This document shows, piece after piece, positions 1 to 64,000 of a stretch of 64,000 nucleotides of DNA. Location of the stretch: assembly GCF_006516955.1 (NCBI RefSeq), contig NZ_VHLG01000015.1, positions 62,001 through 126,000 of the forward strand, given 5' to 3'. Made by a program: the position numbers and the translations under genes. Source of the stretch: Martelella alba. Lineage in GTDB: Bacteria > Pseudomonadota > Alphaproteobacteria > Rhizobiales > Rhizobiaceae. Positions within the stretch are counted from its first letter, which is position 1; the number at the start of each line of letters is the position of its first letter. Under the pieces are notes generated by a model. That model did no database searches and had not been told where the DNA came from. It was given only the letters and a program-made list of their open reading frames with translations.

Positions 1-872
1 CCATCATGGCGATGATCCCCGGCGATCCGGCGACAGCCATTCTCGGCTCCTATGCAACGCCGGACAATGTCGCGCGGATCAACAAGGCGCTCGGTCTCGA
101 CAAGCCGCTGGTGAGCCAATATTTCATCTGGCTCGGCAATCTGATGCATGGCGATTTCGGCCGTTCCTATACCCAGAACCGGCCCGTCATCGACATCATC
201 TCCGAACGTTTCGGCAATACGCTGATTCTTGCCGGTACGGCGCTGGTGCTCTGTTCCATCTTCGGGCTTCTGGCCGGCATCATTTCAGCCGTGCGCCAAT
301 ATGGCTTCACCGACAAGGCTGTCACCTTTCTGGTGCTGATCGGCATTTCCATTCCCTCCTTCTGGCTTGGCCTGCTCTTGATCCTGGGCTTTGCCGTCAA
401 GCTGCACTGGTTTCCGGCAAGCGGCATGGAGGCGATCTATGGCGGCGGCGGTCCGCTTGACCTTCTCCACCATCTGGCGCTGCCCGCCATCACCCTTGCC
501 GTCGTGGCAACCGGCGTGATCGCGCGGCTGACACGCACCGCAATGCTGGAAGTGCTGAGGCAGGACTATATCCGCACCGCCCGTGCCAAGGGGCTGAAGG
601 AGCGGCGGGTGATCATGGTGCATGCCTTCAAGGCCGCCCTCGTCTCCGTCATTCCCGTTCTCGGCATTCAGGCCGGCTTCGTGCTCGGCGGCGCCGTCTA
701 TATCGAAACCGTGTTCCAGTGGCCGGGCATCGGCTCGATGCTGGTGACCGCCATTTCCACGCGCGACCTGCTTTTGGTGCAGGGCGGCGTGCTGGTTGTC
801 GCCGCAGCCTATGTGCTGGTGAACCTTCTCGCCGATGTCATCCAGACCATGCTTGACCCGAGGCTGCGCTGA
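1..872 (+). CDS. Peptide-type ABC transporter permease (DppB/OppB family), 5' end cut by window
   Basis: Inner-membrane permease of a family-5 (dipeptide/oligopeptide/nickel) importer. The visible 289 residues begin at the conserved IPGDPA motif that follows the first membrane helix, so only about 25-35 N-terminal residues are missing. It has the usual hydrophobic helices, and the EAA coupling loop is seen in YIRTARAKGLKERRV, followed by the conserved GxVxxETVFxxPGIG block and the DPRLR end. The stop overlaps the next start (TGATG), so it is translationally coupled to the fused permease-ATPase. A solute-binding protein gene is expected just upstream, outside the window. Substrate is unknown; the downstream acetamidase suggests an amide-containing compound. 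Confidence 0.93.
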   Translation, partial: IMAMIPGDPATAILGSYATPDNVARINKALGLDKPLVSQYFIWLGNLMHGDFGRSYTQNRPVIDIISERFGNTLILAGTALVLCSIFGLLAGIISAVRQYGFTDKAVTFLVLIGISIPSFWLGLLLILGFAVKLHWFPASGMEAIYGGGGPLDLLHHLALPAITLAVVATGVIARLTRTAMLEVLRQDYIRTARAKGLKERRVIMVHAFKAALVSVIPVLGIQAGFVLGGAVYIETVFQWPGIGSMLVTAISTRDLLLVQGGVLVVAAAYVLVNLLADVIQTMLDPRLR

Positions 873-2812
873 TGAGTGATACAGTTTCCACCACAACCAT
901 CGACAAGCCGGCTGCGAAAAAGGGGCGACCCAGCACGTTCGCGCTGCTGCTGAACAACACGCTGGCAACGGCAGGCCTGGTGATTTTCGTCGTGATCGCG
1001 CTTGTGGCACTGGCGGCACCGATCCTGCCGCTTGCCCCGCCCAATATCACCGATCCGGCAAAAAGGCTTGCGCCCATCTTCACGCAAGGCCACCTGCTTG
1101 GTACCGATGCGCTGGGCCGTGATCTGCTTTCGCGGCTGATCTGGGGTACCCGGGTCAGCCTTGCGGTTGGCATCTCGGCGACACTGATTGCCGCCTTTTT
1201 CGGCTCATTGATCGGCCTTGTCGCAGGCTATGCCGGTGGGCGCACCGACAATATCCTGATGCGCGGCATCGATATGGTCATGGCCTTTCCCTATATCCTG
1301 CTGGCACTGGCGATCGTCGCCGTGCTTGGCCCCGGCCTGCTGAATGCGCTTTATGCGATCGCCGTTGTCAATATCCCGTTTTTCGCCCGCAACATACGCG
1401 GCATGACGCTGGGGCTTTCGCGGCGCGAATTTGTCGAGGCGGCACGGCTTTCCGGCAAATCGCATACGGCCATCCTGTTCGGTGAGGTGCTGCCCAATGT
1501 GATGCCGGTGATTGTCATCACCATGTCGACCACGATCGGCTGGATGATCCTCGAGACGGCGGGGCTGTCCTTCCTCGGCCTCGGCGCCCAGCCGCCCCAG
1601 GCAGACCTCGGTTCGATGCTGGGCGATGGCCGCAAGGTGCTGTTCACCAATGCCCATGTCTCGATGGTACCCGGCATCATGATTTTCGTGCTGGTGATGA
1701 GCATCAACCTTTTGGGCGACGGTATTCGTGATGTGCTCGATCCGCGGCTGAAATCCGGAGCACTGGCCCGTCCCGGCGCCCGCACCGCCGTCAGACGCGG
1801 CGCGACGCCCGAGGCGACGCCGCGCGAAGACAGCGTGCTCGATGTTCAGGGGCTGAAGACCCAGTTTCATGTCGGTGGCGATGTCTATCACGCCGTCGGC
1901 GGTGTCGATCTTCATCTGCGCGAAGGCGAGTGTCTCGGCCTTGTCGGTGAATCCGGCTCCGGCAAATCGGTGACCGCCATGTCACTGATGGGACTGGTGC
2001 CAACGCCGCCCGGCCGCATTGCCGGTGGTGTAGCCTTCCTCGATGGCGAGGATCTGTTTGCCGTTTCCAACGAGCGGATCCGCCAATTGCGCGGCGCGGC
2101 CGTCAGCCATGTGTTTCAGGACCCGCTTTCCACGCTGCATCCGCTGTTTCCCGTTGGTGACCAGCTGATCGAGGCGATCCGGGCCCATGCGCCGCTTTCA
2201 AAGGCGAAAGCACGGGACAAGGCGATGCGCCTTCTTGAACAGGTGCGCATCCCCAATCCGGCCGAACGGCTGAAGGCCTTTCCGCATGAGCTTTCCGGCG
2301 GCATGCGCCAGCGCGTTTCCATCGCCATGGCGCTCGCCAATGATGCAAAGGTCATCATCGCCGATGAGCCGACGACAGCGCTGGACGTGACCGTGCAGGC
2401 GCAGATCCTGGAACTGCTCGATACGCTGCGGCGCGAGCGTCAGACAGCGATCCTGTTCATTACCCATGATTTCGGCGTCGTCTCCGCCATCTGTGACCGG
2501 GTTGCCGTCATGTATGCCGGACGGATTGTCGAAACCGGGACAACGGCGGAACTGCTTGCGAAGCCTGCCCACCCCTATACCGCCAAGCTGATCGAATGCG
2601 TGCCGGTTCTGGGCGAGCCCGAGCGCCGGCTCGACGCTATTGAAGGGCGCCCGCCGGTCGTCAATGCGCTTCCCGATGGCTGCGCCTTTGCCGATCGCTG
2701 TCCCTTCGTGCAGGACGATTGCCGTAGAGGCGATATCGCGCTTGAGGCACTCGGCGCCGAGCGCGGCGTGCGCTGTCTTCATCCCTTAAACCGGGAGAAA
2801 GCCGATGACTGA
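872..2812 (+). CDS. Fused ABC permease (DppC-like) and ATPase (DppD-like)
   Basis: One 646-residue reading frame holds two usually separate importer subunits. Residues 1-295 are a DppC-type permease: N-terminal helix near 30-55, LLGTDALGRDLLSR motif at 75-88, EAA loop near 182-200, and the DVLDPRLK end near 287-294. A linker rich in R, A and P (295-320) leads to a DppD-type ATPase: Walker A GESGSGKS at 359-366, Q-loop near 416, signature LSGGMRQR from 474, Walker B with catalytic Glu499, and a C-terminal Cys-containing oligopeptide-transporter motif (GCAFADRCPF). The frame runs through without a stop, so it is a true fusion in this sequence. It overlaps the upstream stop by 1 nt and the next start by 8 nt. 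Similar permease/ATPase fusions are known in rhizobia. Confidence 0.92.
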   Translation: MSDTVSTTTIDKPAAKKGRPSTFALLLNNTLATAGLVIFVVIALVALAAPILPLAPPNITDPAKRLAPIFTQGHLLGTDALGRDLLSRLIWGTRVSLAVGISATLIAAFFGSLIGLVAGYAGGRTDNILMRGIDMVMAFPYILLALAIVAVLGPGLLNALYAIAVVNIPFFARNIRGMTLGLSRREFVEAARLSGKSHTAILFGEVLPNVMPVIVITMSTTIGWMILETAGLSFLGLGAQPPQADLGSMLGDGRKVLFTNAHVSMVPGIMIFVLVMSINLLGDGIRDVLDPRLKSGALARPGARTAVRRGATPEATPREDSVLDVQGLKTQFHVGGDVYHAVGGVDLHLREGECLGLVGESGSGKSVTAMSLMGLVPTPPGRIAGGVAFLDGEDLFAVSNERIRQLRGAAVSHVFQDPLSTLHPLFPVGDQLIEAIRAHAPLSKAKARDKAMRLLEQVRIPNPAERLKAFPHELSGGMRQRVSIAMALANDAKVIIADEPTTALDVTVQAQILELLDTLRRERQTAILFITHDFGVVSAICDRVAVMYAGRIVETGTTAELLAKPAHPYTAKLIECVPVLGEPERRLDAIEGRPPVVNALPDGCAFADRCPFVQDDCRRGDIALEALGAERGVRCLHPLNREKADD

Positions 2813-3797
2813 CGAGATGCTGATTTCAATCGAACGGGCCGAACGCGTCTTCGGCGGCGGGAAAACCCTGTTCGGCCGGAAATTGCCTGCCGTCCACGCC
2901 GTGCAGGATGTCACCATTGACGTCAGAAAAGGCGAAACGCTTGGCATTGTCGGCGAATCGGGCTGCGGCAAGTCCACCCTTGCCCGCATGCTGACCGGCC
3001 TGGACCGCCCAACGGGCGGCACGCTCACCTTTCAGGGCCTTGATCTGGCAGAAGAGGCGAAGAAAAACCCGAAGGCGCTGGCCCGCCGGGTGCAATATGT
3101 GTTTCAGGACCCTGTCTCTTCGCTCAATCCGCGCAAGAAGATCCGCGATGTGCTTGAAGCCCCGCTGATCCACCTGCTCGGTCTGTCCAGGGCGGAGCGG
3201 GCAAAGCGGCTGGAAACGCTGATGGACGCCGTCAATCTGGCGCCCGAATTCCTCGACCGCTACCCGCATGAGTTTTCCGGCGGGCAGGCCCAGCGCATCG
3301 GCATTGCCCGCGCGCTTGCCGCCAATCCAGAGGTCATCGTGCTGGATGAGCCGGTTTCAGCGCTTGATGTTTCCGTGCAGGCGCAGGTGCTCAACATACT
3401 CGATGATCTGAAAGCCCGCTTCGGCCTGACCTATATTTTCATCAGTCATGATCTGTCGGTGGTGGAGACGATCTCCGACCGGGTGGCAGTGATGTATTTC
3501 GGCCGGATCGTCGAACTCGGCGGGCGCGAGGCGGTCTTTGGCAGAACCTTGCATCCCTATACACGTCTGCTCTTGAATTCGGCACCGGCTCCGGGCAAAA
3601 CCGCTGTCTCCGGCGGCGATCGTGATGCGGAACTGCCGGACCCGTACAATCCGCCAAGGGGCTGTGCCTTTGCCGCACGCTGCTCTGAGGCAACTGAGAT
3701 CTGCGCAACGACCGTGCCGCCGGTCGAGGCCAAGGACGGACGAGACGCCGCGCATCAGACCGCATGTCACCATCCATTGATGGAAAGGACTTCATGA
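2805..3797 (+). CDS. Peptide-type ABC transporter ATPase (DppF-like)
   Basis: Cytoplasmic ATPase, 330 residues, partner of the ATPase half of the preceding fusion. Walker A GESGCGKS at 50-57, Q-loop in YVFQDPVSSLNP, signature FSGGQAQRIGIARAL, Walker B VIVLDEPVSALD, and the family C-terminal cysteine motif (GCAFAARC). The start overlaps the previous gene by 8 nt and has GGGAGAAA upstream. Its stop overlaps the start of the GntR gene (ATGA), so transporter and regulator form one operon. Function by family; substrate unknown. Confidence 0.93.
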   Translation: MTDEMLISIERAERVFGGGKTLFGRKLPAVHAVQDVTIDVRKGETLGIVGESGCGKSTLARMLTGLDRPTGGTLTFQGLDLAEEAKKNPKALARRVQYVFQDPVSSLNPRKKIRDVLEAPLIHLLGLSRAERAKRLETLMDAVNLAPEFLDRYPHEFSGGQAQRIGIARALAANPEVIVLDEPVSALDVSVQAQVLNILDDLKARFGLTYIFISHDLSVVETISDRVAVMYFGRIVELGGREAVFGRTLHPYTRLLLNSAPAPGKTAVSGGDRDAELPDPYNPPRGCAFAARCSEATEICATTVPPVEAKDGRDAAHQTACHHPLMERTS

Positions 3798-4588
3798 GCA
3801 AGCCGACACCAGAGCGACGGCAGAGTTTCGCCACACCGCTTGCGGAGAAAAAACGCAAGCGGCCTGACATGACGGCCGACCTCCTGCGTGAACGCCTGCT
3901 TGATGCCGGGCTGAAACCCGGTGACCGCATGCCGGCCGAATGGCTGGCACCGGAGGCACTGAAAGTATCGCGCGGCACGTTGCGCGAGGCGTTGAAGATC
4001 CTCGAATTTCAGGGATTGATCGCTTCCAAGACCGGCCCTGGCGGCGGCATTTTCGTGCGCGCCATGACGCCATCCGACGCGATCCAGACCGCGACCAACC
4101 TGTTCTTGCAGCGCCCGCCGACCATCACCGACATCTACGCCCTGCGCAAGCAGCTGGAACCCGAACTTGCCGCTGATGCTGCCACGCATCTGCCGGATGA
4201 GGCCCTTGTGACGCTCAAGGAAACGATCCGGATCTATGAGAAGCGGCCCGAAAGCGGCGAGGAGGAATATCTTCAGCGTCTCGCCGAACTCGATTTCCAT
4301 GCCGAGCTGGCCCGCAATGCCTCCAATCCGGTGCTCGGCTTTACCTGTGCCCTGCTTTTGAACCTGTTGCGCGATCTGCCGCAATGCCGGGCCATCTATC
4401 AAAAACCCAATCCGGGCCTGCGGGAGACCGGCATCTTATACCAGATCGAGCTGATCCGGGCGATCGCCGAACGCGACCCGCTGAAAGCCCGCGACATCAT
4501 GACCGGCCATATGATCGAGGCGGAGCGTTATATGCAGACCCGTGAAAGGCTGTTGCTTGAAGACAGCGAGACGGGCGCAGGCGGTTAA
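3794..4588 (+). CDS. GntR/FadR-family transcriptional regulator
   Basis: A 264-residue one-component regulator. The winged helix-turn-helix spans about residues 18-80 (LKPGDRMPAEWLA, VSRGTLREALKILEFQGLI) and an FCD-type all-helical ligand domain follows, with the metal-binding pattern DFHAELARNASNP and a later MTGHMIEAER. I chose the ATG at 3794, which overlaps the ATPase stop and has GGAAAGGA upstream, over an earlier in-frame ATG at 3764. As the last regulator in its own transporter operon it probably controls that operon in response to the imported compound or a product of the next gene. Ligand unknown. Confidence 0.88.
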   Translation: MSKPTPERRQSFATPLAEKKRKRPDMTADLLRERLLDAGLKPGDRMPAEWLAPEALKVSRGTLREALKILEFQGLIASKTGPGGGIFVRAMTPSDAIQTATNLFLQRPPTITDIYALRKQLEPELAADAATHLPDEALVTLKETIRIYEKRPESGEEEYLQRLAELDFHAELARNASNPVLGFTCALLLNLLRDLPQCRAIYQKPNPGLRETGILYQIELIRAIAERDPLKARDIMTGHMIEAERYMQTRERLLLEDSETGAGG

Positions 4589-4599
4589 GGGAGAGAGCC

Positions 4600-5544
4600 A
4601 TGGCGAAGCTTAAGGGCCACACCATCCACAGCAAACACTGCCATTGCGGCTGGAACAACGCATTGGACCCGGCCTTTCATGTCACGTCCGGCGAGACCAT
4701 GACCTTTTGCTGCCGTGATGCCGGCAACGGCCATTTCCACGCCGGAAGCACCGATGCCGATGTGCTGAGTGAAAACCCGGACGAGGCCAATCCGCTGACC
4801 GGTCCGGTCTTTGTCGAGGGTGCGGCGCCGGGCGACGCACTCAAGGTCACGATCAACGCGTTCTCCCCCTCCGGCTTTGGCTGGACGGCGATCATTCCGG
4901 GCTTCGGCCTGCTTTCCGATCAGTTTGCCGCACCAAGACTGAAGCTTTGGAACTATGAACGCGATGCGGCAACACCGGCTGTCTTCTCCGATATCGCCCG
5001 TGTGCCGCTGCGCCCCTTTATCGGCACGATCGGTGTGGCACCGGCCGCGCCCGGCCTCCATTCGGTAATCCCGCCGCGGCGCGTCGGCGGCAATCTCGAC
5101 ATCAAGGATATCGCTGCCGGAACGACGCTCTACCTGCCGGTCGAGGTGGACGGCGCACTGCTTTCGCTTGGCGACACCCATGCCGCCCAGGGCGATGGCG
5201 AGGTCTGCGGAACGGCAATTGAAAGTGCCATGGATGTTTCAATCACGGTCGAGCTCATCAAGAACGCAGCCCCCCGGACACCCTATTTCGTCACCCCCGG
5301 TCCCGTCTCCCGCCATCTTGACGGCAAGGGTTACGCGGTGACGACGGGCATCGGCCCTGATCTGATGCAGGCCGCGCGCGATGCAGTCTCGGCGATGATC
5401 GATCACCTGGCAGCCACGCGGAACATGAATCCAGAGGATGCCTATATGCTCTGCTCGGTCTGCGGCGACCTGCATATTTCCGAGATCGTCGACGCGCCCA
5501 ACTGGGTCGTGTCCTTCTATTTCCCGCAGATCGTCTTCGAATAG
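4600..5544 (+). CDS. Acetamidase/formamidase family amidohydrolase
   Basis: A 314-residue FmdA/AmdA-family protein expected to hydrolyse a short amide to carboxylate and ammonia in the cytoplasm. Family features: the N-terminal block around HCHCGWNNALDP and VTSGETMTF, the PLTGPVFVEGA segment, RVGGNLDIKDI, LYLPVEVDGALLSLGDTHA with GDGEVCGTAIE, and a C-terminal MLCSVCGDLHISEIVD. Start has GGGAGAGAG upstream and lies 11 nt after the GntR gene, so it is the last gene of the ABC operon. The transporter would bring in the amide and this enzyme would open it. Exact substrate not inferable. Confidence 0.88.
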   Translation: MAKLKGHTIHSKHCHCGWNNALDPAFHVTSGETMTFCCRDAGNGHFHAGSTDADVLSENPDEANPLTGPVFVEGAAPGDALKVTINAFSPSGFGWTAIIPGFGLLSDQFAAPRLKLWNYERDAATPAVFSDIARVPLRPFIGTIGVAPAAPGLHSVIPPRRVGGNLDIKDIAAGTTLYLPVEVDGALLSLGDTHAAQGDGEVCGTAIESAMDVSITVELIKNAAPRTPYFVTPGPVSRHLDGKGYAVTTGIGPDLMQAARDAVSAMIDHLAATRNMNPEDAYMLCSVCGDLHISEIVDAPNWVVSFYFPQIVFE

Positions 5545-5572
5545 GCAGAGCGCCGGACGGGGGCGGGCAGAC

Positions 5573-5766
5573 GGCAGACAAAGCCATTCAGATTGCATGT
5601 TTGAGGCGGAATGCCCCCTCCATCGTCATCCCCGTGCTTGTCACGGGGATCCAAATTTATAAGGCATTGAATAAGATGAGTCTTTCGCCGCGCGGACGCG
5701 CGTCGGCTGGATGCCTGTGACAAGCACAGGCATGACGTCAACGAGATGTGGCGAACTTTGTCAGCA
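5573..5766 (+). repeat. Three-hairpin intergenic repeat, copy 1 (RIME-like)
   Basis: About 194 bp between two convergent genes. Outer ends are an imperfect inverted repeat (GGCAGACAAAG at left, CTTTGTCAGCAG at right). The core (5624-5737) has a left hairpin, stem ATCCCCGTG/CACGGGGAT with loop CTTGT; a central CGCGC/GCGCG hairpin with loop GGAC; and a right hairpin, stem ATGCCTGTG/CACAGGCAT with loop ACAAG. The left and right loops are complementary. Copies 2 (14236-14430) and 3 (38209-38399) match along the whole length. No open reading frame. It resembles rhizobial intergenic mosaic elements in size and palindromic build; the family assignment is inference. Confidence 0.85.
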
Positions 5767-5798
5767 GCCTTTACACTAAACCGAGGCGCGCTCTGACG

Positions 5799-6992
5799 TC
5801 AGGCATGGCCTGGGTGATGCGGTGCATCCGGCGCATCAAGGCGCTCATCCTCGACATCGCGGGACAGATCCTGATTGGCCGCCCCGGTCGGCTGGCGGGT
5901 AAAGCCGGTAACGGGCCCCTTGTTGAGGAAATCGCGTTTGATTTCGACCTCGGAGGTCAGATAGACGGTGATCAACTCGGCAAGCGAACGCAGCGCATGC
6001 ATGTGAATGCGCTCATAGCCATGGGATGCATCAACACCGAAGGTGATCAGTGCCGTACGCACATCCGCACCGGCTTCCACCGCACTGGCGCTGTCCGAGC
6101 GGTAATAGCGAAACACATCCTTCTGGTAGCGGATATCGTGCCCCTTGCAGAGATCGACGAGCTTCTTTGTCAGGTGAAAGTCAAACGGCCCGGTCTGGTC
6201 CGCCATGGCGATGGTGACGCCGAATTCGGACGAATTCTGGCCCGGCGCCGTGGTGCCATTGTCAACAGAAACCAGCGAGGCCACATCATCGGCAACAATG
6301 GATGAGGCGCCGACGCCGACCTCCTCGGCAATGGTGAACAGCCAGTGGCTGTCGACGGGCGTTTCGACGCCGTCATCCTGCATCGCCTTCAGTGCGGCAA
6401 GCATCAATGCCACACCGGCCTTGTTGTCGAGATGACGGGAGACGATGAAGCCGTTATCAAGGAATTCCGGCTGCGGATCGATCGCAACAATATCGCCGAT
6501 CTCGATACCCAGCCGGTCAAAATCATCCATGTCGCGGGTGAGCGCATCCACCCTGAGCTCGACATAATCCCAGCCAATCGGCAGCGTGTCGACCTCGTCA
6601 TTATAGGTATGTCCCGAAGCCTTGAGCGGCAGGATCGTGCCGCGATAACTGCCTTTTTCGGTGAAGATGGTCGCCCGCGCGCCCTCGGCAAACCGCGCCG
6701 ACCATGTACCGATCGGCACCAGCGAAAGCCGGCCATTGTCCTTCAGATATTTGACCTGAGCACCCAGCGTATCGACATGGGAGACGATGGCGCGGGCACC
6801 CCGCGGCTCCACGCCGCGCCTGACGGCGCGGATTGCGCCGCGCCGCGTCAATTCAACCGACAGTCCGAGTTTTTCGAGTTCACCCGAGACGAAACGCACG
6901 ACGGGATCGGTATAGCCGGTGGGAGAAGGGATCGAAAGCAGCGCCTTCAGCATATCGGCCAGATAATCGGCATCGATGGTCAGTCTCGGCAT
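5799..6992 (-). CDS. M42-family metallopeptidase of the NAGGN osmoprotectant system
   Basis: A 397-residue co-catalytic metal aminopeptidase/deblocking-enzyme homologue. Metal-site residues fit the family: H72 and D74 in SHVDTLGA, D189 in RHLDNKAG, the E223-E224 pair in IAEEVGVGAS and D244 in SVDNG; a C-terminal His occurs in the segment near GYERIHMHAL. It is the third gene of the asnO-ngg operon, starting 3 nt after the ngg stop. M42 proteins in this position are a recognised companion of NAGGN biosynthesis; the probable role is processing or recycling of the blocked dipeptide, which is not proven. The gene ends convergently with the acetamidase, with repeat copy 1 between. Confidence 0.92.
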   Translation of the reverse strand: MPRLTIDADYLADMLKALLSIPSPTGYTDPVVRFVSGELEKLGLSVELTRRGAIRAVRRGVEPRGARAIVSHVDTLGAQVKYLKDNGRLSLVPIGTWSARFAEGARATIFTEKGSYRGTILPLKASGHTYNDEVDTLPIGWDYVELRVDALTRDMDDFDRLGIEIGDIVAIDPQPEFLDNGFIVSRHLDNKAGVALMLAALKAMQDDGVETPVDSHWLFTIAEEVGVGASSIVADDVASLVSVDNGTTAPGQNSSEFGVTIAMADQTGPFDFHLTKKLVDLCKGHDIRYQKDVFRYYRSDSASAVEAGADVRTALITFGVDASHGYERIHMHALRSLAELITVYLTSEVEIKRDFLNKGPVTGFTRQPTGAANQDLSRDVEDERLDAPDAPHHPGHA

Positions 6993-6995
6993 GTC

Positions 6996-8819
6996 TTACT
7001 CTTGTTTCTGGATCTCGCGATGAGAGGCCCGGGCAGCCGCCGGCATGGATAGCGGAAACAGAAGATCGACGAAACGTTCCGCCGTTGGCTGCGGTTCATG
7101 ATTGGCAAGGCCGGGCCGCTCATTGGCTTCAATGAAAGCATAGTCGGCATTTTGCGGTGATTTGACCATGAGATCAATGCCGACAACGGGAATATCGATC
7201 GCGCGGGCCGCTTTGACCGCTGCATCCACAAGACGCGGATGCACAATGTCCGTCACATCATGGATGGTGCCGCCGGTATGCAGATTGGCCGTCCGCCGGA
7301 CGCGGATATCTTCCCCCTCCCGCGGCACATCGGCAAAGGTATATCCGGCCGCGCGCACCGTGCGCTCCGTCTCGGCATCGAGCGGGATATTCGATTCGCC
7401 ACCTGTCGCCGCCGCCCGTCTGGCACTTTGCGCAGCAATAAGCTGCTCGACGGTGGAGCGGCCATCGCCGACCACATGGGCCGGACGGCGGATTGCAGCC
7501 GCCACAAGACGGAAATTGATGACGATCAGACGCAGATCCTCGCCCTCGACCATCTCCTCGATCAGCACGGTGTCGCAATAGGCCTTGGCCTTCTCAACGG
7601 CAGCGCCAACCTCTTCAAGCGTCGTCACGCCAACGGAAATCCCGCGCCCCTGCTCGCCGCGCGCTGGCTTGACCACCAGAGCACCGGCATCCTCCAGAAA
7701 GCCCGAAATCGCCTCGGTACCGGCATCGGCCGTCATCTGGCGCGGAACGGCAACGCCAGCCTGTTCGACAAAACGGCGGGTCACCGACTTGTCGTCGCAG
7801 ATCGACATGGCCGTTGCCGAGGTGAGCTCTGACAGGCTTTCACGGCAGTGAACACTGCGCCCGCCCTGCGACAGGCGGAAAAAGCCACCGGCAGCATCGG
7901 TAATCTCGACCGAAATGCCGCGGCGGCGCGCCTCGGTGACAATCAGCCGGGCATAGGGGTTGAGGGCCTCATAGTCTTCTGCCTCGGGCCCGGTAAACAG
8001 CTTCTCATTGATCTGGTTCTTGCGCTTGATGGTGAAGAACGGTACCCGGCGAAAGCCGAGCTTCTCGTAAAGCCCGATCGCCGGATCGTTGTCATGCAGC
8101 ACCGACAGATCGAGATAGGCAGCGCCGCGCGCGATGAAGTGCTCGGCAAGCCGGCGCACCAATGCCTCGCCGATACCGCGATGGCGCGCCTGCGGATCTG
8201 ACGCCAGACACCAGAGCGAGGCGCCTTTTTCCGGATCATTGAACACGCGGACATGATCGATACCGGTGACGGTGCCTAGGACCTCGCCCGTATGCTCATC
8301 TTCGGCGACGAAATAGACCAGCGAGCGTGCATCACGCTGGCGCCAGAAGAAGTCCGGGCGAACCTGCACCATGCCGCGCGCGGCATAGATGCGGTTGATC
8401 GCCTGCGCATCGATTTCCGACGTCAGGCGACGGATAAAAAAGCCCTGCGTCGGTTTCGATGCGGCCCGATAGGTCGAAAGATCAAGCCTGTAGGTATGTG
8501 AGGGATCGAGAAAGATTTCCTGCGGCGCCGTCGCCAGCACCACATGTGGATCACGGACATAGATGGCGATATCGCGCCGGTCCGACCCTTCGGCACGCAG
8601 GGTCTCGATCAGCAGCCGGGTATCGGAAAAGGTCTGGCCGAACACCACCCGGCCCCAGCCGCAGTCAATCGACCGGTCCGGCTGCATTGCGCCTTCATCC
8701 GGGCCGATCGGCGGCTTCATCCCCTGCGTTCTGAGGCGCTTCAGCCGGTGCGAATAGGCATCGCTGCCACGATGCTCCCGGCCTTCGCCTGCATCCTTGC
8801 CGCGCTTGTCACTGACCAT
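6996..8819 (-). CDS. ngg: N-acetylglutaminylglutamine synthetase
   Basis: A 607-residue two-domain enzyme. The first half has a GNAT acetyltransferase fold (about residues 100-270, acetyl-CoA loop in QARHRGIGEALVRRLAEHF), and the second half is an ATP-grasp ligase (about 300-590, LVVKPARGEQGRGISV, VLIEEMVEGEDLRL, FIEANERPGL). Together they acetylate and join glutamines to make N-acetylglutaminylglutamine, which AsnO then amidates to the osmoprotectant NAGGN. I chose the ATG at 8819: it follows the asnO stop by 11 nt and has GAGGGAGG 7 nt upstream. An earlier in-frame start at 8855 would overlap asnO. Confidence 0.94.
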   Translation of the reverse strand: MVSDKRGKDAGEGREHRGSDAYSHRLKRLRTQGMKPPIGPDEGAMQPDRSIDCGWGRVVFGQTFSDTRLLIETLRAEGSDRRDIAIYVRDPHVVLATAPQEIFLDPSHTYRLDLSTYRAASKPTQGFFIRRLTSEIDAQAINRIYAARGMVQVRPDFFWRQRDARSLVYFVAEDEHTGEVLGTVTGIDHVRVFNDPEKGASLWCLASDPQARHRGIGEALVRRLAEHFIARGAAYLDLSVLHDNDPAIGLYEKLGFRRVPFFTIKRKNQINEKLFTGPEAEDYEALNPYARLIVTEARRRGISVEITDAAGGFFRLSQGGRSVHCRESLSELTSATAMSICDDKSVTRRFVEQAGVAVPRQMTADAGTEAISGFLEDAGALVVKPARGEQGRGISVGVTTLEEVGAAVEKAKAYCDTVLIEEMVEGEDLRLIVINFRLVAAAIRRPAHVVGDGRSTVEQLIAAQSARRAAATGGESNIPLDAETERTVRAAGYTFADVPREGEDIRVRRTANLHTGGTIHDVTDIVHPRLVDAAVKAARAIDIPVVGIDLMVKSPQNADYAFIEANERPGLANHEPQPTAERFVDLLFPLSMPAAARASHREIQKQE

Positions 8820-8830
8820 TCCGGCCTCCC

Positions 8831-10606
8831 TCAGATGTCGTGAGACTGCAACCACATTTCCAGCAGTGCCACCTGCCAGAGTTCCGAGCCCCTGAGCGGC
8901 GTGATATGGCCGATCGGATCCAGGAACAGATCATCAAGATAGGATTTGTTGAACAGGCCGCGCTCGGAAGAGACCTGGCTCGTCAGTGCATCGCGCACCA
9001 TGTCGAGATATTCGCCAGAGATATATTTCAGCTGCGGAACCGGGAAATAGCCCTTCTTCCGGTCGATCACCTCATGCGGCACGACCAGACGGGCGGCATC
9101 CTTCAGCACACCCTTGCCGCCATCATTGAGCTTGAATTCGGCCGGAATGGTTGCCGCCAGTTCGGCCAGTTCATGATCGAGGAAGGGCACACGCGCTTCC
9201 AGCCCCCAGGCCATGGTCATGTTGTCGACGCGCTTGACCGGATCGTCGACCAGCATCACCTGGCTGTCGAGCCTGAGCGCCCGGTCAACCGGCCCGTCCG
9301 CACCATCGGCCATCAGATGGGCCGCAACGAATTCGCGGCTGACATCGGTTTCCGCCAGCCAGTCGGGCGACAGATGCCGCGCAAGCTTGGCGCGATCACG
9401 GTCAAAGAAGCCCTTTGCATAGTCGCCGACGACATCACCGGAATTTTCAAGCGGCGGATACCAGTGATAGCCGGCAAAGATTTCGTCAGCGCCCTGGCCG
9501 GACTGCACCACCTTGATATGTTTCGACACTTCGCGCGACAGCAGGAAGAAGCCGATATTGTCATAGGACACCATCGGCTCCGACATGGCATGGATCGTAT
9601 CCGGCAAAGCGCTCATCAGATCGGAAGACGGCACGAAGATCTTGTGGTGATCGGTATCGAAATGCCTGGCGATCAGGTCGGAATAGGTGAATTCATCGCC
9701 CTTTTCGCCATTGGCCTCTTCAAAGCCGATCGAGAAGGTCATCAGATCCTTCTGGCCTTCTTCGGCCAGCAGGCCGGTGATGATCGATGAATCCACGCCC
9801 CCCGACAGCAGCACGCCGACCGGCACATCGGCCACCATGCGGCGCTTGACGGCGAGGCGCAGCGCTTCAAGCACCCGGTCACGCCATTCTTCCCGCGACA
9901 GCGAGGCCGTTGCCGGATCACGCTGATGCGGTGGGTTCCAGTAACGCTCGTCTTCGTAAGAACCATCGGCGGCAAAGACCCGCGTCGTTGCCGGCGGCAG
10001 CTTTTTCACGCCCTTCAGGATCGTATGCGGCGGCGGCACCACGGCATGAAACGACATGTAATGATGCAGCGCGACCGGATCGATATTCCTGTCGATGCCG
10101 CCACCCGCCAGAAGGGCGGGAAGCGTCGAGGCAAAGCGCAGGCGCTTGCCCTCTTCAGCATAATAAAGCGGTTTGATGCCGAAACGGTCGCGCGCCATGA
10201 TGACCTTGCCGCTGTCACGCTCGGCAATGACGAAGGCGAACATGCCGTGGAAGCGCGACACGCAGTCGCGGCCCCAGGCGTGATAGGCCTTCATGATGAC
10301 TTCCGTATCGCCGGTGGAGAAGAAGCGATAGCCCTTGGCCTCAAGCTCGGCCCGCAGCTCTGGATAGTTGTAGATGCAGCCATTGAAGACGACCGTCAGC
10401 CCCAGCTCGGGGTCGACCATGGGCTGGGCCGCCTTTTCAGAGAGATCGATGATCTTCAGCCGCCGGTGTCCGAAGGCATAGCGCCCCTGGGCGACCACAC
10501 CGCTTCCATCCGGGCCGCGCGGGGCAAGGGCTGCGGTGATCCGCGCCACAGCTTCCGCATCGGCAAGGCTTCCATCAAATCTCAATTCTCCGGCAATTCC
10601 ACACAT
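8831..10606 (-). CDS. asnO: N-acetylglutaminylglutamine amidotransferase (asparagine synthetase-like)
   Basis: A 591-residue class II glutamine amidotransferase plus synthetase. The mature protein begins MCGIAGEL with nucleophile Cys2, which fixes the start at 10606 although the frame opens 11 codons earlier. The glutaminase domain covers about 1-190 (RGPDGSG, FNGCIYNY, DTEV). The synthetase domain has the PP-loop LSGGVDSS at 267-274. It transfers ammonia to the C-terminal carboxylate of N-acetylglutaminylglutamine to give NAGGN amide, an osmolyte of rhizobia and pseudomonads. First gene of the asnO-ngg-M42 operon, divergent from a MarR regulator. Confidence 0.94.
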   Translation of the reverse strand: MCGIAGELRFDGSLADAEAVARITAALAPRGPDGSGVVAQGRYAFGHRRLKIIDLSEKAAQPMVDPELGLTVVFNGCIYNYPELRAELEAKGYRFFSTGDTEVIMKAYHAWGRDCVSRFHGMFAFVIAERDSGKVIMARDRFGIKPLYYAEEGKRLRFASTLPALLAGGGIDRNIDPVALHHYMSFHAVVPPPHTILKGVKKLPPATTRVFAADGSYEDERYWNPPHQRDPATASLSREEWRDRVLEALRLAVKRRMVADVPVGVLLSGGVDSSIITGLLAEEGQKDLMTFSIGFEEANGEKGDEFTYSDLIARHFDTDHHKIFVPSSDLMSALPDTIHAMSEPMVSYDNIGFFLLSREVSKHIKVVQSGQGADEIFAGYHWYPPLENSGDVVGDYAKGFFDRDRAKLARHLSPDWLAETDVSREFVAAHLMADGADGPVDRALRLDSQVMLVDDPVKRVDNMTMAWGLEARVPFLDHELAELAATIPAEFKLNDGGKGVLKDAARLVVPHEVIDRKKGYFPVPQLKYISGEYLDMVRDALTSQVSSERGLFNKSYLDDLFLDPIGHITPLRGSELWQVALLEMWLQSHDI

Positions 10607-10730
10607 GATCGGTTCGTCGTCTCCATTGTTGTTACGCAATCAGAACGGGCGAGCGCCCGAAAGGTTTCGCGAAATCCATTACATCAAAAATCATTTGAGT
10701 TCAAATTATCTCTGTTGTAATAATATCGTC
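10607..10730. promoter_or_regulatory. Divergent asnO/marR promoter region with a palindromic operator candidate
   Basis: This 124 bp gap lies between the divergent asnO and marR starts and is much more AT-rich than its surroundings near marR. It holds a perfect 14 bp palindrome, ATTTGA-GT-TCAAAT, at 10693-10706, ending 24 nt before the marR start. MarR-family dimers usually bind short palindromes of this size in their own promoters, so it is a reasonable operator for MarR at both promoters. No consensus -35/-10 pair could be assigned with confidence. Confidence 0.5.
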
Positions 10731-11237
10731 ATGACTGAAACGCCCCTGACCGAAGACAATCAAAGAGCCTCTGAAAGCGCCCGCTCGGTGATGAAATCTC
10801 TGCGGCGGATTGCCCATGCCATGGACACGCGCTCCAAGCGCATCAGCCGCGAAACCGGCCTGACCATACCGCAGATCGCCGTGCTGGAAGCCGTGCGGGA
10901 TCAGGGCGCGCTGACCACAATGGCGATCTCGCGCCATGCGGATCTGAGCCCGGCCACCACGGTTACGATCCTTGACAAGCTGGAGGCCAAGGGCCTGATC
11001 GAGCGGCACCGCTCGCGCGAGGATCGCCGCATCGTCCGCGCTGTCCTGACGGAAGCGGGTCGTGAAACACTGACGACCGCACCCAATCTTTTCGGAGCGC
11101 AGTTTGCGACGGACTTCACCCGTTTCTCTGCGGAAGAGCGCGCCGAGATCGCTTCAGCCTTCCGCAAGGTCGCCGATCTTTTCGACCAGCCAAACATCAC
11201 GCCGCCCCACACCGCCGACCTTCCGGCTGGCGGCTGA
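10731..11237 (+). CDS. MarR-family transcriptional regulator next to NAGGN operon
   Basis: A 168-residue MarR protein: helical N-terminus (about 1-40), winged helix with recognition helix in LSPATTVTILDKLEAKGLI and the wing RSREDRRIVRAVLTEAG (D-R-R signature). I use the ATG at 10731; an open frame reaches back into the asnO promoter but has no sign of coding there. It is divergent from asnO, so it is the likely regulator of NAGGN synthesis. The signal (osmotic stress or a metabolite) cannot be read from the sequence. Confidence 0.88.
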   Translation: MTETPLTEDNQRASESARSVMKSLRRIAHAMDTRSKRISRETGLTIPQIAVLEAVRDQGALTTMAISRHADLSPATTVTILDKLEAKGLIERHRSREDRRIVRAVLTEAGRETLTTAPNLFGAQFATDFTRFSAEERAEIASAFRKVADLFDQPNITPPHTADLPAGG

Positions 11238-11326
11238 TCAGCCATTGCCCGGCTGGCTCGGCTTGATTGTTCTTCGTTGCTTGCACGATGAACGAGCCAG
11301 GGCGACAACAGGTTCCCGGCCTTTTG

Positions 11327-11590
11327 CTATTCTTGCATCCTACACCGCGCTTCGGCCGAGCGGATGATATCCTTCAGCGCGGCGGCAACGCGGGTCTCGT
11401 GGGCAAAGGCGCCATCGGGCGACAGACCCGGATCCTCATCCTGTTCGCGCACATTCAACAGCCCGCCGATCGCGCGACCGAAAGCGGCGCTGAGCGTCTT
11501 GTCCTCAAACATTGCTGCCAGCATGGCCACCACTGTCTCGTGCTGGGCGGCGACCCGGGCCTCCAGCTGTTCGAAGCGTTCATCATTCAT
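11327..11590 (-). CDS. Small hypothetical protein (87 aa)
   Basis: A short helical protein not recognised as any family. It begins MNDERFEQLEARVAAQHETV, where hydrophobic positions in the first 30 residues could form a short coiled coil. It has no signal peptide or membrane segment. A good ribosome site (GGGAG about 9 nt before the ATG) supports translation, and the gene fills an otherwise empty gap between marR and the sulfatase gene, on the opposite strand to both. Codon use looks like that of its neighbours. It could still be a chance frame. Confidence 0.5.
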   Translation of the reverse strand: MNDERFEQLEARVAAQHETVVAMLAAMFEDKTLSAAFGRAIGGLLNVREQDEDPGLSPDGAFAHETRVAAALKDIIRSAEARCRMQE

Positions 11591-11734
11591 CGTGTGATCT
11601 CCCGTTCCTCATAAAATCAAGCTGGCCATTCCGGACATTTTTTCAATCCCGGCATCGCATTCGTCATTGAAAGATTTGCCATCAGGGGGTGTTATGGTCT
11701 TGTCCAATCCTCCTCTCCCCAAGGATGCCAGAAC

Positions 11735-13267
11735 GTGAGCAAAGCGATTAAGCCGAACATTCTGCTGATCACGGCCGACCAGTGGCGCGGCGACTGCCTC
11801 GGTGTTGCCGGCCACCCGACGATCAGAACGCCGCATATCGACGCGCTGGCCGATGAAGGCGTGACCTTCCTCAAACATTATGCCGGGACAGCGCCCTGTT
11901 CGCCAGCGCGCGCCACGCTCTATACCGGCCTCTACCAGATGAACCACCGCGTTTGCCGCAATGGAACGCCGCTTGATGCCCGGTTTGACAATCTGGCGCA
12001 GATGGCACGGCGCGCCGGCTATGATCCGACACTTTTCGGCTATACCGACACCTCGCCCGATCCGCGGTCCCTGTCCGAGCGCGATCAGCAGCTGACCAGC
12101 TATGAGGGCGTTCTGCCGGGCTTTACCGTGCGCCAGCTTTTGCCCGAGCATGAGAAGCAATGGCTCTCCTGGCTACGCCTGCGCGGTCATGAGGACGCTC
12201 TCGACCGTTCCTATCACACCGCAACCGGAAAACACGGCGACGGCGTTTCCAATGCACCGCCGCGCTACGGCAAGGACGAAACCCAGACGGCCTTTCTGAC
12301 CGACGAATTCCTGCGCTGGCATTCCGAACAGGAGGCAAGCTGGTTCGCCCATGTCTCCTTCCTGCGCCCGCATCCGCCCTATGTGGTGCCTGAACCCTAC
12401 AACACCATGTTCTCACCCGAGCAGAATATCGCCGCTGCCCGCGCCACAAGCCGCGAGGAAGAAGCAAAGCTTCACCCCTTCGTCCGCTGGCTGGTCGAAG
12501 ATCAGGGGACAAAGAAGAAAAAGAGTTTCATTCCCGGTGCCAAGGGCAAGATCGAGGAATGGGATGCGTCCGCCTTCGACCAGATCCGGGCCCTTTATTA
12601 TGGCATGATTGCCGAAGTCGATGCCCAGATCGGCCGTATGCTCGCCGCCATCCGCAAGGCCGGCCAGTGGAACAACACCATCATCATCGTCACTTCCGAT
12701 CACGGCGAGCTGATGGGCGATCACTGGTTGCTCGGCAAGGGTGGCTTTTTTGACGGTAGCTACCATATTCCGCTGATCATCCGCGATCCGAAGAGCCCGA
12801 AGGCCTATGGCCGCAAGGTCAAGGCCTTCACCTCCGCCGCCGATATCTTTCCAACCCTGGCCCAGCGGCTGCAGGTGGAGCCCCGGACCCACCCCGACGG
12901 AGCTTCGCTGATGCCCTTCATCAAGGGCAAGACGGCACCCGGCTGGCGTGATGCGGCCTTTTTCGAATATGATTTTCGCGGCATTGCCAAGGAGAAGGCA
13001 GAGAACCATTTCGACCTGCCCTATCAGCGCTGCAATCTCGCCGTGGTGCGTGATGACCGGTTCAAATATGTCCACTTCCCCGGCCTGCCGCCGCTGCTCT
13101 TCGACCTTGAAGCCGATCCGATGGAGCTGGACAACCTTGCCGATGACCCGGCCTTCCACGAGATCCGGCTTATCTATGCCGAAAAACTGCTTGACCTGAG
13201 AGCAAGCCATCTCGACCAGACTCTCGCCTCCATGGAACTGACAGGCGACGGGATTGTTAAAGCCTGA
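11735..13267 (+). CDS. Formylglycine-type sulfatase / phosphonate monoester hydrolase-like enzyme
   Basis: A 510-residue alkaline-phosphatase-superfamily hydrolase. Metal ligand D15 lies in TADQWRGD; C55-S-P-A-R59 is the CxPxR signature whose Cys is oxidised to formylglycine, the catalytic nucleophile. A second metal site is seen in VTSDHGELMGDHWLLGK. Overall order (LTGLY-like YTGLYQMNHR, RPHPPYV, YEYDFR-like FEYDFRG, RYKYVHF-like FKYVHFPGLPPLLFDL) matches the Rhizobium phosphonate monoester hydrolase/arylsulfatase group more than choline sulfatase. Start is GTG with AAGGA 9 nt upstream. No signal peptide, so probably cytoplasmic. The formylglycine-generating enzyme is not in this window. Natural substrate unknown: sulfate ester, phosphonate or phosphodiester. 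Confidence 0.88.
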   Translation: MSKAIKPNILLITADQWRGDCLGVAGHPTIRTPHIDALADEGVTFLKHYAGTAPCSPARATLYTGLYQMNHRVCRNGTPLDARFDNLAQMARRAGYDPTLFGYTDTSPDPRSLSERDQQLTSYEGVLPGFTVRQLLPEHEKQWLSWLRLRGHEDALDRSYHTATGKHGDGVSNAPPRYGKDETQTAFLTDEFLRWHSEQEASWFAHVSFLRPHPPYVVPEPYNTMFSPEQNIAAARATSREEEAKLHPFVRWLVEDQGTKKKKSFIPGAKGKIEEWDASAFDQIRALYYGMIAEVDAQIGRMLAAIRKAGQWNNTIIIVTSDHGELMGDHWLLGKGGFFDGSYHIPLIIRDPKSPKAYGRKVKAFTSAADIFPTLAQRLQVEPRTHPDGASLMPFIKGKTAPGWRDAAFFEYDFRGIAKEKAENHFDLPYQRCNLAVVRDDRFKYVHFPGLPPLLFDLEADPMELDNLADDPAFHEIRLIYAEKLLDLRASHLDQTLASMELTGDGIVKA

Positions 13268-13298
13268 GACCGCGGCAAAGCGCTCACCTTTCCGCCAG

Positions 13299-13326
13299 CA
13301 TTCCGGCCGGAAGCCGGAATGTTTTT
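13299..13326 (+). terminator. Rho-independent terminator after the sulfatase gene
   Basis: Perfect 9 bp stem CATTCCGGC/GCCGGAATG with a 5 nt loop followed directly by TTTTT, 32 nt after the sulfatase stop. The sulfatase is therefore probably monocistronic. The remaining ~110 bp before the next gene also contains a short palindrome CAAAACGCTTTTG (13350-13362) of unknown role. Confidence 0.85.
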
Positions 13327-13438
13327 GGCGCCAGCACGCTGCATTGCAGCAAAACGCTTTTGCAGTGGGACGCAATTTCCTCTAGACCGGGACAAAATCA
13401 AAATTCACGACTGAGAAAAATCTGAAAAGAGGTGGAAT

Positions 13439-14191
13439 ATGGCAAAGACGGTTCTGATCACGGGAGCGACGGCCGGGTTCGGACTGGCCGCGGCCAGAAA
13501 ATTTGCTGAAGCCGGCTGGAAGGTCATCGGAACGGGGCGCCGCGCCGAACGGCTGGAGGCGCTGAAGACGGAACTTGGCGATAATTTCCTCGGACTTGCC
13601 TTTGATATCGCGGATGAAAAGGCGATAGCCGCAGCACTCGCGTCACTGCCGGAAGATTTCAGGGCTATCGATGTGCTGGTCAATAATGCAGGGCTGGCGC
13701 TCGGCACGGCACCGGCGCCGAAGACCAGCCTTGAAGACTGGAACCGGATGATCGACACCAATATCCGCGGCCTCGTCACCATCACCCATCACATGCTGCC
13801 GGGCCTGATCGCCGAGAAGGGCGTCATTATCAACCTGTCCTCGATTGCGGCGAAATACCCCTATCCGGGCGGCAATGTCTATGGCGGCACCAAGGCCTTC
13901 GTGAAGCAGTTCTCGCTTGGCCTGCGCTCCGATCTGCATGGCACAGGCGTGCGCGTTACCTCAATCGAGCCCGGCATGGCCGAAAGCGAATTCACACTGG
14001 TGCGCACCCATGGCAGCCAGGAAGCCTCCGACAATCTCTATCGCGGGGCAAAGCCGCTGACGCCGGAAGATATCGCTGAAACCATCTTCTGGGTCGCCAC
14101 CCAGCCGGCACATGTCAACATCAACGCACTGGAACTGATGCCGGTCAGCCAGTCCTGGGCCCCCTTCCAGGTGCATCGCGAAGAAGGCTGA
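13439..14191 (+). CDS. ydfG: Short-chain dehydrogenase, YdfG-like
   Basis: A 250-residue classical SDR. Nucleotide-binding motif TGATAGFG near residues 8-15, with RRAER suggesting NADP(H) preference; NNAG at about 81-84; catalytic Ser in INLSSIAAKYPYPGG; and YGGTK supplying the Tyr/Lys pair. The pattern fits YdfG, which oxidises the beta-hydroxyl of serine, allo-threonine and 3-hydroxy acids and also reduces malonic semialdehyde. Start has AGAGGTGG upstream. It is flanked by terminators, so it is its own unit. Family assignment is firm; exact substrate is inference. Confidence 0.85.
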   Translation: MAKTVLITGATAGFGLAAARKFAEAGWKVIGTGRRAERLEALKTELGDNFLGLAFDIADEKAIAAALASLPEDFRAIDVLVNNAGLALGTAPAPKTSLEDWNRMIDTNIRGLVTITHHMLPGLIAEKGVIINLSSIAAKYPYPGGNVYGGTKAFVKQFSLGLRSDLHGTGVRVTSIEPGMAESEFTLVRTHGSQEASDNLYRGAKPLTPEDIAETIFWVATQPAHVNINALELMPVSQSWAPFQVHREEG

Positions 14192-14204
14192 GCCTGCCGG
14201 TAGT

Positions 14205-14232
14205 AGAATGGCGGCCTTTCGGCCGCCATTCT
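14205..14232 (+). terminator. Stem-loop after ydfG
   Basis: Perfect 12 bp stem AGAATGGCGGCC/GGCCGCCATTCT with a TTTC loop, 13 nt after the ydfG stop. No clear T-run follows, so it may act as a terminator or as a 3'-end stabiliser. It lies immediately left of repeat copy 2. Confidence 0.6.
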
Positions 14233-14235
14233 GAT

Positions 14236-14430
14236 TGCTAACAAACCTAGTCCCCATCTCTAGCGTCATGCCTGTGCTTGTCACAGGCATCCAGCCACCG
14301 CGCGTCTGCGCGGCGAGGAATCGTTTATCCAATGCCCTGAAGAGCCTGGATCCCCGTGACAAGCACGGGGATGACGACGGAGGGGCGGCTATTCCACCCC
14401 AAACGGACAACCTGAATGGCTTTGCCAGCA
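14236..14430 (-). repeat. Three-hairpin intergenic repeat, copy 2 (inverted)
   Basis: About 195 bp, opposite orientation to copies 1 and 3, between the convergent ends of two SDR genes. Outer ends read TGCTAACAAA and TTTGCCAGCA. Core 14264-14376. Read on the minus strand the left hairpin (ATCCCCGTG, loop CTTGT) and right hairpin (ATGCCTGTG, loop ACAAG) are identical to copy 1, while the central hairpin is CCGCGC/GCGCGG with loop AGAC. No coding potential. Confidence 0.85.
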
Positions 14431-14435
14431 GCCAG

Positions 14436-14459
14436 AATGGCGGTTCGAAAACCGCCATT
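14436..14459 (-). terminator. Stem-loop after the second SDR gene
   Basis: Perfect 10 bp stem AATGGCGGTT/AACCGCCATT with a 4 nt loop, 9 nt beyond the stop of the minus-strand SDR. It lacks a strong T-run in the minus direction. Its AATGGCGG arm also occurs in the ydfG stem-loop on the other side of repeat copy 2. Confidence 0.55.
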
Positions 14460-14468
14460 TGCATCCGT

Positions 14469-15344
14469 TCAGCCGTCGACATCTTCCGGCTCGCCGACAA
14501 GAAATTTCTTGAACCGCTCATAGTAAGTCGGATGCCAACGCGACAACGGCGGACGGTTTTCAACAATATCGCCCGCAGCCCAGAGGATGCGCTTTTCATC
14601 CGTTGCGCGATCAACCTCGCCATCGGGGCAGAGAATGTAGAAATCATCCGTGCCGAGCTTTTCGAGGAGAAAGGCCACCGTCTGTTCCGGGGTCCAGGCG
14701 CCTTCGGGCTTTTCGGTCCGGCTGCCTGCCGTCAGCGGCGTGAAGACAAAACCCGGAATGAAAAGCCGCGTATCGACCTTGCAGCCATCTCGGTTGCGCA
14801 GGTCGTAATGCAGTGCTTCGGTGAAGGCCTTCACGCCGGCCTTGGCAACATTATAGGCAGGATCGCCCGGCGGTGTGGTGATGCCCTGTTTCGAACCGGT
14901 ATTGATGATCACCGCATCCTCACCATGATCAATCATCTCAGGTCCGAATATCCGTGTGCCGTTGATCACGCCCATCAGATTGATATCGATGACGCGGCTC
15001 CAGGCCATCTGGCTACCGAAAATGGAACTGCCGGGCTGGATCGCTGCATTGTTCATCAGCACATGCACATTGCCAAAGGCCTGCGAGGCCGCGCGCTCCA
15101 GTTCCTCAAGCGAGGACAGATCCGACACATCGGTGGCCTGGGCAAGCACACCGCCGCCATTGGGCTCGGCAACAGCCAGAACCGTCTCGGCCGCGCGGAC
15201 AAGCTTTTCACTCTTCAGGTCGGCAATGACGACATTCATGCCGCCTGCGGCAAAACGAAGGGCTGCAGCAAGGCCAATGCCCGACGCGCCACCGGTTACG
15301 ACTGCGGTATTGCCGGCCTTGATGGCCGGATGCGATTGCGCCAT
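14469..15344 (-). CDS. SDR-family oxidoreductase
   Basis: A 291-residue short-chain dehydrogenase. Motifs: TGGASGIG near 18-25, an acidic residue in [10 protein letters not shown] that points to NAD(H), NNAA, catalytic Ser in [10 protein letters not shown] and a [11 protein letters not shown] active site (Tyr, Lys). A longer than usual C-terminal part (about 220-291) is of unknown role. GGGAGGA precedes the ATG. It is transcribed away from argG and ends convergently with ydfG. Substrate unknown. Confidence 0.85.
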
Positions 15345-15544
15345 GTCTTCCTCCCGTTTCTATCCCTGCTCATATAAATGTGACTGCGGCCAGCCCCGGT
15401 TGCAAGCCCCTTAAGCCGATAGGCGTAAGGAGAAGTGCTTCTCACACGTTGTTTTCCTTGCACGTGGCGACAAAGGCGCTAAAACGGCAACAAATGCTTG
15501 AAAACGGCTTCTCGAAGCCTTTGACCAGATGGACTGAAACACAC
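15345..15544. promoter_or_regulatory. Divergent SDR/argG upstream region
   Basis: A 200 bp gap between divergent starts. In front of argG, CTTGCAC (about 15457-15463) followed some 16 nt later by a TAAAAC segment is a weak candidate for an alphaproteobacterial housekeeping promoter. I see no riboswitch or arginine-repressor-type box. Confidence 0.3.
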
Positions 15545-16768
15545 ATGGCCTCGCACAATAACATCAAGAAGGTCGTGCTCGCCTATTCGGGCGGCCTCGA
15601 CACCTCGATCATCCTGAAATGGCTCCAGACCGAACTCGGCGCTGAAGTCGTTACCTTCACCGCCGATCTCGGCCAGGGTGAGGAGCTGGAACCCGCACGC
15701 AAGAAGGCAGAAAATGCCGGTGTGAAGGAAATCTATATCGAGGATGTGCGCGAAGAATTCGTCCGCGACTTCGTCTTTCCGATGTTCCGCGCCAATGCCG
15801 TTTATGAAGGCGTCTACCTGCTCGGCACCTCGATTGCCCGGCCGCTGATTTCCAAGAAGCTGATCGAGATCGCCCGCGAAACCGGCGCCGACGCGATTGC
15901 CCATGGCGCCACCGGCAAGGGCAACGACCAGGTCCGTTTCGAAATGTCGGCCTATGCGCTGAACCCCGACATCAAGATCATCGCCCCGTGGCGCGACTGG
16001 ACCTTCAAGAGCCGCACAGAGCTTCTGGAATTTGCCGAAAAGCACCAGATCCAGATTGCCAAGAACAAGCGCGGCGAAGCGCCCTTCTCGGTTGACGCCA
16101 ACCTGCTGCATTCCTCTTCCGAAGGCCGCGTGCTGGAAGATCCGGCGGTCGAAGCACCGGAATATGTGCATATGCGCACCATCTCGCCGGAAGCCGCCCC
16201 CGACCAGCCGACCATCATCAAGATCGGTTTCAAGAAGGGCGACGCCGTTTCCATCAATGGCGAGAAAATGAGCCCGGCAACGCTGCTGGCCAAGCTCAAC
16301 GATTATGGCCGCGACAATGGTATCGGCCGTCTCGACCTCGTCGAAAACCGCTTTGTCGGCATGAAGTCGCGCGGCGTTTATGAAACGCCCGGCGGCACCA
16401 TCCTGCTTTCCGCCCACCGTGCGATTGAAAGCATCACGCTTGACCGGGGTGCAGCGCACCTGAAGGACGAGCTGATGCCGAAATATGCAGAGCTCATCTA
16501 TTACGGCTTCTGGTTCTCGCCCGAGCGCGAAATGCTGCAGGCCCTGATCGACAAGAGCCAGGAACATGTTGAAGGCGAAGTCACGCTGAAGCTCTACAAG
16601 GGCAATGTCATCGTCATCGGCCGCGAGAGCGACAAGTCGCTCTATTCGGAAGCCCTCGTCACCTTCGAGGACGACCATGGCGCCTATGACCAGAAGGATG
16701 CTGCCGGCTTCATCAAGCTGAACGCACTGCGCCTGCGTACGCTCGCCAAGCGCAATCAGCAGGGCTGA
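15545..16768 (+). CDS. argG: Argininosuccinate synthase
   Basis: A 407-residue enzyme that joins citrulline and aspartate with ATP to argininosuccinate in arginine synthesis, in the cytoplasm. The ATP pyrophosphatase motif [11 protein letters not shown] lies near residues 10-20, followed by DLGQGEELE and the conserved [13 protein letters not shown] and [14 protein letters not shown] segments. The frame opens at 15380, but family alignment and length place the start at the ATG at 15545 (MASHNNIKK). It is a single gene with its own terminator, and is the clearest housekeeping chromosomal anchor in the window. Confidence 0.97.
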
Positions 16769-16791
16769 TCACAGTCCGCATCCAAATCACG

Positions 16792-16818
16792 AAAGGCGGC
16801 CCGACGGGCCGCCTTTTT
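16792..16818 (+). terminator. Rho-independent terminator of argG
   Basis: Perfect 11 bp stem AAAGGCGGCCC/GGGCCGCCTTT with loop GAC, ending in TTTTT, 23 nt after the argG stop. The A-rich left side could also serve the minus-strand gene that ends at 16836. Confidence 0.92.
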
Positions 16819-16835
16819 GTTATCGCGTCAGTGCC

Positions 16836-17564
16836 TTATGCCGGAGCGACGGCTGCATCTTCGGCCTCACTGGCCGCATCTTCAGCCTCGCAGGATCTGT
16901 ATAGATCGACCAGCACCACGGAAATATAGATGAGGCCAAATATCTCGAATGCAGCCCTGAAGGTGATCAGCGCTATGATTGATGGCGAATACTCACTGTT
17001 GGTCAGCACGAAGGCAAAGATTGGCGCAACATCCAGAATGAAGCCTGGTAGCGCGCAGACAAGTGAAAAGCGCCAGAACACGAACCAGAAATGCCGCTGC
17101 CCTCGGACGAGAGCCTGGCTGAACGACGCCCTTCCCTCAATTGTTGCCGGAAGCCATGTGCCGAGCAGGGAAAGGAAAACAGACAGGGATATGTAGAGCA
17201 GTGGTGACGCTACAAAAACCATGAGTACATTCGCGATCCTGCGATCAAAACTCGTTACAAAGTAGATAGTCAGCGCGAAGACCGGAACCCCGGCCAACGC
17301 CAAAATCAGCAACGTCCGGAACATGAAACCCCACAGCGTTGATGGCTTTCCATGACTGCGCAACAACCGCAAGGGAACACCTGCCAGTCTCGCCTGCATG
17401 AACATGTTAAACGCACTGATGTAACCAACGACCAGGCCGACAGCAATTCCTTTTGAACTTCCGAAAGAACGTTCCAGAACAAACGGCAAGCCTACAATGA
17501 CCACAAAGATCGTCGTGAACACCCAGACATTCTGCCTGATCATTGAGAATGTATCTTTCAGCAT
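16836..17564 (-). CDS. Hypothetical polytopic membrane protein
   Basis: A 242-residue protein with about six hydrophobic segments, approximately residues 12-30, 36-52, 82-108, 112-140, 168-188 and 195-220. I recognise no family; the layout resembles a 6-helix bundle similar to DUF975/YciC-type membrane proteins, which is only a guess. The C-terminus is a short acidic duplication (EAEDAASEAEDAA). I chose the ATG at 17564 because GAGGGGGGA lies just ahead of it; an earlier in-frame ATG overlaps that ribosome site. It is separated from the MFS gene by 135 bp and may share its transcript. Confidence 0.75.
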   Translation of the reverse strand: MLKDTFSMIRQNVWVFTTIFVVIVGLPFVLERSFGSSKGIAVGLVVGYISAFNMFMQARLAGVPLRLLRSHGKPSTLWGFMFRTLLILALAGVPVFALTIYFVTSFDRRIANVLMVFVASPLLYISLSVFLSLLGTWLPATIEGRASFSQALVRGQRHFWFVFWRFSLVCALPGFILDVAPIFAFVLTNSEYSPSIIALITFRAAFEIFGLIYISVVLVDLYRSCEAEDAASEAEDAAVAPA

Positions 17565-17699
17565 GGAGTCCCCCCTCAAATACTGCTTGATATCACAACC
17601 TGAATTGACATAATGGAAAGGTACGGCAGCCGGTCAACCGAAAAGTCTGTATCGGCCATCATGCCACACGACAGCGCATCCTGGTTCGCTGAAGTCGCG

Positions 17700-19001
17700 C
17701 TAATCAGCAGCCTCGACAGCAGAGCGGAACGGCTCCTCTGCATCATCCCCTCGCGGCACCCCCCCCACACCATCCGGCACATGGCGCTCGGCAAACATCA
17801 GCCAGAGATAGGAAAGAATGGCAAGCGCGCCCATCACCGGCACCACGATCTTCAGCGCCAGAACCGGCGAGCCGAGTGCCGCGGCAAGCGCGCCGGTCAA
17901 AAGGCCCGAGCCCATCTGCATGAACCCCATCATCGCCGAAGCGGAACCTGCGATGTCCGGGAAGGGCAGAAGCGCCGCATTGGTCATATAGGGCAGCACG
18001 AAGGCGATGCCGAAGGCGAAAAGCCCGACCGGCAGCATGACAGAGAGATAGGAGATCGGCAGCACTTCCGTCGAGATCGCCATTGCCGTTGCGCCACAAC
18101 CGATAAAGACGAGACCGGCCAGAACCAGGCTTTTGGACGAAAACCAGCGCAATACGATACGGAAGACCACCGAGCCGGAAAAATAGAGCCCGGTCTGCAT
18201 CAGCATGCCGATACCATATTGGGTCGGCGTTAGCCCGGCCACCTTGATCAGCACGAAAGGCAGGATCGACGACAGCGCGTAAAGCGTGCCGACGGAGGCG
18301 GCAATCACCATGGATGAGGCAAGAAAGCGCTGGTCGGCAAGGATGGTGCGATAGGCATCGACAAGCGCCTTAGGCTCCGCCTTCTTCGGGTCTGGCACCG
18401 TGGTTTCCACCATCAGCAGCAGCACCAGCGCCAGAAGCACGGCGCCAAAGGCGACCATGGCAAAGAAGATCGCGTACCAGCCGGACACAAGCAGGATCAG
18501 ACCGCCGATCGTCGGCGCGATCGCCGGCCCGACCGCCAGCATGATGCCGATCATGTTCATGATCCGCGCTGCGGTCTCACCAACGAACTGGTCGCGCACG
18601 ATCGCCCGGCCGACAGTCAGCCCGACCGAAGCACCAATGCCCTGGATCAGACGGCCGATCAGCAGATATTCAACCGATGGTGCCAGCGCACAGGCGAGCG
18701 CCCCGATCAGGTAGATCGCCATGAAGATGATCACCGCCCGGCGACGGCCGAGTGCATCGGAAAGCGGCCCCGAAATCAGCATCGCGAAGGCAAAGCCGCC
18801 GAAGAATAGCGACAGCGACATCTTGATCGCCGCATCGGTTGTGCCGAAGGCTTCGGTCAGCGCCGGCATGGCTGGCGTGTAAAGCGCAAGCGAGACCGGC
18901 CCGAGCATGGTCAAAAGTGCGCCGATCAGGCTTGTCTGCGCCTCACTCATTGGCGTTCTGGAAATGGGCTCTTGCGCGGCAGCGCTGGATTTGGTCGACA
19001 T
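17700..19001 (-). CDS. MFS multidrug efflux transporter, Bcr/CflA family
   Basis: A 433-residue 12-helix drug:proton antiporter. The conserved motif between helices 2 and 3 is seen as SGPLSDALGRRRAV; the Bcr/CflA pattern continues with GRLIQGIGASVGLTVGRAIVRDQF and later NAALLPFPDIAGSASAMMGFMQM. The N-terminal 20 residues are hydrophilic. It lies 68 bp downstream of a MarR gene on the same strand, a common pump-regulator pair, so expression is probably derepressed by a toxic substrate. Specific substrate unknown. Confidence 0.9.
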   Translation of the reverse strand: MSTKSSAAAQEPISRTPMSEAQTSLIGALLTMLGPVSLALYTPAMPALTEAFGTTDAAIKMSLSLFFGGFAFAMLISGPLSDALGRRRAVIIFMAIYLIGALACALAPSVEYLLIGRLIQGIGASVGLTVGRAIVRDQFVGETAARIMNMIGIMLAVGPAIAPTIGGLILLVSGWYAIFFAMVAFGAVLLALVLLLMVETTVPDPKKAEPKALVDAYRTILADQRFLASSMVIAASVGTLYALSSILPFVLIKVAGLTPTQYGIGMLMQTGLYFSGSVVFRIVLRWFSSKSLVLAGLVFIGCGATAMAISTEVLPISYLSVMLPVGLFAFGIAFVLPYMTNAALLPFPDIAGSASAMMGFMQMGSGLLTGALAAALGSPVLALKIVVPVMGALAILSYLWLMFAERHVPDGVGGVPRGDDAEEPFRSAVEAAD

Positions 19002-19069
19002 GTCAGGTTCCGGTTTCAGATCCGCCGGGCTGGCGGACCTTCTTCAGCATCCTGATGACGAACAAGCGC

Positions 19070-19510
19070 TCAGAGCGCCGCGAACTTGTTGCGCAATGCA
19101 ACCAGTCCCGCCTTCAGCCCGTCCCGCTCATCCGGCGAGAAATCTTCCAGCAGCCGGTCGAACAGTGTGTCGGAAACCGAACGTATGGCACCAAGCACGG
19201 CATTTGCCTCGTCTGTCGTACTGATCAGCTTGGCACGCCGATCCGCCGGATCGGCCACGCGGCTGATGAGCCCCGCCACCTCCAGACGATCAAGATAGCG
19301 GCAGAGCGTCATAGGCTCGATACCGAGATGCTCCGCAATCACATTTTGACGCGCCCCCGACATGACCGAGATCCTGACCAGGGTACGCGCCTCGCCCGGC
19401 GTGAGATCAAGCCCCGCTTCGGCGATGGCCCGTTCAAAGGCCTGCCGGAAAAGCCGGGCAACATCTGCGAGAAGAAAACCGAGCCGGTTGGGGTCGGAAG
19501 ATGCCGCCAT
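19070..19510 (-). CDS. MarR-family regulator of the MFS pump
   Basis: A 146-residue MarR protein: winged helix with recognition region LGIEPMTLCRYLDRLEVAGLI and wing ADPADRRAKLISTTDEA. I prefer the ATG at 19510 (GATGGA upstream) over an in-frame GTG at 19540, which lies inside a short inverted repeat. It is upstream of the pump gene on the same strand and divergent from dcp. Likely an autorepressor and pump repressor; ligand unknown. Confidence 0.87.
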   Translation of the reverse strand: MAASSDPNRLGFLLADVARLFRQAFERAIAEAGLDLTPGEARTLVRISVMSGARQNVIAEHLGIEPMTLCRYLDRLEVAGLISRVADPADRRAKLISTTDEANAVLGAIRSVSDTLFDRLLEDFSPDERDGLKAGLVALRNKFAAL

Positions 19511-19665
19511 ATTCTGTCCATCATCAAAGATAAGCTTCACTTATTGTTTTTTGCCGCAGGAGGCAACCTGCCTTGCACAGAAGGCAGACATGCGGCAAAC
19601 ACAGTGCTGGCAGCATGTTTTTTCGTAATTTCGCCTGCAAAAAGCATAAAAACAGGAAATATACC
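19511..19665. promoter_or_regulatory. Divergent marR/dcp promoter region
   Basis: Contains an inverted repeat ATAAG-cttca-CTTAT at 19530-19544 next to an A/T run, positioned at the start of the marR gene, a possible MarR operator. The rest up to dcp is moderately AT-rich; AGGAA precedes the dcp start. Confidence 0.35.
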
Positions 19666-21729
19666 ATGTCGGATCAAGCAAAACCCAACGGCGCCATCTT
19701 CGAGTGGGACGGATTTCAGGGCCTGCCGCGCTTTCAGGCCATTTATGATGGCGACTATGCGCCAGCCTTTGCCCTTGCCATGGAGGCGCATGATCACGAG
19801 ATTGCCGCAATTGCCGAAAACAGCGACGCGCCGAGCTTTGACAATACGATTGTGGCACTGGAAATCGCCGGCGACCAGCTGTCGCGTGTCTCTGCGCTGT
19901 TTTTCAACCGCGCCAGTGCCGACACCAATCCGGCAATTCAGGCACTGGAGCGTGAAATTGCACCGAAATTGTCCGACCATTATTCGAAGATCGGTGCCAA
20001 CAAGGCCCTGTTCGAACGTGTTGATACGCTGTGGCAGACCCGCGAAACGCTTGAGCTGACAAAGGAAGCCAGCCGTGTTCTTGAGCGGCACTGGAAGGGC
20101 TTCATCCGCTCCGGAGCCAGACTGGGCGCCGATGAACAGTCGCGGCTGGCAACCATCAACGGCCGCCTTGCCGAACTCGGCGCCGCCTTTGGTCAGAATG
20201 TGCTCGCCGATGAAAGCAGCTGGGCGATGTTTCTGGACGGGGACGCAGATCTTGCCGGCCTGCCGGAATTCCTGATCGACGCCATGGCAGGCGCCGCCGC
20301 CGAACGCGGCCGCAAAGGTGCCTATGCCGTCACGCTTTCCCGCTCGATCATCGAGCCCTTCCTCACCTTTTCCGCCCGCCGCGATCTGCGCGAAAAGGCC
20401 TTTGCCGCCTGGATTGCCCGCGGCCTTTCAAAAGGCGAACACGACAATCGCCCCGTCATGCGCGAGACGCTGGCATTGCGCGACGAGAAGGCCAAGCTTC
20501 TCGGCTACAAGAATTTTGCGGCCCTCAAACTCGATAACACCATGGCCAAGACAGCCGAAAATGTTGACGGCTTGCTCAGCGATGTCTGGTCGAAAGCCGT
20601 TATCGCAGCCGCCCATGATGAAGCGGCATTGTCAGAACTGGTGATTGAGGAAGGCGCAAATCACGCCATCGCCGCCTGGGACTGGCGCTATTATGCCGAA
20701 AAGCTGAAAGGCCGCCGCTTTTCCTTCTCCGAAAGCGAGGTCAAGCCCTATCTGCAGCTGGAAAACATGATTGCCGCCTGTTTTGCGGTGGCTGAACGCC
20801 TGTTCGGTATCAAGGCCGTGCCAGCCGAAAATGTCGCGGGCTATCACCCCGACGTCCGCGTGTTCGAAATCCGCGATGCCGATGACAGATTAAAGGCGCT
20901 GTTTCTCGGCGACTATTTCAACCGCCCGTCGAAGCGGTCAGGTGCCTGGATGAGCTCTTTCCAGAGCCAGCATCGGCTGACGTTGAAAAATGGCGCCAAG
21001 GGCGAGATCCCGATCATCTACAATGTCTGCAACTTCGCCAAGCCGGCCGAAGGCAAGCCCGCTCTGCTCTCGCTGGACGATGCGCATACGCTGTTTCATG
21101 AATTCGGCCATGCATTGCATGGCATGCTGTCGGACGTCACCTATCCCTCCGTTTCGGGCACCGGCGTGTCGCGTGACTTCGTCGAACTGCCCTCACAGCT
21201 TTACGAACATTGGCTGACCGTGCCTGAGGTCCTGTCCGAATTCGCCGTACACTACCAGACCGGTGAAACCATGCCAAAGCCGCTGCTCGACAAGATCCTT
21301 GAAGCGGCAACCTTCGGCCAGGCCTTCGCGACCGTGGAATTCACGGCTTCGGCTCTGGTCGACATGGCGCTGCACACGGCAGAAAATCCGCCGGAAGACC
21401 CGCTGGCGCTTCAGGCGGAAACCTTGGCCAAAATCGGCATGCCCGACGCCATTGTCATGCGCCATGCCGCTCCACATTTCCTGCATATCTTCGCAGGAGA
21501 CGGCTATGCAGCCGGCTACTATTCCTACATGTGGTCGGAAGTACTGGATGCCGATGCGTTCGAAGCTTTTGCGGAAACAGGCAACGCCTTCAACCCGCAA
21601 ATGGCGGAAAAACTGAAGGAAAATATTCTTTCCGTTGGCGGTTCGGTTGATGCAGAGGAGGCCTATACCGCCTTCCGCGGTCACATGCCGGGACCGGATG
21701 CCATGCTCAAGGGGCGCGGCCTCATCTAG
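19666..21729 (+). CDS. dcp: Peptidyl-dipeptidase Dcp (M3 family)
   Basis: A 687-residue zinc metallopeptidase, close to the usual length of Dcp (about 680), that removes C-terminal dipeptides from short peptides. Zinc motif HEFGH at 478-482 with the third ligand Glu in the DFVELPSQ region; other M3 blocks are YHPDVRVFEI, RSGAWMSSF, IYNVCNFAKP and HIFAGDGYAAGYYSYMWSE. I use the ATG at 19666 (MSDQAKP, AGGAA upstream); the frame extends 31 codons further without support. No signal peptide is seen, so it is probably cytoplasmic. Single gene. Confidence 0.94.
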   Translation: MSDQAKPNGAIFEWDGFQGLPRFQAIYDGDYAPAFALAMEAHDHEIAAIAENSDAPSFDNTIVALEIAGDQLSRVSALFFNRASADTNPAIQALEREIAPKLSDHYSKIGANKALFERVDTLWQTRETLELTKEASRVLERHWKGFIRSGARLGADEQSRLATINGRLAELGAAFGQNVLADESSWAMFLDGDADLAGLPEFLIDAMAGAAAERGRKGAYAVTLSRSIIEPFLTFSARRDLREKAFAAWIARGLSKGEHDNRPVMRETLALRDEKAKLLGYKNFAALKLDNTMAKTAENVDGLLSDVWSKAVIAAAHDEAALSELVIEEGANHAIAAWDWRYYAEKLKGRRFSFSESEVKPYLQLENMIAACFAVAERLFGIKAVPAENVAGYHPDVRVFEIRDADDRLKALFLGDYFNRPSKRSGAWMSSFQSQHRLTLKNGAKGEIPIIYNVCNFAKPAEGKPALLSLDDAHTLFHEFGHALHGMLSDVTYPSVSGTGVSRDFVELPSQLYEHWLTVPEVLSEFAVHYQTGETMPKPLLDKILEAATFGQAFATVEFTASALVDMALHTAENPPEDPLALQAETLAKIGMPDAIVMRHAAPHFLHIFAGDGYAAGYYSYMWSEVLDADAFEAFAETGNAFNPQMAEKLKENILSVGGSVDAEEAYTAFRGHMPGPDAMLKGRGLI

Positions 21730-21818
21730 AGTATCAGGCAAAAAGTGGCTCGCGCTTTCTCGATAACCCACGCATCAAAAGAATGGACCGGCAGCATCGG
21801 GCGATGCCGTCGAGCTGT

Positions 21819-22886
21819 TCAATTGTTCTTCACCGTCGCTTCTATGCGGCGGTGAAGGCGCCTGACCCGCTTGCGGGCCTCCCTGTTCCAATAAAGCTGT
21901 CCGAAGTTCACAAGGTTGCGAGCAAGCAACTGCCGGATGGAAAGATCCGGCCGACCGGCAGCATTGCGCAGATTTTCAAAGATCGCACGCAGTTCGCCAT
22001 CGGCTGCCCCCATCAATGCGCGGATCATTTTCGGCTGGTGATGCAGACCTTCCGCCAACAGGGAAAAGCCAGAGACACGCGCGGTATTGTCCCCATCCCT
22101 GACACTGGTGAAATAGAGGCTGTTTGAGCAGGCAAGCGCGACCAGATCGGCCAGGCTGCCAAGGTTGCGTTCAAAAACATCACCTTCATTGTGATAATGA
22201 AGCCCCAGATCGCCGGTATCGGGTACGGCACCAAGGGTCAGCACCTCTGCGCAGCCGGCAAGCAGCCCCGGAGCTTCCTGCTGGACAGCATGACTGTCTG
22301 TGCACAAAAGCACGCGTCGCCCGGCAAGTGCGGGCGCGATGCGTTTCAGAAAACCCTGATAGTCCGTCTTCATATCGGTATGGCGCACGTGAATTGCATC
22401 GTAATCGGCACCGAGAGGGATGATCCGCCGAAGAATGGCATTCGCCGCCTCTGAGGTAAAACGGACATGGCGCAGGAAGTCGATTGATTCGAGGCCGCCG
22501 CCGCATTGCTCATGGACAAGAAGCCGTGCGTCATGCTTCACGCTGAAATCAAAGCTCAGACGGATGTCACTGCCAGCAAGCAGGAAGACCGTCCCCGCCT
22601 GGCTGAACTGATAGTCCCTGATCCGGCCGCCAATCTCAGCCGGAACCACGTCGTTAATCTCAGCGAGATGCCGAGCCATGTCCATCGACCAGGCACGTCC
22701 GACGGGCCCGAACCCCGGCAAGGGCTCGAAATAGCGCTGAAAATCGTCTTTCCAGCCACTTCTGTTCATGTCAACGACAAGAACGCGCGCATGGGACGCG
22801 GCGTAAGCGCGACACAGCTCAATCTGAACGAGCATATCATTCAGCCCACCATGGGGCCGGCAGAGCAGATAATTCTCGATCTCCAT
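21819..22886 (-). CDS. Fucosyltransferase-fold glycosyltransferase-like protein
   Basis: A 355-residue protein with the outline of the alpha-6/O-fucosyltransferase superfamily: N-terminal GGLNDMLVQIELCRAYAASH (GGxxNxL-type nucleotide-sugar loop) and, near the middle, a His-Val-Arg pair in IHVRHTDMKTDY followed by LLCTDSHAVQ. These match the general order in NodZ-like enzymes, but overall similarity is remote and the donor sugar cannot be named. Start at the ATG at 22886 (TAAGGAA upstream); the frame opens earlier at 23009. Two basic residues clusters at the C-terminus (RKRVRRLHRR). It is next to a lipid/glycan exporter and a second glycosyltransferase. Confidence 0.6.
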   Translation of the reverse strand: MEIENYLLCRPHGGLNDMLVQIELCRAYAASHARVLVVDMNRSGWKDDFQRYFEPLPGFGPVGRAWSMDMARHLAEINDVVPAEIGGRIRDYQFSQAGTVFLLAGSDIRLSFDFSVKHDARLLVHEQCGGGLESIDFLRHVRFTSEAANAILRRIIPLGADYDAIHVRHTDMKTDYQGFLKRIAPALAGRRVLLCTDSHAVQQEAPGLLAGCAEVLTLGAVPDTGDLGLHYHNEGDVFERNLGSLADLVALACSNSLYFTSVRDGDNTARVSGFSLLAEGLHHQPKMIRALMGAADGELRAIFENLRNAAGRPDLSIRQLLARNLVNFGQLYWNREARKRVRRLHRRIEATVKNN

Positions 22887-23238
22887 GTCCGGTTCCTTAC
22901 GGCTTCGCCGCCCTGCGTCTCTGACACCGGCTATAAACAGATTGGCAACCCTGCGCAACTCAGACCGAACGCGCCTCCTGGCCAGGATAAAAACGCCGGT
23001 GATCGACATATACGGGCTACGATGCTATCCTAGGCTGTATTTATTTTGCGGCGGCCGTGTCTTCCGTGCATCTTGCGTTTTCACCGCGCTGGCGATATGT
23101 GTCAGAACCAAGATAACAGGGCAAGAGCAGAGCAAAAGTGCCTGCATCCTGCATTCGGCTGTCGCCGAACCCGCGCTCCGGGGGGACAAGTAGACATGTT
23201 CTTCTCTGCCCGGATCGAGAACAGGTAAAGGTTTTCGC
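22887..23238. promoter_or_regulatory. Divergent upstream region of the glycosyltransferase and exporter genes
   Basis: A 352 bp gap between divergent starts, less GC-rich than the window. I see no open frame with a ribosome site and no strong hairpin. It must hold the promoters of both genes; no motif could be assigned. The exporter start is preceded by GGTAAAGG. Confidence 0.4.
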
Positions 23239-25044
23239 GTGTTCAAATCGTTTCTGGATCGGCAGAGCAAAACGCTTCTGGTGCGCTTGCTTTCCGAAAA
23301 TCTTCGTAAACAATATCCTTGGTATACGATCGCGATTTGCGCGATGCTGGTGACCGCTGGTGTGACAGCGCTGAGCGCATGGATCATGAAGGATATTGTG
23401 AACGAGACGGTCGTTTCACAAGATCTTCAGCGCGTTCTGATGCTTTCTGTCGGTGTGGCGGTGATTTTCATTGTCAAGGGCTTTGCGACCTATATTCAGG
23501 CCGTGTTCCTGAGTAAGGCTGGCAACAACATCATCGCCGAAGTTCAGCGCAAGGTCTTCAATCTCGTACTGCTGCAGGACATCCGCTTCTTTGCAAAATT
23601 CCCGTCTTCCGAACTGGTCATGCGTATTACCAACAACGCACAGGCTGCCCGTTCGGTGATCGATCTGATGGTCACGTCCTTTGTGCGCGACCTGTTCACC
23701 CTGATCGGTCTTGTTGTCGTGATGATCATCCAGCAGCCAATGCTTTTCCTGGTTGCCATCATCGTCGGCCCGATATCCTTCTACGGTGTGCGCGTCCTGA
23801 CCAAAAAGGTACGCGAAATCATGCAGCAGGAGCTCGCCTCGTTGGCGGCGATCATCCAGAATGTGCAGGACACCGCCACAGGCATTCGCGTCATCAAGAC
23901 CTTCAATCTTGAAAACTACATGAGCGATCGCATGGACAAGGTTGTCCGGCAGGTCGAGACCCGTTCGAACCAGATTGCCCGCCTGAGTGCTGCCACCAGC
24001 CCGATCATGGAGACCCTTTCCGGTCTCGCGATTGCCGGTGTTATTGCACTGAGCGGTTTCTGGGTCGTCGGCAAGGGCAATACGCCTGGCGAAATGATGT
24101 CCTTCATCACAGCGCTGCTACTCGCCTATGAACCTGCCAAGCGCCTGGCACGCATGCGCGTCAACCTTGAAGCCGGCATGGTCGGCGTTCGCATGCTTTA
24201 CGAGATTAATGATTATCCCGTCGGCATGAAGGAAAAACCGGATGCCATCGCCCTGCCGGAAGGCCATGGCAGCATCACCTTTGAAAACGTCCATTTCGCC
24301 TATGACGCAGAAAACCCGCTTTTCACCGGCCTCAACCTGAACGTGCCAGCCGGCAAGATGACGGCGCTTGTTGGCCGTTCCGGCGGCGGAAAATCAACGA
24401 TTGTCAGCCTGGTCATGCGCCTGTTTGATGTCGACGAGGGTGCCGTCAAGATCGACGGCGTTGATCTTCGCGATATCACCTATCAAAGCCTGCATGGCCG
24501 AATGGCCTATGTCGGGCAGGATACTTTCCTGTTCAAAGACCTGACCATCCGCGACAACATCCGCCTTGGCCGTGAAGGCGCGAGTGATGAAGAAGTTATA
24601 GAGGCAGCCAAAGCGGCCAACGCGCATGACTTCATCACCCATATGCCCCAGGGCTACGACACACCTGTCGCGGATAATGGCTCGAACTTTTCCGGTGGCC
24701 AGCGCCAGCGACTGGCGATTGCCCGCGCCATCCTTCGCCAGGCCGAGATTCTCATCCTTGACGAAGCGACCAGCGCACTGGATTCCCATTCCGAGGCATT
24801 GATTCAGGAAGCAATCGAGCGCCTGACCCGCGGCCGCACGGCCATCGTTATCGCCCACAGGCTTTCGACGGTGGCAGCCGCCGACAATATCGTCGTCGTT
24901 GAAAATGGTTCCATTGTCGAGCAGGGCCCGCCTGACGAACTTCTCTCGCGGCAGGGTGCCTACCGCAAACTCTACGAAATGCAGCTTTTGCCGCGGATCA
25001 ACCAGGAAGCGCCCCATCTCGCAGACGAGCGGGAAAGGGCCTGA
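23239..25044 (+). CDS. MsbA-like ABC exporter (fused membrane and ATPase domains)
   Basis: A 601-residue half-transporter working as a homodimer in the inner membrane. Residues 1-325 form the six-helix type I exporter domain (helices near 28-50, 65-88, 145-185, 255-290). The ATPase domain follows: Walker A GRSGGGKS near 375-382, Q-loop in YVGQDTFLF, signature FSGGQRQRLAIARAI, Walker B ILILDEATSALD, and His in IVIAHRLSTV. The MsbA-like build and two neighbouring glycosyltransferases suggest export of a lipid-linked or surface glycan. Start is GTG with TAAAGG upstream. A drug exporter cannot be excluded. Confidence 0.85.
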   Translation: MFKSFLDRQSKTLLVRLLSENLRKQYPWYTIAICAMLVTAGVTALSAWIMKDIVNETVVSQDLQRVLMLSVGVAVIFIVKGFATYIQAVFLSKAGNNIIAEVQRKVFNLVLLQDIRFFAKFPSSELVMRITNNAQAARSVIDLMVTSFVRDLFTLIGLVVVMIIQQPMLFLVAIIVGPISFYGVRVLTKKVREIMQQELASLAAIIQNVQDTATGIRVIKTFNLENYMSDRMDKVVRQVETRSNQIARLSAATSPIMETLSGLAIAGVIALSGFWVVGKGNTPGEMMSFITALLLAYEPAKRLARMRVNLEAGMVGVRMLYEINDYPVGMKEKPDAIALPEGHGSITFENVHFAYDAENPLFTGLNLNVPAGKMTALVGRSGGGKSTIVSLVMRLFDVDEGAVKIDGVDLRDITYQSLHGRMAYVGQDTFLFKDLTIRDNIRLGREGASDEEVIEAAKAANAHDFITHMPQGYDTPVADNGSNFSGGQRQRLAIARAILRQAEILILDEATSALDSHSEALIQEAIERLTRGRTAIVIAHRLSTVAAADNIVVVENGSIVEQGPPDELLSRQGAYRKLYEMQLLPRINQEAPHLADERERA

Positions 25045-25077
25045 GCAGGCCCCGAACCCATACTGAACCTCATCAAA

Positions 25078-25107
25078 AAAGGCTGCAGGCTCATGCCTGC
25101 AGCCTTT
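25078..25107. terminator. Bidirectional terminator between the exporter and GT8 genes
   Basis: Perfect 13 bp stem AAAGGCTGCAGGC/GCCTGCAGCCTTT with loop TCAT. In the minus direction it is followed by a run of T (AAAAAA on the plus strand), and in the plus direction by TTTAAAATT, so it can end both convergent genes. Confidence 0.9.
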
Positions 25108-25135
25108 AAAATTGGGCACCAGTAAGCACTGGCCT

Positions 25136-26926
25136 TCAACCACCCGACGACAGTTTGTAACCAAGACGACGTTTCCGGTCCCGGTGCTTGAGGCGAAGAT
25201 AACGAAACAGCTGACGTATATGCTGTTCCCGCCAGCTTTCCGCCCAGGGTGTCTGGTTGCGGTAATCCCAGTAAAGCTCACTCAGGGGATGGACGCATTT
25301 GCGCTTCCATGGCTTGGCCTTGCCTGAGAAATGAATGATCGACGGCTCTTTCGCAGCCAGGTTCCCCTCTGCCTCATCATAGGAGGGTTCCAGAGCGTTT
25401 TCCTCATATAGCTTCGTCACGGCATTCCAGCGCAGATGCAGCATTTTGACATTACCGCAGAACAGGAGATTGAGGATGTCGTCAACATGGGAAACCATGT
25501 CACTCCCCTTCTCCCGCATAATCGTCAGAACAGCCTGATCGAAATCCATCCTGCGCATAGTGGCAAGATCGATGAGCAGAACCCCCGCAGAAAAATAACG
25601 CGATCCATAGGGCATGCGCAGCCGTCTGCTGTGAAGAAGCCCGGCACTTTCCGGTGCCGCGGCAATGCCACATCCCTCAAGATCGGTCTCCCACAAATGC
25701 TCCAGCGGCTCGATCAGCAACAGGTCAGCATCAAGATAGATGACCCTGTCAACCGTGTCAGGCAGAAGCCGATGCAGAGCAAGGCGATAATAGACCGCCG
25801 TTACGCTATTGGGCCGTTCTTGCGGCAGCCAGCGCAAACTACGATCATCGAAATCAACGAAACTCAGCCGAGCGGCGTAGCGCCCCGCAAGCGCCATCAA
25901 CCTGTCGCGATCGGACGCACCGATCGAGCCATCATTAACGACGAAGATGTTGAGACGTGCCGGATTGGCCGTTGTCTGCAGGCAGGACAGGATAGAAGTC
26001 GCCAGATGGGCCACATATCCCTTGGTGATGGTGAAGGCCACATGAATATCTTCGCCACCCTGAGCAGCCGGCAGCTGCTCCTGCACCCGGCGCAAACCGC
26101 GCGCGCGCGCCAGAGCCTGCTCCGGGCTGATTTCGGGAACGGGGCGCGTTCCCCAGGCAAGCGGCAATTCCTTCACCTTGGCATCATGAACCGCTTCGGC
26201 ATACAGCACATAGGCATTGGTCAGATATTCCGCCAAAAAACCCCAGATGCGCCCCTGATAGGCGTCATAATCACCCAGGTCCCGCCGCTTTTCTGCTGCC
26301 TCGATCACCGCCGTCAGCCAGTCGGCATATTCAATGAACAGAGCCTTGCGCATGACGGTAATGTTGTTGAAAAACACGCGCCGGCCCGTCAGAACCCGGA
26401 CGAAATAGGGATAGATATGCGGCGACTGCTCGCGCACGATCTCCTCAATAAGCGCCATATCGGCGATCTGATGCTGATGTGCATAAAATTCGAGTGGCGT
26501 CAATTCAAGCTCGGGCATGCCAAAAAGCAGAACCGGGCGCCTTTGTGGTATCAGGATATCATTTTCCGAACAGGCCTTTTCAATGAGCGCATCGTCCCAG
26601 CCGAATCGCTCATACTCGCTCTCGCCAACCGCGCAAAATGGCAAATGATGCGGCGCTTTGGCCGAGAAACATAAAAGGCGCCTATAATGCATCGTACCGT
26701 AGTATTCAGCATCAACATTATGGCGCATCCAGTATATTGCCGTCAGCTCGTTCCAGGCAGCGTTCTTTACGGAAATATTATCTCCACTATCATCGCCCAA
26801 AATTCCATCCAGTCTTTCCCGGCCAGCAACAGCTGCGCCAGCCTGAACCGGATTCAGATACGCTGTACGAATGACCTCAGATTTCTTGAAATATACGACT
26901 GAGACAAATATTTTCTTCGAGATCAT
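25136..26926 (-). CDS. Two-domain glycosyltransferase: DUF4422 + GT8
   Basis: A 596-residue fusion. Residues 1 to about 240 match the DUF4422 type glycosyltransferase-like domain (WNELTAIYWMRHN, YYGTMHYRR, GYDAY-like DYDAYQGRIWGFLAEYL, where the protein checks its position next to polymer acceptors is unknown). Residues 290-540 are GT family 8: HVAFTITKGYVAHLATSI, FVVNDGS, YYRLALHRLLP and the metal/nucleotide-sugar DAD at 399-401 in VIYLDADLL, with HFSGKAKPWK near the end. GT8 enzymes in bacteria add glucose or galactose to LPS or surface polymers. I start at the ATG at 26926; an earlier TTG is in frame. The basic C-terminus (LRLKHRDRKRRLGYK) may bind membrane. Confidence 0.82.
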   Translation of the reverse strand: MISKKIFVSVVYFKKSEVIRTAYLNPVQAGAAVAGRERLDGILGDDSGDNISVKNAAWNELTAIYWMRHNVDAEYYGTMHYRRLLCFSAKAPHHLPFCAVGESEYERFGWDDALIEKACSENDILIPQRRPVLLFGMPELELTPLEFYAHQHQIADMALIEEIVREQSPHIYPYFVRVLTGRRVFFNNITVMRKALFIEYADWLTAVIEAAEKRRDLGDYDAYQGRIWGFLAEYLTNAYVLYAEAVHDAKVKELPLAWGTRPVPEISPEQALARARGLRRVQEQLPAAQGGEDIHVAFTITKGYVAHLATSILSCLQTTANPARLNIFVVNDGSIGASDRDRLMALAGRYAARLSFVDFDDRSLRWLPQERPNSVTAVYYRLALHRLLPDTVDRVIYLDADLLLIEPLEHLWETDLEGCGIAAAPESAGLLHSRRLRMPYGSRYFSAGVLLIDLATMRRMDFDQAVLTIMREKGSDMVSHVDDILNLLFCGNVKMLHLRWNAVTKLYEENALEPSYDEAEGNLAAKEPSIIHFSGKAKPWKRKCVHPLSELYWDYRNQTPWAESWREQHIRQLFRYLRLKHRDRKRRLGYKLSSGG

Positions 26927-27242
26927 TGACGCGATTCCAGACAAATATTCCGTCAAACTATTCTGCCTTGAGCTCGCATTGCAGCCAAATACCCCATCTG
27001 CTCAAGAAAATCCGAACACGATACAGACGCCCGTATAGAAAGATTTCCCCGTATAGTCCAATGAAAAGCCCCCCATCCGGGCGTATTTGGACAGTAGCGC
27101 TACAGTCGTCGAAAATGTAAGTCAGTGCAATATTTTACGCTGGCACAAAGGTCAAAACGTAAATTCATTTCGCGATACGTTGCCCAAAAGCATCGATGAC
27201 CGCAGCGACATCGATGCGTCGGAGGAAGGCCTGAAACCCCGT
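26927..27242. other. Intergenic stretch without a recognised gene
   Basis: 316 bp, clearly lower in GC than the flanks between about 26930 and 27170. It should carry the promoter of the DUF4422-GT8 gene (reading left). A direct repeat CCGTATAG occurs twice within about 25 bp (near 27030-27060). I see no RNA gene or credible open frame. Confidence 0.4.
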
Positions 27243-29075
<1,833 letters not shown>

Positions 29076-29118
29076 GGCGATATCCCCTTTGTGTTTATTG
29101 AATAGCGACGCTGGCCAC

Positions 29119-30315
29119 TCAGTCAGGCCAGCGGAGCAGGCCGTCAAAGCGATGGCGGCTGAGCTCTTCGATCGGCGTGGCGATGATCGCGTTGGAGCGC
29201 TGGGCCTTGTCGAGTTCCTCACCGAGACGCCGTGCCACGATCTCTTCCTGCCCCGGATGCAGATTACAGGGATCAAGATAGAAATAGTGATGCTCCGCCT
29301 CGTGATCGCGCACGATGATCGGCGGATCGCCCGCCGCCAGTGCCGCTGCCAGATCCCAGGCAGTGATCCGTGCCTCCGACGGATCGATGAGCACTTTCAG
29401 CCGGTCGAGCGGGTTGTTGGTCGGATCGGGATCGATCACCGGATTGACGCCGGGACGGCCGGACAATATCGCCTTCCAGAGATCAAGATAGCTGGTCTCA
29501 CGCGCACGGATACCCTCATGATCGCGGGTTTCCCAGGCTTCAAGCGCCGCCATGACGCCGAAGATGCTTTCCTTGCCGACCTTCATGCCCCGGCCGATAC
29601 CGAGATTTTGCAGATAGGCGTGACGCACCATTTCCTTTTTGCCCGCGACGATGCCCGACGTGGGACCGCCGAGGAACTTGTGCCCAGAATAAAGCGCAAG
29701 ATCCGCCCCGGTTTCCAGAAAGCCGCGCAGATCGTATTCCGACGCGGCATCGACAATCACCGGAACCCCGCGCGCATGGCAGATTTCGACGAATTCGGAA
29801 AGGTGCAGCAGACCGTAATCGACCACGTGGTGGGAAACGACATAGACGGCAGCGGCGGTGTTTTCCGTGATCGCATTTTCAAGATGGAACCGATGGGTCG
29901 AGGTCGCCTGACCGATCGGCACGACGGTGGCACCGGCAAGCCGGATCGCCTGATCGACCGGAGCGCCGTAATTGACCATATGGCCGACCTGGACCAGAAC
30001 CTCTTTCTTCGCCGTCCTGACTTCTGGCAGACGTTCAACCGCCAGAAGATCCGTGCCCGTGATGGTACCGGCAACGGCAAGCGAGATGCCGGATGAGCAG
30101 GATGCCGTGACGAAACCGGCTTCCGCCCCCGTCAGCCGGGCAATGATTTCACCCGCCTTGCGCTGGAGATCATTCATCTCCACGAATTGCGGCATGATCT
30201 TCTGAACGGCTGCCACCGCCTCCGGCACGGCGATCGAGGCGCCAAGGCTGGTCATCGTTCCCGAGACATTGATCACCGGTCTCAAGCCAAGCGACGGACG
30301 AATATCCTCACTCAT
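29119..30315 (-). CDS. SelA-like PLP-dependent lyase/transferase
   Basis: A 398-residue fold-type I PLP enzyme of the SelA / D-glucosaminate-6-phosphate ammonia-lyase group. PLP lysine K213 in [13 protein letters not shown]; cofactor-ring Asp189 in [13 protein letters not shown]-terminal [16 protein letters not shown] and [11 protein letters not shown]. It is not a selenocysteine synthase, since it is shorter, lacks the tRNA-binding N-terminal region, and no selenoprotein genes are nearby. Likely removes an amine or other group from an amino acid or amino sugar acid. It pairs with a COG3964 amidohydrolase and RidA of the same locus. Start has AGGAGA upstream. The exact reaction is not inferable. 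Confidence 0.82.
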
Positions 30316-30417
30316 GTCATTCTCCTAGAAAATGCCGAAAGCACCCTTTGCAACTCGACATATATATCATAATAACGTAACAACACTCAAAGATCAGGAA
30401 TAGCCAAAGCTAAAATC
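30316..30417. promoter_or_regulatory. Divergent promoter region (SelA-like / iclR) with operator candidate
   Basis: A 102 bp AT-rich gap. The 15-mer ATCATAATAACGTAA at 30366-30380 matches 12 of 15 positions of ATCATTATTACGTCA at 37888-37902, which lies upstream of the other transcription unit of the same locus. Such a shared site fits binding by the IclR protein encoded alongside. Confidence 0.5.
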
Positions 30418-31221
30418 ATGACCGATAGCGCCGAAGAAGCCAAAACGAGCGAAACCAAAGCCAAGCGCAGCCGTGTTAGCGGTATTGACCGCGTGCTGCA
30501 GATCATCGATTTCCTCTACGAAACCGGCGAGCCGGCGGGTGGCTATGCGATTGCCAAGGGGATCAAGGCGCCGCTTTCCACCGTCTACACGATTGTTGAC
30601 GACCTCGTTGAGAAGACCATTCTGACACGTGCCAGCGACGGCACGCTGTGGCTGGGGCCGCGGCTTTACAATTACGGCATCGCCTATGCCCGGTCGGTCG
30701 ATTTCATGCGCGTCGCTACCCAGGAAATGCACGACCTCTGCCGCCGTGCCGCCGAAACGGTGCAGCTTTGCGGCCGCGACGGGCACCATATGCTGGTCAT
30801 GGCCATGGCCGATGGGCCAAGCCATTTTCAGGTCATGTCGCGTGTTGGTTCGCGCATTCCGCTCAACTGGACCGCTTCGGGCAGGCTTCTCGTCGGCCAT
30901 ATGCCCGACAGGGAACGCATCGAGCTTTTCAAGCGCGGTGCGCGCGCGTCGCCAACGGGCCGCGCCGCGATTGATCCGGTCGACCTTTCCAGGGCGGCGG
31001 GCGAAGCCTTTGAGAAGCGGCTTTCGGTGCAGGTCGGCGAATCCGATTATGCCGTTGCCTGCATCGCCTCGCCCATTCTCAACACGGAAGGCGAATGCGT
31101 TGCCACGATCTCCATCGTTCTGCCCGAGCACAAGGCGACATCCGGCGACCAGCCCTATGGCGACTTTGTCCGCCAGTCTGCAGCGCATATCGAGACGTTG
31201 ATGGGCTGGCACTCGCATTGA
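30418..31221 (+). CDS. IclR-family transcriptional regulator
   Basis: A 267-residue regulator: winged helix-turn-helix at about 20-85 (GIDRVLQIIDFLYETG, PLSTVYTIVDDLVEKTIL, LGPRLYNYG) and a C-terminal GAF-like effector domain (about 100-260) with conserved GSRIPLNWTASGRLLVGH and DYAVACIASPILN. It is divergent from the SelA-like gene and ends 2 bp from the convergent ridA-like gene, so it sits in the middle of the ABC/hydrolase locus it probably controls. Ligand is likely the imported substrate or a breakdown product. Confidence 0.9.
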   Translation: MTDSAEEAKTSETKAKRSRVSGIDRVLQIIDFLYETGEPAGGYAIAKGIKAPLSTVYTIVDDLVEKTILTRASDGTLWLGPRLYNYGIAYARSVDFMRVATQEMHDLCRRAAETVQLCGRDGHHMLVMAMADGPSHFQVMSRVGSRIPLNWTASGRLLVGHMPDRERIELFKRGARASPTGRAAIDPVDLSRAAGEAFEKRLSVQVGESDYAVACIASPILNTEGECVATISIVLPEHKATSGDQPYGDFVRQSAAHIETLMGWHSH

Positions 31222-31223
31222 TC

Positions 31224-31736
31224 TCAGTCCTTCAGCGCCACAATGGCTTCGATCTCGACCGTGATATTGTTCGGCAATGAACCGAGACCAACGGCGGAAC
31301 GGGCATGAATGCCGTTCTCACCGAACACCGAAACGAAAAGATCGGAGCAGCCATTGATGACGCTCGGATGGGCGGTGAAATCCGGGCTCGCATTGACCAT
31401 GCCGAGGATCTTGACGATATGTTTGATGCGGTCGAGATCGCCGACGGCGTCCTGCATCACGGCCAGAAGGTTGAGCCCGGTAAGCCGGGCATGCTGATAG
31501 GCATCCTCAACACTGACCTCGGCGCCGACCTTGCCATAATGCTGCGATCCATCTTTTTCGCTCGGCCCCTGACCGGAGAGATAGAGCATGTTGCCCTCCT
31601 GCTTGAAGGCAGCGAAATTGGCAATCGGCGGCGGTGCTGGCGGCAGTTCGATCCCGAGCTCTTGCAGTCGAGTGGCAACCGACGGTGCCTGCATCTTTTC
31701 CATTTCAGACGTGTTGGACACAAATGCTCCTGTCAT
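31224..31736 (-). CDS. RidA-family enamine/imine deaminase
   Basis: A 170-residue YjgF/YER057c/UK114-family protein with an N-terminal extension of about 30 residues. Family blocks: LYLSGQGPSEKDG, GAEVSVEDAYQHARLTGLNLLAVMQDAVGDLDRI and a C-terminal HARSAVGLGSLPNNITVEIEAIVAL with the substrate-binding Arg in ARSAVG. RidA proteins hydrolyse reactive enamines released by PLP enzymes, which fits the SelA-like enzyme of the same locus. Last gene of the minus-strand unit beginning at 37849. AAGGAA precedes the ATG. Confidence 0.88.
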   Translation of the reverse strand: MTGAFVSNTSEMEKMQAPSVATRLQELGIELPPAPPPIANFAAFKQEGNMLYLSGQGPSEKDGSQHYGKVGAEVSVEDAYQHARLTGLNLLAVMQDAVGDLDRIKHIVKILGMVNASPDFTAHPSVINGCSDLFVSVFGENGIHARSAVGLGSLPNNITVEIEAIVALKD

Positions 31737-31767
31737 TTCAATTTCCTTCGCCCGATCGCGCTCGCAA

Positions 31768-32976
31768 TCAGCGGAATGCGTAATTCTGTCCGTTATAGCC
31801 AGCGCGCCAGGTGCCGGGCGTGTGCCGAGATGCCTTGACGGCGTGGGGGCCGATCACCGCATATTCGGGGTCGAAAAGCCGGGTCATATGCGCCGGATCA
31901 CCATTGGAATCGACCACGTCCAGCTCTTCATCCTTGAGATTGAAGACCGTGAATTCGGCGCGCGAACCGGGCTTCAACAGATCATCCATCGGCAGGCCGA
32001 TAACCTGAGCCGGCGCATGAGTAACGGCCTCGATCACTTTCTCGAACGGCATGCCGACCGACAAAAGCTTAGACATGGTGGTCGCCATATCCCAGACCGC
32101 GCCGTTCAGCGAATGACCATGCAGATCCGTTGAGATCGAGAACGGCATCAGCCCGCGCTCGATGGCAGCCTCCGCCACCTTGAAGGAGAAGGAGGCACCG
32201 CCATGACCGATATCGAGCCGCACGCCCTCGCCAGCGCAGCGCTCGGCGAGATTGAACAGATCCTCGTCTTCCATGATCGAGGAGCCAAGCTTGCCATTGA
32301 AGCAATGGGTGATGATGTCGCCGGGGCCGAGCACGTCGAGAACATCCTCGTAAAGCGCCGGCGGCTCACCGACATGCACCATCATCGGCAGTTTGAGGAT
32401 CTTGGCGATCTTCTTGCCGAGCTTGACCGGCGTGATGCCCCAGGAACCCGTGATCACGTGGCTGGCGCGCACCTTGATGCCGATGATGTGGTCGCGGTTT
32501 TCCTCATAGCATTGTACGATCCGGTCGAAATCGACATCCTTGATATCTCTGAGTTCCGGCACGCGGTTGCAGGCGACTAGACCGATGGAACCGAGATTGA
32601 GGAAGGCCTTGATCCGTTCGACCGACGGTTCGATGATATATTCGCGAAAGCCGTGGAAATTGGCCTCCCCTGCCGAACCCGCATCGACCAGCGTGGTGAC
32701 GCCGCGCTCCACACCGCATTGCGACGGCCGGATCGAGATATCCGTTCCACCATGCCAGATATGAACGTGAAGATCGGTCCAGCCCGGCGAGATAAAGGCG
32801 CCGTTCCCGTCGATCACCTTAGTACCTTCGGCAACCGGCAGGCCACGCCCTGTCGCGGCAATCCTGCCATCGGCACCGACGGCGATATCGATCTGCCCTT
32901 CCGGCGTGTCGCTTCCGAAGGCGACAGGACGGACATTGCGGATCAGAAGAGGTGAACCATTCAGTTCAGCAGGCAT
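31768..32976 (-). CDS. Amidohydrolase, COG3964 (dihydroorotase-like) family
   Basis: A 402-residue TIM-barrel metallohydrolase. Metal residues by pattern: H70 and H72 (DLHVH), K168 (GIKVR, probably carbamylated), H201 (MVHVGEPP), H224 (ITHCFNG) and D284 (STDLHG), giving a binuclear site. Members of this family are often misnamed dihydroorotase; from memory, an Agrobacterium member hydrolyses acetyl-(R)-mandelate-like alpha-acyloxy or acylamino acids. Partnership with SelA-like PLP enzymes is typical for the group. Probably deacylates the imported compound before the PLP step. Starts 2 nt after the permease stop. Confidence 0.86.
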   Translation of the reverse strand: MPAELNGSPLLIRNVRPVAFGSDTPEGQIDIAVGADGRIAATGRGLPVAEGTKVIDGNGAFISPGWTDLHVHIWHGGTDISIRPSQCGVERGVTTLVDAGSAGEANFHGFREYIIEPSVERIKAFLNLGSIGLVACNRVPELRDIKDVDFDRIVQCYEENRDHIIGIKVRASHVITGSWGITPVKLGKKIAKILKLPMMVHVGEPPALYEDVLDVLGPGDIITHCFNGKLGSSIMEDEDLFNLAERCAGEGVRLDIGHGGASFSFKVAEAAIERGLMPFSISTDLHGHSLNGAVWDMATTMSKLLSVGMPFEKVIEAVTHAPAQVIGLPMDDLLKPGSRAEFTVFNLKDEELDVVDSNGDPAHMTRLFDPEYAVIGPHAVKASRHTPGTWRAGYNGQNYAFR

Positions 32977-32978
32977 TT

Positions 32979-33842
32979 TCAGAGGTCCTTTTTGAGCCGG
33001 GGATCGAGCATATCGCGCAGACCGTCGCCGACGATTTGAAGGGAAAGAACGGCCAGGATGATCGCCACACCGGGAAAGAACGTCATCCAGTCGGCAGAAC
33101 CGAGATACTGGCGTCCCGCAGAGATCATCGTGCCCCAGGTCGGCACTTCCGGGCTGACGCCAAGGCCGAGGAAGGAAAGTCCCGCTTCCGCCAGAATGGC
33201 ATTGGCAAACAGGAAGGTGGCCTGCACCAGAATGGGTGACACGAGATTGCGCAGCACATGCCGGGTCATGATGTGGCTGGTGGAAATCCCCATAGCTTCC
33301 GCTGCTTCGACAAAGGGCAGCTCGCGCAGCACCAGGGTCGAGGCACGGACGATGCGGGCAAGTCGCGGGGCATAGACGATCGACAGCGCAATGATGACGG
33401 TCATCAGCGACGGCCCGAGGGCTGCGACCAGCGCAATCGCCAGCAAAATGTCCGGGAAAGCCATCATCGCATCGATCAGTCGGGCAATCGGCGTATCGAG
33501 CCGCTTGAAGAAACCGGCCAGCAGACCGAGCGTCACGCCGACCAGCGAAGACAGAACCACGACACAGGCCCCGACCAGCAGTGAAAGCCGGCCGGCGAAA
33601 ATGGTGCGGGTAAAGACATCGCGGCCGAATTCATCCGTACCGAACCAGTGCAGATCACTCGGCGGTTTCAGCCGGTTGGCGATGGAAAGCTTCGAAGGCG
33701 AAAACGGTGTCACCCATGGCGCAAACACGGCGAGCAGGATGAAGATCGCCAGAATGATCAGCCCGACGGCAACACTTCTGCGCCTGAACAGCTGTTTGAT
33801 GAATTTTTTCCGGTCGCTGCCGGCTGTCTGAATATCGGCCAT
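32979..33842 (-). CDS. Peptide-type ABC transporter permease (DppC-like)
   Basis: A 287-residue inner-membrane permease. N-terminal helix near 30-50, FGTDEFGRDVFTRTI motif, coupling loop in FVEAAEAMGISTSHIMTRHVL, GLSFLGLGVSPEVPTWGTMI and the DMLDPRL end. It overlaps the preceding permease stop by 1 nt (TGATG). It works with the B permease, the SBP at 36326-37849 and the double ATPase at 27243-29075. Confidence 0.93.
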   Translation of the reverse strand: MADIQTAGSDRKKFIKQLFRRRSVAVGLIILAIFILLAVFAPWVTPFSPSKLSIANRLKPPSDLHWFGTDEFGRDVFTRTIFAGRLSLLVGACVVVLSSLVGVTLGLLAGFFKRLDTPIARLIDAMMAFPDILLAIALVAALGPSLMTVIIALSIVYAPRLARIVRASTLVLRELPFVEAAEAMGISTSHIMTRHVLRNLVSPILVQATFLFANAILAEAGLSFLGLGVSPEVPTWGTMISAGRQYLGSADWMTFFPGVAIILAVLSLQIVGDGLRDMLDPRLKKDL

Positions 33843-34783
33843 CAGTAGCGAACCCTCGGGTCGACGAGCAGATAAAGCATGTCGATTGCGAAATTGATGA
33901 GAACATAGAGCCCGGCAATCACCAGAAGTGCGCCCTGGATCACCGGATAATCGCGCCTGAGCACTGCGGAGACGACGAGACTGCCGACGCCGGGAAGTGC
34001 AAAGACTGTTTCGGTCACCACCGCGCCGGCCACCAGCACGGCAGCCGTCAGGCCCAAAACGGTGAGGATCGGGATCAGCGCGTTTTTCAGCGCATGTTTC
34101 AGCACGACCCTGCCTTCGGAAAGACCCTTGGCGCGGGCGGTGCGGATATAGTCGTCATTGAAGACATCGAGCATCGCCGCACGGGTGAAACGCAGGATCA
34201 GCGCCGATGAAACCACGCCAAGCGACACCGCTGGCAGGATCAGGTGGTGCAGCCGGTCTGCGAAACTGGCATCCGGCCCGCCATAACCCGAAACCGGAAA
34301 GAAACCAAAGCGCACGGCAAAGACCTGGATCAGGATCAGACCGAGCCAGAAACTTGGCACGCTCGCCGCCGTCATGGCAATCACGGTCGAGGCCTGATCG
34401 ATGAAAGAACCGCGCCGGTAAGCCGCATAAATGCCGACCGGAAGGGCGATGACAGACGCCAGTATGAGCGAGAACAGGGTCAGGAAAAAGGTCGGCTCGG
34501 CACGCTGGGCGAGCGCCGTCGTTACCGGAATATTGAGGAAGATTGACCGGCCGAGATCGCCATGCAGCATGCTGACGATATAGAGGACATATTGCTGTAG
34601 GATCGACTGATCGAGACCGAGCTTGGTTCTAAGTTCGGCGATATCCTGTGGCGTCGCATCCGGCCCCAGCATCACGGCGGCCGGATCGCCGGGCGTGACG
34701 CGCACGATGATGAAGACGATCGTCACCACCAGGAACATCACGACGACCATTCCGACCAGGCGCTTGAGAATATATCGGATCAT
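33842..34783 (-). CDS. Peptide-type ABC transporter permease (DppB-like)
   Basis: A 313-residue permease with the full family outline: first helix, TPGDPAAVMLGPDATP, LHGDLGRSI, coupling loop YIRTARAKGLSEGRVVLKHAL, ETVFALPGVGSLV and the end DPRVRY. It follows the beta-glucosidase gene by 66 bp and is coupled to the C permease. The ribosome site is weak (GAAAGA). Confidence 0.93.
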   Translation of the reverse strand: MIRYILKRLVGMVVVMFLVVTIVFIIVRVTPGDPAAVMLGPDATPQDIAELRTKLGLDQSILQQYVLYIVSMLHGDLGRSIFLNIPVTTALAQRAEPTFFLTLFSLILASVIALPVGIYAAYRRGSFIDQASTVIAMTAASVPSFWLGLILIQVFAVRFGFFPVSGYGGPDASFADRLHHLILPAVSLGVVSSALILRFTRAAMLDVFNDDYIRTARAKGLSEGRVVLKHALKNALIPILTVLGLTAAVLVAGAVVTETVFALPGVGSLVVSAVLRRDYPVIQGALLVIAGLYVLINFAIDMLYLLVDPRVRY

Positions 34784-34849
34784 GGGCAGATCTTTCCGTT
34801 TCGCCGGGCCGCGCGCATCACAAGCGGCCGGTATCCTTGATGAAGGTCG

Positions 34850-36178
34850 TCACAGCGCATTGTCAGCGATGACCCCGGCCAGCCAGTGATAGGAAGCCTT
34901 GGGGATGCGTTGCAGCGTCGGGTAATCGACATAGACAAGGCCGAAGCGTTTGGAAAAACCGCGGCCCCACTCGAAATTATCCATCAGCGACCAGGCGAAA
35001 TAGCCACGCACGTCATGGCCTTCATCCAGCGCATCGAGCAGCGCGCCGAGATACTGACTGAAATAGGAAATCCGCTCCCGGTCAACGATGGTGCGATCGG
35101 GCCGCAAGGCATCGGGATAGGAGGCACCGTTTTCGGTGATATAGATCGGCGGCCTGCCATAGCGGTTGGAGGTGTCGCGGATCTGTTCGAGGAAGGCCAT
35201 CGGGTCAACGACCCAGTTGACATCGGTGAGTGGGCCCATGCCGGACGGTGGCATCACCTCTGAATAGCCAAACGTCGCGTTCGGATTGGGTGCGACGAAG
35301 ACCGGATTGTAGTGGTTGAGACCGAAGAAATCGAGTTTCTGGCTGATTTCCTCCATGTCGCCGGGCTTGATCAGCGGCGCGATCTTTTCGGCGAGCGGCT
35401 CGGGATACTTGCCGAGCCAGAGCGGATCGACCATCACCCGCCGCCACATGCAGTCACCGAAGACGCGCGCCTCTTCATGTGCCGCGTCGTCATAATGCGG
35501 GCGGACCGGGCCGAGCGAGACGATATTGCCAATCTCCGCACCCGGTGCCTCGGCACGAACGGCCGACACCGTCTTGCCATGGGCGAGATTGAGATTGTGG
35601 ATCGATTGCAGGCAGGCCTCATAGCTCTGCTTGCCCGGCGCATGACGGCCGAGATTATAGGCAACCCAGGGAATGACATTGGGTTCGTTGATCGGCGCAA
35701 AACGCTTGACCCTGTCAGCGAAATGCCGCGCCACCTCGGCGGCATAATCGCCAAAAATGCTGGCCGTATCGCGCGAGCGCCAGCCGCCTTCCGCCTCGAT
35801 GGCAACCGGCATGTCCCAGTGATGCAGGCAGATCCAGGGTTCGATCCCCTCATGCAGCATCAGGTCGATCAGTCGGTCATAGAAATCGAGACCGCACATA
35901 TTTACCTTGCCCTTGCCGTCGGGGAAAATCCGCGGCCAGGCGATCGAAAGCCGGTAGGCGCTGACGCCAAGGCCGCGCATCAGCGCGATATCTTCCGGGT
36001 AGCGATGATAGTGATCGCAGGCGATATCGGCGGTATCACCATTGACGATATTGCCCGGAACCTTGGCGTAGGCATCCCAGACGCTCATCCCGCGGCCATC
36101 TAGCTCGGTCGCCCCTTCGGTCTGGTAGGCAGAGGCTGCGACACCCCAGAGAAAATCACGCGGAAATTTACGCACCAT
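34850..36178 (-). CDS. Beta-glucosidase (GH1)
   Basis: A 442-residue retaining glycosidase, normal length for GH1. Acid/base Glu165 in PINEPNV and nucleophile Glu349 in YITENGAS; also WGVAASAYQTEG at the N-terminus, LHHWDMP, and YFAWSLMDNFEW. No signal peptide, so it acts in the cytoplasm on an imported beta-glucoside. It lies between the binding protein and permease genes of a peptide-type importer, which is unusual and suggests that the imported compound carries a beta-linked sugar. Weak ribosome site (GGATCGTG). Confidence 0.93.
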   Translation of the reverse strand: MVRKFPRDFLWGVAASAYQTEGATELDGRGMSVWDAYAKVPGNIVNGDTADIACDHYHRYPEDIALMRGLGVSAYRLSIAWPRIFPDGKGKVNMCGLDFYDRLIDLMLHEGIEPWICLHHWDMPVAIEAEGGWRSRDTASIFGDYAAEVARHFADRVKRFAPINEPNVIPWVAYNLGRHAPGKQSYEACLQSIHNLNLAHGKTVSAVRAEAPGAEIGNIVSLGPVRPHYDDAAHEEARVFGDCMWRRVMVDPLWLGKYPEPLAEKIAPLIKPGDMEEISQKLDFFGLNHYNPVFVAPNPNATFGYSEVMPPSGMGPLTDVNWVVDPMAFLEQIRDTSNRYGRPPIYITENGASYPDALRPDRTIVDRERISYFSQYLGALLDALDEGHDVRGYFAWSLMDNFEWGRGFSKRFGLVYVDYPTLQRIPKASYHWLAGVIADNAL

Positions 36179-36273
36179 CGATCACGATCCGTCAGCAGCC
36201 GCAAGACGCCATCCGCCACAAAGATGCGGAGACGAGCCGGGCCGGAATGCACACAAGAAATAGCGGGAGAGAG

Positions 36274-36299
36274 ACCGGCGCCCCATAATGGGCGCCGGT
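36274..36299 (-). promoter_or_regulatory. Intra-operon stem-loop downstream of the binding-protein gene
   Basis: Perfect 10 bp stem ACCGGCGCCC/GGGCGCCGGT with 6 nt loop CATAAT, 27 nt after the SBP stop and 95 nt before the GH1 start. No T-run follows. Such structures after binding-protein genes typically protect the upstream mRNA and reduce read-through, giving more binding protein than permease. Confidence 0.65.
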
Positions 36300-36325
36300 A
36301 ACGGGATCAGCAGATCCGAAACGGC

Positions 36326-37849
36326 TTACTTGCCGTTTTCGGTGCTGACATTCCAGAAATAGGGCCAGGGCGACGGGTTGAAGTCTTCCAGCGTCTTGGC
36401 TTCACCGCTCAACGAATTGAAGTCACCGACCTTGAAGACCGGTGCATCGTCGTAGAAAGCGGCCTGAACCTCGGCGAAGAGTTCCTTGCGCTTGGCCGGA
36501 TCGGATTCCGCCAGGAAGGGATCGGTAACGGCGTGCTTTTCGGCAGATGCCCACCAGCCCGGATAGTCATCCGACATCCAGCCATTGAGCGCCGGCTCTG
36601 CCGGGAACGGACCATGGGTGATGAAGATATCCCAAAGCCCCGGATCGGCACGGCGCTGGGTCAGCGTTGCCCAGTCATAGACTTCCAGATCGACCTTGAA
36701 ACCGGCAGCCTTCAGATATTCGGCGGCAACCTGAGCCATCTTGTAATGGAACTCATACTGGCGGCTGGTGAGGATGCGCAGCGTGCTGCCATCATAACCG
36801 GCCTCTTTCAGCATCTTGGCAGCCGCTTCCGGATCGCCGTCGCCATAGCGTTCGACGCCCTTGTCGGTGTGCCAGACATAGCCTTCCGGATAGAGATCGC
36901 CATCAACGGCGAAAAAGCGCGGATCACCAAAAGCGGCGAGCAGCATGTCTTCTGGATTGAGCGCTTCCTGCACGGCGTGGCGGATTTCCTTGTTGGTCAT
37001 CATGCCTTCCTTCGTGTTCATCACGAAGACGGGCGCGCCATAGGGAGCAAGGATAACCGGAAGCGCCTTGTCGGACTTTTCAAGACGGTCATAGCTTTCC
37101 GTCGGCAGCGAGTCGGCATAGTCGAACTGGCCGGAGGAAATGCCTTCAAGACGCGTATTGGCATCGGCAACCGGGACAAAGCGGATCTCGTCAAGGATCG
37201 CCTCGCGCTTGCCGCCAAAGCCGCTGGCCGGTTCGCTGCGGGCTGCATAATCATCGAAGCGGACGAGCTGGATATACTGGTCGGCCTTGTGATCCTTGAG
37301 CATATAGGGGCCCGTGCCGATGAACTTGGTCAGCGGCTCGGCCAGATCTTCCTTCGGCATAATGACGGCGGCCGAATTGTTGAAGGCAAGCAGCGACAGA
37401 AGCGGAGCATAGGGCTTGTTGAGCTCGATACGGATCGTGTCATCGCCCGTCGCCGTCACGCTCTTGATATAGGGCGCGGCCTGCTTGCCGCGCGATGCGA
37501 TATCCATCCAGCGCTCAATGCAGGCAACCACATCGCTCGAATCCATGATCGAGCCGTCGTGGAAGGGGACGTTGTCCCGGAGCTTAATGTCGTAGATCGT
37601 GCCGTCACCGGAGATCTCCGGCATGGTCTCGGCCAGAAGCGGCACGACATTCCACTGATCATCATAGGTGAAAAGCGTTTCAAATATATGCTGCGTCGTC
37701 ATGCCGACGACATCGGCAGTCGAAGCCATCGGATCGAGGGTCGGCGGCTCGCCGATCGTCGCAACATCGATGATACCAGACGCATTTGCAGCCATGGGTA
37801 CGAGCGGCAGCGCCATACAGGTCGCCGCCAGAAGCAGTCTCTTCAGCAT
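36326..37849 (-). CDS. Extracellular solute-binding protein, family 5
   Basis: A 507-residue periplasmic binding protein. Sec signal peptide at 1-24 (K-R, hydrophobic stretch, AANASG cleavage region), then the family start TIGEPPTLDPMASTADVVG, ending with WNVSTENGK. It supplies substrate to the two permeases downstream. First gene of the unit SBP-GH1-permeases-amidohydrolase-RidA. AAGGGA precedes the ATG. Ligand unknown; the co-encoded GH1 and amidohydrolase point to a glucosylated N- or O-acyl amino-acid-like compound. Confidence 0.92.
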   Translation of the reverse strand: MLKRLLLAATCMALPLVPMAANASGIIDVATIGEPPTLDPMASTADVVGMTTQHIFETLFTYDDQWNVVPLLAETMPEISGDGTIYDIKLRDNVPFHDGSIMDSSDVVACIERWMDIASRGKQAAPYIKSVTATGDDTIRIELNKPYAPLLSLLAFNNSAAVIMPKEDLAEPLTKFIGTGPYMLKDHKADQYIQLVRFDDYAARSEPASGFGGKREAILDEIRFVPVADANTRLEGISSGQFDYADSLPTESYDRLEKSDKALPVILAPYGAPVFVMNTKEGMMTNKEIRHAVQEALNPEDMLLAAFGDPRFFAVDGDLYPEGYVWHTDKGVERYGDGDPEAAAKMLKEAGYDGSTLRILTSRQYEFHYKMAQVAAEYLKAAGFKVDLEVYDWATLTQRRADPGLWDIFITHGPFPAEPALNGWMSDDYPGWWASAEKHAVTDPFLAESDPAKRKELFAEVQAAFYDDAPVFKVGDFNSLSGEAKTLEDFNPSPWPYFWNVSTENGK

Positions 37850-37990
37850 TTGAGTTCCCTTGGTTATTCCACAGTTATGAACTATAGATCATTATTACGT
37901 CATTAAAGTTAAGTTCGCCCGAGCTGTCAAGTACCCGGCAGTTCTGAACGCCGACATAGACGCCCCCAACCACGGCCATCCACGCGGAGC
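37850..37990 (-). promoter_or_regulatory. Promoter region of the SBP-GH1 operon with IclR operator candidate
   Basis: AT-rich segment upstream of the binding protein. ATCATTATTACGTCA at 37888-37902 resembles the site in the SelA-like/iclR promoter (12 of 15 positions). It lies about 40-50 nt ahead of the start codon, consistent with an operator near the transcription start. Confidence 0.45.
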
Positions 37991-38208
37991 CGCCGTCGCA
38001 GACGGGCCCGATCATGGCATGGGCACAGCCGGAATTATTTCGAAAATTTTCTATAAGAATATGATATAATTGAAATATTTATCGGAAACGCCGTTAAGAG
38101 TGCGATCCCTCTTGGAGGTTGCATGAGCGCGTCATTGTCGGTCATGCATCCCGGCACACAAACGGAAAGAACCGGCCGGGGCAGCCACCGGCTCAGACTG
38201 TTGACAAA

Positions 38209-38399
38209 GTCGTTCAGAATGCCTGTTCGGGGCGGAATAGCCGCGCCCTCCGTCGTCATCCCCGTGCTTGGTCCACGGGGATTCAGACCCTTCATAGCAT
38301 TGATTATAAGAGCCTTTCGCCGTGCAGACGCACGGCAGCTGGATGCCTGTGGACCAAGCACAGGCATGACGTCAGCGAAAGGAGGGCGGTTTGTCAGCA
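38209..38399 (+). repeat. Three-hairpin intergenic repeat, copy 3
   Basis: About 191 bp in the same orientation as copy 1; outer ends TTGACAAAG and TTTGTCAGC, core 38254-38371. The left hairpin (ATCCCCGTG/CACGGGGAT) has loop CTTGGTC and the right hairpin (ATGCCTGTG/CACAGGCAT) has loop GACCAAG: both loops are 2 nt longer than in copies 1 and 2 but remain exact complements. The central hairpin is GCCGTGC/GCACGGC with loop AGAC. No coding potential. Confidence 0.85.
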
Positions 38400-38761
38400 A
38401 TCTGTGCTGGTAAGCCACCGGCAGGCTCTTTTCCAATTGCGAGGAAGTTCGACGGCTACTCGGCCGCTGTCGCCATAGACCTCGAAAACGGGCTTAGTCC
38501 GACGCTTTGCGACGCGCGATAGATGCCAGCGGCATCGAACACCAGAACGGGATTGCCCGTTCTGGCAACTGCGACAGGACCGCCGCCTTCAACGTCCGGT
38601 CCCGTCATATTTTCATCATTGCCGCAATATCGCGGGAGGCGATCTTTGACAGATGTTGTTCGTCCATGAGGCGTGCGAGGCATAAGGACGAGCCCCGTCA
38701 GGCAAGGCCGGAACTTCAGATCATGCTGGCCGGGCAGCATGATCATGAAAGGATTGATCCA
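38400..38761. other. Intergenic stretch, possible gene remnant
   Basis: 362 bp with no convincing gene. A minus-strand frame at 38456-38746 (96 codons) ends with a segment that looks protein-like (EGGGPVAVARTGNPVLVFD) but has no good ribosome site and matches nothing I recognise; it may be a decayed fragment. Two perfect short hairpins occur: CCAGAACGGG/CCCGTTCTGG at 38544-38567, and ATCATGCTG/CAGCATGAT at 38720-38743, the latter 18 nt past the aldo/keto reductase stop and perhaps its 3' end. Confidence 0.35.
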
Positions 38762-39715
38762 TCAGCGCCCGGCCTCACTCAGCGCGGCAAGCTCATCTTC
38801 AGCCAGCGTCAAACCGGCCGCCCGGGCAAAGCTTTCAACCTGTTCGACAGTGGTGGCACTGGCAATCGGCGCCGTTACACCCTTGCGCGCGATCAGCCAG
38901 GCAAGAGCCACTTCCGCCGGCTTGGCAGAATGGGCAGCGGCGACCTCCTCGAGAACATCCAGCAGTTTCATGCCCCGTTCGGTCAGATATTTTTCCACCA
39001 TACCGGCACGCTTGCGGCCTTTAAGATCGGCATCGGAGCGATATTTGCCGGAGAGGAATCCGGAGGCAAGACTGAAATAAGTGATCACGCCGAGGTCTTC
39101 CTTAATCGCAAGATCACGCAAGGGACCATCGAAACCGTCACGGTCGTAGAGATTATATTCCGGCTGAAGCACCTGGTAGGCTGGCAGACCCTCGGCGCTT
39201 GCAACGCCAAGAGCGCTTGCCACCATTTCCGCATCGTAATTCGATGCGCCGATTGCGCCAATCTTGCCGGCCTTTATAAGCTTGTCATAGGCGTCCAATG
39301 TTTCGGCATGGGTAACGCTGGCATCTGGCCAGTGGGAAAAATAGAGATCGATATGGTCAGTCTGAAGCCGCTTCAGCGACCGCTCGACCGCTTCGAGGAT
39401 CCAGCGCCCGGAAAGCCCCTTTTCGCCCGGTCCGCCCATATCCGAGCCGACCTTGGTAAACAGCGCCACCCTGTCGCGCATGCCCGGACGGGCCGCGAAC
39501 CAGCGCCCGAGGATGGTCTCGGATTCACCGCCCTTATTGCCATCGACCCAGGCGGAATAGACATCTGCCGTATCGATGGCATTGAAGCCGTGATCGATGA
39601 AGGCATCCAGCACGCGGAAGCTTTCCGCCTCATCAAGCGTCCAGCCGAAAACATTGCCGCCAAAGACAATCGGCGCGATCTCAAGCCCGGTCTTTCCGAG
39701 CGGTTTCCTGTTCAT
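38762..39715 (-). CDS. Aldo/keto reductase
   Basis: A 317-residue (beta/alpha)8 NADPH-dependent reductase. Catalytic tetrad by pattern: Asp in NAIDTADVYSAW, Tyr of the same segment, Lys in LFTKVGSDMGG and His in LYFSHWPD. The cofactor end is seen in IASATTVEQVESFARA. Closest outline is the YajO/general-stress-protein AKR type. Last gene of a five-gene minus-strand operon, 30 nt after the DoxX-like gene; AAGGA precedes the ATG. Confidence 0.9.
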   Translation of the reverse strand: MNRKPLGKTGLEIAPIVFGGNVFGWTLDEAESFRVLDAFIDHGFNAIDTADVYSAWVDGNKGGESETILGRWFAARPGMRDRVALFTKVGSDMGGPGEKGLSGRWILEAVERSLKRLQTDHIDLYFSHWPDASVTHAETLDAYDKLIKAGKIGAIGASNYDAEMVASALGVASAEGLPAYQVLQPEYNLYDRDGFDGPLRDLAIKEDLGVITYFSLASGFLSGKYRSDADLKGRKRAGMVEKYLTERGMKLLDVLEEVAAAHSAKPAEVALAWLIARKGVTAPIASATTVEQVESFARAAGLTLAEDELAALSEAGR

Positions 39716-39745
39716 CGATCAGATCCTTTCATGATTTTCGAAGTT

Positions 39746-40186
39746 TCAGTGCAGCGCATGGGCAGGCGCATCGAAGCGTTTGAAGGTCTTCATGGCGAAA
39801 GCACCGGGGCCGAGAATGGCAAGCACGATCTGCATGAAGATCCACAGCATCGGGAATTCGTAGCCGCCATGAATGGCCCAGATCCCGTTCGGAACCCAGA
39901 CTTCCAGTGCCGGCAGCAGGATGACCAGAAGGGCAAGCGACATGGTGCGCACATAAAGGCCGAGCACCATGCAGATGACAGCGATCACTTCCAGCGTGAT
40001 ATCGCCCCAGGCAAACCAGGCAGGATAGCCAAGGCCGACAAACATATGCTCCGTCGCGCCCATGCCCTGATGAATAACCTTGTAGCACCAGTGGACGCCC
40101 CAATAGAGGGCCAAAACCAGACGCATGAGAAAAATGCCGTAGGGCGTTGCCCCCTTCGCCTCTTCAAAGGCGTTGAGAAATTTCAT
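39746..40186 (-). CDS. DoxX-like small membrane protein
   Basis: A 146-residue protein with four hydrophobic helices (about 17-37, 55-78, 82-96, 108-130), the pattern of DoxX/DoxD-like quinone-interacting membrane proteins. Start at MKFLNAFEE with GGAG upstream. It lies between an SDR and an aldo/keto reductase gene, so a role in linking those redox reactions to the membrane quinone pool is possible but unproven. Confidence 0.7.
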   Translation of the reverse strand: MKFLNAFEEAKGATPYGIFLMRLVLALYWGVHWCYKVIHQGMGATEHMFVGLGYPAWFAWGDITLEVIAVICMVLGLYVRTMSLALLVILLPALEVWVPNGIWAIHGGYEFPMLWIFMQIVLAILGPGAFAMKTFKRFDAPAHALH

Positions 40187-40219
40187 GTTTCTTCTCCTTC
40201 AAACTCTTTTCAGACGAGG

Positions 40220-40930
40220 TCAGGCGATGGCCCCTCCGCCATCGACAAAGACCGTCGAGCCGGTCATGTACGGGTTCGCCATGAAGGCAAGCGCCTGTAT
40301 GGCCACGTCTTCCGGCGTACCGACCCGCCCTGTTGGCAGGCGCGCTGCGGCGCCCTCAAACATCGCCTGCCGGCCATCGCCGGCAAGCGTGTCATACATC
40401 TCCGTCATGATCAGGCCCGGGGCGACGCAATTGACGCGCACGGGCGCAAATTCAAGCGCCAGACCGCGGGCCAGCCCTTCCATTCCTGCATTGATGGCGC
40501 CCTGAATGGCAGCCCCTGCTTTCGGCCGCGCCGAAAGAAAGCCGGTGGTAAAGGTCAGCGAGCCACCATCGACAATGCGGGCGGCGCGAGCCAGCCGGTA
40601 TGCACCCCAGAATTTCGAATTGAACGACGCATAAGCATCCTCAAGCGGCAGGTCCCGCACCGCCGCAACCCTGGTGCTTGCGGCGGATGAAAACACATGA
40701 TCAAAGGGATCACGGGTGGCAAAAAAAGCCTCCAGCATGGCCGCATCGCCGGTATCAAGAACCGTCCCTTCCACCGATCCGGTGAGGCGCGCCAGTGCCC
40801 CGGCGACCTTCTCCCGCGCGCGCGACGCGATCGTCACGGCGGCACCCTGTTCAAGTGCTGCCTTTGCCACGCCGAAACCGATACCGGATGAACCGCCCAG
40901 TACCAGCAGTTTCTGTCCTTCAAGCATCAT
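40220..40930 (-). CDS. SDR-fold protein lacking the YxxxK catalytic motif
   Basis: A 236-residue Rossmann protein: cofactor motif GGSSGIGFG near residues 10-18, and C-terminal VDGGGAIA typical of SDRs. At the place where SDRs carry Tyr-x-x-x-Lys this protein reads GAAIQGAINAGMEGLARGLA, without Tyr or Lys; the upstream Ser is in TFTTGFLSARP. It may use other residues or be non-catalytic. I use the ATG at 40930, 1 nt after the VOC gene stop; the frame opens 19 codons earlier inside that gene. Same operon as the VOC and AKR genes. Confidence 0.82.
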   Translation of the reverse strand: MMLEGQKLLVLGGSSGIGFGVAKAALEQGAAVTIASRAREKVAGALARLTGSVEGTVLDTGDAAMLEAFFATRDPFDHVFSSAASTRVAAVRDLPLEDAYASFNSKFWGAYRLARAARIVDGGSLTFTTGFLSARPKAGAAIQGAINAGMEGLARGLALEFAPVRVNCVAPGLIMTEMYDTLAGDGRQAMFEGAAARLPTGRVGTPEDVAIQALAFMANPYMTGSTVFVDGGGAIA

Positions 40931-40931
40931 G

Positions 40932-41462
40932 TCATTTGTCCTTATCGCTGCCCGGCAGCCAGCGCTCAGCCGCAGTGCCTGGGTCATAGGTCATGGGCGA
41001 AGAAAAGCGCTCGAACTCGATCAGCAAACCCCAGGGTGTCAGTCCGAAACGACCGAGATTGCCCGGCCCCTCTTCCTGACCGGTCAGCCCGTAAGGGCCT
41101 TCCAGCAGCGTGCCGCCTGCCTCCGCAAAGCGTTTTGCCGCCGCTTCGATATCATCAACGTTGATCGAGAAATGGCTGATGCCGATATCGGCGATATTGC
41201 CGCCGCCCGGCATTCCGGGCCGATCAATCTCGAAAATCTCGATATTGGCGCCATTGGCGAGACGCAGCATCGAAACGGCGACGATGGCCGTTTGGGCATT
41301 CAAGCCGTTTTTGGCAGCAAGATCCGCGCCTTTCAGCGGCGCTTTCGTCTTGTCGGTCAGCGAGAACAGCACTTCAGCACCAAAGGCTTCAGCGAAGAAG
41401 GCAACGGCCTCTTCGTGATCAGGCACGGTAATGCCGATATGTTCGATACCCCGGATGGTCAT
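40932..41462 (-). CDS. VOC-family protein (glyoxalase/bleomycin resistance fold)
   Basis: A 176-residue vicinal-oxygen-chelate protein with two beta-alpha-beta-beta-beta modules: IEHIGITVPDHEEAVAFFAEAFGAEV and ISHFSINVDDIEAAAKRFAEAGG. Possible metal ligands H8 and H97 (by count, approximate) and Glu in LIEFERF. The ATG overlaps the preceding stop (ATGA). Substrate may be a product of the SDR upstream; epimerase, lyase or dioxygenase activity cannot be distinguished. Confidence 0.82.
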   Translation of the reverse strand: MTIRGIEHIGITVPDHEEAVAFFAEAFGAEVLFSLTDKTKAPLKGADLAAKNGLNAQTAIVAVSMLRLANGANIEIFEIDRPGMPGGGNIADIGISHFSINVDDIEAAAKRFAEAGGTLLEGPYGLTGQEEGPGNLGRFGLTPWGLLIEFERFSSPMTYDPGTAAERWLPGSDKDK

Positions 41463-42550
41463 GGAATGATCTTCCTTTCGCGGAATTCGTCAAACAGACG
41501 GATGAACATCGTTTCACTGTCAACAGCCGAGGCAAAGCCAGCCTGACGGATCCGTGTGGTCGAGGAAATGACGTCCCAGTCGCAATTGAAGATGAAATCT
41601 CCAAAACCCCAGGCGGCGACCTTGTCAAAGGGCACATCGGCAAGACCGTATTTCGCCTTGATCGCGCCCCACAGCGGCGCCTTGTCAGCCATCATGGTCG
41701 CAAGACTGATCGGCATCGGCTCCGCCGGGTCCATGTCGAAATAGGCAGCGATGCGCTTCCACAGATGCGACCAGCGGAAGATATCACCATTGGTGAGGTT
41801 GTAGGCGGTATCGGCCGGTGCTTTCGTTGCGGCGAAGACGGAACCTTCCGCGAGCTGGGCAGCATCCGTCACCTGGGCCAGCTTGCCATAGCATGTGGGT
41901 GATCCCGGAAACCGCAATGGCAGGCCCAGTTCCTTCGAAATCGCTGCATAGACGGCGATCACCATGGCAAGGTTCATTGGATTGCCGATGGCAAAGCCGC
42001 AAACCACATCCGGCCGCAGCACCACGAATGACCAGGCTTTTCCCCTGGCAAAGGCCTTCAGCCAGTCCTCCTGATCATAATAGAACAGCGGCGGCATGAC
42101 CCGCGGATCATCCTCATGGGCCGGGGTGGCAAAGGCACCGAGATGAGCGCCGTAATATTTCGCACCTTCATAGAGCAGGACCCGCTCCAGCGCGGGTGAT
42201 ACCGCCTCCGCTGCGCTGATGCAGTTTTTCAGCATCGCCAGGTTGACGTCGACCTGCGCTTTGGGATCATCAAATTCCTGATAGGCCGCATAAAACACAT
42301 GGGTGAAAGGCCCGGCAGCGGCAATCGCCAACCGCGCGGCCGTCTCGTCGGTGAGATCGACCGACAGATAATGCGCCGCAGTTTCAAAATCCGGCTCCCG
42401 GCGGGACAAGGCGGTAACGGTCCAGCCCAGCCTATCAGCGAGATAAGTCACCAGATTGCGACCAATGACGCCAAGCCCGCCCGCGACCAGGGCATGCGGG
42501 TTTTGCGTTGGTGAATTTCGGTCAGGCATGTCTTGCGGTTGCTGTTGCAT
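41459..42550 (-). CDS. PRISE-type SDR (progesterone 5-beta-reductase/iridoid synthase-like)
   Basis: A 363-residue extended SDR. Cofactor motif VAGGLGVIGRNLV, Arg in LSRREPDF for NADPH, and the PRISE-like blocks FYAAYQEF, YEGAKYYG, FYYDQEDWL, VVLRPDVVCGFA and YNLTNGDIFRWSHLWKRIA. The active-site region has Tyr in YYDQED-type context rather than a classical YxxxK. Such enzymes reduce conjugated enones (1,4-reduction). First gene of the operon, divergent from LysR. The start is uncertain between ATG 42550 and ATG 42529; I chose 42550 for its weak GTGGA ribosome site. Confidence 0.8.
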   Translation of the reverse strand: MQQQPQDMPDRNSPTQNPHALVAGGLGVIGRNLVTYLADRLGWTVTALSRREPDFETAAHYLSVDLTDETAARLAIAAAGPFTHVFYAAYQEFDDPKAQVDVNLAMLKNCISAAEAVSPALERVLLYEGAKYYGAHLGAFATPAHEDDPRVMPPLFYYDQEDWLKAFARGKAWSFVVLRPDVVCGFAIGNPMNLAMVIAVYAAISKELGLPLRFPGSPTCYGKLAQVTDAAQLAEGSVFAATKAPADTAYNLTNGDIFRWSHLWKRIAAYFDMDPAEPMPISLATMMADKAPLWGAIKAKYGLADVPFDKVAAWGFGDFIFNCDWDVISSTTRIRQAGFASAVDSETMFIRLFDEFRERKIIP

Positions 42551-42653
42551 CAAGGTGTCCACGACTTCGTATTGTCCTGCAGTCAGAGATATATTGCGAT
42601 CAGTGAAAAAGAATGCTTCAAGATTGCAAATGACTTTTCGATGGATATGAACA
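42551..42653. promoter_or_regulatory. Divergent PRISE operon/lysR promoter region
   Basis: A 103 bp AT-rich gap between divergent starts, the usual arrangement for a LysR regulator and its target operon. ATTGC occurs twice here (near 42594 and 42623) but I cannot define a clear T-N11-A site. Confidence 0.4.
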
Positions 42654-43553
42654 ATGGACGATCCGAGCCTGATGCGCCTGTTCGTGGCGATTGCCGAGCG
42701 CGGCTCGCTTTCCGCGGTCTCGCGCGCCTGGGGCGTTGCGCCATCAACGGTGACGCTCGGGCTGAAGCAGCTTGAGGAGCGGATCGGTACCCAGCTGATC
42801 AACCGCACCACCCGCAGCATGGCGCTGACGCCGGAGGGCGAGCGGTTTCTGCAGGAATGCCGCCGTGTCCTGACAGATCTCGACACGCTGATGGGCAGTT
42901 TCTCCGAGGACGGGCCACTCTCGGGCACGATCCGGATGACGGCGACCATGGACCTCGGCCGTCAGCGCATTGCGCCCCTGATTGAGACATTCATGAGGCG
43001 CCACCCTGACGTCAATGTGCAGCTCTATCTCAGTGATTCCGTTGTTGACCTGGTCGATGCGGGACTTGATCTCGGCCTGCGCACCGGTCCATTGCAGAGT
43101 TCAGATCTGCGCGCCCGCCTGATCGTGCGCGGTCACAAATGTGTCTGTGCGGCACCCGCCTACTGGGCCCGGCATGGCAAACCCGCCCTTCCCGAAGACC
43201 TTGCCGGACATAATTGCATGGTCTTTGCCACGCCAGGAGAAACCCAGACAAGCTGGCAGTTTGGCAATAAGGGCAAGCGCTTCCGTGTCCGTATTCACGG
43301 TGACCGCACCGCCAATGACGGCCAGGTACTGAAGGATTGGGCGATCGCTGGCGCCGGCGTGGTGCTGAAATCAACCTTCGACATTGCCCTCGACCTTGCG
43401 GCCGGACGACTTGAGGCGGCGCTCGAGCCCTTTACGACGGAGGCGACCAATCTTTACGCCGTCTTTCCGCCGCGACAGCGTCAGCCCCGGTGGCTGGAAG
43501 CCTTTCTTGACCATCTGAGCGAGGGCCTGTCCGCCGGCCTGCCCTCAAAATAG
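42654..43553 (+). CDS. LysR-family regulator of the redox operon
   Basis: A 299-residue LysR protein. N-terminal HTH at 3-62 (RLFVAIAERGSLSAVSRAWGVAPSTVTLGLKQLEERIGTQL, split across helix 2-3), effector-binding domain from about 90 (ALSGTIRMTATMDLGRQ-like segment, VDAGLDLGLRTGPL, DWAIAGAGVVLKS). Outline fits the CrgA/PA-type group that controls neighbouring oxidoreductases. Divergent from the PRISE-VOC-SDR-DoxX-AKR operon, so probably its activator. Inducer unknown. Confidence 0.9.
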   Translation: MDDPSLMRLFVAIAERGSLSAVSRAWGVAPSTVTLGLKQLEERIGTQLINRTTRSMALTPEGERFLQECRRVLTDLDTLMGSFSEDGPLSGTIRMTATMDLGRQRIAPLIETFMRRHPDVNVQLYLSDSVVDLVDAGLDLGLRTGPLQSSDLRARLIVRGHKCVCAAPAYWARHGKPALPEDLAGHNCMVFATPGETQTSWQFGNKGKRFRVRIHGDRTANDGQVLKDWAIAGAGVVLKSTFDIALDLAAGRLEAALEPFTTEATNLYAVFPPRQRQPRWLEAFLDHLSEGLSAGLPSK

Positions 43554-43711
43554 CGCAGTCCAACCAGAGACGCGGGCTGCCTCATCAAGTGGCCGGATCT
43601 GCATCGCTCCCCCTGTTGCAAAGCCGGTATGAAACTATGCGAACTTTGCGATACCCTCGGCGCAGATCGCCCGATAAGGTCGCCTGCGAAAACAAGCATG
43701 CGGGGAAAGCA

Positions 43712-44758
43712 ATGCAAAATCCGGCACCTATCAGACCACGAGCCCTCGGCATTGCCTTCGGCCGCCACGAGACCGGACCGCTGAACGCCATTACCGATGT
43801 TGCCGGTGTTATGGTTGGCCATGCGACCCTGATTGAAGGCGATCGCACCCGTACGGGCGCGACGGCGATCCTGCCGCATGATGGCAATCTTTTTCAAGAC
43901 AAGGTGCCAGCCGGTTTCAAGGTACTGAACGGATACGGCAAATTCGCCGGCAGCACGCAGATCTTTGAGCTTGGGGAAATCGAAACTCCGATCCTTTTGA
44001 CCAACACGCTTGCCGTTGGCCGCGCGATCGAGGCAATCAACCGCTTCACGTTGGAACAGCCCGGCAATGAGCGCGTCACCTCGCTCAATGCAGTGGTCGG
44101 CGAAACCAATGATTCCCGCCTCAACGATATCCGCGCACAAAGACCGAGCACCAGCGAAATGATTGCCGCGATCAAGATCGCGCGCGGCGGGCCGGTTTCG
44201 GAAGGCGCCGTCGGGGCCGGGACCGGGACCGTTGCCTTCGGCCTGAAAGGCGGCATCGGAACCGCCTCGCGCCGGGTCGCGATCGCCGGAGAAAACTATA
44301 CGCTCGGCGTCCTCGTCCAATCCAATTTCGGCGGCAGTCTGCGCATCGACGGACGCCCGCATGACAATGACATTCACGCCGACAAGGACGGCTCCATCGT
44401 CATGGTTCTGGCGACCGACGCACCACTTCTGTCACGCAATCTGACCCGTCTTGCCGAGCGCTGTTTCGGCGGGCTTGCCCGCACGGGTGCCGCGCTTTCC
44501 AACGGATCCGGCGATTATGCGCTGGCCTTCTCCACCCATGAGGCCGTTCGGCGAACGCCGAAACGCCGGCGTGGTGTCGCATCGGCTGACGAGCTGGCCA
44601 ATGAGAGCATCTCGCCCCTGTTTGAGGCCGCGATCGAGGCAAGCGAAGAAGCCATCATCAATTCGCTCGCCATGGCGGTCCCGATGGAAGGTTACGACAC
44701 CGCCAGGGCCCGGCCCTCATTCTTTGACGCTCTGAGACTGCCCGCACAGAGCAGCTGA
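43712..44758 (+). CDS. dmpA: DmpA-type beta-peptidyl/D-esterase aminopeptidase (P1 family)
   Basis: A 348-residue Ntn-like hydrolase made as a precursor that cuts itself to expose a nucleophilic Ser. By family pattern the cleavage is at G227-S228 in KDGSIVMVLATDAPLL. Other blocks: NAITDVAGVMVGHATL at the start, ARGGPVSEGAVGAGTGTVAFGLKGGIGTASR and ALSNGSGDYALAFS. Ochrobactrum DmpA releases N-terminal L- and D-residues from peptide amides and esters; relatives cut beta-peptides. I use the ATG at 43712 (GGGGAAAGC upstream) over a frame opening at 43589. Followed by a D-amino acid transaminase gene 32 nt later. Confidence 0.9.
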   Translation: MQNPAPIRPRALGIAFGRHETGPLNAITDVAGVMVGHATLIEGDRTRTGATAILPHDGNLFQDKVPAGFKVLNGYGKFAGSTQIFELGEIETPILLTNTLAVGRAIEAINRFTLEQPGNERVTSLNAVVGETNDSRLNDIRAQRPSTSEMIAAIKIARGGPVSEGAVGAGTGTVAFGLKGGIGTASRRVAIAGENYTLGVLVQSNFGGSLRIDGRPHDNDIHADKDGSIVMVLATDAPLLSRNLTRLAERCFGGLARTGAALSNGSGDYALAFSTHEAVRRTPKRRRGVASADELANESISPLFEAAIEASEEAIINSLAMAVPMEGYDTARARPSFFDALRLPAQSS

Positions 44759-44790
44759 CCCCTTTTCAATCCTGACCGAAAGGAACTCCC

Positions 44791-45657
44791 ATGTCCGGTG
44801 AACGGACCCGCATTGTCTATCTGAACGGCGCCTTTCTACGAGAAAACGAAGCCCATATTTCCATTTTTGACCGCGGTTTTCTGTTTGGCGACGGCATTTA
44901 CGAAGTCACTGCCGTGCTGGATGGCAAGCTGATCGACAGCGACCTGCATATGGCCCGCCTTGAACGCAGTGTCCGTGAGATCGAAGGCAGGCTGCCGATC
45001 ACGACCGATGCGATCGTTGCTATCGAGAAGAAGCTGATCGCCGATAACGGCCTCACAGAAGGTGTCGTCTATCTCCAGTTCACCCGCGGCGCCGAGGACC
45101 GGAATTTCCTCTATTCCGACGATCTCAAGCCGACCCTGCTGCTGTTCACCCAGGAAAAAACCATCGAACATGCGGCAAGCGCCGAAAAGGGCATCAAGGT
45201 CAAGACCGTTCCTGACCAGCGCTGGGCCCGGCGCGACATCAAGACGATCTGCCTTCTGCCACAGGTCATCGCCAAGCGGGAAGCCAAAGCGGCCGGTTGC
45301 GGTGAGGCCTGGATGCTGGATGGAGACTTTGTCACCGAGGGTGCTTCCTCGACCGCCTATCTGATCACCCGTGACGGCAAGATCATCACCCGCGGCAACA
45401 GCCAGATCACCCTGCCCGGCTGCACCCGGCTCGCCATTCTGGATCTGGCGCGCGAAGCCGATCTCGCCATCGAAGAACGCCCCTTCACCTTGAAAGAAGC
45501 GCTGGATGCCGAAGAAATCTGCCTGACCAGTGCATCCAATTTCATCGCACCTATTGTTGAAATCGATGGCAAGCCGGTCGGCGAGGGAAAACCCGGCCCG
45601 GTCTATCACCGTTTGCGCGAACTCTATATCGAAAACGCCCGTAAAAACGGCATCTGA
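44791..45657 (+). CDS. dat: D-amino acid aminotransferase (class IV PLP)
   Basis: A 288-residue fold-type IV transaminase. PLP lysine K151 in RRDIKTICLLPQVIAKREA; D-specific pattern with SIFDRGFLFGDGIYEVTAV, LQFTRGAEDRNF, EGASSTAYLITRDGKIITR and GCTRLAILDLA. It moves the amino group of D-alanine and other D-amino acids to 2-oxoglutarate, giving D-glutamate and keto acids. Forms a two-gene unit with dmpA; AGGA precedes the ATG. With the D-aminopeptidase across the gap it defines a D-amino acid theme. Confidence 0.9.
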   Translation: MSGERTRIVYLNGAFLRENEAHISIFDRGFLFGDGIYEVTAVLDGKLIDSDLHMARLERSVREIEGRLPITTDAIVAIEKKLIADNGLTEGVVYLQFTRGAEDRNFLYSDDLKPTLLLFTQEKTIEHAASAEKGIKVKTVPDQRWARRDIKTICLLPQVIAKREAKAAGCGEAWMLDGDFVTEGASSTAYLITRDGKIITRGNSQITLPGCTRLAILDLAREADLAIEERPFTLKEALDAEEICLTSASNFIAPIVEIDGKPVGEGKPGPVYHRLRELYIENARKNGI

Positions 45658-45665
45658 GGCAGCTC

Positions 45666-46559
45666 TTAAAAATCAGGGCGGGCCAGTTCCGCCCAGATCT
45701 GCTCGACAATGGCGCGCCGGTTTTCGCGCGAGCGATAAAGTCTGATATCAACGTCGATGCGCCAGTCACCCGACCCGGCCTCGACCAGCGTTCCGGTTGC
45801 AATTTCCGCATGCACCAGGCTTTCGGGTACCCAGACCACGCCCCAGCCGGCCGCAGCCATGGCCTTCAGCCCGACAGACATGCTGCCGACATGAACGCGG
45901 TTTTCAACCGGCAAGCGATCGGCCAGCGCGCCGGAAACCAGCTGCCCGAAAAACGAAACTTTCTGATAGGCGACCGAGTGAAAGCCGTTCTCGATCCTGT
46001 GCAACGGCGTCCCGTCAGGCGCGGGCGCACTGACGGGCAAAATGGTCTCGCTACCGAGGTGACAATATTCGAACTGACCCGGATCAAGCAGCATCGGCAC
46101 CACGGGATGCTGATAAGTCAAAAGGAAGTCCGACCGGCCGTCGACCAGCGAGACGACATTATCCTCCAGTGAGCCGGAATCGGGCAGCATCTGCGATGCA
46201 AGCTGACCAATCCTCTGATCCAGCCGGCTGAACCAGGCCGGAAAGAAGGTGAAGGATAACGTATGCAGGGCCGTCAGCGTTACCTGCCGCGCCTCTGCCA
46301 TTTCTTCCGCCTGAAAACTTTTGCGGACATCATAGAGATCCTGCAGCATCTGCGTGGCAACCGGCAGGAAACGGACCCCCGCATCTGTCAGGCGCGAGGG
46401 ATAGGTGGCGCGATCGACCAGCGTCGTCCCGAGCCAGGCTTCAAGCTGCCGGATACGACGCGAAAAGGCGGACTGGGTAACATGCCGTTCCTCCGCCGCC
46501 CGGGAGAAGTTGAGCGTCGACGCCAGCGCCAGAAAATCCTCAAGCCATTTCACTTCCAT
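45666..46559 (-). CDS. LysR-family regulator at the D-peptide locus
   Basis: A 297-residue LysR protein: HTH at 1-60 (WLEDFLALASTLNFSRAA, TQSAFSRRIRQLEAWLG), effector domain from about 90 with GSLEDNVVSLVDGRSDFLLTY and AMAAAGWGVVWVPESL. It ends 8 bp from the convergent dat gene and lies 86 bp after the D-aminopeptidase gene on the same strand, so it may be the last gene of the ABC/D-aminopeptidase operon. Probably regulates D-amino acid or D-peptide use. Confidence 0.88.
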   Translation of the reverse strand: MEVKWLEDFLALASTLNFSRAAEERHVTQSAFSRRIRQLEAWLGTTLVDRATYPSRLTDAGVRFLPVATQMLQDLYDVRKSFQAEEMAEARQVTLTALHTLSFTFFPAWFSRLDQRIGQLASQMLPDSGSLEDNVVSLVDGRSDFLLTYQHPVVPMLLDPGQFEYCHLGSETILPVSAPAPDGTPLHRIENGFHSVAYQKVSFFGQLVSGALADRLPVENRVHVGSMSVGLKAMAAAGWGVVWVPESLVHAEIATGTLVEAGSGDWRIDVDIRLYRSRENRRAIVEQIWAELARPDF

Positions 46560-46645
46560 AGCGCATTCCTGAGCGATAGCCCGCTATCCGGGCCGAAGCT
46601 GGCCTTCTGTAAGGCTTCAGGCGCATTTTGGCAATCGCGAACGAC

Positions 46646-48151
46646 TTAAGCAAGACGCCGATATTCGATCATGCGGGCACGGCTCAGCACCAGTTCCAGC
46701 CGGTTCTCACCAAGCCGGTGAAGCAGGATCCGCTTTGTCCAGGGACCATCAACAAGGGTAAACAGGAAACGCCCCTTGCCCAGCGACGTCAAAGCCATGC
46801 GCTGACGAACCGGCCCAACCCCCATGATCACCGCATCGCCATCAATCTCAAGCATTGCCCCTTCCGGTGAGAGATAGCGTCCAGACAGCGCTTTCGGCAC
46901 ACCATCATTCACAGCCGGGCGGAAGCGGCGTTCAGCATGGCCGATGACGCCGATGATATCATCGCCGTCACGTCTGAGAAGCGCGGGCGATGTCGGCGAA
47001 CGGGTTGACACAACACCGCCCTCATCGGCGTAAAGTGTATCTTCGTTATCCAGATAGGTGAGCGCCGACTTCTTAACCTCAAGCCACCACGGGCCTGTCT
47101 CGGTCACATAAATCCCGTCGGGCAGTTCGTCACTGATAACAGGCAGTGCCTCCCCGGTAAGCGCCGCCATGGTTTCCAGCGCAATCTTGTAGGCGTTAAC
47201 GTCTTCGCGATTGGCAACAACGACAATACCGGTATTGCTGCTACGATCGACCAGGAAATGGCTTTTATAGCCCGGATGCGAACCGCCATGGCCGTAAAGC
47301 ATGCGTGAACCGAGCGCCACCTGGCGGATACCGAGACCGTAGCCGGTCTCACGCCCGTCGGCAAAATGGCGTGACTTTGCCAGCTGATCGAAGAGACCGG
47401 CATGGCCCCCCGCCCCCATCATCAGAGCACCAACCCAGCGCGCCAGCGCTGTCACACTGCCGGTCATGCTGCCGGATGCGGAAATATGCAGGCCCGCGGC
47501 TGAAAGCTGCCAGCCCTTGCCGTCATACCAGTAGCCGGGCACGAGACCATCAACGGGATCATTCCAGACATCCGGTGCATCAAGACGAACACCAAGGGCT
47601 TTACCCTCATCGCGGATATAGTCGCGGAAGAATATGCCCCTGCGCTCCAACGCCGCCTCGACCAGCCGGTAGCCGGTATTGGAATAGGAAATTTCCGCGC
47701 CGGCGGGAAAATTCAGCCGCGACATCCTGAACAGGAATTCAAGCAGGGGACCGGATTTGGTTTCCGTAAAAACAGACAGGCCCAGAAGGGTCAGGCATTC
47801 TCGCACATCCGGCAGGCCACCGGTCATGTCGAGCGCCTGTCCCACCGTCACGTCGGAAAGTGGCGGCTGCAACTCGGGCAGATGGCGCCATAGCGGGTCT
47901 TCCAGCGCGATGACATCCCTATGGGCCAACACCAGAGCGGCGAAGGCATGTTTGGTGACAGAGGCATAGCGGACGACGCTTTCTTCCGTGAACGGCGCCC
48001 TGGTCGAGAGACTTTCCAGACCACCTGCGGTGATCACACGTGGACCGGACGCATCGAAAACGATGACTGCACCACCCGGCTCATCAGCGCCCCAGCCCGC
48101 TGAAAATCCCCTGGCTGCCTTTTCCGCCGCATTCCAGTCCAACACTGCCAT
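46646..48151 (-). CDS. dap: D-aminopeptidase (S12 penicillin-binding fold)
   Basis: A 501-residue serine hydrolase. Active-site Ser64-x-x-Lys67 (SVTK), Tyr156-Ser-Asn158 and His288 in HGGSHPG; these are almost the same positions as in the Ochrobactrum D-aminopeptidase (recalled as Ser62, Lys65, Tyr153, His287 in about 520 residues). The catalytic domain spans about 1-330 and two beta-barrel-like C-terminal domains follow. It frees N-terminal D-residues such as D-Ala from peptides and amides. No signal peptide. ATG at 48151 has AAAGGA upstream; the longer frame to 48376 runs into the ATPase gene. It ends the peptide importer operon. Confidence 0.88.
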   Translation of the reverse strand: MAVLDWNAAEKAARGFSAGWGADEPGGAVIVFDASGPRVITAGGLESLSTRAPFTEESVVRYASVTKHAFAALVLAHRDVIALEDPLWRHLPELQPPLSDVTVGQALDMTGGLPDVRECLTLLGLSVFTETKSGPLLEFLFRMSRLNFPAGAEISYSNTGYRLVEAALERRGIFFRDYIRDEGKALGVRLDAPDVWNDPVDGLVPGYWYDGKGWQLSAAGLHISASGSMTGSVTALARWVGALMMGAGGHAGLFDQLAKSRHFADGRETGYGLGIRQVALGSRMLYGHGGSHPGYKSHFLVDRSSNTGIVVVANREDVNAYKIALETMAALTGEALPVISDELPDGIYVTETGPWWLEVKKSALTYLDNEDTLYADEGGVVSTRSPTSPALLRRDGDDIIGVIGHAERRFRPAVNDGVPKALSGRYLSPEGAMLEIDGDAVIMGVGPVRQRMALTSLGKGRFLFTLVDGPWTKRILLHRLGENRLELVLSRARMIEYRRLA

Positions 48152-48182
48152 GTCCTTTATCCTGCTATTGCATGAGCCCGTT

Positions 48183-48944
48183 TCAGGGCAATATCTCCGT
48201 CTCCGGCTCTTCAAGCTCAATGCTGAGCGCCCGCAATTCCTTTGTGTGCGGGTGCGAAACATTGCCGTGACGCAATTTCTCCGCCGTAACCTGTTCCACC
48301 ATCTCACCGCCAAGCATGACGCCGACATCCGCGCACATATGGGCAACGACCGCCAGGTTATGACTAACCATAACAAAGGTGAGATTGTGTTCGCGGCGCA
48401 GCGCCACGAGAAGATTCAGGATTTCCGCCTGTACCGAGACATCGAGGGCAGAGGTCGGTTCATCAAGCAGCAGCACCTCAGGCTCGGCAATCAGGGCTCG
48501 GGCAATCGCCACGCGCTGGCGCTGACCGCCGGAAAGCTGATGGGGAAAGCGAAACCGGACCGATTGCGGCAGGGCGACATCATCGAGCGCATTGGCGATG
48601 CGCGCGTCAATCCGGTCCATGCCATGAACCAGCGGCAGTTCGCTCAGGATGCGATCAATCGTCTGGCGCGGATGCAGCGAGCCGTAAGGGTCCTGAAACA
48701 CCATTTGTACCTTGCGGAAAAAGGCGCGGTCGCGCTGCGCCCCGACGGCATTGCCGCCAAAGGAAATTCGCCCCTGCCAGTCGTGATTAAGGCCAGCCAT
48801 GGCCCGCAAGACCGTCGATTTGCCCGAGCCGCTTTCACCGACTATGCCGAAACTGCCGCCAGCCGGCACATGGAAGGAGACCCCTTTCACCACTTCACGG
48901 CCGGAAAAGGCAATGCGCAGGTTGTCGATATCAATGTCGATCAT
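48183..48944 (-). CDS. Peptide-type ABC transporter ATPase (DppF-like)
   Basis: A 253-residue ATPase, shorter than usual because it lacks the C-terminal cysteine extension. Walker [10 protein letters not shown]-loop [12 protein letters not shown], signature [15 protein letters not shown], Walker [12 protein letters not shown]; the switch position reads MVSHN, with Asn in place of the more common Asp after His. The ATG at 48944 overlaps the previous stop (ATGA) with GGAG upstream. Works with the next ATPase and the permeases of this operon. Confidence 0.92.
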
Positions 48945-49771
48945 TTCAGCCACTCCGGATCGCGCTGAAGCACGGGCAGTTCGTCGCGCGGATGCGTGAG
49001 CGACGGCATGCAGTTCAACAGCCCTTTCGTGTAGGGATGTTTCGCCCGGGCAAGTTCGGATGCTTCAAGCTCCTCGACCACGTGGCCGGCATACATGACC
49101 ATGACGCGGTCGCAGAAATGCGACACCAGCGACAGGTCATGGCTGATCATGATCAGCCCCATGCCACGCTCAGAGACAAGCCGGTCGATCAGCCGCATGA
49201 TTTCCGCCTGGACGGTGGCATCCAGCGCCGAGGTCGGTTCGTCGGCAATCAGAAGTTCCGGATCTGGCGCCAGCATCATGGCGATCATGACGCGCTGGCC
49301 CATACCGCCGGAAACCTCATGCGGATAAGAAGCCGCCACTTCGCGCGGATTGCGGATCTGCACCTTGTCGAGCAGATCGATCGCCGCCTCGCGCGCTTCA
49401 CGACGGCTGCCACCCTTGTGGAAACGCCAGCTTTCGGCCACCTGGGAACCGATGGATTTCACCGGATTAAGCGAATATTTCGGATCCTGCAGAATGAACC
49501 CGGCCCGTTTGCCGCGGATCTGGCGCATGCCGCGCTCATTGGCCCTGAGGATATCGATGCCGTCGAAATTGATGGCATCGGCGTCCACCTTTGCCTGTGG
49601 CGGCAGAAGTTTCAGCAGCGCCCGCGCGGTCAGGCTCTTGCCGGAGCCGGACTCACCGACGATGCCAAGCTTCTCGCGACCGAGATGCAGCGAAACGCCC
49701 TTGACCGCCTCGGAAATACCACCGGACCGCGTCGGAAACCCGATCCTGAGATTTTCAATATTCACCAGCAC
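48941..49771 (-). CDS. Peptide-type ABC transporter ATPase (DppD-like)
   Basis: A 276-residue ATPase: Walker [10 protein letters not shown]-loop [27 protein letters not shown] signature, Walker [25 protein letters not shown] start with GGGAGA upstream, 2 nt after the permease stop. The C-terminus is short and lacks the cysteine motif, like its partner. Confidence 0.92.
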
Positions 49772-49773
49772 GA

Positions 49774-50673
49774 TCAGTCTCCCTTCGGATCGAGAACGTC
49801 ATGGAGGGCATCGCCGAGGAAATTGAAGGCGAGCGAGACGATGAAGATGGCCGCACCGGGAGCCGCCGCCACCCACCACTGATCGAAGATGAAGCGCTTG
49901 GCCGTGGCAATCATCGCCCCCCATTCGGGTGAAGGCGGCTGCGCACCCATGCCGAGAAAGCCGAGGCTGGCGGCGGTGATGATGATCGAGCTCATGTCGA
50001 GCGTCACCCGCACGATCATGTTCGGCGTGCAGAGCGGCGCGACATGATGAAAGACGATGCGCCAGTTGGATGCCCCCGTCAGCCGGTAGGCAGCGATGAA
50101 GTCCGAATTGCGCACCGTCAGCGTATCGGCGCGTGCCAGCCGCGCATAAGGTGGCCAGGCGGTGAGCGCGATGGCAAGGATAGCGCTTTCGACACCCGGT
50201 GTCAGGGCCGCAACAAAGGCAAGCGCCAGAATGAGGCGCGGAAAGGCGAGAAACACATCCGTCACCCGCATCAGCGCCTTGTCGACGATGCCGCCGAAAT
50301 AGCCGGCAATCGCACCGATCGCCAGCCCGATGGGGGCGACAATGATGACCACCGAAACCACCATGCCAAGCGTAACACGGCTGCCGTAGATGATGCGTGA
50401 ATAGATATCGCGACCAAGCTCATCCGTGCCCAGCCAGTATTCGGCAGACGGCGGCGCCAGGCGCAGATCGAGGTTCTGCGCGGCGGGATTATGGGTCGCC
50501 AGCAGCGGCGCGGCCAGCGCCATGAAGAAGAAGAGAAGCACGATGACAAGGCCCATCATGCCGAGCGTATTATGGCGCAGTGACAACCAGATACGATAGC
50601 GGTTGGCCCAGCTGGCCTGTCGTCGCGACGTTGGCGCTTCATCAAGCAGCCAGTCGGAAAGTTTTGCAAACAT
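49774..50673 (-). CDS. Peptide-type ABC transporter permease (DppC-like)
   Basis: A 299-residue permease: N-terminal helix about 40-60, LGTDELGRDIYSRIIYGSR, coupling loop FIAAYRLTGASNWRIVFHHV, SLGFLGMGAQPPSPEWGAM, and LDPKGD end. I chose the ATG at 50673, 1 nt after the stop of the B permease; the longer frame to 50769 lies inside that gene. Confidence 0.92.
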   Translation of the reverse strand: MFAKLSDWLLDEAPTSRRQASWANRYRIWLSLRHNTLGMMGLVIVLLFFFMALAAPLLATHNPAAQNLDLRLAPPSAEYWLGTDELGRDIYSRIIYGSRVTLGMVVSVVIIVAPIGLAIGAIAGYFGGIVDKALMRVTDVFLAFPRLILALAFVAALTPGVESAILAIALTAWPPYARLARADTLTVRNSDFIAAYRLTGASNWRIVFHHVAPLCTPNMIVRVTLDMSSIIITAASLGFLGMGAQPPSPEWGAMIATAKRFIFDQWWVAAAPGAAIFIVSLAFNFLGDALHDVLDPKGD

Positions 50674-50674
50674 G

Positions 50675-51688
50675 TCAGCGAACCCGTGGATCGAACAGGC
50701 GGTAGAGAAGATCGGCCAGAAGATTGAGCCCGACATAGATGACACCGATGAGCAGCGTCGCGCCCACAACCGGGTTCATGTCGGCGTTTAGAAGCGCCGT
50801 GGTCAGATACTGGCCGAGGCCGGGCCAGGCAAACACCGTCTCGGTGACGACAGCACCTTCCAGCAGTCCGGCATAGGTGAGCGCCAGCACGGTGACCAGC
50901 TGCACCGCGACCGTCGGGAAGGCATGCGACCAGATAACCGAGCGAAGCGGCAACCCCTTGGCACGGGCGGTAATGACGAATTCACCTTTGAGCGCGTCGA
51001 TCATGAAAGCGCGTGTCATACGGGCGATATAGGCCATCGAGAAATAGGCAAGAATGCAGACCGGCTGCGTCAGATGCGCAACGGCGTCCCAGAAGGCACC
51101 GGTATCGCCGGCAAGCAGCGAATCGATCGTCAGGAGACCGGTTTTGACCGGAACCATGCCATCATAGATGATGCCCTGACGGCCCGGACCGGGGGTGAGC
51201 CCCAGAGCCTTGTAGAAGACGATCAACGAAATCAACGCCAGCAGGAAGACCGGAATGGAATGACCGGCAAAGCAGACAATGCGGATGACCTGATCGGTGA
51301 CGGAGCCCTGACGCACGGCAGCCCAAACACCGAGCGGAATACCGATAATCATCGACAGGATGAGCGCATAGGTCGCCAGTTCGAAGGTTGCCGGGAAATA
51401 ATGGCCGATGTCGTAGGTGACCGGATTTTTGGTCAGGATCGACATGCCGAGATCACCATGCAGCAGCTGCCAGATATAATCGGCGAACTGCACCGGAAGG
51501 GGCTTGTCCAGCCCCATGGCGATCCGGGTCTGCTCGACCACGGATTGCGGTGCGTTGTCGCCAACGGCGGCAATGACCGGATCGACCGGCATGACCCGGC
51601 CGATCAGGAAGGTAACGACCGTCAGCCCGAACAGCGTCACGAGGACGCTGCCCAGGGTGCCGGAAAAGCCCTTCAGAAAACCCTTCAC
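50675..51688 (-). CDS. Peptide-type ABC transporter permease (DppB-like)
   Basis: A 337-residue permease with the family outline: MPVDPVIAAVGDNAPQ, LLHGDLGMSILT, FVITARAKGLPLRSVIWSHA coupling loop, ETVFAWPGLGQYL, end DPRVR. The first extracytoplasmic motif reads MPVDPV instead of PGDPA. GTG start overlaps the SBP stop (GTGA). Second gene of the operon SBP-B-C-D-F-dap. Confidence 0.92.
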   Translation of the reverse strand: MKGFLKGFSGTLGSVLVTLFGLTVVTFLIGRVMPVDPVIAAVGDNAPQSVVEQTRIAMGLDKPLPVQFADYIWQLLHGDLGMSILTKNPVTYDIGHYFPATFELATYALILSMIIGIPLGVWAAVRQGSVTDQVIRIVCFAGHSIPVFLLALISLIVFYKALGLTPGPGRQGIIYDGMVPVKTGLLTIDSLLAGDTGAFWDAVAHLTQPVCILAYFSMAYIARMTRAFMIDALKGEFVITARAKGLPLRSVIWSHAFPTVAVQLVTVLALTYAGLLEGAVVTETVFAWPGLGQYLTTALLNADMNPVVGATLLIGVIYVGLNLLADLLYRLFDPRVR

Positions 51689-53280
51689 GACTTGGTGGTC
51701 TCCTCATAGCTATTCGAGGAGGAGAAGACCTGAAGGCGGAAGCCGTCGATACCGGTGCGGCAAACGGCCGTATCGGTCTTCTGGAACATGAAGGCGAAGG
51801 GGCTGTTATCCATGTAGTCCTTCTGCAGGGCTTCATAGAGTTCCAGACGCTTTGCCGGGTCCTTCTCGTCACGCGCGGCCTTGGCGCGCGCGGCGAAATC
51901 GGCATTCTGGAAATGCGAACGCCAGATGAACGGCCGGTCCTTGGCGTCATCGGCATTGTCTTCATTGATGCAGAAGACTTCCGCATTCGAGTTCGGATCG
52001 AAATAATCCGTCCCCCAGGACGACATCGCCATTTCGTGCTGGCGGGCACGCATCTTGGTCAGAACCTGACGGTTCTCACCGGCCATGAGGTTTACCTTGA
52101 TGCCGATTTCGGCAAGGCTTGCCTGAACCGCCTGGGCGATATCCGGATAGGGCTGGTTCGAATAGTGATCGAGGGTGATCTCGAAACCATCGGCAAGTCC
52201 GGCTTCAGCCATCAGCGCCTTGGCCTTGTCGATATCCTTGTGGAACGGCGTATCGGTGACAGCGCCAGGAATGCCCGAAGGCTCGAAGCTCTGATGCACC
52301 GCATAGGTCATCGGCACGATATTCTTCTGCATGCCGTCATAGTCCAGCGCCCATTTGATCGCCTGCCAGACTTCGGGCTTGGCCAGATATTCATTGTTCT
52401 GGTTGAGCGAGATCAGCATCAGCGATGCGATTTCCTGGCGGATCGTATTGAAGCCGTCAACGCCTTCAACCTGCTTGAGCTGTTCTGTCGTCAGGTTGCG
52501 GGCAATATCGGCATCGCCCTTCTGCAGCATCAAAAGCTGCGACGACGGATCGGCGACGTGGCGCAGCACGATGCGCTGGAGATTGCCCTTGTACGGGCCA
52601 TGCGGGTTGACCGTCAGGCCAATGGTCTCGCTCGGCTTCCAGGCCTGCAGCACGAAGGGGCCGGAGCCGGCACTGTTCTTGTTGAGCCAGGTCTTGCCCA
52701 TGTCATCGCCTTCGACATGCGCTTCAACGACAGCCTTTTCGACGATCGCGCCGACGCTGGCCGACAAGCAGTAGAGCAGGAAGGAAATCGCAGTCGGCTC
52801 GGCCGTGGTCAGGGTGACGGTCTTGTCATCGACGGCAACGATAGCCTGATCGACATTTTCAGGCGTGAAGCCGAACTGGCCGATGATGAAAGCGGCACCG
52901 CCATTGATCTTGATGGCGCGCTGCAGCGAATAGGCGACGTCTTCGGCCGTGACCGGATTGCCCGATGCAAAGCTTGCCTCAGCCAGCTTGAAGGTGAACA
53001 CCTTGCCGCTGTCATCAACGCTCCAGCTTGCAGCCAGAACCGGCTGAATTTTCGACGGATCGTCCGGATCGGGAACAATCAGATTTTCATAGAGATTGGT
53101 GCAGACTTCACCGGCCAGCGCCTCGTAATTGGCATGCGGATCAAGGGTGGTGATGTTGTCGAGCTGCTGGGCGACGACCAGAATATCCTTCGGCGTATCG
53201 GCGAAAGCCTTGGTAAGGTCGAGGTAAGATAAAACAGGCACAACGGCGCTGCCGATCAGGAGTTGTCGTCTGGAAATCAT
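51685..53280 (-). CDS. Solute-binding protein, family 5, with Tat signal
   Basis: A 531-residue periplasmic binding protein. The N-terminus MISRRQLLIG has the twin-arginine motif followed by a moderate hydrophobic stretch and cleavage near KAFA, so export of the folded protein by Tat is likely. Then LDNITTLDPHANYEALAG, family-5 cores, and a polar C-terminus. First gene of the peptide importer operon; GGGAA precedes the ATG. With a D-aminopeptidase in the operon the ligand is probably a D-residue-containing peptide or amide (inference). Confidence 0.9.
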   Translation of the reverse strand: MISRRQLLIGSAVVPVLSYLDLTKAFADTPKDILVVAQQLDNITTLDPHANYEALAGEVCTNLYENLIVPDPDDPSKIQPVLAASWSVDDSGKVFTFKLAEASFASGNPVTAEDVAYSLQRAIKINGGAAFIIGQFGFTPENVDQAIVAVDDKTVTLTTAEPTAISFLLYCLSASVGAIVEKAVVEAHVEGDDMGKTWLNKNSAGSGPFVLQAWKPSETIGLTVNPHGPYKGNLQRIVLRHVADPSSQLLMLQKGDADIARNLTTEQLKQVEGVDGFNTIRQEIASLMLISLNQNNEYLAKPEVWQAIKWALDYDGMQKNIVPMTYAVHQSFEPSGIPGAVTDTPFHKDIDKAKALMAEAGLADGFEITLDHYSNQPYPDIAQAVQASLAEIGIKVNLMAGENRQVLTKMRARQHEMAMSSWGTDYFDPNSNAEVFCINEDNADDAKDRPFIWRSHFQNADFAARAKAARDEKDPAKRLELYEALQKDYMDNSPFAFMFQKTDTAVCRTGIDGFRLQVFSSSNSYEETTKS

Positions 53281-53525
53281 CTGTCTTGTTCCCTTTCAAT
53301 CCGGTATTGCCGGTTGCAAAAATGCGGCCCAAACTGGCTGCATATTTTTTTGGCAAACGGTCAGACATGCTGTTATCAGGGCAAGACAGGACTGACCAAT
53401 TCCGTTTTTTGCAGGGCCTATGCAGGCTTTGCATTTGTTCTCCACCAAGCCGGAGCCCATAAAGGAACATCCTCCGTGCACTTCGCATTCCCGGCATTTC
53501 CGGCAAAACTCTCAGGACAATATCC
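53281..53525. promoter_or_regulatory. Divergent promoter region (peptide importer / M19 dipeptidase)
   Basis: A 245 bp gap between divergent starts. AT-rich tract with a run of T near 53345. No clear operator. Shared control of importer and dipeptidase is likely from the arrangement only. Confidence 0.4.
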
Positions 53526-54566
53526 ATGCCTCCCTTCTCCGATACGCCTGTTTTCGACGGCCACAATGACGTCCTTCTGCGCTTGCGCCGCGCAGGCAAG
53601 CCGGATCCGGCGAAAGCCTTTCTGGATGGGGAAAATGAAGGCCACATCGACCTGCCGCGGGCCCGCGAGGGCGGTTTTGCCGGCGGGCTTTGCGCGCTCT
53701 ATATCCCGTCCCCGAGCTATGAGAAGGATGCCAATGGCAACGTCCCGGCACCCGCCCAACCCGATGCGCTGAACGAAACCATGGCCATGGCGCGGCTACT
53801 GTTTGAGATCGAACGGCGATCGGCAGGTGATGTGACGGTCTGTCGCACGGCAGCCGATATCCGCAATGCGATTGCCAAAGGTTCCTTTGCTGCTGTTTTC
53901 CACATCGAAGGCGCCGAAGCGATCGGCGCGGACCTCGATGCGCTCTACGTTCTGCATCAGGCGGGGCTGCGCACGCTTGGCCCGGTCTGGAGCCGTCCCA
54001 ACATCTTCGCCTTCGGCGTACCCTTCCGCTTTCCCTCAAGCCCCGATATTGGTCCGGGCCTCACCGATACCGGCAAGGCGCTGATCCGCGCCTGCAACGC
54101 GCTGAAGATCATGGTCGACCTGTCGCATATGAATGAGAAGGGCTTCTGGGATATCGCCGCAATTTCCGACGCGCCGCTGGTTGCGTCCCACTCCAATGTT
54201 CAGGCGCTGTGCCAGCACTCGCGCAATGCCACCGACCGCCAGCTTGATGCGATCGGCGAAACCAACGGGCTGATCGGCATTAATTTCGGCGTTCTCTTCC
54301 TCAACAAGGATGGTGTCAAGGATCCCTCGATCGGCGTTGAACCGCTGATCGACCATATCGATTATGTCGCCAACCGGATTGGCATTGACCATATCGCCCT
54401 CGGTTCGGATTTCGACGGCACCACGATTGCCACAGAGCTGAAGGATTGCCGTGGCGTGCGTCTGATCGTCAAAGCCCTGAAAGCCCGCGGCTATGATGAT
54501 GCCGCGATCGCCAAGGTTACCCATGAGAACTGGATTCGCGTTCTCGGCGCGACATGGGGCGCCTAA
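53526..54566 (+). CDS. Membrane-dipeptidase-type zinc dipeptidase (M19)
   Basis: A 346-residue binuclear zinc dipeptidase of the renal dipeptidase family, without signal peptide. Metal residues by pattern: H13 and D15 (DGHND), bridging E128 (FHIEGAEAI), H201 (DLSHMN), H222 (ASHSN) and D295 (GSDFDG). M19 enzymes cut dipeptides and tolerate a D-residue at the C-terminal position, which fits the D-amino acid theme. First gene of a pair with the enolase-superfamily gene; AGGA precedes the ATG. Divergent from the importer operon. Confidence 0.92.
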   Translation: MPPFSDTPVFDGHNDVLLRLRRAGKPDPAKAFLDGENEGHIDLPRAREGGFAGGLCALYIPSPSYEKDANGNVPAPAQPDALNETMAMARLLFEIERRSAGDVTVCRTAADIRNAIAKGSFAAVFHIEGAEAIGADLDALYVLHQAGLRTLGPVWSRPNIFAFGVPFRFPSSPDIGPGLTDTGKALIRACNALKIMVDLSHMNEKGFWDIAAISDAPLVASHSNVQALCQHSRNATDRQLDAIGETNGLIGINFGVLFLNKDGVKDPSIGVEPLIDHIDYVANRIGIDHIALGSDFDGTTIATELKDCRGVRLIVKALKARGYDDAAIAKVTHENWIRVLGATWGA

Positions 54567-54656
54567 GCTGGCTCCGACCTGCCTTGGCAGCCCGCAGAGG
54601 CTGCTCTAGAAAGGTGGAGACGCGCCGCCGCGCCCGGGATTTGCGAGGCCTCCCCG

Positions 54657-55781
54657 ATGCAGCACAAAATTAGAAAACTGGACGTTCATCTTGTTTCTAC
54701 GCCGATACGCGGCGGCTTTTCCGATGCCACGCGCAAAGTCGAAACGATCGGCTTCCTGATCGTGCGGGTGACGACTGATCAGGGGCTGGAAGGCCTTGGC
54801 GTGACCTATCACGAGGTCGGCGGCGAGGCAACGGCCGAGCTGATAAGGCGCAGCATGGCGCCACGGCTGATCGGCCGCGATCCCTTTGATACGGAGGTGA
54901 TCTGGAGTGAATTCTTCCATTATCTGCGCGGCGTCGGCCGCAAGGGACTGACCTATTGCGCGCTCAGCGCCATCGATATCGCACTCTGGGATCTGAAAGG
55001 CAAAATCGTCGATCTGCCGATCTACAGACTTATCGGCGGCGGTCGCACAAAAGTTCCCGTCTATGCCAGCGGCGGCTGGACCTCCTATTCCGACGATGAA
55101 TTGCTGGAAGAGGTGACCGGCATGGTCGGGCGCGGATTTCGCGCCGTGAAATTCAAGGTCGGCAGTGACGGCGGCACCAATCCGCGCCGCGACGCCGAGC
55201 GCGTGCGCAAGGTCCGCGAGGCGGTCGGCCCGGATATCGCATTGATGGTCGATGCCAACAATGCCTTTGACGCGGCAACGGCCGTGCAACTGGCCAACCG
55301 CATCCGCGACTATGACATCACGCTGTTTGAAGAACCCGTCTTCGCTGATGACATGCCCGGCCTTCAGAGGTTCAAACGCGGCACGGATATCCCGCTGGCA
55401 ACAGGCGAGCACGAATATCTGAAGTTCGGCGTTCGCGACCTGCTCCTCCATCAAGCAGCGGACATCATTCAGGTCGATGGCACGCGGGCCGGCGGTTACA
55501 CCGAGATGATCAAATGCGCGGCACTCACCCAGGCCTGGAATGTGAGATTTGCACCACATGCGATGGAAAACATCCATCTGCAGCTGGCCGCAGCAATTCC
55601 TAATACGCTGTTTCTCGAGCGCCTGCTTATGTTTGAGGATCTGACCGCCAATGTCTTCGACAATGCACCCGTGCCGATCGATGGTTTCATGCATGTCCCC
55701 GATCTTCCGGGGCTCGGCCTGACGCTCAATATGGACTTCATCCGGGCCCACGATGAAACCAGCCCGGCCTCGCATATGTGA
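54657..55781 (+). CDS. Enolase-superfamily protein, mandelate racemase subgroup
   Basis: A 374-residue (beta/alpha)7beta barrel enzyme that abstracts a proton alpha to a carboxylate. Catalytic base K165/K167 in VKFKVG, metal ligands D199 (VDANN), E225 (FEEP) and E251 (TGEHE), and the His-Asp dyad H301 (APHAMEN) with D274 (IQVDGTRAGG), plus E321. The His-Asp dyad places it with mandelate racemase and acid-sugar dehydratases, not with the dipeptide epimerases that have a second Lys. It could racemise or dehydrate a hydroxy or sugar acid. 90 bp after the dipeptidase; terminator follows. Confidence 0.9.
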   Translation: MQHKIRKLDVHLVSTPIRGGFSDATRKVETIGFLIVRVTTDQGLEGLGVTYHEVGGEATAELIRRSMAPRLIGRDPFDTEVIWSEFFHYLRGVGRKGLTYCALSAIDIALWDLKGKIVDLPIYRLIGGGRTKVPVYASGGWTSYSDDELLEEVTGMVGRGFRAVKFKVGSDGGTNPRRDAERVRKVREAVGPDIALMVDANNAFDAATAVQLANRIRDYDITLFEEPVFADDMPGLQRFKRGTDIPLATGEHEYLKFGVRDLLLHQAADIIQVDGTRAGGYTEMIKCAALTQAWNVRFAPHAMENIHLQLAAAIPNTLFLERLLMFEDLTANVFDNAPVPIDGFMHVPDLPGLGLTLNMDFIRAHDETSPASHM

Positions 55782-55859
55782 GGATGCGGCGTGCCGAAGG
55801 GCTGATCACGCCAGCGCGGCGCAAAATGTCGGCACCGGTACGCACCGTGAGCCCCATGA

Positions 55860-55899
55860 ACAAAGGCTGGTTCGACCGCTCGGTTGAACCAGCCTTTGT
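55860..55899. terminator. Convergent terminator hairpin
   Basis: Perfect 14 bp stem ACAAAGGCTGGTTC/GAACCAGCCTTTGT between the convergent enolase-superfamily and HyuA genes, 78 nt past one stop and 9 nt past the other. T-runs are short on both sides. Confidence 0.8.
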
Positions 55900-55908
55900 C
55901 GTCCCGTT

Positions 55909-57453
55909 TCAGCGCTGGACGCGGGCGATATCACCAACGACACGGACGCGGACACGGCGTGCGCCGCCCGGCAGATAGGCGATCGGAATATCCTCGGCAT
56001 CCAGAACCTTGATCGTGTCATCTTTCGCACCGGAGGCTACGGCACGCTCGCAGGCCAGACGTCTGGCCTCATCAAGGGCTTCATCGCGGCTCATGTCGGA
56101 GAAAACCTGATCAACCTCGCCGGAAACCTGCGCCATGGCGGCGCCGAGCGCATTGGCGACACCGGCATGCTCCACCTTGACGACCTCACTGATGCCCCTG
56201 ATCGTTTCAGGGATCAGGAAGGCACCGCCGCCTACGGCAATGAGCTTCACCCCATCCGAAGATGTCTTCATCCGGTCAACGCCATCCTCGACCATATGGC
56301 CGATCCGCGCCAGCGTGTCGGCGACAAAACGCTTGTCGAGATGGCCCACGCGATCGCGGTCACCGATTTCGACAAGACCGGCGGCAACGGCGATATCGGT
56401 TGTCGTCAACGTATCACCACCGAAGACCAGCGCCTTTTCGGTAATGCGATAGCCGACCGAGCGTGGGCCGATCGTGCCGCTTTCCGGATCGATGATCGTG
56501 CCGCCGCCGAGTGCCATGGGAAGAAGATCAGGCATGCGGAACAATGTGCGCACACCGCCGACCTCGACAACATTGTTGGCCTCGCGCGGGAAACCGCCAA
56601 CCAGGCAACCGATATCGCTGGTGGTGCCGCCAACATCGACGACCATGGCTTCACTCAACCCGGTCAGGCTTGCCGCCCCGCGCATGGAATTGGTCGGGCC
56701 GGAGGCAAAGCTATAGACCGGGTTGGCGGCCGCCACCGCCGCCAGCACAACGGTGCCGTCATTCTGGGTCAGGTAGAAGGGCGCATCGATACCAGCCTCC
56801 TTCAACGCCACGCCGAAAGCGCTGACAGTATTCTGACCAAGCCCCTGAAGGGCGGCATTCAGCAGCGTCACATTCTCACGCTCCAGCATGCCGATCCGAC
56901 CGAGTGTATTGGAAAGCGTAATGCGTGCGTCTGGAATTACACTGCGGACGATCTCGGCGGCAAGGCGCTCGCATTCGTCGGTCAACGGCGAGAACAAGGC
57001 GGTAATACCGATTGCGGTGATACCGGCATCGCGGATCTTCATCGCGGCGTCACGCACGGCATCGCCATCAAACGGCACCAGTTCGCAGCCGTCATATTCA
57101 TGACCGCCCGCCACCATGAAGGACAGCGGGTTGACCTCGTTCCTGAGATCGGCAGGCCAGTCGATCATCGGCGGCAGCGATGCACCGGCGGGCAGTGCAA
57201 TGCGGATCGCACCAACGCGCTCAAGCCGGGCCCGTTCGACCACGGCATTGGTGAAATGCGTAGTACCGATCATCACCGCATCCACGGGTGCAGCGCCGGC
57301 CGCTTCACCGGCCATGACCGCACTGATGGCATCAACGACCCCTTTCATGACATCGGCGGTCGTCGGAAACTTGACGGCGGCCAGAACCGCATCGCCATCA
57401 ATCAGGACAGCATCCGTATTGGTGCCGCCAACGTCAATTCCTATGCGTTTCAT
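55909..57453 (-). CDS. Hydantoinase/oxoprolinase-family protein (HyuA-like)
   Basis: A 514-residue ASKHA-fold protein related to the ATP-dependent 5-oxoprolinase/N-methylhydantoinase A subunit. Phosphate loops RIGIDVGGTNTDAVL at the N-terminus and VVDVGGTTSDIG near residue 270, with GTTHFTNAVVER (about 85). It is shorter than HyuA of two-subunit hydantoinases (about 650-700 residues) and has no HyuB gene beside it, so it is a stand-alone member. It overlaps the DUF917 stop (ATGA), a pairing that recurs in bacteria. Likely an ATP-dependent cyclic amide or related reaction; substrate unknown. Confidence 0.87.
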   Translation of the reverse strand: MKRIGIDVGGTNTDAVLIDGDAVLAAVKFPTTADVMKGVVDAISAVMAGEAAGAAPVDAVMIGTTHFTNAVVERARLERVGAIRIALPAGASLPPMIDWPADLRNEVNPLSFMVAGGHEYDGCELVPFDGDAVRDAAMKIRDAGITAIGITALFSPLTDECERLAAEIVRSVIPDARITLSNTLGRIGMLERENVTLLNAALQGLGQNTVSAFGVALKEAGIDAPFYLTQNDGTVVLAAVAAANPVYSFASGPTNSMRGAASLTGLSEAMVVDVGGTTSDIGCLVGGFPREANNVVEVGGVRTLFRMPDLLPMALGGGTIIDPESGTIGPRSVGYRITEKALVFGGDTLTTTDIAVAAGLVEIGDRDRVGHLDKRFVADTLARIGHMVEDGVDRMKTSSDGVKLIAVGGGAFLIPETIRGISEVVKVEHAGVANALGAAMAQVSGEVDQVFSDMSRDEALDEARRLACERAVASGAKDDTIKVLDAEDIPIAYLPGGARRVRVRVVGDIARVQR

Positions 57454-58529
57454 TCTGCAAAAACCGATTTATAGTCAATATCATAACCAAAGGCCCGCGG
57501 CCCCACATGGGCAATGCCCTTTTCTGTGGTGAGGACGGCTGGCGCGGGCAGTGCAATGGCGGTAACACGCTGGCCGTAGCGGACGGTTTCTGTGCCGATC
57601 GCCTCGCCGGAAACGCTGTCGAGAAGGCAGATCAGATCAGGCGTCATGGCGATGGGGGTGCCATCACGGAAAGCAACCGCCCACTCGTTCTGGAAGGCGA
57701 GTTCGAGGCTGGCACCGCTATCTTCATCAAGGCCGTCGATCTTCGCGACACCGCGCAAAAAGCCGCCGGTGGTGGTGCGGTCAATATCGCTGACCTTGCC
57801 CCGGAACAGCACCTTGCCGCCTTCATGGTCGATGACGGCCGCGACCGGATCCGCATGCGCCCGGCGCGCATCCTCAACCGCCCGCCCCAGCGCGATGGCC
57901 TTGGTCACGGTGTGAAGAACACCCCATTCCTTGACTTCCTTGCCGGTGCGTGGCGCTTTGCAGGTTGCAGCCGTAGAGCCGACCTCAGTGCAGATCTTGC
58001 GGGAAATCCGCTCCATCCATTTCCAGGACGCGGCCTTGGCGACGATCGCCTCGTTCTCCCGGCAATCAACCAGCGTCAGCGGATACATGGTCAGATCGCC
58101 GATGGCAAAACTGGTCATCTGCGCTTCGGGATAGGCGCGACCCATGGCATCGGCATCAAGAACCGGAATATCGAGCATGGCACCAGCGAGGAACGGCGAC
58201 AGCGCGTTGCCGCCGCCAATTTCGACGCTCATCACCGCACGGAACTTGCGGCCGATATAGGCTTCCATCAGTTGAACCGCCCGGGCGAGATGGGCCGGAT
58301 CGACCAGCCGTTCCTGGCCCACAAGCGGCGCCCCCATTTTCGAGACCACGGCAACGGCATCGTCGTCGCCAAGCGCCAACGGGTCGAGAAGCTGGCAACG
58401 CTTGCCATCCTCATACAGTTTCTTGAGATTAAGCTTGGCGAGATAGGGACTGCCACCACCACCCGTGCCGAGAATCCAGGCGCCGGTTGCCAGGGCATCA
58501 ATCTCTCCCTGTTCAAATTCACGGATCAT
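57450..58529 (-). CDS. DUF917-family protein
   Basis: A 359-residue protein of the DUF917 family, function unproven. N-terminal LATGAWILGTGGGGSPYLA carries the glycine-rich GTGGGG signature; later conserved blocks are ALSPFLAGAMLDIPVLDADAMGRAYPE, EVGSTAATCKAPRTG and DLICLLDSVSGEAIGTE. First gene of a two-gene unit with the HyuA-like gene, often found together. GGAGGT precedes the ATG. Divergent from the AroM-LuxR gene, so probably part of the pathway that this regulator controls. Confidence 0.86.
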   Translation of the reverse strand: MIREFEQGEIDALATGAWILGTGGGGSPYLAKLNLKKLYEDGKRCQLLDPLALGDDDAVAVVSKMGAPLVGQERLVDPAHLARAVQLMEAYIGRKFRAVMSVEIGGGNALSPFLAGAMLDIPVLDADAMGRAYPEAQMTSFAIGDLTMYPLTLVDCRENEAIVAKAASWKWMERISRKICTEVGSTAATCKAPRTGKEVKEWGVLHTVTKAIALGRAVEDARRAHADPVAAVIDHEGGKVLFRGKVSDIDRTTTGGFLRGVAKIDGLDEDSGASLELAFQNEWAVAFRDGTPIAMTPDLICLLDSVSGEAIGTETVRYGQRVTAIALPAPAVLTTEKGIAHVGPRAFGYDIDYKSVFAE

Positions 58530-58668
58530 TCTTACCTCCGAAGATTGGACAGAAGCCTAACTTCTGAGTAGTTTTACGCCTATAAGGGATTGCACCTATT
58601 CGGGCACTGCCTATTTTTAAGGCACGCTAAAAGGCGTCAATCGAAACCGTTCACGGTGGGATTCTTTC
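58530..58668. promoter_or_regulatory. Divergent DUF917/aroM-luxR promoter region with shared motifs
   Basis: A 139 bp gap. TAGTTTTAC at 58569-58577 is the reverse complement of GTAAAACTA at 59704-59712, and AAGGCGTCA at 58631-58639 recurs exactly at 59730-59738, both in the next promoter. Two shared exact 9-mers in two short regions suggest a common regulator, most simply the LuxR-type protein encoded here. Confidence 0.45.
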
Positions 58669-59619
58669 TTGCAGACTTCGGACACTTCAGACCATGACGG
58701 TCATTCCACAGAAGATACGCAACGCATCATGTTCGTCAGCGTCGGACAGTCGCCCCGCACAGAACTGATCGAAAGCGTCATTCGCGATCTCGGCATGAGA
58801 ATCGAAGCGCTGGAAGTCGGTGCGCTGGACGGCCTTACCGACACGGAAATCGATGATTTTCGGCCGCTTGCAGGCGAACCGCGCATCGTCTCATCGCTGC
58901 GAAACGGCGACAGCATTGTCCTGTCGAAGCCGCGGATTGCCGACCGGATGGCACGGATTGTCGCCGGTTTCAGGCCGGGCGAATATGATCTTGTCGTCAT
59001 TCTCACGACAGGCCTGTTCCGCGATTTCCAGAGCACCTGCCCGACGGTGAATACCCAGCGCGCCATGGAATCAACGGTCATCTCACTGGCCTCGCAGGGC
59101 GATGCGCTGGGCCTGATCCAGCCGCTTGAAGACCAGGTCGATGAACTTGACATTCCGGCGCTTGGCCTGTTCCAGATCACCGCCAGCTATGCCCGCACGG
59201 GGGACCGCAATTCGCTCGCAAGCGCGCTTCTCGACCTTGCGGAATGTGACATTATCGTCCTCAATTCAGTGGGTTTTGATGAACAGGACCGCCAGACCGT
59301 GGCGAAGGTCAGCGGCAAGCCGGTCATTCTGGCGCGCCGGCTTGTGGCTGGCGCTATCCGACTGCTTATCAGTCGTGCCCACTCCCCGGCACCACCGGAC
59401 GCATCGCCGGATTTTTCCAAGAAGCTGATGCGCCTGACCCCGCGGGAAAAACAGGTTCTGTCACTGGTGGTCGAGGGGCTGTCAAACAAGGCGGTTGCCC
59501 GACAGCTCGGCATCAGCCCGAAGACGGTGGAAATCCATCGCGCCAATGTCATGAACAAGATGGAAACCCCTTCCATCGGCGCACTGATCCGCCTTGTGGT
59601 ATCGACCGGCTACTTCTGA
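58669..59619 (+). CDS. AroM domain fused to a LuxR-type DNA-binding domain
   Basis: A 316-residue two-domain protein. Residues 20-235 are an AroM domain (MFVSVGQSPRTELIESVI, GALDGLTDTEID, YDLVVILTTGLF, LGLIQPLEDQVDEL, CDIIVLNSVGFDEQ, GKPVILARRLVAGAIRLL). Residues 253-316 are a LuxR/GerE helix-turn-helix (LTPREKQVLSLVVEGLSNKAVARQLGISPKTVEIHRANVMNKM). Where the neighbouring AroM has cysteines (C104, C191), this protein has T113 and S200, so the domain probably senses rather than catalyses. No receiver or autoinducer domain. Start is TTG with GGTGGGA upstream; an ATG at 58729 is possible. I infer a one-component regulator of the DUF917/HyuA and AroM/importer units. Confidence 0.88.
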   Translation: MQTSDTSDHDGHSTEDTQRIMFVSVGQSPRTELIESVIRDLGMRIEALEVGALDGLTDTEIDDFRPLAGEPRIVSSLRNGDSIVLSKPRIADRMARIVAGFRPGEYDLVVILTTGLFRDFQSTCPTVNTQRAMESTVISLASQGDALGLIQPLEDQVDELDIPALGLFQITASYARTGDRNSLASALLDLAECDIIVLNSVGFDEQDRQTVAKVSGKPVILARRLVAGAIRLLISRAHSPAPPDASPDFSKKLMRLTPREKQVLSLVVEGLSNKAVARQLGISPKTVEIHRANVMNKMETPSIGALIRLVVSTGYF

Positions 59620-59795
59620 CTTCAACGAACCGTTTGCCCAACATGCAGGCGGAAAAACCCGAAAAAGCCCGATTCTTGGGCGCCGTCTTTTTCACGCAAA
59701 ACAGTAAAACTAGGGAACTTCCCTGATAGAAGGCGTCACCGCCATGACGTTAGGCTGATCTCCGTTCGCGTTTGAAAAAGATCGGGGAAACGACA
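59620..59795 (+). promoter_or_regulatory. aroM-importer operon promoter region with palindrome
   Basis: A 176 bp gap. Contains GTAAAACTA (59704-59712) joined to a perfect palindrome AGGGAA-C-TTCCCT (59712-59724), then AAGGCGTCA (59730-59738). The two 9-mers are shared with the divergent DUF917/aroM-luxR region. GGGGAAA precedes the GTG start of aroM. Confidence 0.45.
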
Positions 59796-60473
59796 GTGAA
59801 GACAGCGCGCCTTGCATTCGTCACCATAGGCCAGACGCCACGCAGCGATCTCGTTCCGGAGATGATGGCCGAGATCACCGCCGGGCGTGATGATTGCCCG
59901 CCTGAAGCCATCGAATTCGGCGTACTGGACGGGCTGGAAGGCGCGGCCCTCGACGCCATGCGCGCAATGCCCGGCGAACATTCCTTCGCCACGCGACTGC
60001 GCGACGGAACCGAAATTGTCACGTCACAGGCCCGCACGGAAGAACGGCTGAACCAGCTTCTCAAAGAAATCGATACGCAGAAATTCGACCTGATCGTTCT
60101 GCTTTGCACCGGCACGAAGATCGAACCACTGTCCCACACACTCGTTATCGAGGCTCAGCGGGTCGTCGACGCGACCGTTGAGGCTCTCGCGCAGTCGGCC
60201 CGCCATCTCGGCGTCATTCTGCCGCTTGAACGCCAGGTTGCCGATTTTGCCGAACGACATGTCTTCTCGCGCGACGCACAGGCTGTGGCCGCCTCGCCCT
60301 ATGCCGGAGGCGACATGGCGGCGCAGGCGGCAAAGCTTGAAGGCTGCGACCTGATCGTCATGCATTGCATGGGCTACTCCGCAGCCATGCTGAAAGAGGT
60401 CCGTGAAACGACAGCCACATCCGTGCTGCTGTCACGCCGGATTGTTGCAGGCGTCGTTCGCCAAATGATTTAA
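59796..60473 (+). CDS. aroM: AroM-family protein, stand-alone
   Basis: A 225-residue protein, exactly the length of E. coli AroM, whose function is unknown. It keeps the AroM blocks (AFVTIGQTPRSDLVPEM, GVLDGLEG, LGVILPLERQVADFAE). Cysteines C104 (VLLCTGT) and C191 (MHCMGYS) lie at the ends of equivalent strands of the two halves, where Asp/Glu-racemase-like folds place their two catalytic cysteines; E. coli AroM keeps only the second. GTG start with GGGGAAA upstream is preferred to an in-frame TTG at 59772. First gene of an operon with a peptide-type importer (50 nt gap). A racemase-like role is inference. Confidence 0.87.
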   Translation: MKTARLAFVTIGQTPRSDLVPEMMAEITAGRDDCPPEAIEFGVLDGLEGAALDAMRAMPGEHSFATRLRDGTEIVTSQARTEERLNQLLKEIDTQKFDLIVLLCTGTKIEPLSHTLVIEAQRVVDATVEALAQSARHLGVILPLERQVADFAERHVFSRDAQAVAASPYAGGDMAAQAAKLEGCDLIVMHCMGYSAAMLKEVRETTATSVLLSRRIVAGVVRQMI

Positions 60474-60523
60474 GCCGGCAAACCGGCCCCCATTCAACAA
60501 GGCAAAAACAAAGAGGGAATGAA

Positions 60524-62128
60524 ATGAAAAGACGCAGTTTGTTAAAGGGCACGGCCCTTGGCCTGATTGCCGCCACACTTGCCGGCGGCGATTTCCTGAT
60601 CAGCCCCGCCGAGGCGTTTGAGCGCACCGATGCTGGCAATGTCATCGTTTTCGGCGGCCGCCAGGCAATCCCGGTTCTCGATCCGCATATCCGTTATGAC
60701 TGGTCGACGCGCATGATCCAGCAGGCGGTCTATGACGCACTGGTCAAATATGAGGGCGATCCGGCCGAGGTGAAGCCTTGGCTCGCGGAAAGCTGGGATG
60801 TCAGCGAAGATGGCAAGACCTGGACCTTCCATCTGGTCAAGGATGCCAAATTCCACAATGGCGACCCGGTAACGGCTGAAGCTGTTCAATATTCCTTCGT
60901 GCGCGGCCTGGAACTCAACAAGGGCGTCGCCTGGATGCTCAAGGACTTCCTGAAGCCGGAAGGCGTCCGCGTTGTTGATGACTACACGATCGCCTTCGAT
61001 CTCGATAAGCCCTATTCGCCTTTCCTGTCCTTCCTGCCCTGGTGGTATGTCGTCAATCCCGCCCAGGTGAAAGAACATGAGGTTGACGGCGATTATGGCC
61101 AGAAGTGGCTGACCGATAACGAAGCCGGGTCCGGCCCCTTCACGCTTGGCCGCTGGGAACCCAATGTTCTCTACGAGGTCAATTCCGTCGAAGACTACTG
61201 GAAGGGCTGGCCGCAGGGCGAAAACCGCCCCGCCGGCGTCATCTACCGCATCATCCGCGAACCCGCAGCCCAGAAGGCAGCACTGCAGCGCGGCGAGGCC
61301 GATATTGTCGAGGGCCTGACCTCGGACGATTACGTCCAGATCGCCAATGCCCAGGGCATTGTCGTCGAAGACCACAAGGGCATGACCACCTTCGGCATCA
61401 AGTTCAACAACCAGAAGGGTCCGACCGCTGATATCAACCTGCGCAAGGCGATCGCCTATGCCCTGGATTATGATGCGCTGGTGCAGATCTATAACGGCGC
61501 GGCAACGCTTGAGACGAGCCCGCTGCCCGGTGCGATGAAGGGCCATATCGATGTGCCCGGCATTCCGCGCCAGGATCTCGCCAAGGCCAAGGAATATCTG
61601 GCCAAATCGGCCTATCCCGATGGCGGCATCACCCTTGATTACGTCCATGTGGCCGGGCTCGAAGAAGCGCGCCGCATCGGCCTTGTGCTGCTCGACAATC
61701 TCAAGGCGCTCAATATCGACGTCAACATCAAGCCGGAACAGTGGCCGAACATGGTCGCCGCCGGTGCCTCGATCGACACCACGCCCGACATGACCTCGAT
61801 CTATGCAACGCCGATCTCGACCGATCCCGATTCCGTCGCCTACATGTACCACAAGGACAGCTGGGACAAGTATTACGGCATTGCCCATTATGAGAACCCG
61901 GAAGTCTGGGCGATGATCGACGAGGCCCGGGCAGAAACCGACTGGGACAAGCGCGCCGCCCTTTATGCCAAGATCCAGACGCAGATCGTCGCCGATCAGC
62001 CGGAAGTCTTCGGCATGCTGCAGAACCGTCGCTGGGCGCGACGCGACTATCTGCAGGGCTTTACCTTCAGCCCGGTCCGCTTTACCGGCGAAGTCGATCT
62101 TTATCCGCTGTGGATCAAGACCGAATAG
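60524..62128 (+). CDS. Solute-binding protein, family 5, with Tat signal
   Basis: A 534-residue periplasmic binding protein. N-terminus MKRRSLLKGTALGLIAATLAG has a twin-arginine motif (RRSLLK) with cleavage near SPAEA. Family motifs follow: QAIPVLDPHIRYDWSTRMIQQ, LAESWDVSEDGKTWTFHLVKDAKFHNGDPVTAE. It is the binding component for the following permeases and is in one operon with aroM. GAGGGA precedes the ATG. Confidence 0.92.
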   Translation: MKRRSLLKGTALGLIAATLAGGDFLISPAEAFERTDAGNVIVFGGRQAIPVLDPHIRYDWSTRMIQQAVYDALVKYEGDPAEVKPWLAESWDVSEDGKTWTFHLVKDAKFHNGDPVTAEAVQYSFVRGLELNKGVAWMLKDFLKPEGVRVVDDYTIAFDLDKPYSPFLSFLPWWYVVNPAQVKEHEVDGDYGQKWLTDNEAGSGPFTLGRWEPNVLYEVNSVEDYWKGWPQGENRPAGVIYRIIREPAAQKAALQRGEADIVEGLTSDDYVQIANAQGIVVEDHKGMTTFGIKFNNQKGPTADINLRKAIAYALDYDALVQIYNGAATLETSPLPGAMKGHIDVPGIPRQDLAKAKEYLAKSAYPDGGITLDYVHVAGLEEARRIGLVLLDNLKALNIDVNIKPEQWPNMVAAGASIDTTPDMTSIYATPISTDPDSVAYMYHKDSWDKYYGIAHYENPEVWAMIDEARAETDWDKRAALYAKIQTQIVADQPEVFGMLQNRRWARRDYLQGFTFSPVRFTGEVDLYPLWIKTE

Positions 62129-62143
62129 TCTTCACCGTCAACC

Positions 62144-62174
62144 TGCTCCGGCCGGGCCCTGCCTGACCGGAGCA
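62144..62174 (+). promoter_or_regulatory. Stem-loop covering the permease ribosome site
   Basis: Stem TGCTCCGG/CCGGAGCA (8 bp) with a 15 nt loop, starting 15 nt after the SBP stop. The right arm holds the GGAG ribosome site of the permease, whose ATG is at 62177. It could lower permease translation relative to the binding protein. Confidence 0.55.
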
Positions 62175-62176
62175 TC

Positions 62177-63202
62177 ATGCCCCGGACGACCATGATCTCC
62201 TTTCTGCTCCGCAAAATCACTGCACTCGTCGGCACGATGATCGGCATCGCGATGCTGACTTTCGTGATCACCAATATCGCGCCGGGTGATCCGGCACGCC
62301 TGGTGGCCGGCCCCAATGCCACGCCGGATATGGTGGAAACCATCCGTGTGGAAAACGGGCTCGACAAGCCGTTGGCAGAGCAGTTCGTCATCTATATGCG
62401 CAATCTCGCCACCGGTGATCTTGGCACATCGATCGTGTCCACCCGTCCGGTGCTCGATGAATTGCTGCGCTATGCACCGGCCACCATTGAACTGGTTCTG
62501 GTTTCGATGACGCTTGGTATTGTCGTCGGCGTACCGCTCGGCATGCTGTCGGCGGTCTACAAGGATAGCCCCTTCGACCATGCGGTGCGGATCTTCTCGA
62601 TTTCCGGCGTGGCGCTGCCCGCCTTCTGGTTCGGCATTCTGCTGCAGCTGTTCTTCTCCGTCGATCTTGCCTGGCTGCCGGTCTCCGGCCGGCTTCCACT
62701 TGTCACCCGCCCCCCCGATACCGTAACGGGACTGCTGCTCGTCGACAGTTTGCTTCAGGGACAATGGTCGACCTTCGGCAAGGCCTTCTCGCATATCATT
62801 CTGCCCGCCGTGGTTTTGTCTTTTCCCTGCCTTGCCTCCATTCTCCGGGTCAATCGCGCTGAAATGATCGAGGTGCTGCAGTCGGATTATATCGTTGCCG
62901 CGCGCGCCCATGGCATCGCCAGAACGCGGGTGATCGCCGTTTATGCGCTGAAAAACGCCCTGCTGCCGACCCTTGCCATCATCGGCCTGCGTTTCGGCTG
63001 GATGCTGGGTTCGACCGTGCTGGTTGAAACCGTCTTCGACTGGCCGGGCATTGGCCTTTACGCTGTCTCCTCGGCGCTTTCGTCCGATTTCAAGCCCGTG
63101 ATTGGCGTCACGCTGCTGATCGGCTTCTTCTTCATCGTCACCAACATGCTTGTCGATCTCGCCTATGTCTGGATCGACCCGCGCCTGAGGAAAAATCGAT
63201 GA
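62177..63202 (+). CDS. Peptide-type ABC transporter permease (DppB-like)
   Basis: A 341-residue permease: first helix at about 10-30, APGDPARLVAGPNATPDMV, LATGDLGTSIV, coupling loop YIVAARAHGIARTRVIAVYAL, ETVFDWPGIGLYA, end DPRLRKNR. Translation probably controlled by the preceding stem-loop. The stop overlaps the next permease start (ATGA). Confidence 0.93.
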   Translation: MPRTTMISFLLRKITALVGTMIGIAMLTFVITNIAPGDPARLVAGPNATPDMVETIRVENGLDKPLAEQFVIYMRNLATGDLGTSIVSTRPVLDELLRYAPATIELVLVSMTLGIVVGVPLGMLSAVYKDSPFDHAVRIFSISGVALPAFWFGILLQLFFSVDLAWLPVSGRLPLVTRPPDTVTGLLLVDSLLQGQWSTFGKAFSHIILPAVVLSFPCLASILRVNRAEMIEVLQSDYIVAARAHGIARTRVIAVYALKNALLPTLAIIGLRFGWMLGSTVLVETVFDWPGIGLYAVSSALSSDFKPVIGVTLLIGFFFIVTNMLVDLAYVWIDPRLRKNR

Positions 63203-64000
63203 GCGACGTCAACGGGAATCTTCCGCAGGCTCTGTCCTTCCGTGAACGCCATGCCAGCGCGATCCGTCAGTGGCGGCTCTATGTGTTCATGTTCAAGAAC
63301 AGCTTCTCCTCCATGCTCGGTCTGTTCCTGGTGGTGCTGTTTCTGCTGCTGGCAGCGATCGGACCATGGATCGTTCCCTATCCGGAAGATACGCTTGGCG
63401 CGGTCAATATGGGCCAGCGCCTGTTGCCGCCCTCCCTCACCCATCTGTTTGGCACGGACGAAATGGGGGCCGACATCTTCTCGCGGGTGATCGTCGGTGC
63501 CCGCACCTCGCTGTGGATCGGCATTGTCATCACCGGCATCGCGGCGCTGATCGGCGTGCCGCTCGGCATCATTGCCGGCTATCGCGGCGGGATTGTCCGT
63601 GCGGCAATCATGCGTGTCACCGAACTGTTTCTGGCCGTACCGGGGCTTGCGCTCGCCCTTGCCATTGTTGCATCGCTCGGCGCCGGCATCACCAACTGCG
63701 TCATTGCCCTGTCGCTGGTCTGGTGGCCCGGCTATGTCCGGCTGGTGGAATCAAAGACGCTGGCCGTCAAGGAAGAGCTGTTCATTGAATCGGCCCGTTC
63801 GATCGGCGCGAAAACGCCCTGGCTGCTTTGGCATCATGTTCTGCCCAACTGCCTGTCACCAATCATCGTCAAGATGAGCATGGATATGGGCATGGCCATT
63901 CTTGCTGCGGCCTCCCTCGGCTTCATCGGCCTTGGCGCACCGCCACCGGCACCGGAATGGGGGGCGATGATCTCCATTGGCCGCAGCTATATGCCGGACT
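63199..64000 (+). CDS. Peptide-type ABC transporter permease (DppC-like), 3' end cut by window
   Basis: The first 267 codons of a DppC-type permease. Seen are an N-terminal helix (about 38-60), LFGTDEMGADIFSRVIVG, a coupling loop ELFIESARSIGAKTPWLLWHHV and SLGFIGLGAPPPAPEWGAMI. About 20-40 residues are missing at the window edge. The ATG overlaps the upstream stop. One or two ATPase genes are expected just beyond the window. Confidence 0.9.
   Translation, partial: MSDVNGNLPQALSFRERHASAIRQWRLYVFMFKNSFSSMLGLFLVVLFLLLAAIGPWIVPYPEDTLGAVNMGQRLLPPSLTHLFGTDEMGADIFSRVIVGARTSLWIGIVITGIAALIGVPLGIIAGYRGGIVRAAIMRVTELFLAVPGLALALAIVASLGAGITNCVIALSLVWWPGYVRLVESKTLAVKEELFIESARSIGAKTPWLLWHHVLPNCLSPIIVKMSMDMGMAILAAASLGFIGLGAPPPAPEWGAMISIGRSYMPD

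Follow-up and report, generated by a model that had tools for sequence, protein, structure and literature searches.

A stretch of 64,000 nucleotides of Martelella alba DNA, referred to here as the window, carries two neighbouring genes for proteins of the AroM family, one of which is joined to a DNA-binding domain. These are the two AroM matches in the genome of this bacterium. The arrangement raises the question of whether an enzyme-like domain has been turned into the sensor of a transcriptional regulator and, if so, which genes and what kind of compound such a regulator would connect. As far as the main text of PMC11055893 goes, AroM and DUF917, which is encoded next to the fusion, had no proven function at the date of that paper. 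That AroM resembles hydantoin and Glu/Asp racemases had already been described there, as had a type of gene cluster enriched in AroM and DUF917, and the words 'LuxR' and 'regulator' are absent from this text. In the open-licence PMC literature, no paper on an AroM–LuxR protein was found.

The AroM–LuxR Fusion and Its Locus

The positions of the fusion, its neighbours and the predicted regulatory sites are collected in Table 1. Both domains of the fusion lie in one reading frame, as the preliminary description had proposed, and both are matched well above the Pfam cut-offs. The N-terminal part reaches 134.9 bits against PF07302 (cut-off 23.8), covering profile positions 3–215 of 219, and the C-terminus reaches 75 bits against PF00196 (cut-off 23.5). 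The NCBIfam FixJ model also covers residues 239–314, at a score below the model cut-off. At a Pfam E-value of 0.001, no receiver (Response_reg), PAS or autoinducer domain was detected in the protein, whose N-terminus is filled by AroM. The TTG start is backed by the N-terminus MQ[TI]SD, common to this protein and that of a Martelella relative (L003).

Table 1. Features of the AroM–LuxR locus, in positions of the window.
Feature	Position	Strand	Basis or remark
HyuA (hydantoinase/oxoprolinase A, short form), adjoining DUF917 on the same strand	55909..57453	-	Pfam
DUF917 (S-methyl-thiohydantoin-desulfurase-like), divergent from the fusion, predicted target	57450..58529	-	Pfam PF06032/PF20906
Predicted -10 (TAGGCT), DUF917–HyuA promoter, 22 nt from O1	58554..58559	-	conserved spacing
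Predicted operator O1, ATAAGGGATTGCACCTAT, 18-bp dyad, divergent region between DUF917 and AroM–LuxR	58582..58599	.	PWM 21.4 bits
AroM–LuxR fusion gene	58669..59619	+	ORF, TTG start, 316 aa
AroM domain of the fusion, racemase-like putative sensor, residues 22–230	58732..59358	+	Pfam PF07302, 3.8e-39
Thr113 codon, opposite the first catalytic-type Cys (C104) of stand-alone AroM	59005..59007	+	alignment
Ser200 codon, opposite the second catalytic-type Cys (C191) of stand-alone AroM	59266..59268	+	alignment
LuxR/GerE (NarL/FixJ-type) HTH, residues 255–309 of 316	59431..59595	+	Pfam PF00196, 3.6e-21
Weak predicted operator O2, CTAGGGAACTTCCCTGAT, 5' of the stand-alone AroM/ABC-transporter operon	59710..59727	.	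PWM 11.6 bits
Predicted -10 (TAGGCT), AroM–transporter promoter, 23 nt from O2	59751..59756	+	conserved spacing
Stand-alone AroM, 225 aa from GTG	59796..60473	+	Pfam 2.1e-51; model pLDDT 88.1
Cys104 codon of stand-alone AroM	60105..60107	+	alignment
Cys191 codon of stand-alone AroM	60366..60368	+	alignment
SBP_bac_5 peptide-type substrate-binding protein, 3' of AroM, predicted target operon	60524..62128	+	Pfam
DppB-type ABC permease of the SBP_bac_5 operon, followed by DppC and ATPase	62177..63202	+	Pfam; neighbourhood

The stand-alone AroM scores 174.9 bits against PF07302, counted from a longer start. Its likely translation start is the GTG at 59796, a choice favoured by the predicted transcription start near 59763; the upstream TTG at 59772 is less likely, because it lies about 9 nt from that point. 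When the protein is numbered from the GTG, alignment reproduces the residue pairing given earlier for the two proteins, with C104 opposite T113 and C191 opposite S200. On the other side of the fusion, DUF917 scores under the NCBIfam cut-offs of the named desulfurases.

Racemase-like Fold of the AroM Domain

The likeness of AroM to the two-lobed alpha/beta fold of Asp/Glu/hydantoin racemases, which had been put forward from the sequence, is borne out by structure prediction of both proteins with Foldseek comparison and by profile–profile alignment; an unrelated fold did not emerge. The model of the stand-alone AroM, built from four sequences, has the hydantoin racemase 2eq5 as its top PDB match (E 4e-6, TM 0.55–0.62, rmsd about 5), and further matches include glutamate racemases, maleate isomerase and aspartate racemase. 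A profile of 31 stand-alone proteins aligns with one of 22 racemases at a probability of 82.5% (E 9.8e-6) over 131 columns. In this alignment, C104 and C191 fall on the two conserved cysteines of the racemases, each of them present in 21 of the 22. These two residues are taken here to be the catalytic pair.

The model of the fusion, from 4 sequences as well, is weaker (pLDDT 69.6, pTM 0.57). The structural matches of this low-confidence model are FixJ/NarL regulators, the EL222 HTH, arylmalonate decarboxylase and hydantoin racemase. The profile of fusion-only AroM domains gives no signal against the racemases (probability 0.8%), and its contrast with the value for the stand-alone proteins means that the link to the racemases depends on these stand-alone proteins and their cysteine motifs. 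By sequence alone, no racemase was retrieved from the PDB: a search with the single protein returned no match, and a profile search returned two weak unrelated ones (E 1.1 and 1.4). In short, the two catalytic-type cysteines of the racemase superfamily are present in the stand-alone AroM and missing in the fusion.

Loss of the Cysteines Across the Family

Distinct AroM domains were gathered from genome searches and plasmid records, 44 with a LuxR part (one of them partial) and 66 without. Both sets are collections rather than censuses, one of the searches having contributed 30 loci and 12 candidate fusions, and the LuxR part in relatives was called by an HMM built here, not by Pfam. A cysteine at either position occurs in none of the 44 fusions, while both are present in 57 of the 66 stand-alone proteins and the second in 64. 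Written as first/second position, the fusions carry S/S (25), M/S (14), S/A (2), T/S (2) and A/S (1), and the stand-alone proteins carry C/C (57), S/C (7), S/S (1) and A/A (1). The rule was first visible in 21 fusions and 32 stand-alone proteins and was then tested on 23 and 34 more, nearly all of which came from two families in which fusions had been found before. The preliminary description had restricted the loss of both cysteines to the copy that carries a DNA-binding domain. The association of their loss with the LuxR part has stood firm, for no fusion that keeps a cysteine was found; the restriction has to be relaxed, as two of the 66 stand-alone proteins lack both residues.

The remainder of the domain allows the loss to be viewed in proportion. 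Seven columns show at least 95% conservation among 64 stand-alone proteins, a list from which L017 and L099 were excluded although both are counted among the 66. Four of these columns (G12, P15, L44 and G139) are retained in all 43 full-length fusions, the partial fusion L186 belonging to the 44 and not to the 43, and P143 is retained in 38 of 43. P168 is found in 64/64 stand-alone proteins versus 7/43 full-length fusions, and the C191 column holds cysteine in 0/43. Judged from these alignments, the loss in the fusions is selective, yet not limited to cysteine. The proposed change from enzyme to sensor can be followed here residue by residue, with the second cysteine vanishing while most other near-invariant positions stay. 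A partial match in genome G1379 was kept unclassified.

This pattern bears on whether the fused domain could still be an enzyme. A bifunctional trigger enzyme, in which the AroM domain remains catalytic through other residues and the HTH provides a second function, would agree with the conservation of much of the framework. Arylmalonate decarboxylase, which has the racemase fold, works with one cysteine, and the PDB titles of the arylmalonate decarboxylase matches name Gly74 and Cys188. However, both positions are lost in 44/44 fusions, so that even one-cysteine chemistry is gone, and this explanation appears very improbable.

Two groups of stand-alone proteins depart from the common pattern. 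Seven members of a family that is enterobacterial by inference (f199; L057–L060 and L062–L064) have serine at the first position, with the second cysteine intact; L056 and L061, which also belong to f199, do not share this pattern. The seven may not be two-base racemases, because their one cysteine recalls arylmalonate decarboxylase. Two divergent, low-scoring AroM-like proteins, in L017/L079 (L079:9716-10400, G035) and L099:3026-4057 (G615:C13) have no cysteine at the aligned columns, where the motifs LWSYG (L079) and VWAYG (L099) are seen; in L099, a cysteine adjoins the first column, and the gene lies beside amino-acid-type ABC permease frames. These proteins possibly form a separate branch of the AroM family.

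Distribution and History of the Fusions

Full-length fusion matches occur in 9 of 297 genomes of the window's family. A sample of its class (385 genomes) contains 15 AroM-positive genomes, with a fusion in 9 of these 15, and a sample of the phylum contains AroM in 14 of 398 genomes, fused only in the window's genome. AroM was detected in 1 of 274 genomes of the class of G967, with no fusion there, and all 44 distinct fusions come from the window's class. Eleven plasmid records matched, and the three that were read all hold a fusion. In the viral contigs searched for AroM, no relative was found among 13 pattern matches.

A tree was built from 52 AroM domains, with L017 excluded. In it, a branch with 100/98 support separates the 21 fusions of the first set from all the other domains; the root is unfixed, and long branches are flagged. 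Since the 21 fusions form one clade, the fusion and the cysteine loss may have been one historical event. The simplest reading of the tree is a single fusion with both cysteines lost on its stem, although a single origin is not proven. Such a clade might also be expected from a chance fusion or a decaying gene, in which the cysteines disappeared under relaxed selection. Against decay, the frames are open in 44 distinct sequences whose AroM domains diverge down to 23% pairwise identity, the framework positions are retained, and the DNA dyad described below is conserved. A dead gene has next to no probability under these observations and was rejected as ruled out by recurrence.

Conserved Gene Neighbourhoods

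DUF917 and HyuA are present in 19 of the 20 fusion loci that hold the 21 fusions; the exception, L086, has a long HyuA-type frame and no DUF917. Part of a transporter of the Dpp/SBP_bac_5 kind is labelled in 20/20 loci, though only an ATPase in L074. All neighbour labels in relatives were assigned by similarity to annotated references. Of 8 loci that lack a fusion, 5 (L089–L092 and L095) likewise have AroM close to DUF917–HyuA.

It had been suggested that the fusion senses what the intact AroM handles. This suggestion is weakened, as no stand-alone AroM was found in 6 of 36 fusion genomes (G168, G265, G398, G1303, G1322 and the 91% complete G1338), which means that the sensor can do without it. 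The ligand is therefore more safely tied to the pathway of DUF917, HyuA and the transporter.

Individual loci hold additional genes. For instance, an Asp/Glu racemase and an OPT transporter are found in L070, an S51 peptidase and DUF1177 in L076, and a luciferase-like monooxygenase with an FMN reductase in L087. In the window, the region 51685–55781, to the left of HyuA, encodes a second peptide-type binding protein, an M19 dipeptidase and a mandelate-racemase-like enzyme, and the dyad matrix described below gives no match of at least 10 bits in it.

A Candidate Operator

An 18-bp dyad, ATAvGk-N6-mCbTAT, is likely the operator of AroM–LuxR, judging by its conservation upstream of the fusions. 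The matrix was trained on 18 sites picked by eye from regions upstream of fusions, and the pairs at dyad positions 2, 3 and 5 are complementary in all 18. In leave-one-out scans of whole loci on both strands (30,000–49,000 positions), the site left out ranked first in 12 of 18 cases and second to sixth in the other 6. The dyad lies 5' of 18 of the 21 first-set fusions; for those of L071, L076 and L087, the matrix scan found no site directly upstream. Among 18 later loci outside the training set, from families related to it, a site stands 5' of 21/21 fusions, and the nineteenth later locus (L186) has no upstream sequence.

In the window, O1 is the best site of the whole 64 kb and has leave-one-out rank 1 of 39764 positions. 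O2 was outside the training set and is about as strong as a lone match at window 37304 (11.5 bits), and relatives carry stronger sites at the same place. With a symmetric matrix, 15 non-training sites were found 5' of AroM, transporter or other target genes; they are spread over 13 loci and include that at window 59710. Besides the match at 37304, others elsewhere in fusion loci are found in L073 (10.0 bits) and L086 (17.8 bits inside a transporter frame, and 11.9 bits). Nine AroM loci without a fusion contain no match of at least 10 bits, where a shuffled background predicts about 5.6; this difference means that the background overestimates chance, and no exact p-value can be taken from it.

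In the M. alba genome, a degenerate form of the dyad pattern occurs in 2 places and its reversed control in 36. The second match (C33:25776, L100:3777) lies upstream of a frame resembling a urea/amide-type ABC binding protein. It was set aside as a further operator, no TANNNT being present at 22–23 nt on the side read. In L076, no dyad was found in the 400 nt that precede the AroM domain of the fusion at 5947. Repeated AGTGCGAAGCACC-like elements occur there instead and are possibly a different binding site of that lineage.

Promoter Geometry and the Sign of Control

The dyad stands at a nearly constant distance from a -10-like element. Toward DUF917, TANNNT begins 22–23 nt from the dyad edge in 13 of 16 loci and TA in 16/16, the maximum of 1000 shuffles being 5. 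Toward the second targets, TANNNT is found at 22–23 nt in 11 of 17 cases (shuffle maximum 4), a count in which one dyad was taken in both directions and one came from the training set. Toward the fusion itself, no TANNNT peak was found, the best spacing occurring in 3 of 16 loci, against a shuffle maximum of 6. Of the 21 cases in the later set, 17 show TA at 22–23 nt. Strict TANNNT is present in 6 of these 17, and the remaining 11 are limited to TA (mostly TAGACAT or TAAAGCC); neither is seen in 4 cases. If the -10 element is placed at -12 to -7, the dyad covers roughly -53 to -35, and its centre lies about 44 bp upstream of the predicted start. This is the position of a class II activator. 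The predicted DUF917 transcription start falls near 58547, and GGAGG precedes the DUF917 ATG. The DNA-binding regulator envisaged in the preliminary description gains support from the conserved dyad and its near-fixed promoter spacing.

The opposite sign of control was also considered. If the protein were a ligand-controlled repressor, the dyad would overlap the DUF917 promoter or follow it, would also cover the leader of the regulator gene itself, and the ligand would release the protein. Two observations would suit it. In one family of relatives, only about 12–16 nt separate the end of the dyad from the predicted start codon of the regulator itself, an arrangement suggestive of self-repression, and a consensus scan toward DUF917 finds one promoter-like site (58640-58613, minus strand, 9/12 matches) that ends upstream of O1. 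If this site were real, O1 would lie downstream of a promoter in a repressor-compatible position, and the sign of control would change. However, the site is at chance level (1 versus 0.6 expected in shuffles) and was not seen by eye in the closest relative, L080. The spacing at both kinds of target promoter keeps the class II activator register, and NarL/FixJ-type HTH proteins are mostly activators. Repression as the main mode of control is unlikely on this evidence.

Proposed Mechanism

AroM–LuxR is probably a one-component activator whose sensor is a catalytically dead, racemase-like domain and whose regulon comprises DUF917/HyuA and the peptide-type transporter. The fusion, the absence of the cysteines, the dyad with its spacing and the neighbours are established by sequence comparison; ligand binding, the preference for activation over repression, the nature of the ligand and the oligomeric state are inferred. 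The AroM domain of the fusion would keep the racemase-like framework without the two acid/base-type cysteines, and their loss implies that it should bind a small molecule without turnover. This ligand might be the imported compound itself or a molecule formed early in the DUF917/HyuA pathway, candidates being hydantoin-like, lactam-like or cyclic-dipeptide-like rings. Its binding would set a dimer of the NarL/FixJ-type HTH on the 18-bp dyad, at the place of the -35 box. Bound AroM–LuxR would then recruit RNA polymerase to two promoters, that of DUF917–HyuA and that of the Dpp-type ABC transporter, with or without AroM in front. In the family with the dyad near its own start codon, the regulator may also repress itself.

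A more elaborate version makes the two AroM proteins a matched pair. The two-cysteine AroM would isomerise an imported ring compound, and its disarmed paralogue, with the pocket kept, would hold the compound unturned, perhaps in either mirror form, and report it to the pathway promoters; AroM activity or mixed dimers would tune or end the signal. This version is speculative and rather doubtful as a whole. If true, it would describe a transcription-factor family made by disarming a racemase. For the activator reading in general, a regulator with a proposed operator and target promoters would offer a direct handle on the compound that AroM, DUF917 and HyuA handle.

Relation to Known Systems

The fusion combines features of several protein families. 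Its N-terminal part belongs by score to the AroM family (PF07302; E. coli aroM), whose stand-alone members differ in having no DNA-binding domain and, with two exceptions, in keeping the second cysteine. With the Asp/Glu/hydantoin racemase superfamily (PF01177; 2eq5, MurI, maleate isomerase and arylmalonate decarboxylase), the predicted AroM model shares the fold and the aligned position of both cysteines, whereas the fusion lacks the cysteines and has an HTH. With NarL/FixJ/LuxR-type regulators (FixJ, EL222, TraR, LuxR), it shares the GerE HTH and structural matches to FixJ and the EL222 HTH. Its predicted 18-bp dyad around -44 also resembles lux and tra boxes in geometry as generally described. 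It differs from these regulators in its sensor, which is AroM instead of a receiver, PAS or autoinducer domain.

Enzyme-derived one-component regulators are already known, among them MocR/GabR, ROK repressors, NadR and BirA, in which, as in the fusion, an enzyme fold that serves as ligand sensor is joined to an HTH. To our knowledge, none of them has a racemase/AroM fold. AroM–LuxR is unusual among such regulators in how plainly its disarming can be read, namely from two lost catalytic-type cysteines. The sensor domain of PrpR, a metabolite sensor of alpha/beta fold, is another point of comparison: both models have 2pju as a structural neighbour, and the fusion model has 2q5c as well, at lower TM-scores of about 0.24–0.45. 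PrpR is a sigma-54 activator, and its DNA-binding domain is unrelated to the HTH of the fusion.

Rearranged and Duplicated Loci

Two loci display other arrangements of the same elements. The rearranged locus L087 (G398) has dyads at 3425 and 7230. Sites there occupy the interval separating SBP from DUF917 and the position immediately behind the fusion. A dyad precedes the luciferase-like monooxygenase/FMN reductase pair, in a genome in which no stand-alone AroM was found. The locus L075 (G342) contains two AroM–LuxR paralogues, at 5890 and 13316, each with its own dyad variant; one faces the AroM–transporter operon and the other faces DUF917–HyuA.
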